From: Ruminiclostridium papyrosolvens DSM 2782
GTDB taxonomy: Bacteria; Bacillota; Clostridia; Acetivibrionales; DSM-1351
Assembly: GCF_029318685.1 (NCBI RefSeq)
Contig: NZ_CP119677.1
Location: forward strand, 3,835,001-3,899,000
Length of the DNA: 64,000 nucleotides
Reading direction: 5' to 3'
The translations under genes and the position numbers were made by a program. Positions 1 to 64,000 of the stretch are shown one piece after another. Numbering within the stretch: the stretch's first letter is position 1; every line of letters begins with the position of its first letter. A model generated the notes under the pieces. The model did not search any database, had not been told where the DNA came from, and was given only the letters and a program-made list of their open reading frames with translations.

Positions 1-65
1 AGGGTATTGATGAATCTCAATCCAAAAAGGTCGTATATTCCTGTAAATAAGATAATCTTATCCAT
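1..65 (-). CDS. 5' end of a protein gene cut by the left edge
   Basis: An ATG at 65 reads leftward for 21 codons without a stop until the window ends. The first residues are MDKIILFTGIYDLFGLRF. A strong ribosome site (AGGGGG) lies a few bases upstream, inside the 8-base gap after the radical SAM gene that ends at 74, so it looks like the next gene of the same operon. Too little is present to name a family. The biosynthetic operon therefore continues beyond this window. Confidence 0.55.
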   Translation of the reverse strand, partial: MDKIILFTGIYDLFGLRFINT

Positions 66-73
66 ATTTCCCC

Positions 74-1702
74 CTACTTATTTCTCATTTTCAAGTTGTT
101 AACCAACTCGGTATTTCCTCTGAATACATTAAGCATTTTGTTGACGTTTTCCCTATACCTGTCATCAATTTCCTCGTCCTTGTATCCTACTACATCCTTA
201 AATATTTTTGAAAGCTCCATAAATTCACTTATTTGTGTTCCCTGAGTCAGGAAATAGGCCAAAGACCACAGATTAAAAGAAAGAGAAGGCATAAAGTAGG
301 AATTTTTTATGTTTCTGATTCCATCCAGAACTATTTTACCGGCTGACTCATAATCCATGTCCTTATGGGACCAACTGTACCCGTACCCTTCAAGATTGTA
401 ATAATCTCTTTCCTTAGATATAGGTACGGCATTTTCAAAGAACCATACCTGAAGGTCATAAAATGTAGGTTTGGCTTCCTCAATAAATTTAATGGTATCC
501 CTTGCTGTTTTTTCCGTTTCCCCTGGGAATCCCACCATACAGGATGCATGGCTGACAATACCGTATTTATTTAGCTGTCCGATACCCCATACCAGCTGTT
601 CGGTAGAAACTCTTTTGTCCATATTTTTTCGTATGGTATCATTGCCGGACTCTACGCCCAAAATAACACCACCGCAGCCGGATTTAGCCATTAATTCATA
701 GGTTTCTTCATCTGAATGGGATATTCTAAAAAAGGAGTACCACTTGAAATTATATTTATTTCTTATCATCATCCTTAACATGTCTTTAAACCTATCCAGA
801 GGTACATTGAGGGAATCATCAACAAAAACTATGGATTTTACTCCTAGAGAGTGAATATAGTTCATGTTTTTTTCAATACTCTCTACTTTCATGAACATTG
901 GCTCCCCGCCAAGTATAGGGTATCGGCAGAAAGAGCAGCACAAACTGCAGCTGATGGAGCAGCGCATATAAACCGGCGGTTTAGGATGATTTTCATAAAA
1001 TGTAAATTCTTTTATAGGATCATCATCCAGACATATGTTTTCAGGTACTTTTACCGTTCTTTTGTAATGTCCGTCCTTGTATATGATATTTGGGATTTTG
1101 GTTAAGTCGGGCTTGTCCTTTCTTAATTCGGTACATATCTGAAATAATGTATCCTCCCCCTGACGCTCATGAATGAAAATATCTGCCCCTATACTCTGAA
1201 GCAAATAATTTTGCTGGGGAGTTGAATATTCAAAATTTATACTGTTAATAAAGGGACCGCCTACCACAATTACAATAGATGGGTCGATTGAGCGGATATA
1301 GTCCACAATTTCCCTGATTGGTGCAGGTTCAACATGGCATGTTGAGGATACGCCTATGCAATTTGGTGAATAGTTTTCAATCAGATACTTCAATTTTTCT
1401 CTGCCATCATTAAAGTAGTTTACATATCCTACTGACATTCCGTGCTTTTTAAGGTAATTCATACAGTAGTGTACTGCCATGTTGGGCATTCTGTATATTG
1501 TAAGGTCGCTATGCATTCCTGTTGAATTTGTAATACTTTCTCTTACAATTTCAGAATACTTCAACCGTTGTCCGTTAACTACAGCAGACCTTGCAAGCAT
1601 ATGTTCATAAGCTGCACTTTTATCCTTGTATGGCTCTATACGTTTGATAATGGTACTCATTTTTTCATCATTAAAGCCAATCATTACGCAATCATGTTTC
1701 AT
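74..1702 (-). CDS. B12-binding-type radical SAM enzyme, PhpK-like
   Basis: The 542-residue protein has an N-terminal cobalamin-binding-like Rossmann region (VVGGP near 147-150) followed by a radical SAM barrel. The cluster cysteines are C252, C256 and C259 (CSLCCSFC), and an extra cysteine run also gives C248 and C255. The N-terminal layout recalls the radical SAM P-methyltransferase PhpK and its relatives, which use cobalamin to methylate unactivated centres; that is family knowledge and the substrate here is unknown. It follows the adenylation-carrier protein gene by 7 bases in one transcript, so a carrier-bound or released amino acid derivative is a plausible substrate. The ATG at 1702 has a GGGGAG ribosome site upstream. 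Confidence 0.75.
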   Translation of the reverse strand: MKHDCVMIGFNDEKMSTIIKRIEPYKDKSAAYEHMLARSAVVNGQRLKYSEIVRESITNSTGMHSDLTIYRMPNMAVHYCMNYLKKHGMSVGYVNYFNDGREKLKYLIENYSPNCIGVSSTCHVEPAPIREIVDYIRSIDPSIVIVVGGPFINSINFEYSTPQQNYLLQSIGADIFIHERQGEDTLFQICTELRKDKPDLTKIPNIIYKDGHYKRTVKVPENICLDDDPIKEFTFYENHPKPPVYMRCSISCSLCCSFCRYPILGGEPMFMKVESIEKNMNYIHSLGVKSIVFVDDSLNVPLDRFKDMLRMMIRNKYNFKWYSFFRISHSDEETYELMAKSGCGGVILGVESGNDTIRKNMDKRVSTEQLVWGIGQLNKYGIVSHASCMVGFPGETEKTARDTIKFIEEAKPTFYDLQVWFFENAVPISKERDYYNLEGYGYSWSHKDMDYESAGKIVLDGIRNIKNSYFMPSLSFNLWSLAYFLTQGTQISEFMELSKIFKDVVGYKDEEIDDRYRENVNKMLNVFRGNTELVNNLKMRNK

Positions 1703-1709
1703 ATGTATT

Positions 1710-4082
1710 TTATCTCCCCTCTCTACTAATAAGACTTACCAGATTAGCTATATTCGGCTTATTGAAGAATTCGCTGTAATCAACTTCCACATTAAATTTA
1801 TTGTAGATTTCGGCTAGGAGTGTCATAACCCGCAAGCTGTCCCCTCCAAGGCTCATAAAGTTTTCATTTACGCCTATTCTATTTATTTTGAGTATTCTTT
1901 TCATAACTTCAGCCACAGACACTTCAAGCTCTGTACTTGGAGAATCCTGAATTTCCTTTGATTCTAAACGGTCTTCTAAAGGAACAGGCAGTCTCTTTCT
2001 GTCAATTTTCCCATTTTTGGTCAAAGGCCATTTTTCAACTATTACATAATTGTTGGGGAGCATGTACATAGGGAGATACTTTGCAAGGAATTTATGCATT
2101 TCCACTTCATCAAGAGAGGCATTTTTATTCATTATCAGGTATGCAATTAATTTTGGATAATCTGAGTCCGAATTTACAATAACAAGTGCTTCAGCCACAC
2201 TCTCATGCTTATTCAGATTTTCCGTTATCTCCTTGAGTTCAATTCTGTGACTTCTTATTTTTACCTGGTCATCCTTTCGGCCCATGTAATATATGTCTCC
2301 ATTTGCCATAAATTTGCCTAAGTCACCGGTTTTATATATTTTATCTGCCTTTGGATTAATCTCAGGGTTTGTAATAAAATGGGCATTGTTCATTTCCGGA
2401 CGGTTATAGTAACCCCTTGTTACACCATAGCCCGAAATATACAATTCTCCAACACTTCCTACAGGTACGTTTTTCATATTGTCGTCCAGAATATATATGC
2501 TGTTGTTATCTAAAGGCCTTCCTATATGAGGTTCAGTACTGTCATTATTGTTTACAAGGCAATATGTTGAATCTACTGTACATTCAGTAGGACCATATAC
2601 ATTAAATATCCTAATTTTTTTCTCTTTCCTGAGCAAATCCCACATTTCGTTTGGAATAGCTTCTCCCCCTACCAGAATTAAATCCAAATCTTCACTGCAC
2701 TTTTCCAGAAGCTTTTCTCTCAGCAGCAGATTTAACTGGGATGGCGTACAATCAAAAACATTCATTTTACTGTCAGCTATGTACTGTATCAGGCCTATGG
2801 CAGAATTTCTTACATTCTCAGGGATTATACTGATGCTGTATCCTTTGAGAAGCGCAACAAGCTGCTGTACTGAAGCATCAAAACCAAATGGTGCATTTAC
2901 TGAAGCTACAACATTATTTTTTTCAGATATATATTTGTACATGTGAGCATCAATGTTCATAAAAAGATTCATAACAGAAAAATGTTCTACAATAGTAAGC
3001 TTAGGATATCCTGTTGACCCGGAAGTATATATCCCGTAAGCCATGTTATTTTTTGTAATACACAGGTCAAGGTTTTCTTTTTCAAACATGCTCATGTCAA
3101 AGTCATCTATATACAAAATCTGGCTATCATCTGTAGGTATACTGGACTGGAATTTAACTTTCGAAATTATGAGTGGCATGTTGGTTTCACGTATCATAAA
3201 CTCCAGTCTTTTAACAGGAAAGTTCTCATGTCCGGGATTCAATGTATCAGAATCTATAGGAACATAACCGTTACCTGACTTCATAATTCCCAGTATAGAA
3301 ATGATGTATTCTATAGAGCGTTCCATAAAAACTCCTATTAAACACTCAGTGTCCTTGCATTTCTTATGGATATAATGTGAAAGTTGATTAGCTTTCTCAT
3401 TTAACTCCCTGTAGCTTAATTTCTTGTCTGCATATATTACCGCTGTTCTGTCAGGGTACTCCTCTGCCCTTTGTTCAAACATCTGATGGAAACAAATATC
3501 GGGAACTTCTCTTTTGGGACTGACAATAAATTTTTTTATAATTTCATCTTCTGTAGAATTTATTATGCTGATATCTTCAATTGTAATCTGAGGGTTGCCG
3601 AGGAATTCATCAACAATTTTTTGTAATCTGCCTTCCATGAGAGTTTCCGTCTCATCATCTAAATTAAAACAATAAGAAATCGCATTATTTTCGCTGAGAC
3701 AATACAGTGTATTAATTCTGTCTTTTTTACCTTGGTATTTCTCCAGCTCTTCTTTACAAAAAGCTTTATCACTGTAGTAAAACAATGGGGTTTCACTACA
3801 ATCCCCGCTATCTTCAGTCTGACAACAGCAGCAGCCGGATATTTTGTTTTGGATATCCAATAAAAGCTCAGTGAATTTTGTTCCTCCGTCAACTGATACA
3901 CACAGTACAGATTGTTTACCGGAATTATTGACACGTATTGTCCATTTGCTAAATTCATTCATCTTATGCAGAAGTACTGAATAGCAGCCCAGCAAAAAGC
4001 TTTCTTGCAGAATGGATTCCTCCGTTAAATATTTTTCGACTGCACTTTTACTTCCGAGTATAGTAAATTTTTTATCACCCAT
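1710..4082 (-). CDS. NRPS adenylation-carrier protein with a degenerate N-terminal domain
   Basis: Residues 1-190 look like a shortened remnant of a condensation-type domain and include an odd CCCC run at 84-87. No HHxxxD motif is visible there. An adenylation domain follows at about 200-700: TSGSTG at 353-358, YGPTE at 496-500 and NGKIDR at 690-695. A peptidyl carrier domain closes the protein, with LGGDSL at 745-750 and Ser749 for phosphopantetheine. Hand alignment to GrsA gives a code near D-A-Q-D-I-V-V-V-D-K, which resembles the Gln (DAQDLGVVDK) and Glu (DAKDLGVVDK) codes. Activation of Gln, Glu or a close analogue is therefore inferred. No thioesterase or second module is in view; partners may lie left of the window. 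Confidence 0.85.
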   Translation of the reverse strand: MGDKKFTILGSKSAVEKYLTEESILQESFLLGCYSVLLHKMNEFSKWTIRVNNSGKQSVLCVSVDGGTKFTELLLDIQNKISGCCCCQTEDSGDCSETPLFYYSDKAFCKEELEKYQGKKDRINTLYCLSENNAISYCFNLDDETETLMEGRLQKIVDEFLGNPQITIEDISIINSTEDEIIKKFIVSPKREVPDICFHQMFEQRAEEYPDRTAVIYADKKLSYRELNEKANQLSHYIHKKCKDTECLIGVFMERSIEYIISILGIMKSGNGYVPIDSDTLNPGHENFPVKRLEFMIRETNMPLIISKVKFQSSIPTDDSQILYIDDFDMSMFEKENLDLCITKNNMAYGIYTSGSTGYPKLTIVEHFSVMNLFMNIDAHMYKYISEKNNVVASVNAPFGFDASVQQLVALLKGYSISIIPENVRNSAIGLIQYIADSKMNVFDCTPSQLNLLLREKLLEKCSEDLDLILVGGEAIPNEMWDLLRKEKKIRIFNVYGPTECTVDSTYCLVNNNDSTEPHIGRPLDNNSIYILDDNMKNVPVGSVGELYISGYGVTRGYYNRPEMNNAHFITNPEINPKADKIYKTGDLGKFMANGDIYYMGRKDDQVKIRSHRIELKEITENLNKHESVAEALVIVNSDSDYPKLIAYLIMNKNASLDEVEMHKFLAKYLPMYMLPNNYVIVEKWPLTKNGKIDRKRLPVPLEDRLESKEIQDSPSTELEVSVAEVMKRILKINRIGVNENFMSLGGDSLRVMTLLAEIYNKFNVEVDYSEFFNKPNIANLVSLISREGR

Positions 4083-4140
4083 ATTTTCAACCTCTCTTTT
4101 GATAATTAAAATTTCTATTGCCTATGTTTTTCAGATTTTT

Positions 4141-5409
4141 TTAACTTATAGTCTCACCTCTTTTAATTTTTTGTAACGACATACTGTTTAGTTTCAAAAT
4201 CCTCTTTACTACCGGGGTACTTATCAGAGAAGTTACTATTGCCATTATTACCAAGGCTACAAATACTTGCTCTGTAATCATATTTAAATCAAGAGCGGTA
4301 GATGCAATAATAATTTCAACAGCACCCCTTGAGTTCATGCATACCCCTACGCATACAGCGGCCTTTGTATTCATTCCACCTAAAACTGCACCTGCGAAGG
4401 CCCCTGCTATTTTTCCTATACACGCAATAAGCAGAACAGCAACAGTAAGAGGTAAGTTTAAGTTACTCATAAAATTTGCTTTTAGTCCGATAGAAACAAA
4501 GTAAAGAGGTGCAAAAAATTCGATTGCAAATCTATGCATAATTACACGGTTATTTGCACCACTCATTCTGTAATATTTGCTTAAAACAGTACCTAATATA
4601 AAAACTGCAAAAAACGGGTGTATTCCGGCCATTTCAGCTGCAAAGGCTGTGAATAATATAAATACAATGGATATACCGATAAAAGCACTTTCATTTTTAA
4701 AGAATTTATTGAAAAACGTTATCACAGTTTTACATATCCTTGGAGCAATTAAAAACATTACAATTATAAAAATAAAAATTTTTAATACTGATATAAAAAT
4801 GACTATTGTTGCCGCATTCTTTGAATTTACATAACTAATAAGACAGGAGAAAATTGTCCACCCTATAAGGTCATCAATTGTTGCAGATCCAACGATTGCA
4901 GTACCCAGTTCTGTTTTTAATATGTTCAAATCCATGAGTGTCTTAATTATTATAGGTAGTGCCGAGATAGATAGAGCTGTTCCGATAAACACCACAAATA
5001 TCCATCTTTCCATATGTGCAGAGTGACCCTGCTCCATTGGAATAAACAATGCCAGAACAATTCCCAGACATAGTGGAATGATTATTCCCAATGAACTGGT
5101 TAGAAATATTAGCCTCCTCCTTTTCCATATAATTCTGAAATTAATTTCAAGTCCTGCAACATACATAAATAAGAACATTCCTATTTGGATGAAGTTTGCA
5201 GTATCAGGCAGTAAAACAGTGTCTGATGGAAATACTGCCGAAAACAAGTCCGGTGAAACAGTCTTTAGTACTGTTGGTCCTAATAAAATGCCTCCTATTA
5301 ATTCTCCGAGTACCGTCGAGTTAACAAGTTTATTGGACAATTGCCCCATTAACAGTGCGACTGCCAGCAAAACACCTATTTGAAGTATATATAAATAAGT
5401 ATTGCTCAT
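4141..5409 (-). CDS. Cation/proton antiporter, CPA2 (KefB/NapA-like)
   Basis: The 422-residue protein is almost entirely hydrophobic, with roughly 12 membrane segments, and fits the Na+/H+ or K+/H+ antiporter family. SATIDDLIGW carries the paired acidic residues expected in the ion path of NapA-like transporters. It lacks the cytosolic TrkA-N/RCK domain of full-length KefB/KefC. It lies 58 bases upstream of the NRPS gene on the same strand. Antiporters of this type recur beside peptide-antibiotic genes, but whether it exports a product, gives self-protection or only shares the operon cannot be decided here. Confidence 0.8.
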   Translation of the reverse strand: MSNTYLYILQIGVLLAVALLMGQLSNKLVNSTVLGELIGGILLGPTVLKTVSPDLFSAVFPSDTVLLPDTANFIQIGMFLFMYVAGLEINFRIIWKRRRLIFLTSSLGIIIPLCLGIVLALFIPMEQGHSAHMERWIFVVFIGTALSISALPIIIKTLMDLNILKTELGTAIVGSATIDDLIGWTIFSCLISYVNSKNAATIVIFISVLKIFIFIIVMFLIAPRICKTVITFFNKFFKNESAFIGISIVFILFTAFAAEMAGIHPFFAVFILGTVLSKYYRMSGANNRVIMHRFAIEFFAPLYFVSIGLKANFMSNLNLPLTVAVLLIACIGKIAGAFAGAVLGGMNTKAAVCVGVCMNSRGAVEIIIASTALDLNMITEQVFVALVIMAIVTSLISTPVVKRILKLNSMSLQKIKRGETIS

Positions 5410-5549
5410 TAGTATAATGCTCCCTCTTTAATGCCTTATTTCTATTTTCTACCATGTTAATATACGGATGGTTTGTTTTCTACTCTAAGAAATTATAGTA
5501 TTTTGTGTATTTTATGGAATAAAACTACTAAATTTTGTAGTATTAGGAA

Positions 5550-6320
5550 TTATATCTCATCTATGGTTATTAGATTGTACTTCAAAGCTTTCACAACTGC
5601 ATCGATTACATTTCCGGTATCCAACTTCCTGAAGATAATCTTTTTATGGTATCTTACAGTATTTATACTGATTCCGGAATCGATGGCTACTGCTTTTTCA
5701 GTCATTCCCTTAGCCAGCAATTTCAGCACCAATAATTGCTTTTCGCTGAATTTCATTTGAGATACCAGCCTTTTAGCCATACCCTGCCCCGCCACCTCTA
5801 CTTCATTCGTAACCTGATATGCCAAGAGCTCCGTTATAATAATCAATTCCTTCTTTAAGGGAATACCTGTGGATGCAACAGCTATAGAGCCTATAATTCT
5901 GTTTCTGAAACATATTGGTACAGAAAAAAAGTACATCCTGCTGAAGAAGCTACAGTAATGGTGCTGGGGTTCAGTATTAACTTTCTTATTAAGTTGCAGG
6001 GATAGAGAAACTGCGTTTGTACCACTGATACCCTCTGCAAGTGAGATGCCTTCCTTGAGAATAGAGTGGTTCTTTTTATTTATATACAGAATTACGCCTT
6101 CAGAATCCGTTAGAAAAAAGGAATGTTTACCGAGTATTTGGGCGTTTATCTTTTCAACAGCATCCTTAAAGACCGATAAGAATAATTTATTCTCATCTAA
6201 TTTGGCCTTTATATCATATTCTTTCACGCCTGCAGGAATTAAAGCATTACTGGGTAAATCCATCTCTATACACCGCCTCCATGAATTTAAAACCTCCTTA
6301 CTTACGTATGAGTTTTTCAT
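5550..6320 (-). CDS. GAF-domain transcriptional regulator with LuxR-type HTH
   Basis: Residues 1-30 (VLNSWRRCIEMDLP) match the start of the AcoR-type sensory region. A GAF-like domain covers about 40-170. The C-terminus (about 190-250) holds a LuxR/GerE helix-turn-helix: FSEKQLLVLKLLAKG followed by ISINTVRYHKKIIFRKL. No sigma-54 AAA+ domain is present, so it should act as a classical DNA-binding regulator responding to a small ligand. It stands directly upstream of the antiporter/NRPS/radical SAM genes with a 140-base gap, so local control of that segment is likely but unproven. Confidence 0.75.
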   Translation of the reverse strand: MKNSYVSKEVLNSWRRCIEMDLPSNALIPAGVKEYDIKAKLDENKLFLSVFKDAVEKINAQILGKHSFFLTDSEGVILYINKKNHSILKEGISLAEGISGTNAVSLSLQLNKKVNTEPQHHYCSFFSRMYFFSVPICFRNRIIGSIAVASTGIPLKKELIIITELLAYQVTNEVEVAGQGMAKRLVSQMKFSEKQLLVLKLLAKGMTEKAVAIDSGISINTVRYHKKIIFRKLDTGNVIDAVVKALKYNLITIDEI

Positions 6321-6497
6321 ACACTACCTCCAAATTTTGTATTTTTTTTAAAAAACAGCCTTAACTGTTACATAATATAAATATTTCATAAGTTCTTTTA
6401 AGAATTTTAATAACCTTTTTGTTTATTTTTGGTAATAACTCCAGAAAACTATAATATTATGTAGGTTAAAATAATTATTTGGAGAAAAGTGGGATTC

Positions 6498-6555
6498 AAA
6501 AGTAAAGAAAAAACGTCGACATTTGTTAAAATGTCGACGTTTTTTCTTTACTTTT
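6498..6555 (-). terminator. Very long perfect hairpin terminator
   Basis: Two perfectly complementary 27-base arms (6498-6524 and 6529-6555) flank the 4-base loop GTTA. The inner stem contains GTCGAC and the outer stem is A/T-rich, giving an oligo-U tract on either strand. It lies 31 bases after the glycosylase stop codon and 178 bases before the regulator start, so it should end the 7.8-6.6 kb transcript. It may also block antisense transcription. Confidence 0.85.
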
Positions 6556-6585
6556 TCTATTAGAAGTAAATTATTTTAAAATTTA

Positions 6586-7146
6586 TTACCTGTTTACTGT
6601 ATGATACGGACATGACCTTATATGGTCATCCACCATACCGATTGCCTGCATAAACGAATATATTATAACAGGGCCAACGAATTTGAAATTTCTCTTTTTC
6701 AAATCCTTGCTTATTTCTTCTGACAGAGGTGTTTTTACAGGAATTTGTTCTTCAGAATCCCAAATATTTATTTGAGGGCGGTAATCAGTGTAACGCCACA
6801 GGTAATCTGAAAAGCTTCCAAACTCTGTTTGCAATTTTAATACAGCCAGAGCATTACTCCTGACAGACCTTAATTTCAAAGGACTTTTAATAACATTATA
6901 TTCGTTTTTGATATTTTCCAGTTCTTCATCGCTCAGGGTTGAGCAATACCTGATATCAAAATTTCTAAAAGCCTTTATATATTCTTCTCTTTTTGATAGG
7001 ACGATACTCCAGGATAATCCGCTTTGAGCCCCTTCCAAAGTAAGCATTTCAAATATATATGAATCATCATAACTTGGTCTGCACCATTCGTTATCGTGAT
7101 ATTGCTTCATTACAGGATTATCGCCGGGCCACAAACAAGCACTCAT
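6586..7146 (-). CDS. tag: DNA-3-methyladenine glycosylase I
   Basis: The 186-residue protein is full length for Tag. It excises 3-methyladenine from DNA in base-excision repair. The conserved start (CLWPGDNPVMKQYHDNEW), the LTLEGAQSGLSW segment and the C-terminal HIRSCPYH, which supplies zinc-binding His and Cys residues with the N-terminal Cys and His, are all present. It is followed by the long hairpin terminator and preceded by the metallo-hydrolase gene on the same strand. Nothing ties it to the biosynthetic genes around it. Confidence 0.93.
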   Translation of the reverse strand: MSACLWPGDNPVMKQYHDNEWCRPSYDDSYIFEMLTLEGAQSGLSWSIVLSKREEYIKAFRNFDIRYCSTLSDEELENIKNEYNVIKSPLKLRSVRSNALAVLKLQTEFGSFSDYLWRYTDYRPQINIWDSEEQIPVKTPLSEEISKDLKKRNFKFVGPVIIYSFMQAIGMVDDHIRSCPYHTVNR

Positions 7147-7180
7147 ATAAAATCCTTTCTGTTAATAGTTTAATTTGTAT

Positions 7181-7816
7181 CTATAAATAATCAATTGCCA
7201 CAACTTCCGGATACTCTGATAAATTGTCTTTGTTTATTGTAAGCTCATTGCTGGAGTACCTTTTACCCTCCAGCTTTTCCATGAAACTTTGGGGTTTTGC
7301 CAGTTCAAAAGACAAATGCTCTGTCTTATAGTGCATGGGAATTGTAATTCTTGGATTAATAGATTTAGCAACCGTTATTGCCGTATCTGAGTCAATTGTG
7401 TATACACCTCCTATTGGAAGGAGAAGCACATCAATCTTTCCCATTTCCCGAATCTGCTCTTGAGATAAAACATGTCCCAAATCTCCCAAATGACAAATAG
7501 TCATACCGTCAATTGAATAAATGAATACTATATTTTTACCCCTTTTTGCGCCACCCAATTCATCATGAAATGTTGATATTCCTTTTATACCTATATCTCT
7601 GTAAGAAAAAGCACCCGCATCCTTTATATGTTTGAAAGCCCCCTTCACTACCCCAACATTGTCATGGTCACTATGATTGTGACTCACTGTTACAATCTCT
7701 GCCTCTGTGTGAGGAAGAGGATAACCCACCTGCTCATCAAAAGGGTCTGTAAGTATCCTTGTACCATTTTCTGAGGTTATAAGAAAACACGAGTGTCCAA
7801 ACCATTTAATCTTCAT
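7181..7816 (-). CDS. Metallo-beta-lactamase-fold hydrolase (UlaG/UPF0173-like)
   Basis: The 211-residue protein opens with IKWFGHSCFLI and carries the metal-binding motif SHNHSDHDN. GDLGH and a late MHYKTEH histidine region are typical of small UPF0173/RomA-like hydrolases. The substrate is unknown. The start is set at the ATG at 7816, because a perfect AGGAGG (7822-7827) sits 5 bases upstream; a longer frame from 7834 would place that site inside the coding sequence. It is co-directional with tag, 34 bases apart. Confidence 0.85.
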   Translation of the reverse strand: MKIKWFGHSCFLITSENGTRILTDPFDEQVGYPLPHTEAEIVTVSHNHSDHDNVGVVKGAFKHIKDAGAFSYRDIGIKGISTFHDELGGAKRGKNIVFIYSIDGMTICHLGDLGHVLSQEQIREMGKIDVLLLPIGGVYTIDSDTAITVAKSINPRITIPMHYKTEHLSFELAKPQSFMEKLEGKRYSSNELTINKDNLSEYPEVVAIDYL

Positions 7817-7912
7817 ATTTACCTCCTGTTTCATCTAAGTATTATACATATTTTACTATAAATTCAACAGAGTATAAATAAAATTGGAAAATACCTTCTT
7901 CGCCCTTCCAAT

Positions 7913-7927
7913 TGATAATAATTATCA
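7913..7927. promoter_or_regulatory. Fur box, perfect 7-1-7 palindrome
   Basis: TGATAATAATTATCA matches the Bacillus-type 7-1-7 Fur consensus (TGATAATNATTATCA) at every position. It lies just upstream of the -35 element of the iron importer operon, so iron-dependent repression is expected. Confidence 0.9.
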
Positions 7928-7933
7928 TTTAGC

Positions 7934-7962
7934 TTGACTTTTTTAAATAGCATATGTTATAT
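7934..7962 (+). promoter_or_regulatory. Promoter of the iron importer operon
   Basis: TTGACT (7934-7939) and TTATAT (7957-7962) are separated by 17 bases. The Fur box ends 6 bases before the -35 element and a second palindrome follows the -10 element. Confidence 0.7.
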
Positions 7963-7967
7963 TTTAT

Positions 7968-7989
7968 AAAGTTAGCACACGCTAACTTT
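7968..7989. promoter_or_regulatory. Second palindromic operator candidate at the transcription start
   Basis: AAAGTTAGC (7968-7976) and GCTAACTTT (7981-7989) form a perfect 9-base inverted repeat around ACAC. It falls where transcription should begin. The shape recalls binding sites of DtxR/IdeR-family metal regulators, but that identity is a guess. Confidence 0.5.
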
Positions 7990-8013
7990 GATTAAGCAAA
8001 CAGAATAGTAAAT

Positions 8014-9102
8014 TTGAAGGGGGTGTTTTTAATAAAAAGCAAGCAACTATTTGAGATAAAGGGAATCTATTTCATGTCATTAGTAACCTTGACAGCTGCA
8101 ATCATATTCTCCCTGTGTTTCTCGGCATCCGTAGGCCAAGCAGATGTACCTCTGAATCAAAGCTTTAATATCTTGATTAATAAAATTACCGGAGGTGCTG
8201 TCGGTTCACTTGAAAATATACCAAAAGCTTTTGTTAACATAGTCTGGCAGGTCAGAATTCCAAGAATTCTTTTTGCTGTTTTCGTTGGGACAGCTCTTGC
8301 AGTAAGTGGCGCCGTTATGCAAGCTCTGGTGCAGAATCCTCTTGCCGACCCGTACATATTAGGTATTTCGTCCGGTTCCTCTTTAGGAGCCACATTCGCT
8401 ATATTAATAGGCTTTGGTGGAGGCACAATTTTTTCACAGTTCGGCTTGACATTCAGTGCCTTTTTGGGTGCAGTGCTGGCCTCGCTGTCGGTTTTACTGC
8501 TATCAAGTATTGGCGGGCGAATGACATCAATGAAGCTGGTATTATCAGGTTCTGTTATTAGTGCTTTATTCAGTTCCTTTTCCAGTATCATAGTATATTT
8601 TTCAAATAATGCTGAGGGTATGAAAAACGTTACTTTTTGGGCTATGGGAAGTCTTGCATCATCAGCTTGGAGTAAGGTACCTGTTCTGGCACTTGTGGTA
8701 AGTATAGTAACCGTATTTTTTCTATTTCAGCACAGGATACTCAACACCATGCTTTTAGGTGATGAGGCTGCAACGACACTGGGTATACCTTTATCAAAGT
8801 ACAGAAGATTTTACATGCTGCTTACGTCTCTGTTAACGGGAGTTGTTGTAGCATACTCCGGAATGATAGGCTTTATTGGACTTATTATCCCTCATATTGT
8901 GAGAGGCTTTATCGGTTCTGACCACAAACGTATGCTGCCTATGACTGCATTGATTGGTTCTCTGTTTTTAATTTGGGCAGATGTGTTATCCAGAATAATT
9001 ATAGAGAATGTGGAGTTACCAATCGGTATTATTACCTCCATCATAGGAGCACCAATGTTTATTTATATTATTGTAAAAAAAGGCTATAACTTTGGAGGTT
9101 AG
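8014..9102 (+). CDS. FecCD-family ABC permease for chelated iron
   Basis: This is a polytopic permease of the BtuC/FhuB/FecCD family, about 350 residues. Family signatures include QALVQNPLADPYILGISSG (about 110-128) and IGFIGLIIPHIVRGFIG (about 290). It should form a homodimer with the ATPase encoded next. The start is uncertain. The frame opens at TTG 8014 without a ribosome site. A GTG at 8023 lies inside AAGGGGGTG, which itself looks like a Shine-Dalgarno sequence and would suit a start near 8029-8032, where the codons are TTA and ATA. An ATG at residue 21 would remove part of the first membrane segment. The Fur box upstream indicates iron rather than cobalamin. Confidence 0.9.
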   Translation: MKGVFLIKSKQLFEIKGIYFMSLVTLTAAIIFSLCFSASVGQADVPLNQSFNILINKITGGAVGSLENIPKAFVNIVWQVRIPRILFAVFVGTALAVSGAVMQALVQNPLADPYILGISSGSSLGATFAILIGFGGGTIFSQFGLTFSAFLGAVLASLSVLLLSSIGGRMTSMKLVLSGSVISALFSSFSSIIVYFSNNAEGMKNVTFWAMGSLASSAWSKVPVLALVVSIVTVFFLFQHRILNTMLLGDEAATTLGIPLSKYRRFYMLLTSLLTGVVVAYSGMIGFIGLIIPHIVRGFIGSDHKRMLPMTALIGSLFLIWADVLSRIIIENVELPIGIITSIIGAPMFIYIIVKKGYNFGG

Positions 9103-9103
9103 T

Positions 9104-9865
9104 ATGGAACTTAATGTTAAAAATCTCAGTGTATCCATCAGCAAAAAGGAAATTGTCAGGGACGTTTCACTTCGTGTACATAACAAGCAATTTGTGGGGA
9201 TTATCGGTGCAAATGGCTGCGGGAAATCCACTCTGCTCAAGGGCATCTATAAAAGTCTGAAACCCCAAGGAGGCTCAGTGTTTTTAGATAAAATTGATTT
9301 GTTGAACACACCTCCCAAAAAAGTATCTCAGAAAATGAGTGTGGTAGGCCAGTTCAATGAAATTAGTTTTGACTTAACTGTATTTCAAATGGTTCTGCTT
9401 GGACGAACTCCACACAAAAAGCTTCTTGACTCCGATACCAAAGAGGACATGGACATTGTCCACAAAGCAATAAAGCAAACCAATCTGACGGAATATTTGA
9501 ACAGAAGCTATTTAACACTATCAGGCGGTGAAAAGCAACGTGTTATTCTTGCCCGGGCAATTGCGCAGCAGCCTTCTTTTTTAGTATTGGACGAGCCAAC
9601 CAACCATCTTGATATACGTTATCAATTGGAAGTTCTGCACTGTGTTAAAAGCTTGAACATAGGTGTACTTGCGGCATTGCATGATTTGCAGATGGCAGCC
9701 GAGTATTGTGATTATATTTATGCCATGAAAAAAGGTGAGATAATTGCACATGGAAAACCTAAAGAGCTTTTTACAGAAGAGCTGGTAGCTGATTTATATG
9801 ATGTTAAGTGTAAGATTTACGAAAACCCCTTTTCAAGAAATTTAAGCTTTATATATCAAATTTAA
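9104..9865 (+). CDS. FecE-type ABC transporter ATPase
   Basis: The 253-residue ATPase energises the adjoining permease. It has the Walker A motif GANGCGKST, the signature LSGGEKQR and the Walker B segment FLVLDEPTNHLD, followed by the switch histidine in ALHDLQMA. The start is the ATG at 9104, preceded by GGAGG at 9094-9098. That site overlaps the end of the permease gene, whose stop is at 9100-9102, so the two genes are translationally coupled. Confidence 0.93.
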   Translation: MELNVKNLSVSISKKEIVRDVSLRVHNKQFVGIIGANGCGKSTLLKGIYKSLKPQGGSVFLDKIDLLNTPPKKVSQKMSVVGQFNEISFDLTVFQMVLLGRTPHKKLLDSDTKEDMDIVHKAIKQTNLTEYLNRSYLTLSGGEKQRVILARAIAQQPSFLVLDEPTNHLDIRYQLEVLHCVKSLNIGVLAALHDLQMAAEYCDYIYAMKKGEIIAHGKPKELFTEELVADLYDVKCKIYENPFSRNLSFIYQI

Positions 9866-9875
9866 GGAGATTTTT

Positions 9876-10928
9876 ATGAAAAAAATATCAACACTTTTTA
9901 CAGCAATAGTATTGACTTTAACCTTTTTACTCACAGGCTGCGGAACTGAACCTGCTGCACAAAATTCAGCTTCTGTCTCAGATTCTGAAAAAACAGCCAC
10001 CTCTTACCCACTGACTGTTAAAAATTACACTAAGGCAGAAGGAGCAGCAGAATGGCAGGAAAAAACTATCATATTTGAGCAGGCACCCGAAAGGATAGTA
10101 GCGACAACACGTACCGCTGCCGAGTTCCTAATTCATCTCGGTCTGGCAGATAAAATTGTTGGTGTGGGCGGTGTTTTCGGTAAACCTGATGAGTCGGTAT
10201 CTCAAGAATTTAACAAGCTCAAAAACCTTGGAAAGTCATATATCACCAAAGAGGTTGCTATGAGTGTAAACCCTGACTTTGTGTTCGGAAGAGGCGGACT
10301 TTTTGATAACGCTGACTGGGGTGTAGGAACTGTAGACGCTTTAAATCAAATGGGTATAAATACATATGTGATGGAATCATCCGTACCCGGCGGTACTTTT
10401 GATTCCATATATAAGGACATTGAAACAATAGGTAAAATCTTTGGTGTTCCGGAAAAGGCACAGGAATTTTCTGCTGAATTAAAAGGACGGCAGGAAAAGG
10501 TACAGAATGCATTGAAGGTTATAAAACAGGATAAAACTTTTGCATACATACACTCAAGTGAACCTGAAAGCTTATCCGTATATGCTGCCTATAACGATAC
10601 CTTCTTTAGCGACATGTTCAAAATGCTTAAACTCAAGAATGTATTTGAAAAAGAACAAGGCGAAATCAGTGTTGAAGCCTTAATTGAGCAAAATCCCAAT
10701 ATACTTGTGACATTGCATTGGGACACTGAAGGAGAAGCTGCAACACAAAAAGATGAAAATGCCACCATTAAAAATATTATGACAAACCCAAAGCTTGAAA
10801 GTCTGGATGCTGTTAAAAACAAGCAGGTGTTTGTTGCAAACTACAACCATTTATTCGGCTATAGCTATCAGACTCTGGATGGTGTGGAAAAGCTTGCGAA
10901 AGAGCTTTACCCTGAGCTGTTCAAATAG
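9876..10928 (+). CDS. Iron-chelate substrate-binding lipoprotein
   Basis: The 350-residue protein is a FepB/BtuF-like class III periplasmic-type binding protein. A lipoprotein signal ends in LLTGC, with C22 as the lipid-bearing cysteine, and a short Ser/Ala/Thr-rich spacer follows. Typical family landmarks are PERIVATT near 70, LGLADKIVGVGG near 100 and NPDFVFG. The gene completes the permease-ATPase-binding protein set under the Fur-box promoter. The ligand, a siderophore or haem, cannot be read from sequence; no siderophore synthesis genes are obvious in the window. Confidence 0.9.
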   Translation: MKKISTLFTAIVLTLTFLLTGCGTEPAAQNSASVSDSEKTATSYPLTVKNYTKAEGAAEWQEKTIIFEQAPERIVATTRTAAEFLIHLGLADKIVGVGGVFGKPDESVSQEFNKLKNLGKSYITKEVAMSVNPDFVFGRGGLFDNADWGVGTVDALNQMGINTYVMESSVPGGTFDSIYKDIETIGKIFGVPEKAQEFSAELKGRQEKVQNALKVIKQDKTFAYIHSSEPESLSVYAAYNDTFFSDMFKMLKLKNVFEKEQGEISVEALIEQNPNILVTLHWDTEGEAATQKDENATIKNIMTNPKLESLDAVKNKQVFVANYNHLFGYSYQTLDGVEKLAKELYPELFK

Positions 10929-10954
10929 TTTTATTGTTTATCAAAAAGCTGCTT

Positions 10955-11008
10955 AAAAATCCCCCTAAACGTAAGGTATGATTACCATCTACGTTAGAGG
11001 GATTTTTT
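10955..11008. terminator. Bidirectional terminator between convergent genes
   Basis: Arms reading roughly AAAATCCCCCTAAACGTA and its near-complement TACGTTAGAGGGATTTTT flank a 16-base loop, with A-runs and T-runs at the outer ends. It serves the iron importer on the plus strand. Its right arm overlaps the last codons and stop of the decarboxylase gene on the minus strand. Confidence 0.8.
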
Positions 11009-11416
11009 ACTGTCATTAATATCTTTCCCTCTTCTTACTTTATTGATAACTACTTTTTGAGGTTTAAGTCCTTCTACAATTGTATCAATAATCAATTGAG
11101 GATTGCAGTGTTCACCACAAGTAAATGCATCAATAAAGGTTGAATTATATTCCGGATACGTATGAATGGAGACATGAGATTCAGAAAGCAATGCTATCAG
11201 AGTAATTCCTCCTGTATTGAACTTCTTGACTTGAATCCCATGACATGAAGCGTTGGCCTTCATTATCCCATCCGAAACTATCTTTTCCAGGAAATCAATA
11301 CTCTCCAATTTGTCGTTGGATATTCCGTATAAGTCTCCCAGAATATGTGTACCGGTAAATTTATATTGTTCTTCTTTGGCGTCAACTTCAACCAAGCTGC
11401 TGATTTTTGGCCTCAC
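10994..11416 (-). CDS. speD: S-adenosylmethionine decarboxylase proenzyme
   Basis: This is a prokaryotic class 1b AdoMet decarboxylase of 140 residues. The proenzyme is expected to cut itself between Glu79 and Ser80 in LLSESHVSIHTYPE, turning Ser80 into the pyruvoyl cofactor; His85 and Cys100 (AFTCG) match the known processing and catalytic residues. Its product, decarboxylated SAM, donates aminopropyl groups to polyamines. The GTG at 11416 is chosen because AAGGAG lies 9 bases upstream; a longer frame from 11446 has no site. About 20 residues precede the usual family start. The only aminopropyl transferase visible here is the BpsA-type gene at 34969-36144. Confidence 0.9.
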   Translation of the reverse strand: MRPKISSLVEVDAKEEQYKFTGTHILGDLYGISNDKLESIDFLEKIVSDGIMKANASCHGIQVKKFNTGGITLIALLSESHVSIHTYPEYNSTFIDAFTCGEHCNPQLIIDTIVEGLKPQKVVINKVRRGKDINDSKKSL

Positions 11417-11763
11417 TCTTAAACACTCCTTATAATACATAGGCACTATATCTTAATTTTTACACCTTTTTATATTTGTAGCAATTATATTATTATCAAC
11501 CTTATTTTAACAAATTTTTAGCAATAAATAAACTGTTTTTATTTATGTTTCCAATGCTTCCATTTTGTTCAACAGAGATATACTATATATAATACCCACA
11601 TTTACGCCAAATTTGATATAATCTTTCAAATTAATTCTATAATTTGTTAAATTTTCCAACTATGTATTGGAACTTTTTTACTTTCATGGTAAAATTACTT
11701 ATATCTCAATGTGAAACAATTGGTTTCTGAATTTGAGAAATCTTATAATGGATGGGTGTTTCA
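11417..11763. other. Divergent intergenic region of about 350 bases
   Basis: This very AT-rich spacer separates the decarboxylase (minus) from the methylthiotransferase-like gene (plus). It holds the plus-strand promoter listed separately. A weaker minus-strand candidate (TTGATA near 11495-11500 with AT-rich -10 options) could serve the decarboxylase. I see no ORF, riboswitch-like fold or long repeat in it. Confidence 0.5.
11667..11695 (+). promoter_or_regulatory. Promoter of the methylthiotransferase-like gene
   Basis: TTGGAA (11667-11672) and TAAAAT (11690-11695) are spaced by exactly 17 bases, about 70 bases before the start codon. Confidence 0.6.
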
Positions 11764-12978
11764 ATGAAAACAGTATCAATAATTTCTAATAATTTGGAAT
11801 GTGATGAGCTTGTTGGCTATTTTGCAAGATTAGAGAAATACTTTATACTAAATGGTTGGCAGTCAGTTAAAAATCTTGATGCTGATCTGTACGTTATTGT
11901 AGCATGTGGAGCAGTTGATTTTGTACACGACCGTGTAAAAAACGCTTTAAATGATATTTCATTAAAGAAGGGGAATTTTAACTCAACTGTTATTATGGGA
12001 TGCCAGCCCGTTACATATGAAGGCAAACTAAAAAGTATTTTTGACGGCAAAATGATAAACTATGGTCAGGAAAGTATGCTAGACGAATTAATAGGCGCGG
12101 AGTATACGTTTGAATCTGTAAGTATCCCAAATATATTTAATTCTCCGGTAAATCGTAAGAACGAATTGTTTACAATAATTATTTCAACCGGCTGCATGAT
12201 GAAATGTACATACTGCGTAATAAAGAAAGCTCACGGCTATATCACAAGTAAACCTGTAGACGAGATTTGTGAAGAATTTAAACATGCAGTAAGGTTAGGA
12301 TATAAAAACATTGCAATAGGCGGAACAGACACTTCTGTTTACGGGCATGATATTAACACCAACTTCATTGCATTAATTAAAAAATTGAGAGCAATTGATT
12401 CTACAGTTAAGTTTTATGTTGACAATTTACATCCTCATAATCTGTTGAAGTACCGTGATGATTTTATAGAATTGGCAGGGCAAAATGCTTTTTCATACCT
12501 TCACATAGCTTTTCAGCATATTGATGATGTAATGCTGGATCGTATGGGACGTACTGCACATTTTGAACAGGTTTATGCCATGATTGGTGAAATGAAAAAA
12601 GTTTGTCCAAAATTGATTCTATTCACCGATTTTATCTGTGCGTTCCCCGGAGAAACAGAAGAACAGTATGAAAAGCTTCTGGATTTTGTTAAAAAAGACA
12701 CCATATTTGACTATTATTATATTCATGATTACTGTGACATCGACGGTGCAGTTTCTTATAATTATACGGATAAGATCAGTGATGATGTAAAGACAGAAAG
12801 ATGCCAGAAATTAATGATTGCTTTTGAAAGAAGAAAAGATGAAAAGATAAGTCTTCTGGACCCTGAAGCCTACAGAATCTTCAAGAGCAGATACGATGTT
12901 GAAAGCGAGGCCGATAAGGATAATCCTCAAGGCTACTATTTCTGTAAAAATACATATCTTGAGCCGGCATTAGTATAA
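11764..12978 (+). CDS. Methylthiotransferase-like radical SAM protein of unknown substrate
   Basis: The 404-residue protein has the two-part layout of MiaB/RimO/MtaB methylthiotransferases: an N-terminal UPF0004-like domain and a radical SAM barrel with C144, C148 and C151 (CMMKCTYC). Of the three N-terminal cysteines that hold the auxiliary cluster, C48 (VACGAV) and C80 (MGC) are in place. The first appears lost (Ser near position 8), though C13 is close. No C-terminal TRAM domain is apparent, so an RNA substrate is less likely than for MiaB. ATG 11764 is preferred over ATG 11752, because GGATGGGTG lies upstream of it. Its neighbours suggest a role with the polyamine or radical SAM cluster, but this is inference. 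Confidence 0.75.
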   Translation: MKTVSIISNNLECDELVGYFARLEKYFILNGWQSVKNLDADLYVIVACGAVDFVHDRVKNALNDISLKKGNFNSTVIMGCQPVTYEGKLKSIFDGKMINYGQESMLDELIGAEYTFESVSIPNIFNSPVNRKNELFTIIISTGCMMKCTYCVIKKAHGYITSKPVDEICEEFKHAVRLGYKNIAIGGTDTSVYGHDINTNFIALIKKLRAIDSTVKFYVDNLHPHNLLKYRDDFIELAGQNAFSYLHIAFQHIDDVMLDRMGRTAHFEQVYAMIGEMKKVCPKLILFTDFICAFPGETEEQYEKLLDFVKKDTIFDYYYIHDYCDIDGAVSYNYTDKISDDVKTERCQKLMIAFERRKDEKISLLDPEAYRIFKSRYDVESEADKDNPQGYYFCKNTYLEPALV

Positions 12979-12989
12979 TTAATCAAAAA

Positions 12990-13031
12990 AATCCTCTACG
13001 GTTTGCAAATTTTAATTTGCCGTAGAGGACT
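12990..13031. terminator. Bidirectional terminator between convergent genes
   Basis: Near-complementary arms with the core TCCTCTACGG and CCGTAGAGGA, plus outer A and T runs, form a strong hairpin. It lies between the plus-strand radical SAM gene ending at 12978 and the minus-strand sugar gene ending at 13036. It closes the large minus-strand cluster. Confidence 0.85.
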
Positions 13032-13035
13032 TTTT

Positions 13036-13932
13036 TTATCTGAAACTTTCTTCCCAAGCCTTCCTTAGACCACTTTCCAAAGAAACCAACGGCTCCCAGC
13101 CCAATTCCCGAAGCTGTGTTATATCCGCCCGCTCATTTCCCGTTTCCTCATTTCTGAACTGGTCAGAGTCTATTTCCAACTTGAGATTCTTTCCTGTTAT
13201 ATGATTTACTATATTAATTAGCTCCGAAACGGAGGTACTTATACCACTGCCCACATTATAGCAGGAAAAACCGTTTTGAGCTTTTTTTAAAACTGTTGCA
13301 ATGCTACTTGCAACATCGTCCACATATATGTAATCTCTTTTTATATCTGCATTGCCCAGACGTATACTTCCTGACTTTATATGGGAAATTATTTTTGGAA
13401 TTAAAAACCCTTCTCTTTGCCCGGGTCCGTATGTGTTAAAAATTCTTAATACTACAATTCTTTTATCTTTTGAGGATATTTCTTTTTGATATAGACTTAG
13501 CAGCTGTTCTGCCTGCCATTTGAGTTTTGCCATATATGACGAGGGTTTTACTTTTAGAGATTCTGATAAATAGTCTTGGGTATGATTTCCGTAAACTCTG
13601 CTACTGGAGGCGAAAACCAGCGTTTTCAGTTCATTGGCATTAAATGCATTTATCAGGTTCAAGGTTCCCTCAATACATGTATTAAATGCAATGATTCTAT
13701 TGCTGTTTATCTGTTCATACCCGTTTACTGCTGCAAGGTTAATCACAGCATCACAGCCCTTCATGGCCTCTGACAAGTCATCTTGATTTAAAATATCTCC
13801 TTTGTAACACTCTACATTTGGATTATTGATATTCTTCCTTGAAAATGCCACTACCTCGTGGCCTTCTTTTAATAGCTCCGGCATCAGATTGTAACCTATA
13901 AAACCACTTGCTCCGGTTACAAGTATCCTCAT
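13036..13932 (-). CDS. NAD-dependent nucleotide-sugar epimerase/reductase (extended SDR)
   Basis: The 298-residue extended short-chain dehydrogenase starts with the dinucleotide-binding motif TGASGFIG. It has SSRVYGN before the catalytic pair in YMAKLKWQAEQ (YxxxK). It belongs with GalE/4-ketoreductase-like enzymes acting on NDP-sugars. Its start overlaps the dehydratase gene end by 4 bases, so it probably acts on the dTDP-4-keto-6-deoxyglucose made by that enzyme, as reductase or epimerase. It is the last gene of the large minus-strand cluster, followed by a strong terminator. Confidence 0.8.
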   Translation of the reverse strand: MRILVTGASGFIGYNLMPELLKEGHEVVAFSRKNINNPNVECYKGDILNQDDLSEAMKGCDAVINLAAVNGYEQINSNRIIAFNTCIEGTLNLINAFNANELKTLVFASSSRVYGNHTQDYLSESLKVKPSSYMAKLKWQAEQLLSLYQKEISSKDKRIVVLRIFNTYGPGQREGFLIPKIISHIKSGSIRLGNADIKRDYIYVDDVASSIATVLKKAQNGFSCYNVGSGISTSVSELINIVNHITGKNLKLEIDSDQFRNEETGNERADITQLRELGWEPLVSLESGLRKAWEESFR

Positions 13933-14951
13933 GGACGAACCTTCTCCCCGCCCAAAAGAGACTTGTGTATCCAGTTTCTGTTATCCAGATACCACTCTAT
14001 GGTTTTATCAAGCCCTTTATCGAAATCTACGGAAGGGCTCCACCCCAATTTTTCCCGTATTTTCCGAGTATTGATGCTGTAGCAAAGGTCTGATGCCTTT
14101 CTGTCCTGTACATGCCGAATCATATCTTCACGAACTTCGCCTTTTATATACGTTAAAATTTTATCTACCACAAATCTATTATGATATTTTTTCTCCGTGG
14201 CTATATTGTAAACTTCACCGGGTTGCCCCTCATGTAAAACCAAGTCGATTGCAGAGCAGTTGTCCTCCACATATATCCAATCTCTCATTTGCATACCGTC
14301 ACCATATACCGGAAGTTTAAGGTTCTCCATGGTATTATGTATCATTAGCGGAATCAGCTTTTCCGGGTATTGATTCGGACCGTAATTGTTAGAGCTTCGA
14401 GTAATATTGACAGGAAACCTGTAGGCATCCCAATAGCATTTTACATAGAATTCAGCGGCTGCCTTGCTGCAGGAATATGGATTATGTGGGTTCAAAGGAG
14501 ATTCTTCGGTACAACATTCAGTACAGGAGCCATATACCTCATCTGTGGATATATGAAGGAACCTGACTCCATCAATATATTCGTTATCTCTGATTTCCCA
14601 CGCTTTCCTGGCAACATTCATCAAGTTTACTGTTCCCGTTATATTTGTTTCAATAAATTCCTTTGTGTTGGTCATGGAACGGTCTACATGACTCTCTGCG
14701 GCAAAATTGACTACATAGTCAATTTTATGTGTTCTGAATATTTCTTCTATTTTGTCTTTATCACAAATATCACAGCAATAAAACTTGTAGTTTGCGTCAT
14801 TAATTAAAGCTCCTGTCAAATTATCCGTGTTTCCCGCATAAGTGAGCTTGTCTACATTAATTATAAAAATATCTTTATGATTTTTTAACATATATCTTAT
14901 ATAATTAGAACCTATGAATCCCGCACCGCCTGTTATTAGATAAGTTTTCAT
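13929..14951 (-). CDS. rfbB: dTDP-glucose 4,6-dehydratase
   Basis: The 340-residue protein converts dTDP-glucose to dTDP-4-keto-6-deoxyglucose. It has the Rossmann motif TGGAGFIGSNYIRY at the N-terminus, HISTDEVYGS with the catalytic Asp/Glu region, NPYSCSKAAAEFYV with the YxxxK pair, and RSSNNYGPNQYPEKLIP, all hallmarks of RmlB. It sits with a thymidylyltransferase upstream and an SDR downstream. No RmlC epimerase or RmlD-type set is complete in view, so the end product is probably not plain rhamnose. Confidence 0.93.
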   Translation of the reverse strand: MKTYLITGGAGFIGSNYIRYMLKNHKDIFIINVDKLTYAGNTDNLTGALINDANYKFYCCDICDKDKIEEIFRTHKIDYVVNFAAESHVDRSMTNTKEFIETNITGTVNLMNVARKAWEIRDNEYIDGVRFLHISTDEVYGSCTECCTEESPLNPHNPYSCSKAAAEFYVKCYWDAYRFPVNITRSSNNYGPNQYPEKLIPLMIHNTMENLKLPVYGDGMQMRDWIYVEDNCSAIDLVLHEGQPGEVYNIATEKKYHNRFVVDKILTYIKGEVREDMIRHVQDRKASDLCYSINTRKIREKLGWSPSVDFDKGLDKTIEWYLDNRNWIHKSLLGGEKVRP

Positions 14952-14994
14952 GCTAAATTCTCCCTTTTACAAATATAAATGAGCATAAAGGACT

Positions 14995-15852
14995 TTATAT
15001 TGAAAGCAGATATTCAGAATACTGAGTTCCTTTATACTTTTCAGCCGCCATAGCCACTTCAGATTTCCCTATAAATCTGTTTTTATAGCTTATTTCTTCC
15101 AGGCAGGAAATCATATTCCCTGTTTCTGTCTGAACTGACTTAACAAAATTGGATGCCTCCAGCAAGGTCTCATACGACCCTGTATCAAGCCATTTAACAT
15201 CCGGCGGCAGCACTTCCACCTTGAGCTTTCCTTTTTCAAGGTAGACATTGTTTACAGTGGTTATTTCCAGTTCACCTCTTTTTGAAGGCTTGATACTTTT
15301 CGCTACTTCAATAACATGGTTGTCATAAAAATAAACTCCGGGAACCACATAATTTGAGTTGGAGTCCTTGCTTTTTTCCTTTATTGATAATACTCTTCCT
15401 GTTTCGTCGAACTCCACCACTCCGAATTCTTCGGGGTTTTTTTCCTGATATGCAAAAATCCCCGCACCCTCTTTAAGCTGACTTAATGCTTTTAAGTGGT
15501 AGACAAAACTGTCGCCATAGAAAAAGTTATCTCCCAGAATAAGACAAACAGAGTCGTTCCCGATAAACTTTTCACCTATTATAAAGGCCTCTGCTATTCC
15601 CCTTGGCTCATCCTGAATCCTGTATTCTATATGTATACCCAGATTGCTTCCGTCTCCGAATAAATTTCTGAACGCTTCTATATGTTCATTCCCTGCGATA
15701 ATTAATACTTCGTTTATACCTGCCATTAGTGCAATGGAAAAAGAATAATATATCATAGGTTTATCATATATCAAAAACAGATGCTTTGAAATAGCAACAG
15801 TTGCGGGATACATTCTGCTGCCTTTGCCCCCTGCCAGAATAATTGCCTTCAA
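14995..15852 (-). CDS. rfbA: Glucose-1-phosphate thymidylyltransferase
   Basis: The 285-residue nucleotidyltransferase makes dTDP-glucose from glucose-1-phosphate and dTTP. The start MKAIILAGGKGSRMYP carries the nucleotide-binding GGxGSR loop; LFLIYDKPMIYYS and LGDNFFYGD are also family landmarks. The usual SKQLLPVYDKP reads SKHLFLIYDKP, a mild divergence. It is the first of three dTDP-sugar genes in the cluster, 43 bases ahead of rfbB. Confidence 0.9.
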   Translation of the reverse strand: MKAIILAGGKGSRMYPATVAISKHLFLIYDKPMIYYSFSIALMAGINEVLIIAGNEHIEAFRNLFGDGSNLGIHIEYRIQDEPRGIAEAFIIGEKFIGNDSVCLILGDNFFYGDSFVYHLKALSQLKEGAGIFAYQEKNPEEFGVVEFDETGRVLSIKEKSKDSNSNYVVPGVYFYDNHVIEVAKSIKPSKRGELEITTVNNVYLEKGKLKVEVLPPDVKWLDTGSYETLLEASNFVKSVQTETGNMISCLEEISYKNRFIGKSEVAMAAEKYKGTQYSEYLLSI

Positions 15853-15885
15853 ATAAAATCCCTCCCCCTGCTGTAAAAACGTGCT

Positions 15886-16758
15886 TTACGGATTCCATAT
15901 CTGCATGATTGTATCCAATCTTACTTCGTCTCTGTATTCAGGCTTTATCATGTAATAAACATAATTTTCCAGAACCTCTGCAGGATTTCCGTATCTGCCC
16001 TGTATTTTAAAATGCTTGAAGCCCATTTCCTTTAATCTTTGTAAATCTTCAAGCTTAACAAAAGACCTGTTTTTAAAGGACTTATAAAAACCTTCGGAAC
16101 CGTCGTTACATTCCCAGTCATAGGAATTAAGTGTTTCATAATTCAACTGCATCTTTGAGTGATAGTCGAAATGTTCCTTCCTAACCTTACAGTCAGGTGA
16201 ACATATTTCATTCAATACTATTTCAACTCTTCCCTTGTCCTCTATTTTTTCCAAAAACTCATAGTTGTTGTTGTTTCTATAGTCCAAAACAACCAGCTTG
16301 TAGTCTTTTTTAAGCTCTTCATTAAACTCGTCAATGTCAAGAATACATTTTGTTGTAGATGAGATTATTTTATACTTTGGATAAGCTTCTCTGATATTGT
16401 CTTCCAACAGCTTCATATTTACAATAGCTTCGTTTAAGCCGTTATTTCCTTCATTCATAATCAAATTGCAGTATGTATCATTCAAATGCTTTTCTTCCAA
16501 AAGGCTGTTGGTCCAAGTAAATCTGCATGGAATCCCTTTTTCATTAAAGTATGCAAGACTTGATTTAATGCGTTCTCTGTCACTAATTCCGGGTTTAAGT
16601 CTTCCACCGTTCCATATGGCTCCATAAAAGCTTCCGTAGACAGCTTTAATTTCTACACCATCATAAAATTTTTCAGGCTCTTTTTCCCAAAGCTCAACTA
16701 TTATTCTGTTTAAATTAAATGGATCACAAAAATCTGGTAAATAAAAATTCATGGTCAT
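15886..16758 (-). CDS. Peptidase U32-like TIM-barrel protein, function unknown
   Basis: The 290-residue protein does not match a common enzyme outright. The ending GFKHFKIQGR closely recalls the KIEGR region of the U32 family (collagenase-like proteases, tRNA hydroxylases and UbiU/UbiV). A conserved-looking NEICSPDCKVRKEHFDYH segment at about 186-204 could bind metal or an Fe-S cluster, as in U32 proteins, but the usual four-cysteine set is not complete by eye. It lies 15 bases after a radical SAM gene, suggesting joint action. This assignment is tentative. Confidence 0.5.
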   Translation of the reverse strand: MTMNFYLPDFCDPFNLNRIIVELWEKEPEKFYDGVEIKAVYGSFYGAIWNGGRLKPGISDRERIKSSLAYFNEKGIPCRFTWTNSLLEEKHLNDTYCNLIMNEGNNGLNEAIVNMKLLEDNIREAYPKYKIISSTTKCILDIDEFNEELKKDYKLVVLDYRNNNNYEFLEKIEDKGRVEIVLNEICSPDCKVRKEHFDYHSKMQLNYETLNSYDWECNDGSEGFYKSFKNRSFVKLEDLQRLKEMGFKHFKIQGRYGNPAEVLENYVYYMIKPEYRDEVRLDTIMQIWNP

Positions 16759-16773
16759 CTTCTCCTAACATTT

Positions 16774-17844
16774 TTATATTTTTTTAATACTCTCTACCAA
16801 CTTCAAGGATTCTTTTCCGGCAAAAAGTTTCATTTTCTGTAAGTCCTCCACGGAAATCTGTCCGTCAATATACAGGTTTATAATTTCTGACACTGTAAAA
16901 CAGGTTCTGCACGATGCAAGTCTTGGAGGTGTTAGAGAATATAAATTGTACATTTTGCAGTTGCATATGGAATCGGCTATCTCGCTGGATAAGTCTTTTG
17001 TCGCATTACCCAGTTTTACGCTCCAATCCATGCAACATGCTGTTATATCGCCGTTGTGGAAGGTTTGAATGATTGCTTTGGGTATATGGCAACCCTCTCT
17101 CCTTCTGCCGTCATTAAAAAAACTGCAAAGTCTTTCAAGATATTTATACGGTGGCAGTATTTCTTTATAGTTATCAAAGTATGATAAAATCCTTGAAAAA
17201 GCCTCCTTATCCTCGGAAGAAGGATAAAACTCCTTACATTCTTCCCCTCTCACCGGGAATGGCAGCAATAAAACATCTCCCTCCAGTCCATAAAAATAAC
17301 TGACCATTTCTTCATATCTCTTTGTATTTGCATCTGTCAGACAAGTTGCTATCTCAAGTGGAATACCCATTTTTATCACGTTTTTGATGTTGTTTATCAA
17401 CCTGTCCTGATAAGCACTGTTTTTAAGCCTTCGGCTGTTCAATTCCAAGGTATGTCCGTCAAGTGATATATGAAGTATGCAGTTGTTTAAATTTTTGATT
17501 CTGCTAAGGAGTTCATCATCCAGAAAATGTCCGTTACTTATTATCTGAACAGTTTCATAGTTTCCGTAAATCTGTTCAATAAATGACATAATGTCTTTTA
17601 TATAAAAAAGCTCTCCCCCGCATATTCTTAAAATCGGAGTCTTGAAAATTGAGTCGTATTTTTCAAGTATTCCTTTAGTTTTTATGAAAAAATCCTTATT
17701 ATCCCCTTCTTTGTCGTACACTGTTTTTGTGCGGTTGCTGTTGTTGTTTTTTTCCCAGTCGGGAGCTTCCTTGTATAAACAGTAATCACATTTATAGTTG
17801 CATAAATCGGGTGTAATAATAAAATCATTCATTAAAAAATTCAT
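16774..17844 (-). CDS. Radical SAM protein with C-terminal cysteine-rich extension (copy A)
   Basis: The 356-residue protein has C15, C19 and C22 (CNYKCDYC) for the SAM-binding cluster close to the N-terminus. A C-terminal cysteine set (CCMDW, CNCKMY, CRTCF) looks like a SPASM or twitch-type auxiliary cluster region. RICGGELFY provides the GGE motif. It is a clear paralogue of the protein at 20174-21280: both share the EAPxWE sequence after the cluster motif and the LPFPVRGE/VYPFPVRGD and SCRTCF/CCRSCF segments. The pair brackets a ligase and a glycosyltransferase. The reaction is unknown. Confidence 0.75.
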   Translation of the reverse strand: MNFLMNDFIITPDLCNYKCDYCLYKEAPDWEKNNNSNRTKTVYDKEGDNKDFFIKTKGILEKYDSIFKTPILRICGGELFYIKDIMSFIEQIYGNYETVQIISNGHFLDDELLSRIKNLNNCILHISLDGHTLELNSRRLKNSAYQDRLINNIKNVIKMGIPLEIATCLTDANTKRYEEMVSYFYGLEGDVLLLPFPVRGEECKEFYPSSEDKEAFSRILSYFDNYKEILPPYKYLERLCSFFNDGRRREGCHIPKAIIQTFHNGDITACCMDWSVKLGNATKDLSSEIADSICNCKMYNLYSLTPPRLASCRTCFTVSEIINLYIDGQISVEDLQKMKLFAGKESLKLVESIKKI

Positions 17845-17865
17845 TTAAATTTCCCTCACTCCCTC

Positions 17866-19257
17866 TTAGCTGATTTCTGAAATGTTTTTATTTAAAACAT
17901 CTCTAAGGATTTTCCCCAGACTGTTCCGGGGAAGTTTTTCTGCAAATTCAATAACAGTGGGACATTGATGCTTATTCATATATTTAGAACAAAAATCATA
18001 TATTTGCTCTTCTGTAACATCACTTGCTACTATTGTGGCTTTGACACATTCTTCTCCGTTATCTTTTACGAAGCCTGTTACTGCACATTCTTCCACGGCG
18101 GGATGCTTTAAGATTGTCTTTTCCACTTCATAAGGATTAACCTTTTTTCCTCCGATGTTAATAAGCAGCTTTGTTCTTCCTGTGATATACAAGAAGCCCC
18201 CTTCATCCATATATGCCAAATCACCCATGTTAAAAAATCCGTCTTCATCATAAATACTTTTTTCTTCTCCAAGATACCCCTGCATCATATAGGTTCCCTT
18301 AACCCAAACTTCCCCTTCTTCCCCGGTACCAACAGCATTATGGCTGCTGTCACAAAGCTTCACTTTTACCCCTTTCATGGGTTTCCCTATGGATTTGTAT
18401 GGCATTGGCACAAGTCTTGATATAATACCTCCTGTTTCTGTACTCCCATAATTACTGAAGAGAGTTATACCAAACTTATCCTTAATTGTTTCATACAAGT
18501 CCTTTGTAACAGGGCCAGCCCCAACAAGGGCTATTCTTATTGACTCCAGAGAATAGTTCTGTTTTGTATAGGTGTTGCACAAAGCTCTTGCCATTGCAGG
18601 TACCATTATGAGAATATTTATTTTATTATTATGAATCATTCTCAATATTTGTCGGGGTGCAAAACTGTCAACCACATACAAAAGGCATCCCGACATAAAA
18701 GCAGTCATCAAAGCTGCCCCAAGAGCAAAAGAATGATAAACCGGCGATGCACTGATTATGCTTTCGGACGCTTCCAAACCGAATTCTCTTCTGAAACACT
18801 CGCCCTCTAGGCTAAGGTGTTTTACAGTTCTGACACATAGCTTTGATTTGCCCGTGCTTCCCGATGTTAAATGATAAATACCTCCCATTTCTGGGTTTGG
18901 CATTTGAAGGTCTGTAGGTGCTCCCCCACAGCTTTCAAGACTACTGTACGTACTGTCATCAAACAGTTTCCCAGCTGTATCTGCCAGCACATTTTCCAGT
19001 TCGCCCGGCATAATATTGGATGGTACAGGTACAACCCAACAGGGTATTGATAATAAGCTTAGAAATGCAATTACGTAATGTACCTGATTTGTAATTTTCA
19101 GTACTACCGTGTCATTCTCACAAAAACCATTCATACGAAGTAAAGCTTGATTTTCAGCCAATTTTTTATATAGCTCTTTATAAGTTATTTTCGTACTTTC
19201 ACTTGCCAGAGCGAACAACTCTTTTTCTGAATATTCTTTTATTTTTTCAAATAACAT
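17866..19257 (-). CDS. Stand-alone AMP-forming acyl ligase (ANL family)
   Basis: The 463-residue ANL enzyme has TSGSTG at 131-136, SNYGSTETGG at about 272-281, YITGRTKLLINIGGKKV as hinge, and NSLGKILRD with the catalytic Lys near 452. The short length and the sequence type resemble benzoate/aryl-CoA ligases or free adenylation domains more than NRPS modules. It most likely activates a carboxylic acid and loads it on one of the three discrete carrier proteins of this cluster. The acid cannot be named from motifs. Confidence 0.8.
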   Translation of the reverse strand: MLFEKIKEYSEKELFALASESTKITYKELYKKLAENQALLRMNGFCENDTVVLKITNQVHYVIAFLSLLSIPCWVVPVPSNIMPGELENVLADTAGKLFDDSTYSSLESCGGAPTDLQMPNPEMGGIYHLTSGSTGKSKLCVRTVKHLSLEGECFRREFGLEASESIISASPVYHSFALGAALMTAFMSGCLLYVVDSFAPRQILRMIHNNKINILIMVPAMARALCNTYTKQNYSLESIRIALVGAGPVTKDLYETIKDKFGITLFSNYGSTETGGIISRLVPMPYKSIGKPMKGVKVKLCDSSHNAVGTGEEGEVWVKGTYMMQGYLGEEKSIYDEDGFFNMGDLAYMDEGGFLYITGRTKLLINIGGKKVNPYEVEKTILKHPAVEECAVTGFVKDNGEECVKATIVASDVTEEQIYDFCSKYMNKHQCPTVIEFAEKLPRNSLGKILRDVLNKNISEIS

Positions 19258-19278
19258 ACTTCTTACCTCTTGAACTTT

Positions 19279-20172
19279 TTATAGCAGACCATGTACAAAC
19301 TTGTCCAAGTCTATTTTTTCATCCACAAAATCCTGTAATTGAAGTATTTTTTCATCTTTATACTTTTCATAAAAATATGATAATGTACTCCTATGGTCAC
19401 CCTTTAATTTTTTGCGGTAATGTGAAATATGATAATTGGCTGCACAAGGGGAATATGTAAATTTCTTATTCATTACATACAGTCTGTAACCCATTTCTAA
19501 ATCCTCACAGCCCCATGTAGTACCAAAATTTTCGTCAAACCCGCCTGCCTCTTCTATCCATTGTTTTGGTACTCCGGTATTCCCTCCGTTAAAAGAAACC
19601 CAGTCAGCTGTGGAATTATGCTGGGTAAGTAATATTTCTGTTACACGTTCAAAAGGTGTGACCTTGGTGCAGCTGCCTATTCGTGCTTCAAAGTCCTGCA
19701 AAATATCCTTTTCACTAATACACATTTTAATCAAAAGGTCTGATGGCCTTCCCGTATCGCAATCCGGATAAAAAGTACCGTTGGTAGGGTCTTCAAAAAA
19801 TTTCAGATAGGATAGGTTGTGTATCCTTCCATGTACTATTTTCAGGGCTTCTCTTTGTTCTTTCAAATGCTCCGTAATAAACATGGGATGCAAAATACAA
19901 TCGTCATCTGAAAAAATCAGAATTTCATTTTCAGCACTCTCAATTGCTATATTTCTGGCACCTGCACGTCCCTTATTTTCAGAATGTATACATCTGTAGT
20001 TAAAGGGAAAGGATGAATTCCTTAGAAATTCTTCTGTGCCGTCTGTTGAACCATCATTAGCAAATATAACTTCAAAATCTTCAAAAGGGCATTTTTGTCC
20101 CATGATGGATGCTACCGTCAGTTTAAGTCTTGGTAATTTATTATATGTAGGGATTATCAGGCTGACCTTCAT
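19279..20172 (-). CDS. Family 2 glycosyltransferase
   Basis: The 297-residue GT-A fold enzyme begins with VSLIIPTYNKLPRL. It has FANDGSTDGT for nucleotide binding, a DDDC metal-binding motif and, near the C-terminus, TWGCEDLEMGYRL, typical of GT2/GT27-like inverting or retaining transferases. It probably attaches a sugar made in this cluster. It is 2 bases from the radical SAM gene upstream, so the two are tightly coupled. Confidence 0.85.
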   Translation of the reverse strand: MKVSLIIPTYNKLPRLKLTVASIMGQKCPFEDFEVIFANDGSTDGTEEFLRNSSFPFNYRCIHSENKGRAGARNIAIESAENEILIFSDDDCILHPMFITEHLKEQREALKIVHGRIHNLSYLKFFEDPTNGTFYPDCDTGRPSDLLIKMCISEKDILQDFEARIGSCTKVTPFERVTEILLTQHNSTADWVSFNGGNTGVPKQWIEEAGGFDENFGTTWGCEDLEMGYRLYVMNKKFTYSPCAANYHISHYRKKLKGDHRSTLSYFYEKYKDEKILQLQDFVDEKIDLDKFVHGLL

Positions 20173-20173
20173 A

Positions 20174-21280
20174 TTAAATGCCCTCCTCCTCAGATAACAT
20201 ATCGCTAAAAAGCTTTAATAGTTTCTTCGTACGTTTTCCCGAGTACAGAGGTATATCGGCTATTTCATCATATGTCATTTTATTATCCAGATATAGATTC
20301 AACATATCCAAAGACGTGAAGCAAGAGCGGCAGCAATCTATTCTCGGCCTTTTCTGCAAGAAAAGAGTGTACATTTTTTCATTTTTTATATTATTTAAAA
20401 CAGTTTCTTTGTCGTTCTCCAAAACATTACCCAATTCTGTAGTCCATGAGTTTGGACATGGAGTAAGCTTGCCGTCGTCAAATAGCTGAATCATTGTTCT
20501 GGGAATATTGCACCTTAATGTCCTATTACCTGTCAGCAGGTTTGAAAGTTCTTCAAAATATGCCTTACAGGGTATTACCTCCCGGTAAAAATCATATTTA
20601 CTTACAATATCGTTAAACTTATCTATATCCTTTTCATTTGGATAAAACTGTTTTCTTAAGTCTCCTCTCACCGGGAACGGATATACTTTAACCTTTCCTT
20701 CAAACCGTCTCAGATAATCCATAAACTCAGCATAATTTCCTGTATTTGCGTCGGTAAGTACGCTTCCTATTTCTATAAAAAACCCTAAATCCACTGCTGA
20801 TTGCAGATTATTTAACAGGACTTCCTGCATTTGCTTATTTTTTACCCTGTAGCGGTTTTGCTCGTATGTACTGCCGTCCAGAGAAATATGAAGCTGGCAA
20901 TTGGGAAGATTTTTTAACTTTTTAAGTCTGTCTTCCGTTAAAAGAAATCCATTTGTGATAATCTGTACAGTTTCGTAACTATCCTGCTTGTTTAAAAAAT
21001 CTTCAATCCCCTGAATTAGTAAAATCTCTCCACCGCTAATTCTAAGTATGGCAGCGTCAAATATGGAATTAAAATTATTTATAACCTTATCCAGACGTTT
21101 ACCTAATCCGGACTCTTCATTATAAAGAAATTTTTCTGCAACGCCCTTTGTTATTTCCCATTCCGGTGCCTCGCTGGAGAGGCAGTAACTGCATGAGAAA
21201 TTGCATTTATCCGGCCTTACAACAAAATCATTAAATACAAGCTGTATTTTTTCATCTGATTCATTTTTCAAAAAGTGCAT
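20174..21280 (-). CDS. Radical SAM protein with C-terminal cysteine-rich extension (copy B)
   Basis: This paralogue of 16774-17844 has 368 residues, with C26, C30 and C33 (CNFSCSYC) and the C-terminal cysteine set CPNSW and CCRSCF. ISGGE is the GGE motif. The start is placed at ATG 21280, whose first base is the last base of the preceding gene's stop (TAATG). The longer frame from 21298 would run inside that gene. Two related enzymes in one cluster suggest two similar chemical steps or a heterodimer. Confidence 0.75.
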   Translation of the reverse strand: MHFLKNESDEKIQLVFNDFVVRPDKCNFSCSYCLSSEAPEWEITKGVAEKFLYNEESGLGKRLDKVINNFNSIFDAAILRISGGEILLIQGIEDFLNKQDSYETVQIITNGFLLTEDRLKKLKNLPNCQLHISLDGSTYEQNRYRVKNKQMQEVLLNNLQSAVDLGFFIEIGSVLTDANTGNYAEFMDYLRRFEGKVKVYPFPVRGDLRKQFYPNEKDIDKFNDIVSKYDFYREVIPCKAYFEELSNLLTGNRTLRCNIPRTMIQLFDDGKLTPCPNSWTTELGNVLENDKETVLNNIKNEKMYTLFLQKRPRIDCCRSCFTSLDMLNLYLDNKMTYDEIADIPLYSGKRTKKLLKLFSDMLSEEEGI

Positions 21281-21987
21281 TATATCACCGCTTCCCATAT
21301 CCGTTCTATATTATGTCCCTGTATTATGCTGCCGGAATGAGTTATGACAGCACGAATTTCCCTGTCCTTAATCTGACTTTTATAAAGAGACATGATTTCA
21401 GCTTTTCTTTGAGTAAAGCCGTCTATCTCAATAAAGCTTTCTTTAAGCTTACAAGGGCATGATTCAAGAGTCTGATTCATCCAAGCCTTATTTAACCCAT
21501 AAGGCAGTTCCTCGTATAAAAACAGTCTTACATTTTTCCGCTGACTATGCCGCCAATCCAACACAACCTCTCGGGTAATAAGGTGATCCACATGTGCTCC
21601 GCATCCCAAGGGTATAAATATAATGTCCGGATTTATTTTTTCTACCAGATAGTCAAATCTATCGTAAACCTTTTCTCCCAGTTGTTTTTCTTTAAAATCG
21701 GCAAATGAAAAGTTCAATATATCACTTAATCGTGCATACCCACGCAATCCCGCTTCCGGCAAATCGTCCATAACAAGACTGACACCGAGAGCCTGCATAG
21801 CTGCCTCTTCTTCCCTTTTAATCTGTTCCTTTGCATCTGTTTCATTACTGCTTGCGACTGAATATTCCTGTTGAGAAAAAACATCCCAAACTGTTATATC
21901 TGCCTCGTGATTTTTTAGAATAAAGCCTCCTAAAGAAAAACAAGCATCATCAGGGTGCGGAGATACAATCAATACCTTCCCGGTCAC
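21280..21987 (-). CDS. PIG-L (LmbE) family N-deacetylase
   Basis: The 235-residue protein has the zinc-binding start SPHPDDACFSLGG and the second metal motif AHVDH. PIG-L enzymes remove N-acetyl groups from sugars such as GlcNAc conjugates (BshB, MshB, BtrD-type). With the GT4 transferase at 29609-30763 this suggests transfer of an N-acetylhexosamine followed by deacetylation. The GTG at 21987 has GGAGG 9 bases upstream; the frame overlaps the end of the next gene upstream by 38 bases. Confidence 0.88.
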   Translation of the reverse strand: MTGKVLIVSPHPDDACFSLGGFILKNHEADITVWDVFSQQEYSVASSNETDAKEQIKREEEAAMQALGVSLVMDDLPEAGLRGYARLSDILNFSFADFKEKQLGEKVYDRFDYLVEKINPDIIFIPLGCGAHVDHLITREVVLDWRHSQRKNVRLFLYEELPYGLNKAWMNQTLESCPCKLKESFIEIDGFTQRKAEIMSLYKSQIKDREIRAVITHSGSIIQGHNIERIWEAVI

Positions 21988-22837
21988 TTTTAAATTCCTC
22001 CATTATTTTATTTATGCATTGATAAAGTCCGGCTAAACGTTCACGGTCTTCCATGCCCGATTTTTGGAAAGCCTCAATTGCACCAAATCCTTCATAACCT
22101 GTATTATTGAGGTTTTTTAAAATATCATTCCAGTCAGCTTCTCCGTTTCCCGGGTCAACAAACTCATAAATGGTTCCTCTTCTTTTTCTGAAATCAGTAA
22201 AGTGCAGTTTTTTAATTCTGTCCTTTAAACAATTAATCCAGTGCTGAGGGTAACTGTTCAGAAGAGTGTTTCCTAAGTCAAGACACACCGCCAAAGCCGG
22301 TGAATTTATATCGTCGCAATATTGGGCAAATTCCACAGGTCCTAAGAGAAAACCGTGCCATACATTTTCAGCACATAATATTATGCCTGCTTTTTCAGCA
22401 CTACAGGACAATTTGTAAACCTGCTCCTGAGATATCTTCCATGCATCCCTGTAATCAGTGCAAGGACTTATCTTTCCGGGAGAAATTGAAACTGTTTGAA
22501 GCCCCAGCTCCGAAGCAATATCTATCATTTTTTCACATATGGAAAATGCCAGTTTTCTTTCATGGGAATCCTCTGAAATCAAGCTGATATCATTTAGCAG
22601 TAAAGTTGAAAGACTGCTTAAAGCCAATTCATTTTCTTTGAGTTTTCCTGATATTGTTCTGATATCCTGCAATCTTGAATTCATGCTGATATCCCCATCT
22701 TTGTAAAATGAAGCCTCAAGGGCATCAAAGCCCGCGTCTTTCGCCTTACGGGCCGCATCTATAACAGATATTTCTCCTGTCGTCCCACCGTTTAAAGCCC
22801 AAATAGTAACCGCAGATTTCATTTTGATTAATCCCAT
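21950..22837 (-). CDS. Sugar phosphate isomerase/epimerase (AP endonuclease 2-type TIM barrel)
   Basis: The 295-residue barrel has the expected metal ligands spread along the strands: CAENVWHG, CLDLGNTL, KLHFTDF and GAIEAF. The family interconverts sugars, keto sugars or cyclitol precursors, including 2-keto-myo-inositol and inosose enzymes. It lies 11 bases after the aminotransferase gene, so a keto sugar or inosose handed to that enzyme is plausible. ATG 22837 has AAGGAG at good spacing. Confidence 0.8.
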   Translation of the reverse strand: MGLIKMKSAVTIWALNGGTTGEISVIDAARKAKDAGFDALEASFYKDGDISMNSRLQDIRTISGKLKENELALSSLSTLLLNDISLISEDSHERKLAFSICEKMIDIASELGLQTVSISPGKISPCTDYRDAWKISQEQVYKLSCSAEKAGIILCAENVWHGFLLGPVEFAQYCDDINSPALAVCLDLGNTLLNSYPQHWINCLKDRIKKLHFTDFRKRRGTIYEFVDPGNGEADWNDILKNLNNTGYEGFGAIEAFQKSGMEDRERLAGLYQCINKIMEEFKSDREGIDCISAP

Positions 22838-22848
22838 ATACTGCTCCT

Positions 22849-24087
22849 TTACTTTTTTTTGAGTTCATCAAGGTTGTCTCTTATTTTCTTTATGCCTCCT
22901 GCAATTTCGTCCATATCCTGTCTGTCTCCCAGTAACAATGACTGTGGAAGCCACACAGCTTCCCGACATACATTTTCGGCAACAGGGCACCGCTTTTCAA
23001 ATACAGAATAATCATAATCCTCATATAGCTTGAAAAGAGGATTTTTATACAAAGGATACTCATAACCTGCCTGACATTCTATTCCTTCTGCGTTAAGTGC
23101 CATTAGAAAGCGCATTTTGCTCAAGTTTCTCCATTGTTCCTTTTTATAACTGAAGGTAAACAAGTGGTAAACCCTGTCCCCCGCCTTTTCCAAAGTAATA
23201 GTAGGCTCTATACCCTCTATCTCCTTTAGACAGCTAATAAGGTATTCTGCGTTTTCCTTTCTTTTCTTCTCCCGTTCTTGAAATTTGTTTAACTGTGAGC
23301 ATGCCAATGCAGCTTGCAGTTCCGTAATTCTATAATTTGAACCGAGAATTTCATGTTGGTACCACTTTCCATTTATTGCTCTTCCTGCCATATGTAGTGA
23401 AAAGGCACGTTTATAGTAGTCAATATTATTTGTAATAAGCACTCCGCCTTCTCCGCAGGTAGTATTCTTTGAGGACTGCAGGCTAAAACATGTTATATCA
23501 CTATTGCTTCCTACCGGCTCATTCCCCCAGTATGCCCCCAGTGCATGTGCAGCATCTTCAATAATCTTGAGATTATGTCTTTGTGCCAAATTTCTGATGG
23601 CATCCATATCAGAGGACTGCCCTGCAAAATGAACAAGCAGAATAGCCTTAGTTTTAGAAGTAATGCACTTTTCAATACTGTAGGAGTCAATATTCCAGGT
23701 ATCCTTGTTTATATCCGCAAATACAGGAATAGCTCCTGCCTTTAAAATACAGGATGCACTTGCAATAAAAGAATACGGCGTTACTATAACTTCATCTCCG
23801 GGCCTGATATCCTCAATAGCTTGAACTGCCAGTTCCAAAGCCGTAGTGCCGCTGGTCACTGCAAGAGCATATTTACATGAATGAAGCTCGGAAATCCTTT
23901 GCTCCAGTTCTTCTATAAAGCCTTTATAAGAGTTGGGATTTAAAAAGCTGTCATTCCCGCTTCTGGCCCATCTTCTGCTGTGCAAGGCTTTAAGAACGGC
24001 TTTGTCGTCTTCCTCCGAAATTATAGGATAATCGGGAAACGGTTTGCTTTTTATTTTGTTTCCGCCCGTAATTGCCAAAATCCCCAT
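22849..24087 (-). CDS. DegT/DnrJ-type PLP aminotransferase, AHBA-synthase/inosose subgroup
   Basis: The 412-residue enzyme transfers an amino group, usually from Gln or Glu, to a keto sugar or cyclitol. Landmarks are YALAVTSGTTALELA, EDAAHALGA and the Schiff-base Lys in SLQSSKNTTCGEGG. The proline-rich start (PFPDYPIIS) and the ending RCPVAENVCREAVWLPQ resemble AHBA synthases (RifK-like) and scyllo-inosose aminotransferases more than sugar 4-aminotransferases; this is my reading from memory. It may make a 3-amino sugar or an aminocyclitol, or aromatise an aminodehydroshikimate. Confidence 0.85.
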   Translation of the reverse strand: MGILAITGGNKIKSKPFPDYPIISEEDDKAVLKALHSRRWARSGNDSFLNPNSYKGFIEELEQRISELHSCKYALAVTSGTTALELAVQAIEDIRPGDEVIVTPYSFIASASCILKAGAIPVFADINKDTWNIDSYSIEKCITSKTKAILLVHFAGQSSDMDAIRNLAQRHNLKIIEDAAHALGAYWGNEPVGSNSDITCFSLQSSKNTTCGEGGVLITNNIDYYKRAFSLHMAGRAINGKWYQHEILGSNYRITELQAALACSQLNKFQEREKKRKENAEYLISCLKEIEGIEPTITLEKAGDRVYHLFTFSYKKEQWRNLSKMRFLMALNAEGIECQAGYEYPLYKNPLFKLYEDYDYSVFEKRCPVAENVCREAVWLPQSLLLGDRQDMDEIAGGIKKIRDNLDELKKK

Positions 24088-24118
24088 GATTATTCACACC
24101 CTTTACCTTTGTGCATTT

Positions 24119-25252
24119 TTATTTATTATCCTTCTGCATTTTAATGCAAGTAGGATCGCTTTTCATAATAGTCCCGTAATATTTGTATGCCACCGCAGGA
24201 CAGCCTCCTCTGCAGGTTCGCCAGTATTCGCACTCACTGCATGGTTGTTGGGCTTTTATTATATCTTCTCTTTCTTTCATGACTGCACTCCTACTATCCC
24301 AATTGCCCAATATTTCTGCTACACTGCTTTGCCTCAAATCACCTGCTATAAATTCTTCCATGCTGTACATGGCGGTACATCCGGTAAATTTGCCCTCTGA
24401 TGTAATAACCACACTATTTTTAAATGCCATGCAACTCATCAGTGGATCAAATTCAACCGATATTTTTATATTGTAATTCTCCTCAAAACGCTTTTTATAT
24501 GGCATTAGAGGCTGCATACAAAACCCCGGAAGTACAAGAGTTATATCGAGTGGCTTTTTTGCCCTGCAATTGTTTTTTTCTATCCATTCAATTACATTTG
24601 TATAGATGTCTATAAAGCTGTCAATGTTCAAATTTTCTTCAAACATGGCGCCGTTTACTGACACGTCCAGAAGCCTTAACAAATTAATGTATCTTAGGTT
24701 ATGTTCCAGTGCAAACTGCAAAATATTTTCTATCTGTGTGCAGTTATCCTGCATTATCAAGAAATTAACTCCGATATTTTCAAAACCAGCTTTTTGTATT
24801 TCCGTCAAACCCTCAATAGATTTTGCATATGCGTTTTTATCGCCTCTTATGGCATTGTGTTCATCCTCTATGGTGGAATCAAAAGAAATATATAAGCGGT
24901 CTATTCCCGACAAAACAGGCTTTAAATTGTCTAAGCGGTCTTTTATTAATGTCCCGTTGCTTACAACAAACAGCTGAGTATTATCATATGACTTGATTTC
25001 TTTTAAAATTTCCGTTGTATCATCTCTTAATAAAGGTTCCCCTCCGCTAATATCAAACTTTCGTACACCACATTCATATAAATCGGAAATGAGTTTTTTA
25101 TATTCATCCAAAGTCAATTCTTTTTTTAAGCTTTGAACGTTTTGATGACCGCCGGAATAGCACATCTTACAATGTAAATTGCATAACAAGGTAGGATACA
25201 AATATGCTGTTTTTGGAAAAGCTTTTGTACTTAAATCTTTATTTTCTCCCAC
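24119..25252 (-). CDS. Radical SAM/SPASM enzyme
   Basis: The 377-residue protein has C24, C28 and C31 (CNLHCKMC), SGGEP and a classical C-terminal SPASM segment (CSECEYWRTCRGGCPAVA) binding auxiliary Fe-S clusters. SPASM enzymes commonly modify peptides or sugars, for example by crosslinking or dehydrogenation. The GTG at 25252 is preceded by AAGGGTG. Its neighbours are the BtrH-like acyltransferase and the aminotransferase. The substrate is unknown. Confidence 0.85.
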   Translation of the reverse strand: MGENKDLSTKAFPKTAYLYPTLLCNLHCKMCYSGGHQNVQSLKKELTLDEYKKLISDLYECGVRKFDISGGEPLLRDDTTEILKEIKSYDNTQLFVVSNGTLIKDRLDNLKPVLSGIDRLYISFDSTIEDEHNAIRGDKNAYAKSIEGLTEIQKAGFENIGVNFLIMQDNCTQIENILQFALEHNLRYINLLRLLDVSVNGAMFEENLNIDSFIDIYTNVIEWIEKNNCRAKKPLDITLVLPGFCMQPLMPYKKRFEENYNIKISVEFDPLMSCMAFKNSVVITSEGKFTGCTAMYSMEEFIAGDLRQSSVAEILGNWDSRSAVMKEREDIIKAQQPCSECEYWRTCRGGCPAVAYKYYGTIMKSDPTCIKMQKDNK

Positions 25253-25267
25253 AAATAATCACCCTTA

Positions 25268-26374
25268 TCAGCCGGTTGTACATAAAATATTTTTCATGCA
25301 GGCTATATTTTCAGTTTCTTTTGAAATAAGCATTTGGAGGAAGTTCAATGCTTTGTCCAAGTACTGCATGGAGTCAAACATAGAATATCTGAACAGGTTT
25401 ATCCCCATACTTCTCCAATAAGTTGTAAGGTCTGTTATATTGTTCTTTAGCGTCACAAGGTCTTCCTGTACACTGCTTTCTTGGGAATAATCCTCAAGAA
25501 ACTTTTGAATAAGCCCAAGCATACAGATTGGTCCGCCAAAGGATGTTATATTTTTATACAGTTCCACAAGTATATCCTTTTCACTGTTTTGACGTGTCAT
25601 TTCAGTGTTCATGAATGTTTTAAAAGCCTCAAGGGCTTTTGTCCCCGTAGAATATATAAAGCAGTTTTTACCTATATCAATTCGGTTGTCAGTTGACGCC
25701 TCTTCAAAATTATTTACTGTGTTGATAATATAGTTTTTAAATACTTCTGAGGCACCGGGAAATTTCAAACACTTACTGTCTGCGGGATGCAGCGTCCACG
25801 CTATTTTCTTTCCGTGGTTTATCCTTACACCTGTAAAGTCCAAAGCTTTAATAAAAGCTTCCATACTCAAAAGGCCGTTGTAGCTCTGAACTGGAGTAGA
25901 CGGAATATAGTTGTCTATAACATTTACAAAGCCATCCTCAGATATTCCATACACTATTATGTAATGGGCATAACTGTCGATTATATTTTCCGGCCAATAA
26001 TTCATATGCAATGAATTTACATTCACAATAACAGGCATATCAGATTTTAATGAAGTCTTTATAAACTCCATAAATTCATCAGTTGTGTCATACATATGTT
26101 GTTCAAGCATCATTCCGGCTTGGGATAGAATTTTATCCAAACCTTTCCTTTCAACATCAGCATCAAAGCACTGTAAACAAGGGGTTCTTTCACTGCCATT
26201 TCCGGACACCCAATACCCGAACCTGTTTTGATATCCAATGGAAGAATAAAACCAGGATTCACGCATTTCCAGAGAGAAGTAGCCTGAAACCGAAATTAAG
26301 TTGCTTATAAAACAGTTGTCCCCTGTTATTTCACGCAGTCTTTCTCTATTACTTATTACCACGTTGCCCTTCAC
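25268..26374 (-). CDS. BtrH-like cysteine acyltransferase
   Basis: The protein has about 368 residues. The first 170 look like the BtrH N-terminal/C39-like papain fold: Cys21 in NCFISNLIS, His137 in YAHYIIVYG and Asp154 in NVIDN would be the catalytic triad. BtrH moves an acyl group from an acyl carrier protein to an amine of an aminoglycoside in butirosin biosynthesis. The rest is a helical domain. A matching role, moving an acyl chain from a discrete ACP here to an amino sugar or polyamine, is inferred. Start choice: GTG 26374, or GTG 26362, which has the better-spaced AGAGGTG. Confidence 0.65.
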   Translation of the reverse strand: MKGNVVISNRERLREITGDNCFISNLISVSGYFSLEMRESWFYSSIGYQNRFGYWVSGNGSERTPCLQCFDADVERKGLDKILSQAGMMLEQHMYDTTDEFMEFIKTSLKSDMPVIVNVNSLHMNYWPENIIDSYAHYIIVYGISEDGFVNVIDNYIPSTPVQSYNGLLSMEAFIKALDFTGVRINHGKKIAWTLHPADSKCLKFPGASEVFKNYIINTVNNFEEASTDNRIDIGKNCFIYSTGTKALEAFKTFMNTEMTRQNSEKDILVELYKNITSFGGPICMLGLIQKFLEDYSQESSVQEDLVTLKNNITDLTTYWRSMGINLFRYSMFDSMQYLDKALNFLQMLISKETENIACMKNILCTTG

Positions 26375-26381
26375 CTCTCAA

Positions 26382-28097
26382 TTATGTACCTGTTTTTAAA
26401 ATATCACCGAAGCATTCAATTTCGTACTCATCTATGATACAAACAATAACCCTGCTGAACTCGCCCACATTTACTTCGTTTTTCGATAGACATTCTTTTG
26501 TTGCCAATAAAATATTTTTTATCAGCTCTCCTATTTGGTCTCTCCACTTTTTTATGCCTATAATTTTTGTCAGAATTTCCTGCCTTGACTCTTTTTTATT
26601 GCTGTTTGAACGCATTTGCCTGAATTCACTGCTCATATAATCCGGAAAATAGTCCTGAATCAGCCATGTCAGCTTATTGATATACGGCACCAAGACTTCC
26701 CAGACCTTTTCCACATCATCATCAAAAATTTTATATTCTCTTGCAAGCATTTCTTTACAGATTGCAACCAGGTCATTCTCATTTTTCACCGGCTTGGTTA
26801 TAACCGACATATCAGGTGAGTCCAATTTCCCTTCATCTCTTAAAAGACGTTCGGCTTCACTTCCCCTAAACAGAACCATCTTGTTGAACATATTCATAGG
26901 TACGTTATCTTCGTATATTTTTGATTCAACGATAAAGTCTATAGTATCAATTAAATCTTGCTTGGTAGTACTCGGACTAACCATAATCATAGCCGGTTCA
27001 AGCATAAATCCGTGACTTTTTACCATTTCAACTGCTCTCAAATTTCTTTCAACGGTAACACCTTTTCTCCAAAGATTCAGCAATCGCTGAGAACCGCTTT
27101 CAAGTCCTAACAGTAAATCTCTGAGTCCCGCTTTTTTCAAAAGATTCAGAAGGTCCGGCTTTATGGAGTCAACACGTATTTCTGCATGGAAGTTGATTTT
27201 GATATTGTTTTCAATTATCTTATTACAAAAAACTTCCAATCTTTCCAACGCCTTGCTGCCGTAGCCAATAAAATTAACATCGCAAAAATACAGATATTCC
27301 ACTCCAAATTCCTTAACAAGAAATTCAACTTCTTCATAGAGTGATTCCCCGCTTCTGCATCTCCATTTTTCAAGCTCAAGACAGCTTGACGAAGGCGCTG
27401 TACAATAAATACAATTCCCCCTGCAGCCTCTGCTTGAATAAATCGAAGCAGTCCTTGTACTGTAGCCTTGATTTTTCAAATAGTACAAGCTGTCTCTGGC
27501 TGCAAACGGCAAAACAGATAAATCAGAAATAGTCTCTTTCTTTTGGTTATATACAGCTTCCCCGTTATGCATGTATGCCAGTCCGTCTATATCCTTCCAG
27601 GACTGCTTGCTTTTCAATCTGTTGACAAGGGTGAGCATTGGAAGTTCACCTTCTCCCAGAATTACAGAGTCTATCCCTACGGTTGAATTCAAAAGGAACT
27701 CGTATATAAAGGATGCACAAGGGCCACCTATGGTAATATGTCCCTTGTACCCTCTCTTCCTGAGATTAAAAATAACCTCCATAGTGTTATAAAGGTGCAG
27801 CTCATAAAGAATACTGAAGCCCACCATAACAGGATTGTCCGCCAGTATTTCGTCCTCAATCTGCCTATTGCTTTTATTTTCTATATTGCTGTTAATTATT
27901 TTTGTGGGTATATTGTTTTGCCTCAAATATGCTGCCAGACAGGCAATCCCCAAGTTTTCCCTATACCTGTTTATAAAACCGTTAAACAGAGGATTCAAAG
28001 ACAGATTCTTTGTGTCTTCTCGTATGGCAGTTTCTCTGAAAACGTTTCTGATGCTAATATTTTTCTCCATGCAGGCAACTAAAACAGCATCCACCAT
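26382..28097 (-). CDS. B12-binding-type radical SAM enzyme (BchE/class B-like)
   Basis: The 571-residue protein has a cobalamin-binding-like domain (about 45-160, with GGPCASF and ILGEGE), then a radical SAM barrel with C225, C229 and C232 (CRGNCIYC). A long C-terminal region follows. The LGLESGSQRLL and AMIMVSPSTT segments are typical of this class. Class B enzymes methylate sp3 carbons or build rings. The stop lies 1 base before the next ORF boundary, directly after an ACP gene, so an ACP-bound substrate is possible. Confidence 0.8.
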   Translation of the reverse strand: MVDAVLVACMEKNISIRNVFRETAIREDTKNLSLNPLFNGFINRYRENLGIACLAAYLRQNNIPTKIINSNIENKSNRQIEDEILADNPVMVGFSILYELHLYNTMEVIFNLRKRGYKGHITIGGPCASFIYEFLLNSTVGIDSVILGEGELPMLTLVNRLKSKQSWKDIDGLAYMHNGEAVYNQKKETISDLSVLPFAARDSLYYLKNQGYSTRTASIYSSRGCRGNCIYCTAPSSSCLELEKWRCRSGESLYEEVEFLVKEFGVEYLYFCDVNFIGYGSKALERLEVFCNKIIENNIKINFHAEIRVDSIKPDLLNLLKKAGLRDLLLGLESGSQRLLNLWRKGVTVERNLRAVEMVKSHGFMLEPAMIMVSPSTTKQDLIDTIDFIVESKIYEDNVPMNMFNKMVLFRGSEAERLLRDEGKLDSPDMSVITKPVKNENDLVAICKEMLAREYKIFDDDVEKVWEVLVPYINKLTWLIQDYFPDYMSSEFRQMRSNSNKKESRQEILTKIIGIKKWRDQIGELIKNILLATKECLSKNEVNVGEFSRVIVCIIDEYEIECFGDILKTGT

Positions 28098-28367
28098 TTA
28101 CACCTCTACTTTTAAGTTATATATAAACTCGGATAATTTTTCTGCATCCTGCAGCAAATCAATATTCAGGTACTCATCTGATATTTCTATATCAAACTTT
28201 TGCTCTATTTTCAAAAGCAGTTCCAGTGCATCAACTGAATTGAGCATAAAAGCCGAAGCAATATTGCAGTTTAACGCAATAGAATCAACGCCCTTGTCCT
28301 TGCAATATGTTTCTACAATAAGTTCTTTTAAATCATTCTGAATTTGTGCTAAATTTTCGTTTGCCAT
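28098..28367 (-). CDS. Discrete acyl carrier protein 1
   Basis: The 89-residue helical acidic protein has an attachment serine at Ser44, in FMLNSVDALEL. The usual DSL motif reads NSV here. The following IEQKFDIEISDE helix is typical of ACPs. It lies between two radical SAM genes (23 bases after one, 0 after the other), which suggests that one or both act on its thioester. It carries no catalytic part. Confidence 0.85.
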   Translation of the reverse strand: MANENLAQIQNDLKELIVETYCKDKGVDSIALNCNIASAFMLNSVDALELLLKIEQKFDIEISDEYLNIDLLQDAEKLSEFIYNLKVEV

Positions 28368-28390
28368 ATTTATCTCTCCTTACAGTTTTA

Positions 28391-29320
28391 TTATTTATTT
28401 ACAAAACCGGAGAACTCACTGAAAAATGTCTCCGTGTTAGCTTTTACGCAGTTTATACAGCTGTCCAGTTGTTTTCCATTTTCCAATACATTTTCATAAC
28501 GCTGATAAACCTCTGTCAGTTCATCAGAACAGACATTGCCGTAAATTTCTGCCGGGCCGAAAAAATCACAGCCGCATTTTAGAAAGTCGCCGTTTGTTCC
28601 TATAGTATCCTGATATTTGGGAACAAGACACCATGCCGGTAATTCAAAATTGGGAAGGGTATGATGATTTTCATCCAACAAGACTTTATCAAAGTCCTTC
28701 AGGTTGCCTGCTCTGTTCCATATAGGCTTACTACCGGCAAAATCTATTTGTTTTTCTTCCCAAAACCTTTGAATTTCCTCACTTGTTGATTTCACCACTG
28801 ATAATTCGTTTGATATTATCAATAGTTTGGTCTCTGTAATGTTGTTATCCCTTAAATAGTCCCTTACCCCAAGTACATTATCCAATGTAATATCAAAATC
28901 CAGATCCAGTGCAGCCTTATAGTCTTCTTTTGTTATTGCATGTACACTGACATTAATCTGGTTAAGTCCGCTTTTGACCAGTCCTTCAACTCTTTTATGG
29001 GTCAACAGCTGACCGTTTGTTATAATTTCCGATGGGTATCCGTTTTGAGTACACAGCTTTATGTATGACTCCAGATTTTTATTCAGTAAAGGCTCTCCGC
29101 CGCCTGCAAAAAGAAACTTGGGTTTTCGTTCCTCTGCTTCGGAATAATAACGGTTATATACTTCAATAACTTTTTTAAAAGTGTCCGGTGACATGAATAA
29201 GGCCGAATCTAATCTTCTTGTACTTGGACAATGAATGCACTTTGCATTACACTGATTAGTTGTCTCTACTTCCACCTGACTGCAATTATGCTTTACGCTA
29301 AATAACTCAGAAAATGACAT
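28391..29320 (-). CDS. Radical SAM enzyme with SPASM/twitch-like C-terminus
   Basis: The 309-residue protein has C24, C28 and C31 (CNAKCIHC), FAGGGEP as GGE motif and a C-terminal cysteine set (AWC, KCGCDFFG, SCINCVK). It is similar in size to the dehydrogenating radical SAM enzymes of aminoglycoside routes (BtrN-like, about 250 residues) and to small SPASM enzymes; the sequence does not decide between them. It lies between two ACP genes, so an ACP-tethered or cyclitol substrate are both open. Confidence 0.75.
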   Translation of the reverse strand: MSFSELFSVKHNCSQVEVETTNQCNAKCIHCPSTRRLDSALFMSPDTFKKVIEVYNRYYSEAEERKPKFLFAGGGEPLLNKNLESYIKLCTQNGYPSEIITNGQLLTHKRVEGLVKSGLNQINVSVHAITKEDYKAALDLDFDITLDNVLGVRDYLRDNNITETKLLIISNELSVVKSTSEEIQRFWEEKQIDFAGSKPIWNRAGNLKDFDKVLLDENHHTLPNFELPAWCLVPKYQDTIGTNGDFLKCGCDFFGPAEIYGNVCSDELTEVYQRYENVLENGKQLDSCINCVKANTETFFSEFSGFVNK

Positions 29321-29351
29321 ATATCTCTCCTCGAACCATAATAGTTCTTTA

Positions 29352-29594
29352 CTATACTTTTAAGGTATCTACGTATTCTGCAACACTATTTAAGGTTTTG
29401 TAGTCCTTAAAACTGAATTTTGATTCGTCAAACTGAATTCCCAACTCTGCTTCCAATAACACCAAAAGCTTTATCAGAGTTATTGAATTCATACCCAGAT
29501 TAGTTAATTCCGCGTCAAGATCCACTTTGTAATTTTCATCTTCGTTCAAACACTTTCTTACACATTTTTGTATACTTTCTTTTGTTTCTGTCAT
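29352..29594 (-). CDS. Discrete acyl carrier protein 2
   Basis: The 80-residue carrier protein has Ser37 in LGMNSITLIKLL as the phosphopantetheine site (MNS in place of the common GDS). The ELGIQFDESKFSFKDYKTLNSVAEYV ending is typical of ACP/PCP helices III and IV. It is 15 bases downstream of the GT4 gene. Confidence 0.88.
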   Translation of the reverse strand: MTETKESIQKCVRKCLNEDENYKVDLDAELTNLGMNSITLIKLLVLLEAELGIQFDESKFSFKDYKTLNSVAEYVDTLKV

Positions 29595-29608
29595 ATTTCA
29601 TATCCCCC

Positions 29609-30763
29609 TTAATTATTTTTCATAACATTATGATACATATCACTCATAGCTTTGATTTCAGCTTCAAAATCAATGGATTTACTCCACGCTATGCTGTTAT
29701 CCCTGCATTTTTTATATAAAGCTTCATTATCCAAGAGACTGTCAATGGCATTAGCCATTTTGTCAGTATCCATGAAAGGCACCTTTATCCCGTTATAGCC
29801 GTCACGCAGCCATTCATCCACACCGCCTATTTCAGCAAAAGCAACCAATGGTATTCCTCTTAGCATAGCCTCATACCCCGGATAACCGTAACCTTCGGCA
29901 TAAATAGAAGGAAAAATCATAATTTTTGCCTTATTAAATACATTCAAATATTCTTCATATTTGCTATGTCCCATAAAGATTACTTTATCATCGATGTTGT
30001 TCACTATTGAAAACCTGACAAGGTCTGCTACATAAGCCTTGTCCCCTGTACCTTCAATAAACAGCTTCCAGTTTTTGTTTTTGACTTTTGTGAGGCTTTT
30101 CAGAAGCAATTCCGTTCCCTTGTGATAAACTACCCTTCCCGCAAAAAGAAGTACATTTTCTTCTGCCTGTTTTTCAAAAGTTTTTGGCGGCTTCATAATA
30201 GGAGGCATTTTGAAAATTTTCTCCCTGTCAGCACCCATATTCACCAGATAATTTACATTAGCCTCAGACAGGCAAACATTCATCTTTACTCTCTTGAGTA
30301 AATTAATTTTCTTGTTAAATGCTGCAATATCTTCTTCCTTAATGCAGCCTTCCTTTATACAGAATCGGTTAATAAATTCCTGATCCCTTTTTTCCTTAAA
30401 AAGCGGGTCACACGGACAGTAAGCGTTGTCAAACATAGGACGGGGACAAAAGGGGCCCCAATCGAATACCGATCTTACGGTTACATAATTTTCAATGCAA
30501 TACTCAAAGCATTCATTTTGTAAATCAGAATGTATATGTATGATATCCGGCTTTTGTTCGTCTATGTAGCTGTAAAAATCACCGTCCCCAAGAACATCCA
30601 TGGGCAGCGTCACAAGGCTTTGGTCCAGTTCATACGGCGTATTTTTTAAAGCCAGATAGTGATTTTCAATTCCATATGAACCCAGATTTTCTTCCAATAT
30701 TCTAAGTATTTGATACAGTCCCCCGTGGGGGCCTATATAATCTACTATGTGCAGAATCTTCAT
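29609..30763 (-). CDS. Family 4 glycosyltransferase
   Basis: The 384-residue GT-B fold enzyme has HGGLYQILRIL at the N-terminus, LLFAGRVVYHKGTELLLKSL at the start of the nucleotide-binding half and EGYGYPGYEAMLRG (the EX7E motif) near the C-terminus. GT4 enzymes such as BshA, MshA and BtrM transfer hexosamines from UDP-sugars, and a PIG-L deacetylase often works after them; one is present at 21280-21987. The internal HIHSDLQNE and a cysteine-rich stretch (CPRPMFDNAYCPCDP) are unusual for GT4 proteins. Confidence 0.88.
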   Translation of the reverse strand: MKILHIVDYIGPHGGLYQILRILEENLGSYGIENHYLALKNTPYELDQSLVTLPMDVLGDGDFYSYIDEQKPDIIHIHSDLQNECFEYCIENYVTVRSVFDWGPFCPRPMFDNAYCPCDPLFKEKRDQEFINRFCIKEGCIKEEDIAAFNKKINLLKRVKMNVCLSEANVNYLVNMGADREKIFKMPPIMKPPKTFEKQAEENVLLFAGRVVYHKGTELLLKSLTKVKNKNWKLFIEGTGDKAYVADLVRFSIVNNIDDKVIFMGHSKYEEYLNVFNKAKIMIFPSIYAEGYGYPGYEAMLRGIPLVAFAEIGGVDEWLRDGYNGIKVPFMDTDKMANAIDSLLDNEALYKKCRDNSIAWSKSIDFEAEIKAMSDMYHNVMKNN

Positions 30764-30789
30764 TAAAAGCTCCTCCTATTTACAGAGAG

Positions 30790-31731
30790 TTAATTATTGA
30801 CCTGAAGCAATATGCAGTTATAGTTTACGCTCTTTGAAATTTCTCCTATTGCATAAAATACCATCTTGTCACCTTTTTTCATCTTTCTCTTTTTCATGAC
30901 ATCACGGCAGTTGGCAATCAGGTCTGCATCACCAATATGTGCAATTTCCTTTATGTTGTCCCAGAAAAGAACATCTTTGTTAAGCTCCAACAACAAACAA
31001 AATATTATTTCATATATTTCAATACTAAGGTTTTGATGAAGTACACATGCCAATTCATCCTTACTTACACCATTTCTTTTCAAAAGGTTATTTATTGTTC
31101 TGGAGCATACTTTCATCATTTCAAGATTGTTATTTATTCCAACTTCACCTTCATATTGCTTTGTATTAAAATCAAAGTCTAAAATTTCAATACCGTCATT
31201 CGAGTATTTTATTTCCATTATGGCTGCCGCATCACCTATAATGGAATGGGGTTTATACCTCTCGGTGAAGCCCTCCATCATATTTGCCGTTAAAATTATT
31301 GCGACCTCATTTTCCCTTAAAAGCCTGCTTGCCATTCCAATTGTCCATACACAGGACCCGCACTGCTGATTTATTTCTGAAACAGAAGCATTTTCAATAT
31401 TAAACTTTTCTTTTATGTAATTGGGAACGCTTGTTATCCCGCCATCTGTCAGGGATGTTGCTATGTCAGTGTAAAATATGTACTTGATACTATTTTTGTC
31501 TATATTGGTTTCATCAAGATACTTTTGTACAAGCTCCTCGAAAATACTCAATATATTGCGTTCATTCTCAATAGCAATTTTGTCAAAGCCTGCTTTTTCT
31601 ATAAAATACTTCTCAACCTCAGCGGCATTTTGCGGGTCAGGGAATAGCTCATCCTTACATTTTTCAAAAAATTCATGTACACAAATTGTATTACCGGGTA
31701 AATAATAATCCATATAACCTATACTCGCCAT
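30790..31731 (-). CDS. KAS III-like thiolase-fold enzyme with altered triad
   Basis: The 313-residue FabH-like protein has its likely nucleophile at Cys124 (INQQCGSCVWTIGMA), a second Cys127, and His232 (LHQNLS). The family Asn falls at Asp268 (HIGDADLIA), so the triad reads Cys-His-Asp. That argues against ordinary chain-starting condensation. KAS III-like enzymes of tetronate routes join a glyceryl-ACP to an acyl chain. The neighbouring ACP and FkbH-like genes make that comparison attractive, but no PKS partner is in view. A 165-base gap precedes the gene. Confidence 0.8.
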   Translation of the reverse strand: MASIGYMDYYLPGNTICVHEFFEKCKDELFPDPQNAAEVEKYFIEKAGFDKIAIENERNILSIFEELVQKYLDETNIDKNSIKYIFYTDIATSLTDGGITSVPNYIKEKFNIENASVSEINQQCGSCVWTIGMASRLLRENEVAIILTANMMEGFTERYKPHSIIGDAAAIMEIKYSNDGIEILDFDFNTKQYEGEVGINNNLEMMKVCSRTINNLLKRNGVSKDELACVLHQNLSIEIYEIIFCLLLELNKDVLFWDNIKEIAHIGDADLIANCRDVMKKRKMKKGDKMVFYAIGEISKSVNYNCILLQVNN

Positions 31732-31817
31732 ATTAAAACCATCCTTTTCTTATCATTTAAATACTTTTCTGTATTTTATTGCTTTATTTTACACAATTTT
31801 ACATGTTATGATAAAAC

Positions 31818-31867
31818 TATCCCCTTTCGGCACCAGTTAAATAATAAGCCTGTTGCTTAGGGGAATA
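31818..31867 (-). ncRNA. Candidate structured RNA in the leader of the KAS III-like gene
   Basis: Within the 165-base gap, the minus strand forms a stem (CCCCT/AGGGG, extended by A/T pairs). It encloses an internal loop (AAGCAA opposite GUGCCGAA) and an inner CAG/CUG stem with an A/U-rich cap. The purine-rich conserved-looking internal loop is unlike an intrinsic terminator, and no U-run follows. It loosely recalls the GCAAC and GGUGC parts of SAM-I family riboswitches but lacks their other helices, so it is listed only as a fold candidate. Confidence 0.35.
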
Positions 31868-31896
31868 CGATTTTATTAAGTTGTAAGGCTATATAT

Positions 31897-32154
31897 TTAT
31901 TTATCCGAACAACCGCTGTCAAACAAAAAATCAGTTAGGCTACCCACGGTTTCCAAGCATTCCAGTTCCAAGTCCTCTTCTATTATATCTACTTTAAAAT
32001 TGCTCTCTATTTTATTAATAAAACTGGTAATGGTCAAAGAGTCCATAATTCCGCCCTGTCCAAGTAATACTGTATTTTCATTGAAAATATATTTATCTTT
32101 TTGAAGTACTTCCTTCAGCATTTCACACACCTGATTGTATATTTGTTCCTTCAT
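31897..32154 (-). CDS. Discrete acyl carrier protein 3 (FkbH partner)
   Basis: The 85-residue ACP has Ser39 in GIMDSLTITSFI. Its start overlaps the end of the FkbH-like gene by 4 bases, a strong sign that it is the carrier that FkbH loads with a glyceryl unit. The acidic C-terminal helix (IIEEDLELECLE) is typical. A GGAGAG ribosome site precedes ATG 32154. Confidence 0.9.
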   Translation of the reverse strand: MKEQIYNQVCEMLKEVLQKDKYIFNENTVLLGQGGIMDSLTITSFINKIESNFKVDIIEEDLELECLETVGSLTDFLFDSGCSDK

Positions 32155-33185
32155 TTATTCTCTCCATATATTATTTTTAGCCATTCTATTAACATTTCTT
32201 TGACTTTCTCAGCGTCTAGCCTTAGGAAAAAACTTTTCCCCGACTTTTCTATTGTTTCAAATCCCAAAAGCTTCAATAGCAAATATGCAGGTTTATTATT
32301 TTCTCTCTTTTCATAGGTACATTCAATATTTTTTATGTAAGGTTTTTCTTTTTCCAAACTAAGCATAGCACTGTTTAGAAAAGCTGTCCCTATTCCCCGA
32401 CCTTCAATACGGCAGGAAATGCAAAACAAGTCTAAAACCGCATTTTCAGAATTTAAGCTAAACATACTTACCCCTACAATACCATGTTCTCCGAAAATAT
32501 CAGTAAGCTCACAAACAAATATAGCCTTGCTGCTATCCGTAGCATATTCTTTTAAAGAATTCAAATCCAAACGTGTGTGGAGGTTATTCATTTGATTAGT
32601 CCTGTGAACCAACTCAAAAACACGGTTGAGGTCTGAGTCCTTATAGGCACGTATTGTAAGGGTCATACAGCACTCTTTTAAAAATTCTTCCCGTGTACCT
32701 AAAAATGCTTTTTCAGCCTGTAACCTTTTTTCTCTCTTTTCCATAAGCTCTCTATGGTTTGATAAAGAGGGAAAAGTTTCAGATAAGGACTTTATCTGTT
32801 CTTCAAGCAAAAGCTTGTCTTTTATATTAAAAACCTTTACCTCCGGCAGGAATCTCTTTACTTCATACAGCTCAAAATCATTATCATCCACAAATGCTAT
32901 GCTGTCCGGGCTTATATTGAAATGGACGGATATCCTTTTAATACTCTCGGCTTTTGAGCTATCCGATATTTCAGGATTAATAAAAAATTTATCTATTTTT
33001 AATTCCCTGATTTTATAAAGAGCAGCGGAATAATCATTTCTGCTTGCAATAGTCTGTATAATGCCCATTTCGTCTGCCATCTTTATTGTGCTTACAACGT
33101 CCTCTTTGAGTCTCACATCAGAATTGTATTTTAATGTGCCATCCCAAACAGTATCATCCAAATCCCAAACAATGCACTTAATCAT
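32151..33185 (-). CDS. FkbH-like HAD/GNAT protein (glyceryl-ACP synthase type)
   Basis: The 344-residue protein has a HAD phosphatase-like domain with D8 and D10 in DLDDTVWDG, the later FVDDNDFEL motif, and a C-terminal GNAT-like domain with RTNQMNN (RTNQFN in relatives). FkbH-type enzymes take 1,3-bisphosphoglycerate, dephosphorylate it and load a glyceryl unit on an ACP for methoxymalonyl or tetronate units. The overlapping ACP and the KAS III-like gene downstream complete the trio known from tetronate clusters. The product in this cluster is unknown. Confidence 0.88.
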   Translation of the reverse strand: MIKCIVWDLDDTVWDGTLKYNSDVRLKEDVVSTIKMADEMGIIQTIASRNDYSAALYKIRELKIDKFFINPEISDSSKAESIKRISVHFNISPDSIAFVDDNDFELYEVKRFLPEVKVFNIKDKLLLEEQIKSLSETFPSLSNHRELMEKREKRLQAEKAFLGTREEFLKECCMTLTIRAYKDSDLNRVFELVHRTNQMNNLHTRLDLNSLKEYATDSSKAIFVCELTDIFGEHGIVGVSMFSLNSENAVLDLFCISCRIEGRGIGTAFLNSAMLSLEKEKPYIKNIECTYEKRENNKPAYLLLKLLGFETIEKSGKSFFLRLDAEKVKEMLIEWLKIIYGENK

Positions 33186-33219
33186 TTCATAGACTCCCGG
33201 TATCCATATTGTATATCTA

Positions 33220-34491
33220 CTAAAAATTTATCCCCGGTATAATCCAACTGGGGTGCTTAACGGACTCTGCTTTTACTATTTCCACAATACAGTCTTTTAC
33301 TTCAGGTGCAATATAAAAGTGAGGTTCAGTCAAGTCGGTATCTATATTAATAACTCCCTCCTTGATTGCCAGATAGTATAGGGGAGTTTTAGGATATATT
33401 CTCATACCTATAACAATTCCCGTTGATTCAGGCTCTGTCTTTTCAAGTAATGAAAAGGTTTCGTTCAGTGTTTCTTCCGTTTCGCCCGGGCCTCCCAAAA
33501 TAATATTGAAGTAAACCGGCATATCCTGTAGTTTACATTCTTCTGTAGCTTTATAGATTGCTTTAGTATCGCAGCTCTTGCCATAACGCTTCAACACCTC
33601 GTTACTTCCCGAGTCCATCCCTAAATCTACCCCCTCACAGCCTGTATCTTTAAACAGTAAAATATCTTCTCTTGTGAGATTGCCCAAATCGACGCTTCCT
33701 GTCCAGCATACCGGAAGTTCTCTTCTCTTTATCTCCTGAGCAATACTACGGCTATGCTCTACAGGGTCATTAAAAACACTGTCTGTAAATAAGAAGTAGT
33801 TTATGCCCATGGTTTTTATATAAAACTCCATTTCATTTACCACATCTTCCGGCTTACGTAAATGACATGTACGTCCCTCAATAATCGGGTATGTACAGTA
33901 AATACAATTATAGTTACAACCTCTTTTGGTTGTTATGCCTATACTCCCGTGAAACTGCTTGTACCATTCAAAATTGAACTTGGCATTAAGTTCTATTAAC
34001 TGTTGAGAAACGGTAAAGGGATTTTCATACAGGTCTTCCGTATCATATATAATCAAATGCGGAGGGTCTTCATTATTTTGAAGCTTCTCCAGAAGCTTGG
34101 GAAAACTTTTCTCTCCCGGCCCTATAATACCGTAATCAGCTTCTGTTATATCCAAAATCTCTTTAGGCATTATTGAAAATCCTGCACCGCCTAAAATAAT
34201 TTTACCTTGATAACCGTCTTTCCTTATTTGAGAAACTAAAACCTTTAACTCCGGGATGAAAGATTTATAGTTAAGATAAACAACATTGTCCAAATTTCTC
34301 ATGGAAATACCTATAATATCAGGTTGAGCCTCCCTTATTCTTTGAAGGGCTTCTTCTGTTGTCAGCAGGTTTAAGTCCACAAAATCAACTTCATGCTGCA
34401 TCATAATTGACTTTGCAATTATGTAAGCCCCTATAGGAAATACAGGGTGAGGAAAACGTTCCTGATTGACGGATATCAATAATATCTTCAT
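33220..34491 (-). CDS. B12-binding-type radical SAM enzyme
   Basis: The 423-residue protein starts as a cobalamin-binding-like domain (MKILLISVNQERFPHPVFP, with IILGGAGFS near 98-106 and YGIIGPGE). The radical SAM barrel follows with C192, C196 and C199 (CNYNCIYC). ILGGPGETEET is typical of the class. The start is set at ATG 34491, since the longer frame from 34557 would overlap the upstream gene and adds an unrelated sequence; GGAGG lies 12 bases upstream, a little far. It could C-methylate or rearrange a pathway intermediate; the substrate is unknown. Confidence 0.8.
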   Translation of the reverse strand: MKILLISVNQERFPHPVFPIGAYIIAKSIMMQHEVDFVDLNLLTTEEALQRIREAQPDIIGISMRNLDNVVYLNYKSFIPELKVLVSQIRKDGYQGKIILGGAGFSIMPKEILDITEADYGIIGPGEKSFPKLLEKLQNNEDPPHLIIYDTEDLYENPFTVSQQLIELNAKFNFEWYKQFHGSIGITTKRGCNYNCIYCTYPIIEGRTCHLRKPEDVVNEMEFYIKTMGINYFLFTDSVFNDPVEHSRSIAQEIKRRELPVCWTGSVDLGNLTREDILLFKDTGCEGVDLGMDSGSNEVLKRYGKSCDTKAIYKATEECKLQDMPVYFNIILGGPGETEETLNETFSLLEKTEPESTGIVIGMRIYPKTPLYYLAIKEGVINIDTDLTEPHFYIAPEVKDCIVEIVKAESVKHPSWIIPGINF

Positions 34492-34513
34492 TTGGTTAAA
34501 CAACCTCCAATGG

Positions 34514-34966
34514 TTAAAATTTATATTCCATAGATAAGTGTGTAGGTTTAAATCCAAATTCCTTATACAAAGCTCTCATGGATATGTTGTCTATAAATAC
34601 CTTGCCCACAACCATATTTGCCTGTACGCTTTTACAAAAATCCATTGCAAACTTCATTAATTCTCCCGTTAGCTCTGTGCCCTGAAATTCTTTCACTATA
34701 TAAAAACTACGGAAGTTAATATACTTTTCGTTTGTTAAAAAGTTTATTTTTTCATCCATCCACAGCCATCCGGATATTTTTTCATCCACTGTTAATACAA
34801 ACATTCCTTCCGGATTTTTCTTATAACTCTTCAAGAGCTTTTTCTGGTGGACATCCAAATCCGTTACTGCAGTATCCCCGAAAGATATAATGCATATTTC
34901 CTTTTCAAAATCCGCAATAGTGAGTATATCCGATTCCTTTATTGGTCTTATATCTACTTTATCCAT
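34514..34966 (-). CDS. GNAT-family N-acetyltransferase
   Basis: The 150-residue protein has the GNAT layout, with IRPIKESDILTIADFEKE at the N-terminus and FRSFYIVKEFQGTELTGELMKFAMDF covering the acetyl-CoA-binding strand and loop; the usual Q/RxxGxG/A is poorly kept (QGTELTG). It starts 2 bases after the polyamine synthase gene ends, so acetylation of a polyamine, for self-protection or tailoring, is a reasonable inference. Other small amines are equally possible. Confidence 0.75.
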   Translation of the reverse strand: MDKVDIRPIKESDILTIADFEKEICIISFGDTAVTDLDVHQKKLLKSYKKNPEGMFVLTVDEKISGWLWMDEKINFLTNEKYINFRSFYIVKEFQGTELTGELMKFAMDFCKSVQANMVVGKVFIDNISMRALYKEFGFKPTHLSMEYKF

Positions 34967-34968
34967 AA

Positions 34969-36144
34969 TTATCCCTTTTTTATAAGATTAAATTTATTTG
35001 TATTGCATTTCAAACATCCCTGTGATTTAAGCTGCTCAACTGTTGTAATTTTTTGATTTATTCCAACCATATATTTCTCACTGCACTGTTTACACTCATA
35101 TGTTCTTACTGTCTGTTTAAATTTTCCGGTATATATTTCTTCGCTGTATACACCTGATATTACTTCTTTCGTATACTGGGTAGTAGTGGTAAGTACCATC
35201 AGGTCACTTACACCGCCAAGTATTTGTGCTCCTTCGTATGAATTAAATTTGGAATATATATCTGACAAAATCAAGCCTTCGCTTACAAACAACTGCTGCA
35301 TTAAAAATCTCACCTGTGGCGTTTTATGTGCAAAGGAAAGAAATAGGCATAGATTGGATTCCTTTTTTAGTATGGATATGCCTCTGCTTAAAAACAGATT
35401 CAAACCGTTCAATGTATACGGAGGATCAGTAATAACGCAATCAAACTTATTTTTGTATTCATTATCAATAGGATTGCAAAAATCATGCTGCACACAATCA
35501 ATATCAATCCTATACTTCTCTGAATTCTTTTTAATATAGGCCAGTATTCTCTTATCAATATCAAAAACAGTAATATCCGCCATTTTATCCAAGTTGTCAC
35601 TTACTGCTATATGCTTTAATACCAGGACAATAGCTATACTTATTAAATCATCATCTCCTACGCAAGCTATTTTTTTACCTATCAGGCAGCCTGATTTAAG
35701 CATAAGTACAGCCCTCTTTATCCCTGTTTCGGCTGTACACTTGGATTGGTCAACTTCCACATCAACCTCCGGCCTGCTATCATAAACCTGTCTTAATTCC
35801 TCAATCTCATTTTCAAAGCTGTCAAGGTCAATATCCGGATTTTCAAGGATGTCATCTAAAACATCCATATCCACATTTTTATACCCCAGCACATCCTTCA
35901 CATAATACTCTCCGACTTCTGTCAAACATATGCCGTTACTTAAATCTGCGATTCCGTTCTTTTTAAACTCATTTTTCATGGCAGATACTACAGGAACCGG
36001 TAAATTCAGCATCCGAGACATTTCCTTTACGGAAATACCTCTGTACATATATGCATTTACAAGAAATTCCTTGAGGACTGCTATACCTTCTTCCAAGTGT
36101 ACATTTTCATATACTTTACAAACAACATCCTTCACATCTTGCAT
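34969..36144 (-). CDS. bpsA: BpsA-type branched-chain polyamine synthase with added zinc ribbon
   Basis: The 391-residue protein has a winged-helix-like N-terminus (about 20-85) and a Rossmann-type domain with GDDD at 163-166, FDID near 194-197 and DPPYT at 240-244. These match N4-bis(aminopropyl)spermidine synthase, known mainly from thermophilic archaea and bacteria. BpsA transfers aminopropyl groups from decarboxylated SAM to the secondary amine of spermidine. A C-terminal four-cysteine zinc ribbon (C351, C354, C377, C380) is an addition I do not recall in archaeal BpsA. The decarboxylase at 10994-11416 can supply the donor. Its place in a biosynthetic operon suggests product building. Confidence 0.8.
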   Translation of the reverse strand: MQDVKDVVCKVYENVHLEEGIAVLKEFLVNAYMYRGISVKEMSRMLNLPVPVVSAMKNEFKKNGIADLSNGICLTEVGEYYVKDVLGYKNVDMDVLDDILENPDIDLDSFENEIEELRQVYDSRPEVDVEVDQSKCTAETGIKRAVLMLKSGCLIGKKIACVGDDDLISIAIVLVLKHIAVSDNLDKMADITVFDIDKRILAYIKKNSEKYRIDIDCVQHDFCNPIDNEYKNKFDCVITDPPYTLNGLNLFLSRGISILKKESNLCLFLSFAHKTPQVRFLMQQLFVSEGLILSDIYSKFNSYEGAQILGGVSDLMVLTTTTQYTKEVISGVYSEEIYTGKFKQTVRTYECKQCSEKYMVGINQKITTVEQLKSQGCLKCNTNKFNLIKKG

Positions 36145-36402
36145 TTAAGACACCTCATCCCAACTACAGCTTTTTTTAAAACCGGCTTTGCACTGTCCGT
36201 CTCCAACTGGCGACAAGTTACTTTGCCAATCTCCAAAGGTAAAATAAATGTTGTCACATATTCTTCTGTCGTATAAAGTCTTTCTTATACCTTTGTCCTT
36301 TTCATCCTGCTGTACAACAGTTGCCTTTACCTTACAATTATTATATATGAAAGGAATTAATATGTCATTTTTTACCTCTAAAATATTATAAATATTATCC
36401 AA
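36145..36402 (-). CDS. Small hypothetical protein upstream of bpsA
   Basis: A frame of up to 85 codons ends directly against the bpsA start, and its last codons contain the bpsA ribosome site. The only canonical start is TTG 36402, with no ribosome site, although AGAGGT appears inside the frame about 30 bases later. The tail (GDGQCKAGFKKSCSWDEVS) has two cysteines and is polar. It matches no family I recognise. It could be a short precursor peptide, a degraded gene end or untranslated leader. Confidence 0.3.
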   Translation of the reverse strand: MDNIYNILEVKNDILIPFIYNNCKVKATVVQQDEKDKGIRKTLYDRRICDNIYFTFGDWQSNLSPVGDGQCKAGFKKSCSWDEVS

Positions 36403-36445
36403 TATATAATAAACTTAATTGTGGTCTGCATTATTCCAGTACAAC

Positions 36446-37126
36446 TCAAGGTCTACAAAGATTTTTCCCATGACTGGTCTCCCGTAAATCTACATATATT
36501 TGCTCTATCTGCTCTCCCAGTTCCTGCATTGTATCGGATACTGCATCAGGCTCTGCCTGTATAACTTCATCTATGCTTGTATCCCCCCAGGTTACTGCTA
36601 TAGACATAACCCCGGCTTTTTTAGCACAGAGTATATCGTTAATTCCGTCCCCTATCATTACGGAATTATATATATCCCCATTTAAGTTTTGAATTGATTT
36701 CAACAGGCTTTCCGGGTGAGGCTTAGGAAACATAACATCATCTGAACATACAACAGACTTAAAAAAGCAGTTTAAATTAAGAAGTTCAAGTGTGTAAAGT
36801 GTACGCTCTCTGTCCTTGCCCGTGCATAGTGCACATTTATGTCCTTTATCAATCAGTTCTGAAAGAAGCTCTTTAACCCCTTCATGCAATAAAATCATAT
36901 GTGTATTTTCCGTACTTACTTTTATGTACTCCGGAATCATTTCCAATGGAAGATTTATTTTTTTAAAAATATTATTTAAACTGTCTCCGCTATTTAGGAA
37001 AAATTCTTTATAAGGAGGTTCTCCTTTACCTACAACTTTGCGGTATGATTCTTCAAGTGCTTTCATTTGTAGGTTGTGCGAATTAATTATTACTCCGTCA
37101 AAATCGAATACCAAACACATCCTCAT
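36446..37126 (-). CDS. HAD-superfamily sugar phosphatase
   Basis: The 226-residue subfamily IA phosphatase has FDFDGVIINS with the nucleophile Asp, CALCTGKDRER as motif II and MIGDGINDILCAKKAG as motif IV. It resembles phosphoglycolate phosphatase/PGMB enzymes and, in context, the RifM-type phosphatase that accompanies aminoshikimate genes. Adjacent dehydroquinase-like and Gfo/Idh genes support such a comparison. GAGGTG lies 5 bases before ATG 37126. The substrate is not determinable here. Confidence 0.82.
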   Translation of the reverse strand: MRMCLVFDFDGVIINSHNLQMKALEESYRKVVGKGEPPYKEFFLNSGDSLNNIFKKINLPLEMIPEYIKVSTENTHMILLHEGVKELLSELIDKGHKCALCTGKDRERTLYTLELLNLNCFFKSVVCSDDVMFPKPHPESLLKSIQNLNGDIYNSVMIGDGINDILCAKKAGVMSIAVTWGDTSIDEVIQAEPDAVSDTMQELGEQIEQIYVDLRETSHGKNLCRP

Positions 37127-37183
37127 TAAGACACCTCATAATTGTATTTTAAGTGTTTAGGCAAGGCTTGCTCATAATAAAAT

Positions 37184-37654
37184 TTACTCTCCTTTTATTA
37201 AAGATAGGAAATCAATTATTGAATTTAGTCCCATTTCATAACCGAAGCCTCTGAAGCCTGCAATTACCCCCACTGCTTTTTCTGAAAAAATACTGTCTGC
37301 ATGCCATCCGCCTCTTGAATAGATATTGGACAAATGAACCTCCACAAACGGTATGTCGGAAGCAGTCAGGGCATCTAAAATAGAATATCCGTGCTTTGTA
37401 AACGCTGCCGGATTTATAACTGCGCCATTCACTTTTTCCATATTATTTTGAATAAAATCAACTATATCGCCCTCATGATTTGACTGGTACAGAAGCAATT
37501 CTATCTTTAACTTACAAGCAAGCTTTTTCAGCCTTTCTTCAATGTTGTCCCAGGTTTCATTACCATAATGCTGCGGCTCCCTTTTCCCCAATATATTAAT
37601 ATTTGGGCCATTTATAACTGCAATTGTAAGCTTGTCCACTTTTAACACTTCCAT
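37184..37654 (-). CDS. Type II 3-dehydroquinate dehydratase-like protein with altered active site
   Basis: The 156-residue protein has the AroQ fold signatures GPNINILGKREPQHYG (catalytic Tyr30) and YQSNHEGDIVDFI. His107 and Arg114 are kept in EVHLSNIYSRGG. However, the substrate-binding THTS segment reads TKHG (His replaced by Lys87, with His88 shifted) and the second Arg of the AREEFR loop reads His118. These changes suggest a related but different substrate, such as aminodehydroquinate or another cyclic acid. The start overlaps the stop of the Gfo/Idh gene. A normal housekeeping shikimate role would not be expected here. Confidence 0.8.
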   Translation of the reverse strand: MEVLKVDKLTIAVINGPNINILGKREPQHYGNETWDNIEERLKKLACKLKIELLLYQSNHEGDIVDFIQNNMEKVNGAVINPAAFTKHGYSILDALTASDIPFVEVHLSNIYSRGGWHADSIFSEKAVGVIAGFRGFGYEMGLNSIIDFLSLIKGE

Positions 37655-38712
37655 TAACAGCCATCCTCCATAATCATAGAGTAAATGCGTTCAATAATAT
37701 CCACAGTATAATATCCGTCAATAGGAGATAAATAGTCTGTTTTATTTGTGCTGACTGAATTCACGAAATACTCAGCTTGTCTATTAAAAGCTATATCAGC
37801 ATACCCTGATTTTATGTCCATTTTAATTATTTCTCTATCGTCTGAACAAATGTGGATTGAATCATATAGGGGATTATTACTGAATCCGAATAAAGTATGT
37901 AAGGAAATACTGCCTTTTTCATATATAAATTTAAACGTTGTATAATCACCTTTTACGTCGCTGTCCCAACTTAAGTCGAAATCAAGTATTACTTCGTTGT
38001 TAAACTGGATTTCTCCTGAAACAGCTGATTCCACATCTACCTGAAATGCTTCTTTTTTGTTGTACTCGCACCAGACTGCACTGGTAGAATTAGTGTGCCT
38101 TTGAACATTGCGCAGTGTAATTTGGGGATTCTCTTTATTTTCAATATTCATTAGGCATATATCAAATATATGTGAACCTAAATCAGCAAGAACCCCTCCG
38201 CCTGACAGGCTTTTATTAGTTATCCAAGTGCCAGGCCTTGGGACTCCCGACTTTCTTACCCAAGCTGCTTCTACCTTACAAAGCTTGCCTAGATTACTTG
38301 ATGAAATTATTTCGTTGAGTTTGCTGATGTCAGGTCTAAACCGGTTAACCAAAGCTGGAAGTATAATTTTATTGTTCTTACGGGCGATTCCCAACGTTTT
38401 TTTATATTGGGAAGCAGAAAGTGCTACAGGCTTTTCACACAAAACATGCTTGTTAGCATTTAACGCCATATCAGAGTAAAACGAATGTGTGCTATTTGGT
38501 GAAGCAATAATTACTGCATCTATATCTGATTCTAAAAATTTATTAACCTCATCGAATCTGTGGATTATACCAAATTTTTCAGATATATATTCCATCCTCT
38601 CCTTATCGGAATCACATACAGATTCAATACTTGCCCCATCAATTCCTTGTATTGCAGGTATATGAGCCTTTTCTGTAATCCATCCACAGCCTATGACACC
38701 AACTCTCAACAT
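37654..38712 (-). CDS. Gfo/Idh/MocA-family sugar or cyclitol dehydrogenase
   Basis: The 352-residue oxidoreductase has an N-terminal NAD(P)-binding domain (GVIGCGWITEKAH) and CEKPVA, the family's catalytic Lys motif. GGGVLADLGSHIFD falls in the substrate domain. Members oxidise C3 of NDP-sugars, inositols or reduce keto sugars. RifL, which makes the 3-keto sugar in kanosamine and AHBA synthesis, is one such case. With the aminotransferase of AHBA-synthase type, a 3-amino sugar route is plausible. It is the first gene of the continuous 38.7-13.0 kb transcript, behind a palindromic operator region. Confidence 0.87.
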   Translation of the reverse strand: MLRVGVIGCGWITEKAHIPAIQGIDGASIESVCDSDKERMEYISEKFGIIHRFDEVNKFLESDIDAVIIASPNSTHSFYSDMALNANKHVLCEKPVALSASQYKKTLGIARKNNKIILPALVNRFRPDISKLNEIISSSNLGKLCKVEAAWVRKSGVPRPGTWITNKSLSGGGVLADLGSHIFDICLMNIENKENPQITLRNVQRHTNSTSAVWCEYNKKEAFQVDVESAVSGEIQFNNEVILDFDLSWDSDVKGDYTTFKFIYEKGSISLHTLFGFSNNPLYDSIHICSDDREIIKMDIKSGYADIAFNRQAEYFVNSVSTNKTDYLSPIDGYYTVDIIERIYSMIMEDGC

Positions 38713-38811
38713 AATCCTACATCCTTTACAATAAATAAAACTGCATAGGTTTGGCTATTTAGGGCAGTTATTTATTTACATTTTATACATTTATTTTGAA
38801 TTTTTTTCTTT

Positions 38812-38863
38812 TTTAGTATAATATACTAAATATTTACATTTTCTATTATACTTAGTTTACTAA
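38812..38863. promoter_or_regulatory. Two related palindromes upstream of the cluster
   Basis: TTTAGTATA-A-TATACTAAA (38812-38830) is a perfect 9-1-9 palindrome. TTAGT-TT-ACTAA (38852-38863) repeats its core. Both lie in the 185-base AT-rich gap before the Gfo/Idh gene, where the promoter of the large cluster should be, so they look like tandem sites for a repressor or activator. The regulator is not identified. Confidence 0.5.
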
Positions 38864-38897
38864 AAAAATCAATATATAAATAATATTTAACACAAAA

Positions 38898-39611
38898 TTA
38901 ATTTTTTCGTGCTTTTATGGAAATATGATTCATGTACTTATATGCCCCTGCTTCCATAGCCACGCAGTCTTTTTTTGCATAAGGGTTGTCAGTAGACAGC
39001 CAATCGTTCCAACATTCATTATAACCGTCCATTTCCTCAATTGACTCTATTTTTATTTTCTCTGATTTACTTAAAACTTCCCGCCACCATTGACAGGAGT
39101 GTATAGTGCTTAAATCTTGGGGCGTCCAGCATTTAAGCATCTCTTGAGGTATTTCATCATTAAATTCTTCCTTCAATCCCGGAATAGCAATTCCTATTAT
39201 TCCACCACTTTTTACATGAGGAGCCAACTTTTCATCCATATAGTCTGCTTTCGTACCAAAAAAATGGTATGAATCAACTGAGATAACAGCATCGAAGTAT
39301 TCATCAGGGTAAGGTAATTCAAGTGCGTCTCCATGAATGGGAATTATTTGATTTTCAACATCAACTAATTTGAACCTATTAAAGTTTTCCGTAGGATTAA
39401 TCCATAAATCAGTAGCGAATACCTGAACACCAAACTCCTTTGCAAGAAATATGGAGGTTAATCCTTTGCCGCAGCCTAAGTCCAAGACCCGACTGTCTTT
39501 ATCAAATTCAATGGAATAGGTCAACTCCTCCAGCATTTTCACACCGTTGGGCCCCATAAGATTTTCTTTAACAAAGTTCGGGTCATACTTATTAGTTTTG
39601 TAAAAATTCAC
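38898..39611 (-). CDS. Class I SAM-dependent methyltransferase
   Basis: The 237-residue protein has the SAM-binding motif VLDLGCGKGLTSIFLA near 44-59, with the acidic end of strand 2 at ATDLW and GDALELPYPDEYFDAVISVDSYHF later. It resembles small-molecule methyltransferases (Methyltransf_11/UbiE-like). GTG 39611 has AAGGAG upstream. It is separated by gaps on both sides from the sugar cluster and the nucleoside operon, so its pathway is uncertain. Confidence 0.8.
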   Translation of the reverse strand: MNFYKTNKYDPNFVKENLMGPNGVKMLEELTYSIEFDKDSRVLDLGCGKGLTSIFLAKEFGVQVFATDLWINPTENFNRFKLVDVENQIIPIHGDALELPYPDEYFDAVISVDSYHFFGTKADYMDEKLAPHVKSGGIIGIAIPGLKEEFNDEIPQEMLKCWTPQDLSTIHSCQWWREVLSKSEKIKIESIEEMDGYNECWNDWLSTDNPYAKKDCVAMEAGAYKYMNHISIKARKN

Positions 39612-39881
39612 AACTATTCTCCTTCTATGGTATTTGTATATTTATTACTTTAATGTAATTAAATACCATATAATTTATATTCTATATTTATTCTAAATAT
39701 CCTTCCCCTTGAAACCAGTTTATACCGCAAATTTGTTAAATATGCCCGTTAATCTGCATTACGTGCTTTTTGCTGTTTTTAATAAATATACATAAAAAAA
39801 TATTCCTCTCTGATTAATACTTAAATTCTTAACCGTAAAGGAATATTTTATATGTTTATACACAAAATTATTTACAACGTC
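39612..39881. other. AT-rich spacer of 270 bases
   Basis: The gap between the methyltransferase and the TrpA-like gene holds a terminator-like inverted repeat (39797-39849). I see no ORF with a ribosome site. The promoter of the methyltransferase should lie in its left half, but no clear -35/-10 pair stands out. Confidence 0.4.
39797..39849 (-). terminator. Terminator of the nucleoside operon
   Basis: AAAATATTCCT (39797-39807) and AGGAATATTTT (39839-39849) are perfectly complementary 11-base arms around a 31-base loop, ending in a T-run on the minus strand. They stand 33 bases past the TrpA-like stop. Confidence 0.55.
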
Positions 39882-40604
39882 CTACTCGTTGCAAGTCTTT
39901 TTAAACAAAGCAATTGTTTCTTTCATTTTTGGTATGTCCTTATGAAGCTTCAGAACCGTACTTCCTACGAAAACACCGTCAGCTCCTGCTTCTCTGGCCA
40001 TTTTTATGTCTTCGGGTGTGTATATACCAACACCGCAGTATATCTCTCTTTTAATTCCAAGACTCTTCAAATGGTCTATACAATCCTTGAGGGTTGGAAA
40101 TTCAGGATTAACGTTGTTGGTCGTAGGCTTTGCCTGCATGTAGACGAATCCGTTGGATTCAATAGCAGCCTGAATTTCATTTTCATCCATATGAAATTGA
40201 ACGTAGCAGGAAATCTTTATTCCGTTGGCAATAAGCTTGCTCTTAACTTCCTGATTGTCTTTTCCTACATAAATGAGGTCCATCATATTGTTATCGACAC
40301 AGAATTTAATAAAACGGTCTAAACCAATCTCAAGAATTGTATTTTCATAGGACAACAGGATAAATTTAGTATTGGGATGACTGTTTTTTATCTCTTCAAT
40401 CCCATCCATATATTTGTCGTAATCATTGCAGGCAGTAAGTGCTTCTTTCATTCTGTTTGAAATATACTCCCCTTCAAGATATGGGTCAGAGGATGGAAAA
40501 TCCACCTCAATTATATCACAGCCTGCATCAATATAGTCCTTAGCCATTTCTATACTTGACTCTATAGTCGGGTATCCGTTGGATAAATAACATATTAGTT
40601 TCAC
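39882..40604 (-). CDS. TrpA-like TIM-barrel lyase of unknown substrate
   Basis: The 240-residue protein resembles tryptophan synthase alpha, which splits indole-glycerol phosphate by retro-aldol cleavage. Glu33 in IIEVDFPSSDP aligns with catalytic Glu49 of E. coli TrpA, while Asp60 is replaced by Glu44. A phosphate-binding ending (CGVGIYTPEDIKMAREAGADGVFVGS) is present. No TrpB or other tryptophan gene is nearby; instead it is the last gene of a nucleoside uptake operon, after a 165-base gap. A phosphorylated sugar aldol cleavage is my inference. GTG 40604 has GGAGG upstream. Confidence 0.78.
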   Translation of the reverse strand: MKLICYLSNGYPTIESSIEMAKDYIDAGCDIIEVDFPSSDPYLEGEYISNRMKEALTACNDYDKYMDGIEEIKNSHPNTKFILLSYENTILEIGLDRFIKFCVDNNMMDLIYVGKDNQEVKSKLIANGIKISCYVQFHMDENEIQAAIESNGFVYMQAKPTTNNVNPEFPTLKDCIDHLKSLGIKREIYCGVGIYTPEDIKMAREAGADGVFVGSTVLKLHKDIPKMKETIALFKKTCNE

Positions 40605-40769
40605 ATTAAGCCTCCATAAGCCTTACGGCATAATCATTTTTAAATATAAATTCCCGGTGGCAGTAAGTTATTCAGTTTTAAGAGTACGTTATTTGGTTTA
40701 CATAAAACTGTTTAATATGCTGCAAATTCACCAGAATAAATTTCTGCCAACCGAGAAATTTGAGTTGTT

Positions 40770-41921
40770 TTAATCTCTATATACTTTAATAAATAGCTCC
40801 TTGAGCTGCTCTATTGTTGGAATAACAGGATTAGTTTTAGTACATCCGTCCTTCAGGGCCATTTCAGCCATTGCAGTCAACTCGTTGGTATAGCTCTTTT
40901 CATCAGGTATTAGCTGCGCAAAATTACTTGGAATTCCAATAGATTTATTCAGCTCACGAACTACCTTTAATAAATCTCTAGCACCCATTTCTTTTGCCAG
41001 TTCATCATAGCGATTCTTTGCATCGGCATTATGTGAATTAAATTCCATTACATAAGGCAGTATTACAGCATCAGCAAGTCCGTGTGAAATTCCAAAACAG
41101 CTTCCCAGAGTGTGCGCCATAGAATGTACTATTCCCAGTGATACGTTGGTAAATGCCATTCCTGCAGCCATAGAGGCATTAATCATAATCTCCCTGCTTG
41201 CGATATCATTTCCTTGGTTGCAGGCCTTGGGAAGAGTTAATATAATATCCTTTGCCGCATTCTTCGCAAATATATTACTAATATAATTTGCTCTGTTTGA
41301 AACAAGTGCTTCCAGTGCATGAGTCAAAGCATCCATACCTGTTTCAGCCGTAATTTTTGCAGGCATTGTTACAGTGACCTCCGGGTCGCAAATTGCGATA
41401 TCCGGCATCATTTCCATATTTCCTACTCCGTACTTTATATGTGTTTCATCATCGGTAATTACGACAGAACGGCTTACTTCACTGGCTGTTCCACTTGTTG
41501 AAGGAATGCATACCAGAATGGCCTTCATCCTTAGCTTTGGTATTGTATTTGGAGGTACAATATCGTTAAGTGTTTTCAGCTCAGGGTGTTCGTAATATAC
41601 CCACATTGCTTTTGCAGCATCCATTGCAGAGCCGCCGCCCAGTCCCACAATTATATCAGGCTGGAAATCTTTCATTGCCTCCGCGCCATTGTAAACCGTA
41701 CTGAATAGCGGATCAGGCTCAACACCTTCTATTACTCTGCTTTCTATTCCGGCTTCTTTTAAGTAATCTATTGTTTTTTGAAGAATTCCGCTTTTTTTCA
41801 TGCTTGAACCACCGGTTACAATTACCGCCCTCTTCCCCATAAGGGTTTTCAGGTGTGCAAGGGAACCTGCACCAAACATCAATTGGCTTCCGGCGAGTTT
41901 CATTGGTCTCATCATATACAT
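40770..41921 (-). CDS. Iron-containing alcohol dehydrogenase
   Basis: The 383-residue group III alcohol dehydrogenase has GGGSAMDAAKA for NAD(P) binding. The metal ligands lie in IVHSMAHTLGSCFGISHGLADAVILPYV. The family reduces aldehydes such as acetaldehyde, butanal or lactaldehyde, or oxidises diols. In this operon it may remove an aldehyde released by sugar breakdown. AAGGA precedes ATG 41921. The substrate is not shown by sequence. Confidence 0.9.
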   Translation of the reverse strand: MYMMRPMKLAGSQLMFGAGSLAHLKTLMGKRAVIVTGGSSMKKSGILQKTIDYLKEAGIESRVIEGVEPDPLFSTVYNGAEAMKDFQPDIIVGLGGGSAMDAAKAMWVYYEHPELKTLNDIVPPNTIPKLRMKAILVCIPSTSGTASEVSRSVVITDDETHIKYGVGNMEMMPDIAICDPEVTVTMPAKITAETGMDALTHALEALVSNRANYISNIFAKNAAKDIILTLPKACNQGNDIASREIMINASMAAGMAFTNVSLGIVHSMAHTLGSCFGISHGLADAVILPYVMEFNSHNADAKNRYDELAKEMGARDLLKVVRELNKSIGIPSNFAQLIPDEKSYTNELTAMAEMALKDGCTKTNPVIPTIEQLKELFIKVYRD

Positions 41922-41945
41922 TCAGTCCTTTATTTTTAATTTACA

Positions 41946-42734
41946 CTATACCTTCAAAGCATTAATCAGCTCTGTGCAAAGCTCCAAAGAAATAGGATTT
42001 TTAATATTTCCCCCTTCTTTCAGGCTGGAACCCACTATGGCACCGTCTGCAATGCTAAGCTGCTCTTTTATATTTCCTGTCTTTACACCGCTTCCGGCAA
42101 TTACAGGTATATTGGTTACTTTCTTAACTCTCTTTATGATATCTATTGGAGTTTCAACTCCTATGTGAGTACCTGTCACGATAATTCCATCCGCTCCGCA
42201 GGCTTCCGCAGCTCTTGCAGAATCCTCAATGCTCACATGTGTAAGTACCATATGTGTGTGCTTTACCTGAATATCTGCAAGAATTTTTACATTTTCAGCC
42301 CCCAGATTCTTTCTGAATTTCATGGCTTCTCTGGCACAAGGCTGTATAATCCCTCCGAAAAATTCTACTGTATCCACAAACACTGGGATTCTGACAAAAT
42401 CAGCTCCAATGGCCTTTGCTACAGATAATGCGGTTTTGTAATCGTTCATTGCCGCATCAATACCTATTGGAATATTGACATTTTGAGCAACGACAGCACT
42501 TATTGCTGCTAGAGCACATGACTGTTCAATGTCAAGATTTATTCCGAATACATTGTCACCCATATTTTCAATGATTATGGCATCCATTCCTGACTTTTCA
42601 AGTGCTATTGCATCCTTTACAGCCTGACTGGTTACCTTTTCCATATCGCCGCAAAAGTCGGGTGTCCCGGGCAGTGCAAGACAATGTACCATTCCCATTA
42701 CAAGTGCTTTTCCTTTAAATTCTAATCCCTTCAT
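41946..42734 (-). CDS. BtpA/SgcQ-family TIM-barrel protein
   Basis: The 262-residue protein begins MGMVHCLALPGTP, the mark of the BtpA family, and has GADGIIVTGTHIG and IPVIAGSGVKTGNI as phosphate-loop-like segments. Family members were named for photosystem I assembly and for the sugar operon gene sgcQ, but the reaction is not settled. The start overlaps the phosphorylase gene end by 4 bases with AGGAGG upstream, so it belongs to the nucleoside degradation pathway. Confidence 0.85.
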   Translation of the reverse strand: MKGLEFKGKALVMGMVHCLALPGTPDFCGDMEKVTSQAVKDAIALEKSGMDAIIIENMGDNVFGINLDIEQSCALAAISAVVAQNVNIPIGIDAAMNDYKTALSVAKAIGADFVRIPVFVDTVEFFGGIIQPCAREAMKFRKNLGAENVKILADIQVKHTHMVLTHVSIEDSARAAEACGADGIIVTGTHIGVETPIDIIKRVKKVTNIPVIAGSGVKTGNIKEQLSIADGAIVGSSLKEGGNIKNPISLELCTELINALKV

Positions 42735-43501
42735 TTAGAAGCCACCTCCTTATCATAAATAACAAGTCCATCCATTGCGATTTTGCATAAATCAATTTCT
42801 GACTGTGTTCTCGCATCTCCCTTCAGGAAATCCTTCAGGTTTTCAAGAACAGTTGTCATTGTGACAATACAGCCCTTTATTCCCATAAGATTAGCTAAAA
42901 CCAACATACAGCTTGATTCCATATCTACAGCAGATATATTGTATTTCTTGAGTGCAGTGAAGGTTTCACTCATATCCCTCTGCATTTTCTCCGAAAGGCG
43001 TGAATCTCTCATCTGACTGTAGAATCCATCCATTGTACAGGATAACCCGTTTACATATTGCCTGTTATTTTGCAAAGTACTCTTATTCATACAATTAATT
43101 AATTCAATATCCGCTACCGCAGGATAAGAAACCGGTACATAAGTTTTGCTGGTAGCTTCTTCTCTCATTGAGCCTGTAGGTATAATAAGCTTTCCGAGCA
43201 AGTCATCCTTTAAGCCCATTGTGGTTCCCATACGTACTGCTACTTCCATACCGCACTGATACATTTCTTCCATGGCTATTGCAGCAGAAGGTGCACCTAT
43301 TCCTGTTGATGTTACTGTTATTCGAACACCTTTGTAATAGCCGGTATAGGTGTTAAATTCTCTTGCAAAGGCTATATGTTTCACATCTTCCAACTGACTT
43401 GCAACTGTCTCAACTCTCCATGGGTCCCCTGAAAAGAGGACGTATTTTGCAATATCTTCTTCCCGGGTTTTTGAGTATAAGGTTTCCATCGTATATATCA
43501 C
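42731..43501 (-). CDS. Uridine phosphorylase-like nucleoside phosphorylase
   Basis: The 256-residue protein of the PNP/UDP family has FSGDPWRVETVA, phosphate-binding TSTGIGAPSAAIAMEEM and VAVRMGTTMG, and ISAVDMESSCML with the ribose-binding Met-Glu. The spacing follows uridine phosphorylase rather than PNP. It would split a nucleoside with phosphate into base and pentose-1-phosphate. GTG 43501 overlaps the kinase stop codon as GTGA, so translation is coupled. Confidence 0.88.
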   Translation of the reverse strand: MIYTMETLYSKTREEDIAKYVLFSGDPWRVETVASQLEDVKHIAFAREFNTYTGYYKGVRITVTSTGIGAPSAAIAMEEMYQCGMEVAVRMGTTMGLKDDLLGKLIIPTGSMREEATSKTYVPVSYPAVADIELINCMNKSTLQNNRQYVNGLSCTMDGFYSQMRDSRLSEKMQRDMSETFTALKKYNISAVDMESSCMLVLANLMGIKGCIVTMTTVLENLKDFLKGDARTQSEIDLCKIAMDGLVIYDKEVASK

Positions 43502-44451
43502 ACTTCCTCTTCTATAAATTTTTCGAATCTCTCAAGAAATTCCTGTTCAGTAGGAGCATTGGTGGTACAGCCCACCTTTTCGATGATAAAGGAGGATAGT
43601 ACACTTCCAAGGCTGCAGCAGTCCTTTATACTTCTGCCTTTGAGATATCCGTACAAGAAGCCTGCCATAAATGCATCTCCTGAACCGGTGGTATCAACTA
43701 CCCTTCCAAACTCTGCTGCTGTTATCCGATGGGACAGGATTCCGTTTTCTGTCTTCTGGTAATAGACGCTTCCCTTCTTGCCCAGTGTTGTTACAATAAT
43801 CTGTGCTGCTGTCTTATCAAACAGCTCCCTGATATCATTGAGCTCAAAAACTCTCTGTATCTCTCCCTGCTCTCCTTCGTTGCAGAATATGATACTGCTG
43901 GAAGTGAGGACCTCCTTAAAGAATTTTTCAGGGAATGCATCAAAATCACATTTCATTCCAAAAACCAGAGGAACTTTTTCAGCCATACACTGTTTATAAA
44001 ACTCAAGATTATCTTCATAAGAGCCAACAGTCATGACACCAAGCTGTGACTGTCTGAAAAATTCCGGCTTCATTCCCTTTGCATACTTTTTGTCCATAGC
44101 TCCGGGATAAAAAATAGTAACGTGGTTATTTTCCGAATCAGCTATAAGGTAACAGTTTGAAGTTGTTTCATTGGGAACTATTTCAACTGCATCCATGCAT
44201 ACCCCAATATTTTGAAGATAATCATAGAATCCTGTCTCTCTGTAGTCCTCTTCTCCAACTCTTATAACAGGAAGGGCCTTCATATTAAGCTTTGCCATGA
44301 GATAAGCAATATTAGTAGAGCATCCTCCGTACTGAATCCTTGCATTATCACTGTTTTCTACCAGCGAAGTATATCCGTATCTTAAAGGAGTTGTTGTTTT
44401 TATAATTCTGTCCAAACTGACATATCCGTTTATTACAACATCATATTTCAT
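43498..44451 (-). CDS. PfkB-family carbohydrate or nucleoside kinase
   Basis: The 317-residue ribokinase-like enzyme has YGGCSTNIAYLMAKL near 42-56 and the catalytic VVDTTGSGDAFMAGFLYG (anion hole and Asp base) near 245. It could phosphorylate the released pentose or the nucleoside itself. The start codon overlaps the hydrolase stop (TGATG). Without a solved homologue in mind, the substrate is open. Confidence 0.87.
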   Translation of the reverse strand: MKYDVVINGYVSLDRIIKTTTPLRYGYTSLVENSDNARIQYGGCSTNIAYLMAKLNMKALPVIRVGEEDYRETGFYDYLQNIGVCMDAVEIVPNETTSNCYLIADSENNHVTIFYPGAMDKKYAKGMKPEFFRQSQLGVMTVGSYEDNLEFYKQCMAEKVPLVFGMKCDFDAFPEKFFKEVLTSSSIIFCNEGEQGEIQRVFELNDIRELFDKTAAQIIVTTLGKKGSVYYQKTENGILSHRITAAEFGRVVDTTGSGDAFMAGFLYGYLKGRSIKDCCSLGSVLSSFIIEKVGCTTNAPTEQEFLERFEKFIEEEV

Positions 44452-45020
44452 CAGACCATCTCCCCTTTATCCAGGAGATTGAAAAGCTCCTGTGAAGTCA
44501 CTACCTTGCCTAAATATTTCTTTATGTCGGTCAAGTGAACCTGATTAACCGTTTCGTCATTAGTTGCCACACAGTCTGACACTACTATAGGAGTATAATC
44601 CAGATAATAAGCGTCTGTGACTGTTGCTCTGATACAACAATTTGTTTTAGTACCAACTATAATGACATTTTGAATTTTGTTTTCTCTTAGTACCATGTCT
44701 AGGTCAGTAGCAAAAAAACCACTGTAGCGTCTTTTTTTAATAACATAATCCTTCACCGGGTCAACGGTGAGCATAGGGTCTATCTCATCACCACCGGTGC
44801 CTTCAATACAGTTTGGACGCATGTTAATGAGATTTTTATCGAATTTATCCTTTCTGTTACTGTGCCTCAGAAAGATAACAAGCATATTATGTTTCCTGCA
44901 TTCATCAAGAACTTTTTTTATTCTTGGCAATATTTCAAGGTTCTGAGGGTAGAACACCAGCCCTTCGGGGTCAGTGAAATCCTTTACCATGTCTACTATA
45001 ACGAGTGCTGTATTATTCAA
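44451..45020 (-). CDS. Isochorismatase-like cysteine hydrolase
   Basis: The 189-residue protein has the Asp-Lys-Cys triad of the family in VIVDMVKDF, VIKKRRYSGF and GTKTNCCIRATVTDAYYLDY (first Cys of the pair). Family members hydrolyse nicotinamide, ureidoacrylate or isochorismate. In a nucleoside operon it may open or deamidate the released base. TTG 45020 overlaps the permease end by 8 bases. Confidence 0.87.
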   Translation of the reverse strand: MNNTALVIVDMVKDFTDPEGLVFYPQNLEILPRIKKVLDECRKHNMLVIFLRHSNRKDKFDKNLINMRPNCIEGTGGDEIDPMLTVDPVKDYVIKKRRYSGFFATDLDMVLRENKIQNVIIVGTKTNCCIRATVTDAYYLDYTPIVVSDCVATNDETVNQVHLTDIKKYLGKVVTSQELFNLLDKGEMV

Positions 45021-45936
45021 GCTTAAACCCCCTTATATTAGTACGTCTTTTCTCAATAGCCGAAACCGCAAACAATACTATAACAATCATCAGGTATGGT
45101 ACTATTTCAAACAGTCCCGATACAGGTCCTGCAAACAGTGCAAGGTTTATGGCCAGTGACTTTGCAAGTCCGAAAAGAATTGCGTACATAGCTGACTTAA
45201 CGGGCTTGGCTTGTCCGCAATATATTGCAGCTATTGCTATAAAACCTCTTCCTGCTGTCATGTTGTTAGTAAACAGCGCCATTCTTTCAACAGCCAGATT
45301 GGCACCTGCCAAGCCACATAAAGCAGCTCCTATAAGCACTGCTATATACTTTATTGCAGCACTGTTGATACCAACAGATTTTGCAGCTTCTTCATTCTCA
45401 CCCACAACCCTTACGTAAACACCGAATTTTGTGTTATACATAATCACGGTGACAACAGCAATGAGTATAATGCTTAAATAGGTAATCGCTGTGTGTCCGC
45501 TTAAAAGTGAATTCAGAATCGGTATATCCTTTATAACAGGTATATTTATTTTTAAGCCTGCCGTATTAACAATAGAGCTGACATTGATATTAGCCATTTC
45601 CATGTATTTAAGAACAAATGAACTCAAGGCGGCAACAAAAATGTTTATACCGAAACCTGTTATGATAAAGTTACTTTTCATTGTGATTCCAAAGAACGAA
45701 AAGATTAAGCCCAAAATAAGTGTACATAAAATACTTATTAAAATTCCTAACCACAAGTTCCCCGTAATCAGAACAAACAGTGTACTGCTGAACGCCCCCA
45801 TAAGCATCATACCTTCAAGTCCGATGTTAAGGACGTTTGCCTTGTGTGCAAATAAACCACCCAGTACGGCAAGAATCAACGGAGCACTATGATAGATCAT
45901 GTCATACAAAATGTTATTCAATAAGCTCATAATCAT
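45013..45936 (-). CDS. Nucleoside ABC importer permease 2
   Basis: The 307-residue membrane protein belongs to the BPD_transp_2 family (RbsC/YufQ-like). It has about nine hydrophobic segments and NVLNIGLEGMMLMGAF, typical of BMP-type purine/nucleoside importers. It pairs with the permease encoded upstream, 6 bases away. ATG 45930 has better spacing from GAGGTAG than ATG 45936. Confidence 0.92.
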   Translation of the reverse strand: MIMSLLNNILYDMIYHSAPLILAVLGGLFAHKANVLNIGLEGMMLMGAFSSTLFVLITGNLWLGILISILCTLILGLIFSFFGITMKSNFIITGFGINIFVAALSSFVLKYMEMANINVSSIVNTAGLKINIPVIKDIPILNSLLSGHTAITYLSIILIAVVTVIMYNTKFGVYVRVVGENEEAAKSVGINSAAIKYIAVLIGAALCGLAGANLAVERMALFTNNMTAGRGFIAIAAIYCGQAKPVKSAMYAILFGLAKSLAINLALFAGPVSGLFEIVPYLMIVIVLFAVSAIEKRRTNIRGFKLE

Positions 45937-45942
45937 CTACCT

Positions 45943-47025
45943 CTATTTATTAAAGTCTGTACTTGAAGACTTCTTCCATAATAATTTAACTTTCTCAAAC
46001 AAATGAAACTGTTCATTAAAGAACTTTACAGATAGTAGCAGTATCAGAATGCCCTGAATAACACCTACGATGTCCTTTGGAACATTGGTAAATACTCCGA
46101 TATAGTCACTTCCGGTTTTCAGAGCTGAGTAGAATACAGCTGCCACAAGAATTCCTACAGGATTATGACTGCCAAGAAGCGCTATCAGCATACCATCCCA
46201 GCCCAATCCCGGACTTCCGGAAAAATCAAGAGTAAACCGATACTTTTCGCTCATGAGGAATCCGGCACCTGCCAAGCCGCTAATTGCACCACTTATAAGC
46301 ATTATGATAATAATCTTTTTGCTGACATTCATACCTGTGGCTTCTGAAAACTCAGGGTTTTTACCTATTGCTTTTATTTCATATCCAAGCTTTGATTTAT
46401 TGAAAACTATATACATGATTACAAAAACTATAAGTGCTATAAAGAAGAATACCGTAAGATTAGAGCCGAATATTTTTTTGAACATTGCACTTTCCTCTAT
46501 TGGATATGTTGAAACATATCCCGAGGCCGGATCTTTGAAAACTCCCTGAGAAAGAAACTTTACTATTTCTACAACTACATAGTTGAGCATAAGTGTTACA
46601 ACCATTTCATTAACATTGAAATATGCTTTGAGCAGTGCAGGAATAAGTGCAAAAAGCATTCCCACAACAATACCTGTCAGTACACACAATCCAATATGAA
46701 GTACAGGAGGTAATCCCTTTACGGTAAATCCCACAACTCCCGCGAAAAACGCACCCAACACAGCCTGACCTTCAACACCCATATTAAAAATATTTGCCTT
46801 AAAGGTTATTGCAATTGCAAGACCGGTTAATATTAAAGGAGCTGCAAAGTGCAAGGTTTTTAAAAGTCCGTCCAGACTAAAGAGAGATTTTTTAATCATT
46901 ACGGAATATGTCAAAAAAGGATTTTCACCTATTGCCGCAATTATAATCCCTCCTAATATAAGGGCACTGATTACCGGAAATAAAACATTAAATATATTTT
47001 TTAAAAGTGTATTATTTTTCTTCAT
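45943..47025 (-). CDS. Nucleoside ABC importer permease 1
   Basis: The 360-residue polytopic protein (YufP-like) has ANIFNMGVEGQAVLGAFFAG and a long first periplasmic loop. It forms the heterodimeric channel with permease 2. AGAGGG precedes ATG 47025. The order lipoprotein-ATPase-permease-permease is the standard one for BMP-type nucleoside importers. Confidence 0.92.
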   Translation of the reverse strand: MKKNNTLLKNIFNVLFPVISALILGGIIIAAIGENPFLTYSVMIKKSLFSLDGLLKTLHFAAPLILTGLAIAITFKANIFNMGVEGQAVLGAFFAGVVGFTVKGLPPVLHIGLCVLTGIVVGMLFALIPALLKAYFNVNEMVVTLMLNYVVVEIVKFLSQGVFKDPASGYVSTYPIEESAMFKKIFGSNLTVFFFIALIVFVIMYIVFNKSKLGYEIKAIGKNPEFSEATGMNVSKKIIIIMLISGAISGLAGAGFLMSEKYRFTLDFSGSPGLGWDGMLIALLGSHNPVGILVAAVFYSALKTGSDYIGVFTNVPKDIVGVIQGILILLLSVKFFNEQFHLFEKVKLLWKKSSSTDFNK

Positions 47026-47035
47026 AAATTCCCTC

Positions 47036-48583
47036 TTATTCTAAGGATAGTCCCGCCATAAGCAGTCCAATTTCAGTGCTGTCGGCTTTCTTACCTTCAA
47101 CTTCCCCTACAATACGCCCTTTGTACATAACTATTATCCTGTCACTCAGGTTCATTATCTCGCTAAGTTCGCTGGATACAAGCAAAATGGCTTTGTTTTC
47201 ACTTCTCAAATCAAGAATCTTATTATGGATAAATTCAATGGAGCCTATATCAACACCCCGGGTAGGCTGGCTTACTATTAGTACCTTTGGGTCCGAGTCA
47301 AACTCTCTTGCTACAATTATCTTCTGGGCATTTCCCCCGGACAGCTGTGATACATTTCCGTTCTTTTCAGCTACTCTGATATCATATTTTTCTATAAGCT
47401 TGTTACTGGTATTTTCAATTTCATTTTTAAGAAGAATTCCATTTCTGCATACCTCTTTATTGCCGTGATACCCTGCTATAATATTCTCAAAGATTGTCAT
47501 ATCCTTGCACAGCCCCTGAGCATATCTGTCTTCGGGAACTATTCCGATACCTGCTGAGCGCAAGTCACTTGGCCATTTATTTGTTATATCTTTATCATAT
47601 AAGCAAACCGAACCTTCCGTTGCTTCCATCAAGCCCGAAAGAACTCGCACCAGTTCACTCTGCCCGTTTCCTTCTACCCCTGCAACTCCTAAAATTTCAC
47701 CTTCTTTTATTCTAAAACTAATATCCTCAATAACTTTCTTTCCGAAGTTATCCCGGGTGGACAAATGGCTGACTGAGTAGGCAAACTTATTTTCGCTTAC
47801 ATCTTTATCTTCCTTGCTTACGTTCAGTATTACTTCACGTCCCACCATCATTTTGGCTATTTCAGCCGAGTTTGTATCGTTTGTTGCTTTGCTTCCCACA
47901 ACCTTGCCTCGTTTTATAACTATAACCTTGTCGCTGACTTCCATTACTTCACGTAGCTTATGGGTAATCAGTATTATTGTCTTCCCCTGCTTTTTAAGTT
48001 CCTTGAAGCTTAGCAAAAGCTCATCCACTTCCTGAGGAGTAAGCACCGCAGTAGGCTCATCAAATATAAGTATGTCTACATTGCGGTAAAGCATTTTTAA
48101 AATTTCCACACGCTGTTTTGCTCCTATGGAAATGTTCTCAACAATATCGTCAGCCTTAAGCTCAAACTTGTAATCTTCAATTATCTTCTGAACTTCTTTT
48201 TTCTCAAAGTTTTTGTTTATAATGGGGGTACTAAGCTTAATTTTTTTAGACAAGTTTATCTTTTTGTTTTTTTCCACACCAAGTAGTATGTTTTCAAAAA
48301 CAGTCAGGCTGGGCACCAGCTTAAAATGCTGATGCACCATACCCAGGCCACAATTAATGGCATCTAATGAAGACCCAAATGAAACGTTTTTTCCATTAAC
48401 TATGAGTTCCCCGCTTGTAGGACGCTGAAGTCCGAAAAACATATTCATCAGAGTTGTTTTTCCAGCCCCGTTTTCCCCTACTATTGCGGTTATTTCGCCT
48501 TTACCGATGGAAAGGTTTATATTATCGTTAGCAACAAAATCGCCATATTTTTTTGTTAAATTAACAGCTTCTATTGCATACAT
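47036..48583 (-). CDS. Nucleoside ABC importer ATPase with two nucleotide-binding domains
   Basis: The 515-residue tandem ATPase is of RbsA/YufO type. The first domain has GENGAGKTTLMN and IGAKQRVEILKML before DILIFDEPTAVLTP; the second has GVEGNGQSELVRVL and LSGGNAQKIIVARE. The first signature reads ISIGAKQ instead of LSxGxxQ, which is common in this subfamily. It powers import of the ligand bound by the lipoprotein. Confidence 0.93.
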   Translation of the reverse strand: MYAIEAVNLTKKYGDFVANDNINLSIGKGEITAIVGENGAGKTTLMNMFFGLQRPTSGELIVNGKNVSFGSSLDAINCGLGMVHQHFKLVPSLTVFENILLGVEKNKKINLSKKIKLSTPIINKNFEKKEVQKIIEDYKFELKADDIVENISIGAKQRVEILKMLYRNVDILIFDEPTAVLTPQEVDELLLSFKELKKQGKTIILITHKLREVMEVSDKVIVIKRGKVVGSKATNDTNSAEIAKMMVGREVILNVSKEDKDVSENKFAYSVSHLSTRDNFGKKVIEDISFRIKEGEILGVAGVEGNGQSELVRVLSGLMEATEGSVCLYDKDITNKWPSDLRSAGIGIVPEDRYAQGLCKDMTIFENIIAGYHGNKEVCRNGILLKNEIENTSNKLIEKYDIRVAEKNGNVSQLSGGNAQKIIVAREFDSDPKVLIVSQPTRGVDIGSIEFIHNKILDLRSENKAILLVSSELSEIMNLSDRIIVMYKGRIVGEVEGKKADSTEIGLLMAGLSLE

Positions 48584-48615
48584 ATTGCCGCCCTCATTCT
48601 GGTTTATTTTTATTT

Positions 48616-49839
48616 TTAGTCGTTTGGCATTTTTAGATTTGCAAGCTTAGTTTTATCAAATTTCTCTCCGGCCTGTGCATTTGTAACCTTGATTTCTCCA
48701 CTTGCTATCTTTTCAGAAATGGTCTTGAGCTTACCCTTTATTTCATCCCATTTAGCTTTTCCGTCAGCAGTAATCTTTGACTCGATAACACTTAAATCAG
48801 TGATTCCTGTAGCACCTGAAGCAAGATTGTAGCTCAGTACTTTTCCGTTAACCTTATCCATAGCACTATCCTTAAAGTTCTTTGCTATTTCAAATACAGG
48901 TACTTCTGTGTTCTTTAAAACACTTGTAAGTATATTTCCGGGTTGGTTTGAGTCCTTGTTTGCGTCTACTTCTACTGAAAGCTTTTTAACTTCTTTAGCT
49001 TTGGCGTCTACTCCATCACCTACTGCACCTGCAACTGCATATACTATGTTTGCACCATCTGAATAGTATGTGTTTGCTTTTGTTGCACCGGCTGCTGAAT
49101 CACTGAAGCCTGCATTATAATCACTGTAGAAGGTATAATTTACATTAAGTTCTTTTGCTACATAGTTGATACCTTCTGCAAAACCGTATCCGAATACTGT
49201 GATACCGTTTGATTTTGAACCTCCAAGGAAGCCTACTTTTCTTCCTGCATCGCCGGAAGTAAATGAATAATCTGCACTATTAAACAGCTTAGAAGCATTT
49301 TCATTTACCAATGTAGCTAATGCACCAGCCATAAAGGATGCTTCATGTACATCAAAGAGAACTGAAACAACGTTTTTATGTTTTACACTTCCGTCATCGT
49401 TTACGTTTGGATTGTCATTAAATATTACAAATGTAGTGTCAGGATATTGTTCAGCAATTGGCTTGCTTCCTCCAACTCCTTTAATTAAAGCGTCAAAGTT
49501 ATATTCAAGGCTGAAAATAAGCTTGAAACCTGCACCTGCCAGTTGTGTCAAGCTTCCCGGTATATCGGTAGTTTCAACAACCTTATAATTTATTCCCAAA
49601 TCCTTCTTTGCTTTTTCAAGACCGGCAATTGCTGACTGGTTGTATCCTTTGTCGTTAGGGCCTGCTGCTGAAGTAATCAGTGCTATCCCGGGGCCTAAAT
49701 CGGCAGTACCGGAACTTGCTGCATTAGTACTGCTGGCAGTGGAATCACCAGCTTTGGAATTTGAACAGCCTGTAAAAACCATTGTTACCAGCATAATCAT
49801 TGCGAGCAGAAAAGACAGTTTTTTTGTAATTTTTTTCAT
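48616..49839 (-). CDS. BMP-family nucleoside-binding lipoprotein
   Basis: The 407-residue protein has a lipoprotein signal ending in FTGC (C25), then a Ser/Ala/Thr linker. The Med/BMP domain starts GIALITSAAGPNDKGYNQSAIAGLEKA. BMP proteins (PnrA, Med) bind purine or pyrimidine nucleosides. It is the first structural gene of the operon under the GntR regulator. GGAGAGG precedes the ATG. Confidence 0.92.
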   Translation of the reverse strand: MKKITKKLSFLLAMIMLVTMVFTGCSNSKAGDSTASSTNAASSGTADLGPGIALITSAAGPNDKGYNQSAIAGLEKAKKDLGINYKVVETTDIPGSLTQLAGAGFKLIFSLEYNFDALIKGVGGSKPIAEQYPDTTFVIFNDNPNVNDDGSVKHKNVVSVLFDVHEASFMAGALATLVNENASKLFNSADYSFTSGDAGRKVGFLGGSKSNGITVFGYGFAEGINYVAKELNVNYTFYSDYNAGFSDSAAGATKANTYYSDGANIVYAVAGAVGDGVDAKAKEVKKLSVEVDANKDSNQPGNILTSVLKNTEVPVFEIAKNFKDSAMDKVNGKVLSYNLASGATGITDLSVIESKITADGKAKWDEIKGKLKTISEKIASGEIKVTNAQAGEKFDKTKLANLKMPND

Positions 49840-49898
49840 GTTGACCTCTCCTCCGATAATATAGTGTTATAGTTTTGATATATAATAATTTTAGAAGC

Positions 49899-49915
49899 CT
49901 AAGTCGCGATCTTAG
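49899..49915. promoter_or_regulatory. Imperfect palindrome ahead of the nucleoside importer
   Basis: CTAAG and CTTAG flank a TCGCGAT core in the 190-base gap between the GntR gene and the lipoprotein gene. It is a possible operator for the GntR-type protein, but without sister copies the call is weak. Confidence 0.3.
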
Positions 49916-50031
49916 ATCCTCTTTTTATAAAAGCCATGGCATAATTGATTTTTGAGTGCAGGAAACTAAGCCATAGCATATTATCTTACTTGGCATTTTT
50001 ACTTACTTTTTACTAATTTGAAATTTAAGTA

Positions 50032-50760
50032 TTATTCATGTATCTGGTTAATATAAAATTTAAACTTGTCCGACCTGTAGAAGCTTTTAAAAGATTCTAT
50101 AGGTATTTCCCTCCCATTTACCATTCCATATGTTATAGCCTTAAATAAAAGTACAGGATCTCCCTCTTTTACCCGAAGCTCTCTGGCAACCTCATCAACC
50201 GCCAACACTGCCTCAATGGTTCTTGTTGCTTTTGTGATTTTTGTACCGTATTTCGTTTCAAGTACTTTATAAATGGAGTCAACTCCGAAATCATATGTGT
50301 CTATTAAGGGAAATAACTTGCATGGTAAGTACGCAGTTGTCAGGTTAACAGGTTCATTATTTGCATAGTATACACGCTTAACTTTATATACCTTGTCCCC
50401 CTGACTAAGTTGCAATTTCCTGAGCATAACTTTGTCAGCCTCAATAACCTCTGACTTTAGAAGTCTCTTGGAAGGAGTCATTCCCAATTTTAAAATATCT
50501 TGAGTACAACTGGTTATAGAAATCAAATCCTGATCCAGAGTATCTTTTTTAACAAAAGTTCCCTTACCTTGAATACGATAAAGGTATCCTTCGTTAACAA
50601 GATCATCTATTGCCTTTTTAACAGTTATCCTGCTCAACCCAAAAACACCCATCAATTCTCTTTCACTTGGAATAAGGCCATCGGCACCGATTTCCTCATT
50701 ATTAATCATTTCTACTATTTTTTGTTTCACCAAATAGTATTTAGGTACCATTCCGCTCAC
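50032..50760 (-). CDS. GntR/HutC-type transcriptional regulator
   Basis: The 242-residue protein has an N-terminal winged helix (YYLVKQKIVEMI, LIPSERELMGVFGLSRITVKKAIDDLVNEGYL) and a C-terminal UTRA ligand domain (VNLTTAYLPCKLF and later segments). HutC members respond to sugars, nucleosides or amino acids. It leads the nucleoside operon and is its probable local regulator. GTG 50760 has AAGGGGG upstream. Confidence 0.9.
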   Translation of the reverse strand: MSGMVPKYYLVKQKIVEMINNEEIGADGLIPSERELMGVFGLSRITVKKAIDDLVNEGYLYRIQGKGTFVKKDTLDQDLISITSCTQDILKLGMTPSKRLLKSEVIEADKVMLRKLQLSQGDKVYKVKRVYYANNEPVNLTTAYLPCKLFPLIDTYDFGVDSIYKVLETKYGTKITKATRTIEAVLAVDEVARELRVKEGDPVLLFKAITYGMVNGREIPIESFKSFYRSDKFKFYINQIHE

Positions 50761-51234
50761 GATTATCCCCCTTGAATGTCCTTGTTATCATAATATTATA
50801 TTGTTATGTTGATATGTCCACTTACATATTATATTATTTATAGCCAAAAGTCAACATGATTCGACATAAATTTTATGTGCACTTTCACTATAAACCGTAT
50901 TAATAATATTGTTAATTATAGTATTTGTTATTTGCTCTGCTTCTATTAATTTTTTAAAACAATTTCAGTATATGGAAAATAAAATAATATCTATTATATT
51001 ATATTATTGCTTATATTCCACCAAATTTCTTCATAATTTCCCAGCATATTACTTGAAGAAATAGTTAATTTGTTGGTATAATTAACCTATTGCTTGGTGA
51101 AATTCGATATATTAAATCTATAATACTTCAATTCTAATTCAGACTAAAATATTTAACTAACTTGAGGGGAGGATAATTTATATTACGGGAGATTATTGAG
51201 CACCAATGCAAAATATATTCTAGGGGTTAAAAAT
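50761..51234. other. Divergent intergenic region of about 470 bases
   Basis: It separates the GntR gene (minus) from the LysM gene (plus) and is very AT-rich. It contains the minus-strand promoter listed below and two TTGTTAT repeats near 50783-50810. A TATAAT at 51119-51124, with a poor -35 region, could serve the LysM gene. No ORF or clear RNA fold was seen. Confidence 0.45.
50826..50854 (-). promoter_or_regulatory. Promoter of the GntR gene
   Basis: On the minus strand TTGACT (50854-50849) and TAATAT (50831-50826) are spaced by 17 bases, about 65 bases before the start codon. It may drive the whole nucleoside operon. Confidence 0.6.
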
Positions 51235-52197
51235 ATGAAGATTACAAAAAGCATTTCTTTAGCATTGTTGTCATTATCATTATTACTATGCACAACAATC
51301 CCGGCAGCAGCTTCAGTAGTTCCTGCAGACAAATATACTTATACTTTGTCCGGTCAAGTGGGAACTCAATCAGAAAAAATTGAGTTTGAAAACACCGACG
51401 GAGAACAAACGTATAACGTTATTCTTGTTCAAGCCGATACTGAAATTAAGTTTACACCTAAAGAGAATATGTCTGCAGCAGTAAGAGCATATGATCCCGA
51501 CGGCTACTATTCAGGAACCGTAATGTGGACAATAAATGGCTCCGAAGAAGCTGTAACTGATCTAGAAGCAAATAAAACGGCTACTGCTACTCTTGTTAAG
51601 AATTTCTTTGGGCTTAATAATCCTTACTACATTTTCAGTTTTGGCAACGGTAAAGATACTACAACTATTGTTTATAAGATTTCTGACAGTGCACCAAAGC
51701 CCACTCCTACTCCTACACCTACACCAAAGCCTACTCCTGCACCTACACCAAAGCCTACTCCTACACCAGCACCAAAGCCTACTCCTACACCAGCACCAAA
51801 GCCTACTCCTGCAACTAAGCCCGCTGCAACTGCAGGCAATGTTACTTACAAGGTGCAACAGGGAGATACATTGGCAACCATCGCATTAAATAATTATGGA
51901 AGCTACAAATATCATACAAAAATATACAATGCAAACAAAGCTGTAATTCAAAAGAATAAAAACCGTTTAGATGTTGGTATGACACTTGTTTTACCAAAAG
52001 ACGGATTACTTCCTGCACTCAAAGTAGGAAGCGGAGATAAGGTTTATACCGTTAAAGCAGGCGATACACTTGGTAAGATTTCAGCTAAGTTTTACGGTAA
52101 CTCAAGCAAGTACAAGAAGATTTACGAAGCAAATAAGAATAGAATAAAGAATCCTAACATGATTTATGTAGGACAGAAAATCGTAATAACAAAATAA
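51235..52197 (+). CDS. Secreted protein with two LysM domains and a Pro-Thr linker
   Basis: The 320-residue protein has a signal peptide (ISLALLSLSLLLCTTIPAAAS), a beta-rich domain of about 120 residues without a recognised family, a Pro-Thr-Lys-rich linker of about 40 residues, and two LysM domains (YKVQQGDTLATIA and YTVKAGDTLGKIS). LysM modules bind peptidoglycan or chitin GlcNAc chains, so it is probably a wall-attached protein. No catalytic domain is present. The start is ATG 51235, with AGGGG upstream; an in-frame TTG at 51196 lacks a site. A strong terminator follows. Confidence 0.85.
   Translation: MKITKSISLALLSLSLLLCTTIPAAASVVPADKYTYTLSGQVGTQSEKIEFENTDGEQTYNVILVQADTEIKFTPKENMSAAVRAYDPDGYYSGTVMWTINGSEEAVTDLEANKTATATLVKNFFGLNNPYYIFSFGNGKDTTTIVYKISDSAPKPTPTPTPTPKPTPAPTPKPTPTPAPKPTPTPAPKPTPATKPAATAGNVTYKVQQGDTLATIALNNYGSYKYHTKIYNANKAVIQKNKNRLDVGMTLVLPKDGLLPALKVGSGDKVYTVKAGDTLGKISAKFYGNSSKYKKIYEANKNRIKNPNMIYVGQKIVITK
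51694..51819 (+). repeat. In-frame short tandem repeat coding the Pro-Thr linker
   Basis: Units like CCAAAGCCTACTCCTACACC recur five or more times with small changes, coding PKPTPTP/PKPTPAP. Such tracts change length easily by slippage and act as flexible, often glycosylated spacers. Confidence 0.8.
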
Positions 52198-52221
52198 GTA
52201 ATGCCTTTAAAAGCAACATAA

Positions 52222-52271
52222 AACAGACCCTATAAACTAAGATTTAGTTCTTTTAGTTTATAGGGTCTGTT
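52222..52271. terminator. Hairpin terminator between convergent genes
   Basis: AACAGACCCTATAAACT (52222-52238) pairs perfectly over 17 bases with 52255-52271 around a 16-base loop. It lies between the LysM gene and the convergent HAD gene, so it can serve both strands. Confidence 0.8.
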
Positions 52272-52291
52272 CTGTTAAATTTATATAAAAA

Positions 52292-52945
52292 TTAAATATA
52301 GTTCTTTACCTGTATAAGCTCTTGAATAATTGCATCAGCCAGGAAAAGATCCTGAACTCCCGATGTGAGATTTCTGTAACCAATACATGTTATTCCGGCC
52401 GAAGCCGCTGCCCGAACCCCGGATGCGGAGTCTTCTATAGCAATAGTACTATCCTTTTTTATTCCACTGATAGAAAGTACTTTTTGATAAATATCAGGAC
52501 TTGGTTTCTGAAACTTTACTTCATCTCCTGTAACGGAGTAATCAAAATATCCACTTATATGGAAATATTCCAGTACACGACTAATGTAATACCGGTTGGA
52601 GGATGAAGCAATTGCGATCTTGTAATTATTCTTTTTGAGTTCACTTAACAACTGCTCAAGTCCATTTGTAGGCTGTATTTTTTGTTTCTTAACATAATCC
52701 AGAATTAGATTAAACTGGCGCAATTCCAGTTCTTCCTGATTTGCATTTAGATTGTTTTCTTTTATGATTTTAGTCCACAAGTCCTTATTTGGCTTACCTA
52801 CGTATTCTTTGAGATTAAATGTCTCATTTAGTCCATAGCTTTGTAAAATCTCCAATTTTGCACGGTAATGCAGAGGTTCACTGTCAAATATAACTCCATC
52901 TACATCAAATATGACTAAATCTTTTTTACGTTCCACCGTATTCAT
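52292..52945 (-). CDS. HAD-superfamily phosphatase/beta-phosphoglucomutase-like
   Basis: The 217-residue protein has the nucleophile motif IFDVDGVIFDSEPLHY, IAIASSSN as motif II and TIAIEDSASGVRAAASAGI as the acidic motif IV. It resembles beta-phosphoglucomutase and sugar-phosphate phosphatases. The substrate is unknown; it is the last gene of the right-hand minus-strand block. Confidence 0.85.
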   Translation of the reverse strand: MNTVERKKDLVIFDVDGVIFDSEPLHYRAKLEILQSYGLNETFNLKEYVGKPNKDLWTKIIKENNLNANQEELELRQFNLILDYVKKQKIQPTNGLEQLLSELKKNNYKIAIASSSNRYYISRVLEYFHISGYFDYSVTGDEVKFQKPSPDIYQKVLSISGIKKDSTIAIEDSASGVRAAASAGITCIGYRNLTSGVQDLFLADAIIQELIQVKNYI

Positions 52946-52989
52946 TTTACCACCTCAGACCTTTATTTTTACTTTTTAACTTTACATAA

Positions 52990-53679
52990 TTAGATTTCAT
53001 GAATACAGTTCAGTGCTTCGGCTTGGCTAAGGTATTGTAAAACCTCTGTGTGGGGACGGTTTTCCTTTGATTTTACCGAAAGTAGAACAGACATTGCCTT
53101 TTTCTCCTCACCTTTATTCTTAACAATCTGAACATCCATGACATCAATAGAGTTTTTCTTTGCCAGACTGAGAAACGAACCCAATCCCAGTGAGTTTTCA
53201 AATTCCAGATACAGATGCAGCAGATTTGATTTCTTCCGCATTAAATTATCCATCTTATGCAAAATAGTCATAACGAAAAATATAGTAGTACCACCCAAAA
53301 TTGCACCTTCGTAAAAACCGATACCTATGGACAAGCCGATACAGGCTGAAGCCCACAATCCGGCAGCCGTAGTCAAGCCTCTGACCTGATTTCTTCCGGT
53401 GATTATTATTGTTCCGGCACCCAGAAATCCGATTCCGCTGACAACCTGAGCCCCAAGTCTGCCGATATCTCCTGTATGATATGTTTGGTAAATGTATTGA
53501 TTTGTCATCATGACAATTGTTGAACCCAGACATACAAGTATGTATGTGCGAAAACCTGCAGGGTGGCGTTTACGTCCCCTTTCAAATCCTAGAATTCCGC
53601 TGATTACTACAGAAAGAAAAATACGTACGCAAATGGAAAGTACATTTATATCTTTTAATATAGCTAATTGGCTAATCAA
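52990..53679 (-). CDS. MgtC/SapB-family membrane protein
   Basis: The protein has four to five N-terminal membrane segments with GFERGRKRHPAGFRTYILVCLGS and GIGFLGAGTI, the family hallmarks, and a small soluble C-terminal domain. MgtC proteins affect magnesium homeostasis and ATP synthase in pathogens; the role in clostridia is unclear. A TTG at 53679 is preferred because AAGAAGGTG lies at good distance and families start near this point; the frame itself opens at GTG 53691. Confidence 0.85.
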   Translation of the reverse strand: MISQLAILKDINVLSICVRIFLSVVISGILGFERGRKRHPAGFRTYILVCLGSTIVMMTNQYIYQTYHTGDIGRLGAQVVSGIGFLGAGTIIITGRNQVRGLTTAAGLWASACIGLSIGIGFYEGAILGGTTIFFVMTILHKMDNLMRKKSNLLHLYLEFENSLGLGSFLSLAKKNSIDVMDVQIVKNKGEEKKAMSVLLSVKSKENRPHTEVLQYLSQAEALNCIHEI

Positions 53680-53695
53680 TCCGTAAATCACCTTC

Positions 53696-54493
53696 TTATC
53701 TATTGCCTTTTAGCATCTGACTGTGCCATCCTTTCTCTTTCAATATTTTAAGTGCAGGAAGCGGGTTGTTACAGGTCATGAGCCTTGCACCGCAGCGTAT
53801 GGATTCATAAACCAGCTCATCAGTGTCAGGGCAATAGGACCACGGTAGTATTCCAAGGTTTTCAAACTCCTTCACACGCTCGGGAGTTATTATTTTCATA
53901 TCAATACCTACTGCAAATAATTTTGAATAAGTCCCGGTTTCCCCATCAACAAAGTTCTCCATTTTTTCCTTTGGAAAGCCCTGAACCCTTACTCCATAGG
54001 AGTCGTACATATAGGCTGCAATAAAAGCATCAAAGCAAGTAAAGACACATCGATGCATTAAGCCGTATTCCTTTAATACTTCCATAGCTAAATCCACTGT
54101 TTCATAAGTCTTTTCCTTAATTTCTGCATTCAAAAGAATATTCTCATATGGTTGAACCAGCTCACAGAATTCACGCAGTGTTGGTACTTTCAACCCTTCA
54201 AATGCTTTGCCAAATTTCCCGCCTGCGTCCAATTCCTTAATTTGTTTCAGCGTCATATCATGGATATATCCCTTTCCATTCGTGGTACGGTCCACAGTTC
54301 TGTCATGCATTATGACAACAACTTTGTCTTTAGTCAAATTCATATCAAATTCAATCATATCAACATTCATTTCCAGCGCTTTTTGTATACTAAGTAGAGT
54401 ATTTTCAGGATAAAATGCGCCAACCCCTCTGTGTCCTGCAACTAATATGCGCTCTTTATCCAACAACCTGTCTATGATTTTCCCCATATCCAA
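53696..54493 (-). CDS. Glycerophosphodiester phosphodiesterase
   Basis: The 265-residue GDPD enzyme has VAGHRGVGAFYPENTLLSI with the catalytic His and Glu, EFDMNLTKDKVVVIMHDRTVDRTT with metal ligands and the second His, and LNAEIKE. It cleaves glycerophosphodiesters to sn-glycerol-3-phosphate and an alcohol. It follows the kinase gene by 25 bases, so it may share the operon's substrate supply. Confidence 0.92.
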   Translation of the reverse strand: MDMGKIIDRLLDKERILVAGHRGVGAFYPENTLLSIQKALEMNVDMIEFDMNLTKDKVVVIMHDRTVDRTTNGKGYIHDMTLKQIKELDAGGKFGKAFEGLKVPTLREFCELVQPYENILLNAEIKEKTYETVDLAMEVLKEYGLMHRCVFTCFDAFIAAYMYDSYGVRVQGFPKEKMENFVDGETGTYSKLFAVGIDMKIITPERVKEFENLGILPWSYCPDTDELVYESIRCGARLMTCNNPLPALKILKEKGWHSQMLKGNR

Positions 54494-54518
54494 AAATACT
54501 TCCTTTCAAAAATTACAT

Positions 54519-56189
54519 TTAATAAGATGTAGTTTTCTTAATATTTTTCAAACGCTTTATTACACTGTCATTATCTTTTCCGAAATAATCATGAAGTTTT
54601 GAATACTCCTGATACAGCAATTCATATGTTTTGCTGTTTTCAGCGTGAGGAAGGTATGTATTTTTTACTCCTCCGCCCATAGCATTTCCTGCTTGTTCAA
54701 TTGTGTCGTATCCTCCATGTGCACCTCCTGCCGCAACAGCTCCAAACATTGCAGCACCCATAGCAGTTGTCTGCTTTGATGCTGTTACATGAACAGGCAT
54801 TTGTATGATATCTGCAAAGGTTTGCATCACAAAGGGACTTTTTTCAGCTATACCTCCCGTTGCATACAACTTTTCTATTGTAACCCCGTGTTTTTTAAAG
54901 GTGTCAATAATCATACGTTTTCCATATCCCACAGCTTCCACTAATGCCTTATACATTTCGGGAGCAGTGGTAGTAGTGGTCATTCCAAACATTACACCTG
55001 TCAAATCCACGTCCACCAGAACAGAACGGTTTCCGTTCCACCAGTCCAATGCAAGCAAACCACTGCTTCCCGGCTTAATTTCTGAGGCAAGCCTGTCCAG
55101 ATATGCTGTAACATGCATTCCTTTTTCTTTTGCCTGTGCTGAAAATTCTTCCGGCACACAATTTTTTGTAAACCATGCAAAATGGTCTCCCATACATGAT
55201 TGTCCGGCTTCGTAACCGAAATATCCCGGAAGAATTCCGTCTTCACAAATTCCGCACATTCCCGGCACCTTTATATTCTGTCTGCTTGCCATCATATCGC
55301 AGCCCGATGTTCCTATAACCATCAGCATTATATCAGGACCTGTAATACCGGCACCGGGAACAGCGGCATGTGCATCTCCGCAGCCTACTGCCACAGGAGT
55401 TCCCACTGGAAGCCCTGTCCATTGAGAACTGCTTTCGGTAATATAGCCAGCTTTACTTCCAACAGGGTATATAATTCTTGACATTTTTGTATCAATTACA
55501 TGTTCAAGTCTTGGGTCAAGTGTTTTAAAGAAATCCTTGGAGGGATACCCCGTTTTCTTTTGCCAGATTGCTTTATAACCAGCTGTACAGCTATTCCTTT
55601 TTTCTTCACCAGTAAGCATCAACGTTATCCAGTCTGATAGCTCCATAAACCTGTCGGCAGCTTCATATATTTCGGGAGCTTCATTGAGTATCTGCCATAT
55701 CTTAGGGAACATCCATTCAGAAGATATTTTCCCTCCGTAAAATTCAAGGAATTCTTCGCCTCGCTGTGCTGCAATCTCATTGAGTCTATTGGCTTCATCC
55801 TGTGCTGCATGGTGCTTCCACAGTTTTACATATGCATGAGGATTATCCTTAAATTTGTCCAGCATACACAAGGGAGTACCATCCTTCAAAGTAGGAAGCA
55901 TTGTACATTCCGTAAAGTCCGTACCTACACCGATAACTTGTGAAGGGTCGATGCCTGACGCCTTGAACACATTTAACAATGTTGTGCTTGCGCATTCTAT
56001 ATAATCAGGAGGATATTGCAGAGCCCAATCTGCTTCCAGCTTTGTAGTTCCGTTTGGAAGTTTTCTTTCCATAACTCCATGTGGATAATCCATGGAAGAT
56101 GCTGCTTTAATTGTCCCGTCCGATACATCAACTAAAATTGACCTGGCACTTAGTGTTCCAAAGTCAATACCAACAACATACTTTGACAT
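54519..56189 (-). CDS. FGGY-family carbohydrate kinase, ribulokinase type
   Basis: The protein has about 556 residues, the length of AraB. It has GIDFGTLSARSILVDV at the N-terminus, GVGTDFTECTMLP, and in the second domain GCGDAHAAVPGAG and YATGGIAEKSPFVMQTFADI. Ribulokinases phosphorylate L- or D-ribulose and sometimes ribitol or xylulose. With the zinc dehydrogenase upstream, the path polyol to ketose to ketose phosphate is likely. ATG 56189 is the family-like start (MSKYVVGIDFG), with GGAAGGGAG 13 bases upstream; a longer frame reaches 56234. Confidence 0.87.
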   Translation of the reverse strand: MSKYVVGIDFGTLSARSILVDVSDGTIKAASSMDYPHGVMERKLPNGTTKLEADWALQYPPDYIECASTTLLNVFKASGIDPSQVIGVGTDFTECTMLPTLKDGTPLCMLDKFKDNPHAYVKLWKHHAAQDEANRLNEIAAQRGEEFLEFYGGKISSEWMFPKIWQILNEAPEIYEAADRFMELSDWITLMLTGEEKRNSCTAGYKAIWQKKTGYPSKDFFKTLDPRLEHVIDTKMSRIIYPVGSKAGYITESSSQWTGLPVGTPVAVGCGDAHAAVPGAGITGPDIMLMVIGTSGCDMMASRQNIKVPGMCGICEDGILPGYFGYEAGQSCMGDHFAWFTKNCVPEEFSAQAKEKGMHVTAYLDRLASEIKPGSSGLLALDWWNGNRSVLVDVDLTGVMFGMTTTTTAPEMYKALVEAVGYGKRMIIDTFKKHGVTIEKLYATGGIAEKSPFVMQTFADIIQMPVHVTASKQTTAMGAAMFGAVAAGGAHGGYDTIEQAGNAMGGGVKNTYLPHAENSKTYELLYQEYSKLHDYFGKDNDSVIKRLKNIKKTTSY

Positions 56190-56218
56190 CTGTTTACTAT
56201 TTCTCCCTTCCATTTTGT

Positions 56219-57295
56219 TTAGAAAGTGATACAAACCTTGAAATCACCATATTTTCCTGTTGCATACTCAAATGCCTTTTCCCATTCCTCAATTGGGAAG
56301 CAGTTTGTTATAAGTCCTTCTGTTTTTAATTTTCCATTATTAATGTTTTCAATTACAAAAGGGTAACAATAAGGGCTGAGATGTGAGCCCAGAAGATCAA
56401 GTTCCTTGCTGTCTCCGATAATTGACCAGTCAACTGTTGTCTCCTGACCAAATACACTGAACTCTACAAAGCGACCCAGCTTACGTATCATTGAAAGTCC
56501 CTGCTTAACGCTGGACGGATGCCCTGTAGCTTCTATATAAATATCACATCCATAGCCTTCGGTAAGCTTTAAAACCTCAGCTACTACATCCTGATTTTGA
56601 GGATTGAAGACCAAATCAGCACCGAATTCTTTAGCTTTGTCTAATCTGGATTGAACCATGTCCAATACAATCAATAATTTAGGATTTTTCATTCTTGCAT
56701 AGGTAATCATCCCAAGTCCCAAAGTTCCTGCCCCTGAGATAACCACAACATCGTCGCAGCCAATTTGCCCACGGTCAACACAGTGCTTTGAGCATGCATA
56801 CGGTTCAATTAGCATTGCTTTATCAAGAGGCATTTCTTGTGGAACTTTATGGACAACTGAGGTCTTTGGATAGCGTACATATTCTGCCATACCACCATTA
56901 TTATCACTCTGGAACCCAAAAATATTGTGAGGCTGGCACATCCAATAATGTCCATCCTTGCAGAATCTGCACTCTCCGCATGGAACAATCTGATCTGCAG
57001 TAACTCTATCACCAATTTCAAAACCTTTAACGTTTTCTCCTATTGCAACGATTTTTCCTAGGAATTCATGCCCGGGAATAAACGGCGGTTTTACCCATGA
57101 AGGCTGGCTTTCATCGCCCCAAAATTTAGGAGCACCATGCTGGCATTTTAAGTCCCCTGCACAAACGCCGCATCCTTCTGTTTTAATAATTATATCATCT
57201 GGGCCGCATTCCGGCGTAGGGTATGCGGTTTCAAATCGGTAATCACCAAGCCCGTAGGCTACTAGAGCTTTCATAGTCTTTGGATAGTTTGACAT
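56219..57295 (-). CDS. Zinc-dependent polyol dehydrogenase (erythritol/threitol or related)
   Basis: The 358-residue medium-chain dehydrogenase has GCGVCAGDLKCQHG and GHEFLGKIV for catalytic zinc, CGECRFCKDGHYWMC for structural zinc, and GAGTLGLG for NAD(P). The MCQPHNIFGFQ segment resembles erythritol and threitol dehydrogenases rather than sorbitol dehydrogenase, by memory. It would oxidise the imported polyol to a ketose. ATG 57295 is better spaced from AGGAAG than ATG 57301. Confidence 0.87.
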   Translation of the reverse strand: MSNYPKTMKALVAYGLGDYRFETAYPTPECGPDDIIIKTEGCGVCAGDLKCQHGAPKFWGDESQPSWVKPPFIPGHEFLGKIVAIGENVKGFEIGDRVTADQIVPCGECRFCKDGHYWMCQPHNIFGFQSDNNGGMAEYVRYPKTSVVHKVPQEMPLDKAMLIEPYACSKHCVDRGQIGCDDVVVISGAGTLGLGMITYARMKNPKLLIVLDMVQSRLDKAKEFGADLVFNPQNQDVVAEVLKLTEGYGCDIYIEATGHPSSVKQGLSMIRKLGRFVEFSVFGQETTVDWSIIGDSKELDLLGSHLSPYCYPFVIENINNGKLKTEGLITNCFPIEEWEKAFEYATGKYGDFKVCITF

Positions 57296-57343
57296 AAACA
57301 TCTTCCTTTCTTAATGTATAATATTTATTTTAAAGGTGAATTC

Positions 57344-58231
57344 TTATAAGCTATTGTAAAGAGATATGCTGTACTGACCAATATCGTATGCGTATTTGGC
57401 TGCAATATCTTTCATACTTTCAGGCATATTTTTTGTAAAGCCGTATACTTCATATGTGAAATCGCCTGTATAATTTGTATCTTTTAATGCTCTAAGAGCT
57501 TTTTCCCAACCTACCGTACCCATAAAAGGCAGGAAGTGCAAGTCGCTGATGCCCGTATTATCGTTTACATGAAGTGCAACTATACGGCTGCCAAGTGTTT
57601 TGATAGAATTGGACTCATCATAATACAGACGGTTTCCATGTCCAAAATCCCAGCAAACACCTATACGGGAATCCTTGTAGGAATCTACTAACATGCAAAG
57701 TTCTTCGGCTCTTGCAGAAAACTTCCTTCTCTGGGGGTATTCGATCATATTTTCATAAGCTATGCTTACTCTATTTTTCAATGCAAGCTCAATAATTGAA
57801 TCATAAAACTCATGATTGAACCGGACACTTGCTTCATCGTCAAATTCTTTTTCAATACACTGTGTAAATGGATGAACTACCAACCACTTTACCCCAAGCA
57901 TACTGCTGATTAACACGCTTCTGCGTGCGAATTTATAATAATCTTCTTTCTCCAAATCACTATTCCATTCCGGCATGTATCCCGGATTATAAGGCAAATG
58001 GGCTTGTGAAAAATCGATTCCCAGTCTATGACTTTCTTCAATAATTTCATCCACATATCTTTGCCAGTCATCTTCGCTTAATTCAGTTCTTGTGAAAAAG
58101 AATTCCGTAAAGCTGAAGTCAAGCGTTGTAAAACCTGCCTCCCTGCATCGGCGTATTGATTCCAAATACGGTGTATGCAGTCCGCCATCCCTGCGTTTTG
58201 AAAAAAGATTAGTAGAAGTTGCCAGACGCAT
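57344..58231 (-). CDS. Sugar phosphate isomerase/epimerase, paralogue 1
   Basis: The 295-residue TIM barrel of the AP endonuclease 2 family has metal ligands in IAYENM, GVCWDFGHGN, ALHVNDNTG and FTYEVYG. It is closely related to the next protein: RRKFSARAEELCMLVDSYKDSRIGVCWDFGHG parallels RRRFGATAEELIALVDSYKGAPVGVCWDTGHG. Such enzymes epimerise ketoses or ketose phosphates (UlaE/OtnI-like). Confidence 0.82.
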   Translation of the reverse strand: MRLATSTNLFSKRRDGGLHTPYLESIRRCREAGFTTLDFSFTEFFFTRTELSEDDWQRYVDEIIEESHRLGIDFSQAHLPYNPGYMPEWNSDLEKEDYYKFARRSVLISSMLGVKWLVVHPFTQCIEKEFDDEASVRFNHEFYDSIIELALKNRVSIAYENMIEYPQRRKFSARAEELCMLVDSYKDSRIGVCWDFGHGNRLYYDESNSIKTLGSRIVALHVNDNTGISDLHFLPFMGTVGWEKALRALKDTNYTGDFTYEVYGFTKNMPESMKDIAAKYAYDIGQYSISLYNSL

Positions 58232-58256
58232 AATTTTACTCCCCTTCTATTTGATA

Positions 58257-59132
58257 TCAGCACAATGAAAGCAGATAATTTCCTACATCAACACTAAAGC
58301 GTGCACTTGGAATTTTTAAGCCTTCCGGCATATAATTGTTTATTCTTATTTCATATACCAAATCGCCTTCATACCCGATTTTAGTTAGTGCCCTCATGAC
58401 TTTTTCCCATGGAATTGTTCCAAGGAAAGGAAGAAGATGCAAGTCATCCTGACCGAAATTATCATTTACGTGAAGGGCCTTTATACGACTGCCAAGCTTT
58501 TCTAGAGCAGGAATCTGATTTGAATAAACACGGTGTCCATGTCCTGTATCCCAGCAAACACCAACCGGCGCACCTTTGTAGGAGTCAACCAGCGCTATCA
58601 GTTCTTCGGCTGTTGCTCCAAAGCGACGTCTGTTATCCCTGTCACACATGTTTTCAAATGCAATTCCTACGTTTTCTTTAGTGGCTTGTTCTATAACCTT
58701 ATCAAAATTCTCATGGTTTGCTGCAAGGTCTGCCTGCAAATTGTATTCGGCTTTATCCGTTTCTGTTACCGGGTGCATTACAGCCCATTTAACTCCCAGA
58801 ATACTGCTGACGTGTATTGCACGATAGGTAAGTTCGTCAAAGCGTTCTTTTTCTTCAATGGTTTTGAAATATGCACCTTTAAAAGGACGATACGGGGGAT
58901 GTGACTGTGAAAATGTAATACCAAGCTTTTCTGCCTCATTACGGATATTTTCAGCATTTTTTATCCAGTCATCGCCGTTTAGTTCTGTCTGACGGTTCAA
59001 CATAGCACACATGTTTAAATCAAGAACTGTAAAGCCTGCCTCCTTGCAGCGATGCATAGATTCAATATATCCTGTGAATTCCTTTGTTTCCCTGCATTCT
59101 CTGAATAGTGAAGTCATTGTAGCAACACGCAT
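58257..59132 (-). CDS. Sugar phosphate isomerase/epimerase, paralogue 2
   Basis: The 291-residue protein is a tandem duplicate of the one at 57344-58231, 25 bases upstream of it, with the same metal-binding landmarks (IAFENM, GVCWDTGHGH, ALHVNDNFG, LVYEIR). Two copies may handle two epimers or form a heteromer. AGAAGGGAG precedes ATG 59132, just after a hairpin. Confidence 0.82.
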   Translation of the reverse strand: MRVATMTSLFRECRETKEFTGYIESMHRCKEAGFTVLDLNMCAMLNRQTELNGDDWIKNAENIRNEAEKLGITFSQSHPPYRPFKGAYFKTIEEKERFDELTYRAIHVSSILGVKWAVMHPVTETDKAEYNLQADLAANHENFDKVIEQATKENVGIAFENMCDRDNRRRFGATAEELIALVDSYKGAPVGVCWDTGHGHRVYSNQIPALEKLGSRIKALHVNDNFGQDDLHLLPFLGTIPWEKVMRALTKIGYEGDLVYEIRINNYMPEGLKIPSARFSVDVGNYLLSLC

Positions 59133-59167
59133 TTTTTATATCTCCCTTCTCATACAATTTCTTAAAT

Positions 59168-59205
59168 AAATATTTTTCTCTGCCCAAAGGCAGAGAAAAA
59201 TATTT
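59168..59205 (-). terminator. Intercistronic hairpin after the binding-protein gene
   Basis: AAATATTTTTCTCTGCC (59168-59184) and its exact complement (59189-59205) form a 17-base stem with loop CAAA. U-rich sequence follows on the minus strand. Sitting between the binding protein and the catabolic genes, it can reduce read-through or stabilise the upstream message. Confidence 0.75.
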
Positions 59206-59212
59206 TAGTGGA

Positions 59213-60640
59213 TTATTTTCCGTTTGCATCTAAATAGTCTTTTAATGTCATATTTACTTTTTTATCAATATTTGAAATAGTAGTTGCTCTATCCTGAGAA
59301 CCTTCACTCAGCTTTATAATTTCATTCTGTACGGTAGTATCAATATCTGTAAACGCAGGAACCCATGGCTCTAAGTAGTTGGGATATTCCTTGGAGTTGT
59401 CTGCAATTTTAAGAATAATATTATACAGAGGATTTTTTTCTAGGAATGTCTTTACTTCCGGTAAATCATAAGCTTTTGAATTCATGGCATAGTAACCGGT
59501 GTTCATAAACCAGTCTCCTGATACTTTTGGGGTTGCAAGATATTTCATGAAGTCCCATGCACCAAGACGCTTATTGTCATTTCCGGCATCAAAAACATAC
59601 AATGCAGAACCGCCTATACCTGTACCCTTTGTACTATTAGCATCAACACGAGGGAGTTCAGCCACACCTACGTCAAAGGTTCCGGTATTCTGAATCTTTG
59701 AAACAATTGAAGCCATTGAAGAAGTACTTGCAGTCATCATTGCATACAAACCTGATTGGAAACCTTCATTGGGACTGGCTATACCAAAATCAACACCACC
59801 TGTAGCCAGCACCTTTTCCCATTCTTTCAGGAAGTGGTCAAGGGTTCCGTCTTTTGTCATTGCAATAGCGGTAGGAGTACCTTTACGGCCGTCGGCGTTA
59901 TCAAACATATACTTTTCACTGCCTTGCATTGGAATCCATGATCCCAGCAGGAAGAAACGAGTCTTTGTACCAAGACCAAAAGTTTTAATCTTATCTCCGT
60001 TCTTAACAGTCAAAGCTTTAACATATGTAGCCATTTCTTCCAAAGTTGTAGGTGCTTTATTTGGGTCTAGTCCTGCAGCCTTAAACATATCCTTGTTGTA
60101 GTACAACATAACTGATGAGTTTGAGAACGGCAAACCAAGAACCTTGCCGTTGTACATTGCATAGTGCAGTGCATTTGCATTAAGCTCACTTAGATTAATT
60201 CCGTTGGCATCCATATCAATAAAATTCTGAACAGGATAGATATACTTGCTTTCCTTTACGTCAAATATACCCTTTGAGCTCATCTGCATAATGTCAGGAA
60301 GTTCGTTTGCAGCATTAGCCTGTAATATAGCAGATAGCTTTGTAGAAGCTTCATCGTATTCTCCCTGATATATAAGGTCTACTGTGATTCCCTTTTTAGT
60401 ACCTTCTGATGAGTTGTACTCATTAACCATCTTCTTTAGCTGCTCAGCGGTGTTACCTTTCATTGAGTGCCAGAAAGTAACCTTGACGGGAGCTGAAGGC
60501 AGTATATTTCCTGATGCCGACTTAGTTGCAGTAGGCTCTGTTTTTGTGCTGTCCGTAGGCTCCGAAGACCCACAACCCACAAATATGGAAGCAGACATAA
60601 CTACGCTTACAAACAATGCTAAAAATCTTTTAAGTTTCAT
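59213..60640 (-). CDS. CUT1-type sugar-binding lipoprotein
   Basis: The 475-residue family 1 solute-binding protein has a signal ending in IFVGC (C23) and then VKVTFWHSMKGNTAEQLKKMVNEYN, typical of UgpB/MalE-like binding proteins. It serves the two permeases encoded just upstream; no ATPase is encoded in the operon, so a shared MsmX-type ATPase probably energises it. GGAGGAAAGG precedes the ATG. A C-terminal helical domain ends in KVNMTLKDYLD. Confidence 0.92.
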   Translation of the reverse strand: MKLKRFLALFVSVVMSASIFVGCGSSEPTDSTKTEPTATKSASGNILPSAPVKVTFWHSMKGNTAEQLKKMVNEYNSSEGTKKGITVDLIYQGEYDEASTKLSAILQANAANELPDIMQMSSKGIFDVKESKYIYPVQNFIDMDANGINLSELNANALHYAMYNGKVLGLPFSNSSVMLYYNKDMFKAAGLDPNKAPTTLEEMATYVKALTVKNGDKIKTFGLGTKTRFFLLGSWIPMQGSEKYMFDNADGRKGTPTAIAMTKDGTLDHFLKEWEKVLATGGVDFGIASPNEGFQSGLYAMMTASTSSMASIVSKIQNTGTFDVGVAELPRVDANSTKGTGIGGSALYVFDAGNDNKRLGAWDFMKYLATPKVSGDWFMNTGYYAMNSKAYDLPEVKTFLEKNPLYNIILKIADNSKEYPNYLEPWVPAFTDIDTTVQNEIIKLSEGSQDRATTISNIDKKVNMTLKDYLDANGK

Positions 60641-60712
60641 TTTCCTTTCCTCCTTTAAATTATTTATTAATATTTTCTCATTTAAAGCTATATATAAGAA
60701 ATGTGTTACAAT

Positions 60713-61549
60713 TTAACCCTTTACCGAACCGCTGGCTATACCGCGAACAATGTTTCGCTGACCGAATGCGAAAATAATTATAGTAGGAAGCAATATGATT
60801 GCTATTGCTGCAAAAATCGGGGCTTTAACGCCGGAATCATCTGCTGACAGCATCGTTATACCAACCTGCACAGTTCTCATTTCAGGTCTGTTGGTAACAA
60901 GCAGAGGCCACAGGTATGTGTTCCATACATGAACAAAAGAGTTTAACGAAAGTGCGGTAATAGTTGCTTTTGAAACCGGAACACAAATCTGAAAAAAGAA
61001 TTGCAGATCCCCGCAGCCGTCAAGAAATGCCGCTTCACGAAGGGAGCCGGAAATTGTCTTGAAGCTTTGCCTGAACATAAACACCTGAATCGCTGATACA
61101 AAATAGACTGCCATGATACCTACATATGAATTAAGCAATCCCAGTTTACTTATAGTAATGTAGTTAGGGATTAAAACTGCTTCCGTTGGTATCATCATTG
61201 TACCTATTATTATGAAAAACAGAACATTTTTACCTTTGAAATTGAAAAATGCAAAGGAATACGCCGCAAACATGGAAAGCAACAATCTTACCAGTGTAAC
61301 CACCACTGCTATTAGTAGTGAGTTCAGCATAAACCGGGGTACCAGTGAGTCAAACAGAACATGCTGAAAGTTATCAAAATAAGTAAAATCTTTCGGAAAT
61401 ATTGTCGGCGGATAACTGTCAAATGTAGCATCATCTTTAAAGCCGCACATAAAAGCATAAAAAAGAGGGAATGCAATCAATATACCTAATGCCAAAGAGA
61501 GAACCGATCCAACAATGCTTTTAGTCTTTATAATTTTATTGGCAATCAA
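60713..61549 (-). CDS. CUT1 ABC permease 2 (UgpE/MalG-like)
   Basis: The 278-residue permease has six membrane segments and the EAA loop EAAFLDGCGDLQFFFQICVP contacting the ATPase. TTG 61549 overlaps the preceding stop as TTGA, so it is coupled to permease 1. AGGAG lies upstream within that gene. Confidence 0.92.
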   Translation of the reverse strand: MIANKIIKTKSIVGSVLSLALGILIAFPLFYAFMCGFKDDATFDSYPPTIFPKDFTYFDNFQHVLFDSLVPRFMLNSLLIAVVVTLVRLLLSMFAAYSFAFFNFKGKNVLFFIIIGTMMIPTEAVLIPNYITISKLGLLNSYVGIMAVYFVSAIQVFMFRQSFKTISGSLREAAFLDGCGDLQFFFQICVPVSKATITALSLNSFVHVWNTYLWPLLVTNRPEMRTVQVGITMLSADDSGVKAPIFAAIAIILLPTIIIFAFGQRNIVRGIASGSVKG

Positions 61550-62490
61550 TCGTATACCACTCCTTTCTTCTCATACATAAAGTTGAACATCAGGAATATA
61601 AATGCAAGCATAAAAGTTACAATACTGGCTGTAGAACCAAGTGCGTAATTACCGCTCCTGAAACCCGTAGTATATACATAGTAAATCATTGTAGATGTAG
61701 AATTGACAGGACCGCCCTTTGTAAGAATCATGGTTGGAGCATTCATCATTATACCTGCAACCATTTGTGTACAAAAAACAAAGAAAATAGTTGGTGATGT
61801 AATAGGTATAATAATCTTGAAAACCTTTCTCCAGTAGCCACAGCCCTCAAGATTAGCTGATTCAATTAATTCGTCCGGCACATTACGTACTGCAGCCAGC
61901 AAGAGCATAAAGTTGAAGCCGATATGAATCCATACCATAATTACAGATAAAGAAGGCAGTGCCCATACTTTATCATTCAGCCAGTCTATGTTGGTTTTGT
62001 TTTGCATTACACCGATAATTTCAAGGAAGTAATTAACCAAACCTATTTTACGATGCAATAATTGTTGGAAAATATAGCAGGAGGCAGATACTGATACCGC
62101 CATAGGCAGTGCAAACAAGGTCTGATAAATATTTGAAAAAAGCTTCCTTTTGTTTGCAATTAATGCAAGAGTAAAGGGTAATATAACTGCCATAGGTACA
62201 TAAATTAAGGTAAATTCAAGGGTTACCCCAATAGCATTCATAAACTCCTCACGGCTGAAAATACTCAAATAGTTTTTTAAGCCGACAAATCTTACAATCT
62301 CACCCTGTTTGTTTACAGCCGATAAGCTATATAACAGCGTTCGAATAAATGGATAATAGGAGAACGCTACCGCAAAAATAAGGATTGGTAATACAAATAA
62401 ATAAGGTTTCTGAAACTCGACTATTTTTCTACCTAGGGTTTTTTTGCCCGCTATTTGTCCCCTTTCATTAAGGGATTTAGAAGTGGACAT
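61546..62490 (-). CDS. CUT1 ABC permease 1 (UgpA/MalF-like)
   Basis: The 314-residue permease has six membrane segments and the EAA loop ESANLEGCGYWRKVFKIIIP. It is the first gene of the polyol operon. GGGAGGTG precedes ATG 62490. It forms the channel with permease 2. Confidence 0.92.
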   Translation of the reverse strand: MSTSKSLNERGQIAGKKTLGRKIVEFQKPYLFVLPILIFAVAFSYYPFIRTLLYSLSAVNKQGEIVRFVGLKNYLSIFSREEFMNAIGVTLEFTLIYVPMAVILPFTLALIANKRKLFSNIYQTLFALPMAVSVSASCYIFQQLLHRKIGLVNYFLEIIGVMQNKTNIDWLNDKVWALPSLSVIMVWIHIGFNFMLLLAAVRNVPDELIESANLEGCGYWRKVFKIIIPITSPTIFFVFCTQMVAGIMMNAPTMILTKGGPVNSTSTMIYYVYTTGFRSGNYALGSTASIVTFMLAFIFLMFNFMYEKKGVVYD

Positions 62491-62580
62491 AAATAAACAC
62501 CTCCCATGTTGTAAAAATTCTTCTATATAACATCAGCTGTGTTCAGATTTTTCAAAACAACAGACAATGATATCGAATAA

Positions 62581-62609
62581 ATATAAAATTTGGAACATTC
62601 CAAATTAAA
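62581..62609 (-). promoter_or_regulatory. Promoter of the polyol operon with operator in its spacer
   Basis: On the minus strand TTTAAT (62609-62604) and TTATAT (62586-62581) are 17 bases apart. The palindrome at 62587-62606 fills that spacer, which would block RNA polymerase when bound. The -35 element is weak. Confidence 0.5.
62587..62606. promoter_or_regulatory. LacI-type operator O1
   Basis: A perfect 9-2-9 palindrome with the core TGGAACATTCCA, about 100 bases before the permease start. Confidence 0.75.
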
Positions 62610-62726
62610 TTTAAAAATACATTTTCTTTCTTTCCTTCAAATTACTATGCATAATGCATAATTTTATTAAAAATCAGCTGACTTTATTGAACAATTTGTA
62701 TATATACTAATTAAAACTTTTTTGTC

Positions 62727-62738
62727 TGGAACGTTCTA
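62727..62738. promoter_or_regulatory. LacI-type operator O2
   Basis: TGGAACGTTCTA is one base from a perfect palindrome and shares the core of O1 and O3. Confidence 0.65.
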
Positions 62739-62757
62739 ATTTCTACTTGATGTTTAT

Positions 62758-62769
62758 TGGAACGTTCCA
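62758..62769. promoter_or_regulatory. LacI-type operator O3
   Basis: TGGAACGTTCCA is a perfect palindrome with the central CG favoured by LacI-family proteins. Its centre is 31 bases (three helical turns) from that of O2. Confidence 0.75.
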
Positions 62770-62906
62770 TTAACCTGATGTCTATATCTTAGTTCATATG
62801 ATAATCGAAGTCAATACATTTTGCATAATTTTTTTGAAATATTTCTTTATTTTTTGTCGAATTATAATAATAATAATTGGTGTAATTGATAATTGAGTCA
62901 ATAATA

Positions 62907-62935
62907 TTGACATTATTAACTTCAGGTTATATAAT
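62907..62935 (+). promoter_or_regulatory. Consensus promoter of the LacI-type gene
   Basis: TTGACA (62907-62912) and TATAAT (62930-62935) are spaced by 17 bases, matching the sigma-A consensus at all twelve positions. Confidence 0.88.
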
Positions 62936-62941
62936 TTGAAT

Positions 62942-62953
62942 TGGAACGGTTTA
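62942..62953. promoter_or_regulatory. Degenerate operator O4 at the LacI gene start site
   Basis: TGGAACGGTTTA keeps one good half-site. It lies at the expected transcription start of the regulator gene, so it suggests autoregulation. Confidence 0.5.
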
Positions 62954-63041
62954 AGAAGTTCTATCTAAGCAAGTTAAGTTAGCGATATAATAAAGTCCTC
63001 GGAGTTTCCGAGAACATACTTTCATATAAGGAGGGATTTGA

Positions 63042-64000
63042 ATGAAGGTAACAATTCTAGACGTTGCAAGGGAAGCCAATGTTTCCAAAAGCACTGTTTC
63101 ACTTGTCCTCAATAATTCAAAAGCCGTTAAACTAGAAACACAATATAAGGTACGCGAGGCAATAAAGAAACTAAATTATACACCAAATCTGGCTGCACGT
63201 GAACTGACCACCAGTCGCACACACACTCTGGGGATAGTTTTTTTAACATCGAATCATTTTAAAAAGCCATATGCTTTTGATTCTGTTGCTGAAACACTTT
63301 TATACGACACTAGCAACGGAATATATACCGGTCTTAAAAACACGGATTACGCATTGCTTACAGAACGTTTCTCATCTGTCAGCAACCCCGATGCACTGCC
63401 GTCATTGATTATGAGCCGCAGAATTGACGGAGTGTTTTTAATAGGAGGACTGTTTACGTCCGACCTTATTGAACATTTAAGACAAATTAATCTTCCGACA
63501 GTAATTATCGGTTTACAATACAACGGAACAGATTCCATCTTCTCCGAGATGGAACAGGTTGGTTATCTTGCGGCTAAGGAGCTTCTGGAAAAACATCATA
63601 AGAGAATCCTGTTTCTGAACGGTCCTGCTAACAGCAGTAATTCTCAAAAAAAGCTTTCCGGTATGCAAAAAGCTTTTTCCGAATATGGTGAAAATCCAAA
63701 GAATCTGTATGTAGTTAATTCAGGTTACGCCGGTTTAGACGGCTATAAGTCATTAAAAGAAATATGGGAATCCGGCTTACGTCCTGATGCTATTTTCGGC
63801 GCAAGCGACGGTATTACTTCCGGCGCCATGAGATTTCTGTTTGAACAAAAGGTTAATATTCCACAGGACTTGTCCATTATCGGGTATGAAAGTTCTATCC
63901 TGTCTGAATATTCACCCGTCAACCTGACTGTAATTGATGCTCATAAGGAGAAAATGGGTGAAGAAGCTTGTCGTGCACTCTTGAAGAGGATTGAAAAGCC
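63042..64000 (+). CDS. LacI-family transcriptional regulator (cut by right edge)
   Basis: Translation from ATG 63042, with AAGGAGGG upstream, gives MKVTILDVAREANVSKSTVS, a LacI helix-turn-helix with the hinge NYTPNLAARELTT. The periplasmic-binding-like ligand domain follows and stays open to the window end (about 319 residues seen). It is the probable regulator of the divergent polyol operon through the TGGAACGTTCCA sites. Only the last part of the protein is missing. Confidence 0.92.
   Translation, partial: MKVTILDVAREANVSKSTVSLVLNNSKAVKLETQYKVREAIKKLNYTPNLAARELTTSRTHTLGIVFLTSNHFKKPYAFDSVAETLLYDTSNGIYTGLKNTDYALLTERFSSVSNPDALPSLIMSRRIDGVFLIGGLFTSDLIEHLRQINLPTVIIGLQYNGTDSIFSEMEQVGYLAAKELLEKHHKRILFLNGPANSSNSQKKLSGMQKAFSEYGENPKNLYVVNSGYAGLDGYKSLKEIWESGLRPDAIFGASDGITSGAMRFLFEQKVNIPQDLSIIGYESSILSEYSPVNLTVIDAHKEKMGEEACRALLKRIEK

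Follow-up and report, generated by a model that had tools for sequence, protein, structure and literature searches.

A divergent BpsA-like protein with a C-terminal Cys4 ribbon in a bpsA–GNAT–FkbH–ACP operon of Ruminiclostridium papyrosolvens and a possible route to acylated polyamines

Introduction

The window analyzed here, 64,000 nucleotides of contig NZ_CP119677.1 from Ruminiclostridium papyrosolvens DSM 2782, holds a gene that the first-pass annotation read as a BpsA-type branched polyamine synthase, embedded in a biosynthetic operon, fitted with an extra zinc ribbon, and recruited to secondary metabolism. This locus raises the question of what a BpsA-like enzyme would make in such company and whether the ribbon and the neighboring genes do mark a recruitment.

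Results

The window protein has the predicted BpsA fold but belongs to a divergent subfamily

The gene and the region of it that encodes the ribbon are as follows.

34969..36144, minus strand: BpsA-like aminopropyltransferase of the DPPYT/HK subfamily with a C-terminal Cys4 ribbon, 391 aa
34972..35094, minus strand: codons for residues 351–391, which form the C-terminal Cys4 ribbon, a putative zinc ribbon assigned from the Cys positions and their conservation

The reading frame has exactly these bounds, and the plus strand there is full of stops. The motifs GDDD (residues 163–166) and DPPYT (residues 240–244) and the cysteines at 351, 354, 377, and 380 are all present as first described, and the protein matches Pfam BpsA_C (PF01861) with 150.6 bits against a cut-off of 27. 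It is the sole BpsA_C protein in the 5.03-Mb genome. A profile search gave no match to the Spermine_synth domain (PF01564) in this protein. The AlphaFold model, built from 30 relatives (pLDDT 88), indicates a BpsA fold. In the fold search, it aligned with Thermococcus BpsA (5XNC) at Z 28.7 over 226 residues (rmsd 2.7) and with Thermus BpsA at Z 28.2, the aligned stretch being residues 101–339 for both, and the first match outside the BpsAs was METTL5 at Z 20.4. An 85-aa ORF with no counterpart found (36145–36402, minus strand) abuts bpsA; it may be what is left of a gene or have arisen by chance.

In a sample of 398 genomes from across the phylum, above-cut-off scores for PF01861 fall into two groups, 205–320 bits and 129–151 bits, and the window protein sits in the lower one. 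We compared 84 members of its subfamily with 30 canonical members from the high-scoring group; the two sets came from different searches, the 84 by motif patterns, and the comparison is thus a contrast between groups and not an unbiased census. Like BpsA itself (EC 2.5.1.128; Thermococcus 5XNC, Thermus 6J27), the subfamily has the Rossmann-like catalytic domain, the GDDD motif for decarboxylated S-adenosylmethionine (dcSAM), present in 84/84, the Asp of DPP, and a tyrosine (Tyr303) that corresponds to Tyr290 of the Thermococcus enzyme (Tk). However, position 243 is Tyr in 84/84 subfamily members (DPPYT) and Glu in 30/30 canonical ones (DPPE or DPVE), while position 273, which aligns with Tk Glu259, is Glu in all 30 canonical proteins and is replaced by His or Asn in the subfamily (His in 82 of 84). 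A review lists Tk Glu259 among the residues that raise the nucleophilicity of spermidine and describes the flexible acidic C-terminal tail of Tk-BpsA as the aminopropyl carrier (PMC12979288). In place of this tail, 83–84 of the 84 subfamily members and none of the 30 canonical ones carry the Cys4 ribbon, and the only near-invariant acids in the subfamily tail are E341 and E370.

The residues held in common on one side and those replaced at 243, 273, and in the tail on the other suggest that the donor side has been kept, whereas the acceptor side and the tail have changed. With the polyamine-contacting glutamates gone from the window subfamily, and likewise the acidic tail that serves true BpsA as carrier, even a polyamine as acceptor is presumed. 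Judged from scores and residue patterns, the window protein is a member of a distant, divergent, and mostly mesophilic Bacillota subfamily of BpsA_C, set apart from BpsA also by its hosts and its operon partners. The first-pass assignment to the aminopropyl transferase family agrees with the fold and with dcSAM as the likely donor, but DPPYT is not the thermophile signature it was taken for, because canonical members have DPPE or DPVE. Similarly, the ribbon is extra only in relation to thermophile-type BpsA; its near-universal presence makes it ordinary for the subfamily. As a mark of recruitment, the ribbon was rejected: it is subfamily-wide, invariant in stand-alone and operon members alike.

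bpsA travels with GNAT, FkbH, and ACP genes

Downstream of bpsA lie the following genes.

34514..34966, minus strand: GNAT, starting 2 bp after bpsA and co-occurring with it among 60 relatives
33220..34557, minus strand: B12-binding radical SAM protein between GNAT and FkbH (TIGR04072, 341 bits, cut-off 360)
32151..33185, minus strand: FkbH-type HAD glyceryl transferase (TIGR01686, 182 bits, cut-off 146.65)
31897..32154, minus strand: acyl carrier protein (ACP), PP-binding, 85 aa, with IMDSLT, overlapping FkbH by 4 bp

The HAD motif DLDDT is kept in the window FkbH, and the operon FkbHs listed have WDLDxTxW. The module is found in the window and in four related clostridial genomes (G002, G047, G051, and G059). 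The order bpsA–GNAT–FkbH–ACP is the same in G002, G047, and G051, and the window differs in that a single radical SAM gene separates GNAT from FkbH, an insertion seen in the window genome only. In G051, bpsA and GNAT are fused as a single 553-aa ORF; in G047, a SpeE-type gene lies downstream of ACP. The distant G059 (33% identity) has these genes at two contig edges, bpsA ending at one and GNAT–FkbH–ACP beginning at the other, with a divergent gene after the latter. Among 60 relatives, GNAT is present in exactly the five that have bpsA (Fisher p 1.8e-7, uncorrected for kinship), while FkbH is widespread, its four best matches being the operon copies. On this gene order and co-occurrence, we regard bpsA–GNAT–FkbH–ACP as a conserved four-gene operon.

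Wider loci were gathered by a scan of genome contigs, from which the best 80 of 348 relatives were taken; the G047 locus (L070, Acetivibrio alkalicellulosi) is also counted among these 80. GNAT and/or FkbH stand directly behind bpsA in 23 of the best 80, mostly with ACP. PKS and KS-AT-ACP-C-FkbH-ACP genes precede the operon in seven loci from Paenibacillus (P. apiarius, P. profundus, and others). By contrast, 47 of the best 80 of 348 have no GNAT, FkbH, ACP, or SpeD within three genes and no consistent neighbor, implying that bpsA can act alone. Recruitment to secondary metabolism in its simple form, which the first-pass annotation had set against finding the same gene in unrelated contexts, is not upheld, since such contexts account for these 47 loci, a part of the sample.

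On a BpsA tree of the same best 80 of 348 relatives, a biased sample, the operon label changes nine times, at least four of them forced by well-supported branches, and operon-type BpsAs as one clade were therefore rejected. Ancestral presence and absence of the operon tie at equal costs in this sample, with presence favored if gain costs more than loss. The window protein clusters with those of G002 and L051, both of operon type (support 97).

Two further features were observed in Paenibacillus. A MutS_V-domain protein (L108:12983–14842, L100:8016–9998) adjoins the bpsA operon, lying between ACP and SpeD in P. fonticola and ahead of bpsA in the elgii/tyrfis group. The PKS-linked bpsA operon of the P. 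apiarius group is followed by an N,N-dimethylformamidase-like protein (L106:13269–15572) that has a lectin-type domain.

SpeD links the locus to dcSAM

10994..11446, minus strand: SpeD, S-adenosylmethionine decarboxylase, the genome's only one and predicted source of dcSAM (TIGR03330, 112 bits, cut-off 75.65)

This gene lies within the window, 23 kb downstream of bpsA. Within the genus, SpeD occurs in two of 11 genomes, G000 and G002, the same pair that has bpsA; in the order as a whole, SpeD is often present where bpsA is not. The speD gene of G002 is located 3.1 kb from bpsA and ends a compact run, bpsA–GNAT–FkbH–ACP–RmlB–speD. SpeD also adjoins bpsA in 10 further loci among the best 80 of 348 relatives (Tissierella, Metaclostridioides, Clostridium, Siminovitchia, and others), and speD is again located after the operon in L108. 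The kept GDDD, the genome's sole SpeD in the window, the co-occurrence in the genus, and the adjacency elsewhere make dcSAM a well supported candidate for the donor of the BpsA-like enzyme.

As to potential acceptors, a biosynthetic arginine decarboxylase (SpeA) is present in the genome, which would supply agmatine. No canonical SpeE/spermidine synthase was found in the genome; the sole Spermine_synth match is a 533-aa membrane-fused protein with GNGTG at what we take to be the place of GGGDG in spermidine synthases.

Much of the surrounding cluster is particular to this genome

36446..38712, minus strand: HAD phosphatase, type II dehydroquinase, and GFO/IDH oxidoreductase, a trio missing from G002 that lies upstream of bpsA
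30790..31731, minus strand: ketoacyl-ACP synthase III-like (KAS/FabH-like) protein, genome-specific part of the cluster
15886..30763, minus strand: genome-specific biosynthetic block, absent from G002
13929..14951, minus strand: dTDP-glucose 4,6-dehydratase (RmlB), with an 87% relative directly between ACP and speD in G002

G002 lacks the roughly 17 kb that separates ACP from RmlB in the window and is made up of sugar, radical SAM, ACP, and acyltransferase genes. The block at 15886..30763 encodes glycosyltransferases, radical SAM proteins, a BtrH_N acyltransferase, a DegT aminotransferase, a PIG-L deacetylase, and an AMP ligase, together with two further ACP-like ORFs (29352–29594 and 28098–28367), and the KAS-like gene has only distant matches in other relatives. 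G002 keeps bpsA–GNAT–FkbH–ACP–RmlB–speD without the block, and we rejected the sugar/radical SAM block as part of the conserved unit. The neighbors named at first are in place, with GNAT followed by the B12-binding radical SAM gene and then by sugar genes, but the biosynthetic operon is conserved in its GNAT and, past what was first noted, in FkbH, ACP, and SpeD, whereas the radical SAM gene and most sugar genes are genome-specific, being absent from G002. The radical SAM gene and the ~17-kb block may use the product of the core.

Taken as a region, 13036–31731 (minus strand) is dense in sugar, radical SAM, ACP, BtrH_N, PIG-L, and DegT genes, most of them absent from G002, and has the look of an insertion carrying a biosynthetic cluster whose product would be glycosylated. 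The HAD phosphatase in 36446–38712 is AHBA_synth_RP-like, below the cut-off, and the trio is reminiscent of aminoshikimate (AHBA) genes. Farther upstream, 39882–49839 (minus strand) encodes TrpA-like, Fe-ADH, nucleoside phosphorylase-like, PfkB-like, and isochorismatase proteins and a Bmp-type ABC transporter, conserved at 90–96% in G002, and is probably an operon for taking up and degrading nucleosides. A further biosynthetic run, with a B12 radical SAM gene, an A-T didomain, and more same-strand genes, is seen at 74–4082 (minus strand), on the left edge of the window, and in L020.

Discussion

FkbH enzymes transfer glyceryl groups from 1,3-bisphosphoglycerate to ACPs (PMC7489565, PMC8949500), and two known settings of this chemistry can be compared with the module. 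The glycerate-utilization operon of tetronates (FkbH, ACP, FabH-like, Agg4, Agg5) likewise encodes a free-standing FkbH together with an ACP, and the window genome has a FabH-like gene nearby. However, that gene lies outside the conserved core, no Agg4/Agg5-type domains were found among the scanned ORFs, leaving FkbH and ACP as the only members of the tetronate set in the core, and BpsA and GNAT have no counterpart in the tetronate operon. The C-FkbH-T modules of NRPS/PKS systems (vioprolide, cystomanamide) share the loading of glycerate by FkbH, and the C-FkbH-ACP module that precedes the bpsA operon in the seven Paenibacillus loci is of this kind, whereas the window FkbH is a free-standing protein whose gene is linked to that of an aminopropyltransferase.

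Because glyceryl-ACP loading by FkbH is known, we propose acylation from glyceryl-ACP by the GNAT. In this pathway, SpeD would provide dcSAM, from which the BpsA-like enzyme, with its rebuilt acceptor site, would transfer an aminopropyl group to an amine such as spermidine, putrescine, agmatine, or a product-bound amine. From what is known of its family, FkbH would draw on 1,3-bisphosphoglycerate to charge the ACP with an acyl group derived from glycerate, which the GNAT may then pass to an amine of the polyamine. The putative product, an N-acylated and perhaps branched polyamine, could serve without further change or become part of larger products; the latter is suggested by the PKS/NRPS genes that adjoin the module in certain Paenibacillus and by the sugar/radical SAM block in the window genome. 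The protein family, the modeled fold, the operon, the linkage to SpeD, and the residue changes, all read from sequence, form the ground on which this stands; we infer the acceptor, the acyl group, the use of ACP by the GNAT, and the product. Our leading reading, which we consider an even call, is that a SpeD-supplied four-gene module carries out dcSAM-dependent aminopropylation and glycerate-type acylation of a polyamine. The broader version, in which a retooled BpsA, FkbH, ACP, and an ACP-using GNAT form a pathway widespread in mesophilic Bacillota that yields glyceryl-type acylated polyamines and feeds PKS/NRPS assembly or glycosylation in some hosts, seems to us somewhat short of that. Several observations weigh against glyceryl-polyamines. 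The model of the GNAT resembles many ordinary acetyltransferases, its fold matches do not discriminate between acetyl-CoA and acyl-ACP as the acyl source, and the enzyme could use acetyl-CoA; the acyl specificity of FkbH cannot be read from sequence; and the lost polyamine-contacting glutamates and acidic tail, as well as the 47 of the best 80 of 348 relatives standing outside the module, count on the same side.

A more conventional enzyme would account for part of these data. The match to BpsA_C, the BpsA fold, the many stand-alone copies, and the bpsA–speD pairs would all fit a plain mesophile BpsA that has N4-aminopropyl- or N4-bis(aminopropyl)spermidine as a general-purpose product, with the GNAT only acetylating the branched polyamine and FkbH/ACP acting separately. 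Thermococcus is known to have a branched polyamine in acetylated form (PMC12979288), and the polyamine acetyltransferases DpA and PaiA are among the fold matches of the GNAT. Nevertheless, we think this rather unlikely: both acceptor-side glutamates and the acidic tail are replaced across the subfamily, the genome appears to lack the canonical SpeE to make spermidine, and FkbH and ACP traveling with bpsA and GNAT across classes would be left unexplained. The tyrosine of DPPYT offers another reading, that it stacks on a planar amine or guanidine (e.g., agmatine) or on a nucleobase, as in the (D/N)PP(Y/F) of amino-methyltransferases. DPPY in place of DPPE in 84/84 members, the N6-adenine methyltransferase METTL5 as the next fold match after the BpsAs, and the SpeA gene agree with it, but the likeness comes from motif comparison alone, the FkbH, ACP, and GNAT partners point to a small molecule and not to RNA or DNA, and no RNA/DNA gene is consistently linked in the loci examined, which makes a planar acceptor improbable in our estimate. 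Least credible, to the point of being very improbable, is an ordinary SAM-dependent amino-methyltransferase of natural-product metabolism with no tie to polyamines. Weak matches to N6-adenine and HemK-type methyltransferases and the placement of the operon inside biosynthetic clusters in some genomes hint at one, but the glycine motif for SAM binding has given way to GDDD, the fold scores of BpsA structures far exceed those of methyltransferases, and SpeD is tightly linked.

According to a 2026 review (PMC12979288), BpsA is restricted to thermophiles. A BpsA-fold subfamily without the acidic tail is common in mesophilic Bacillota, and the thermophile-only and tail-carrier statements of that review thus become testable. 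Our literature search found no paper that joins FkbH with polyamine or spermidine, or bis-aminopropyl spermidine synthase with gene clusters; the operon ties polyamine synthesis to carrier-protein chemistry, a link on which we found no paper, and its hosts include genera from which antibiotics are obtained. Overall, our analysis points to an undescribed acylated polyamine as a product of Paenibacillus, clostridia, and similar bacteria, and glyceryl-type acylated polyamines, if confirmed, would be a new class of polyamine conjugate.
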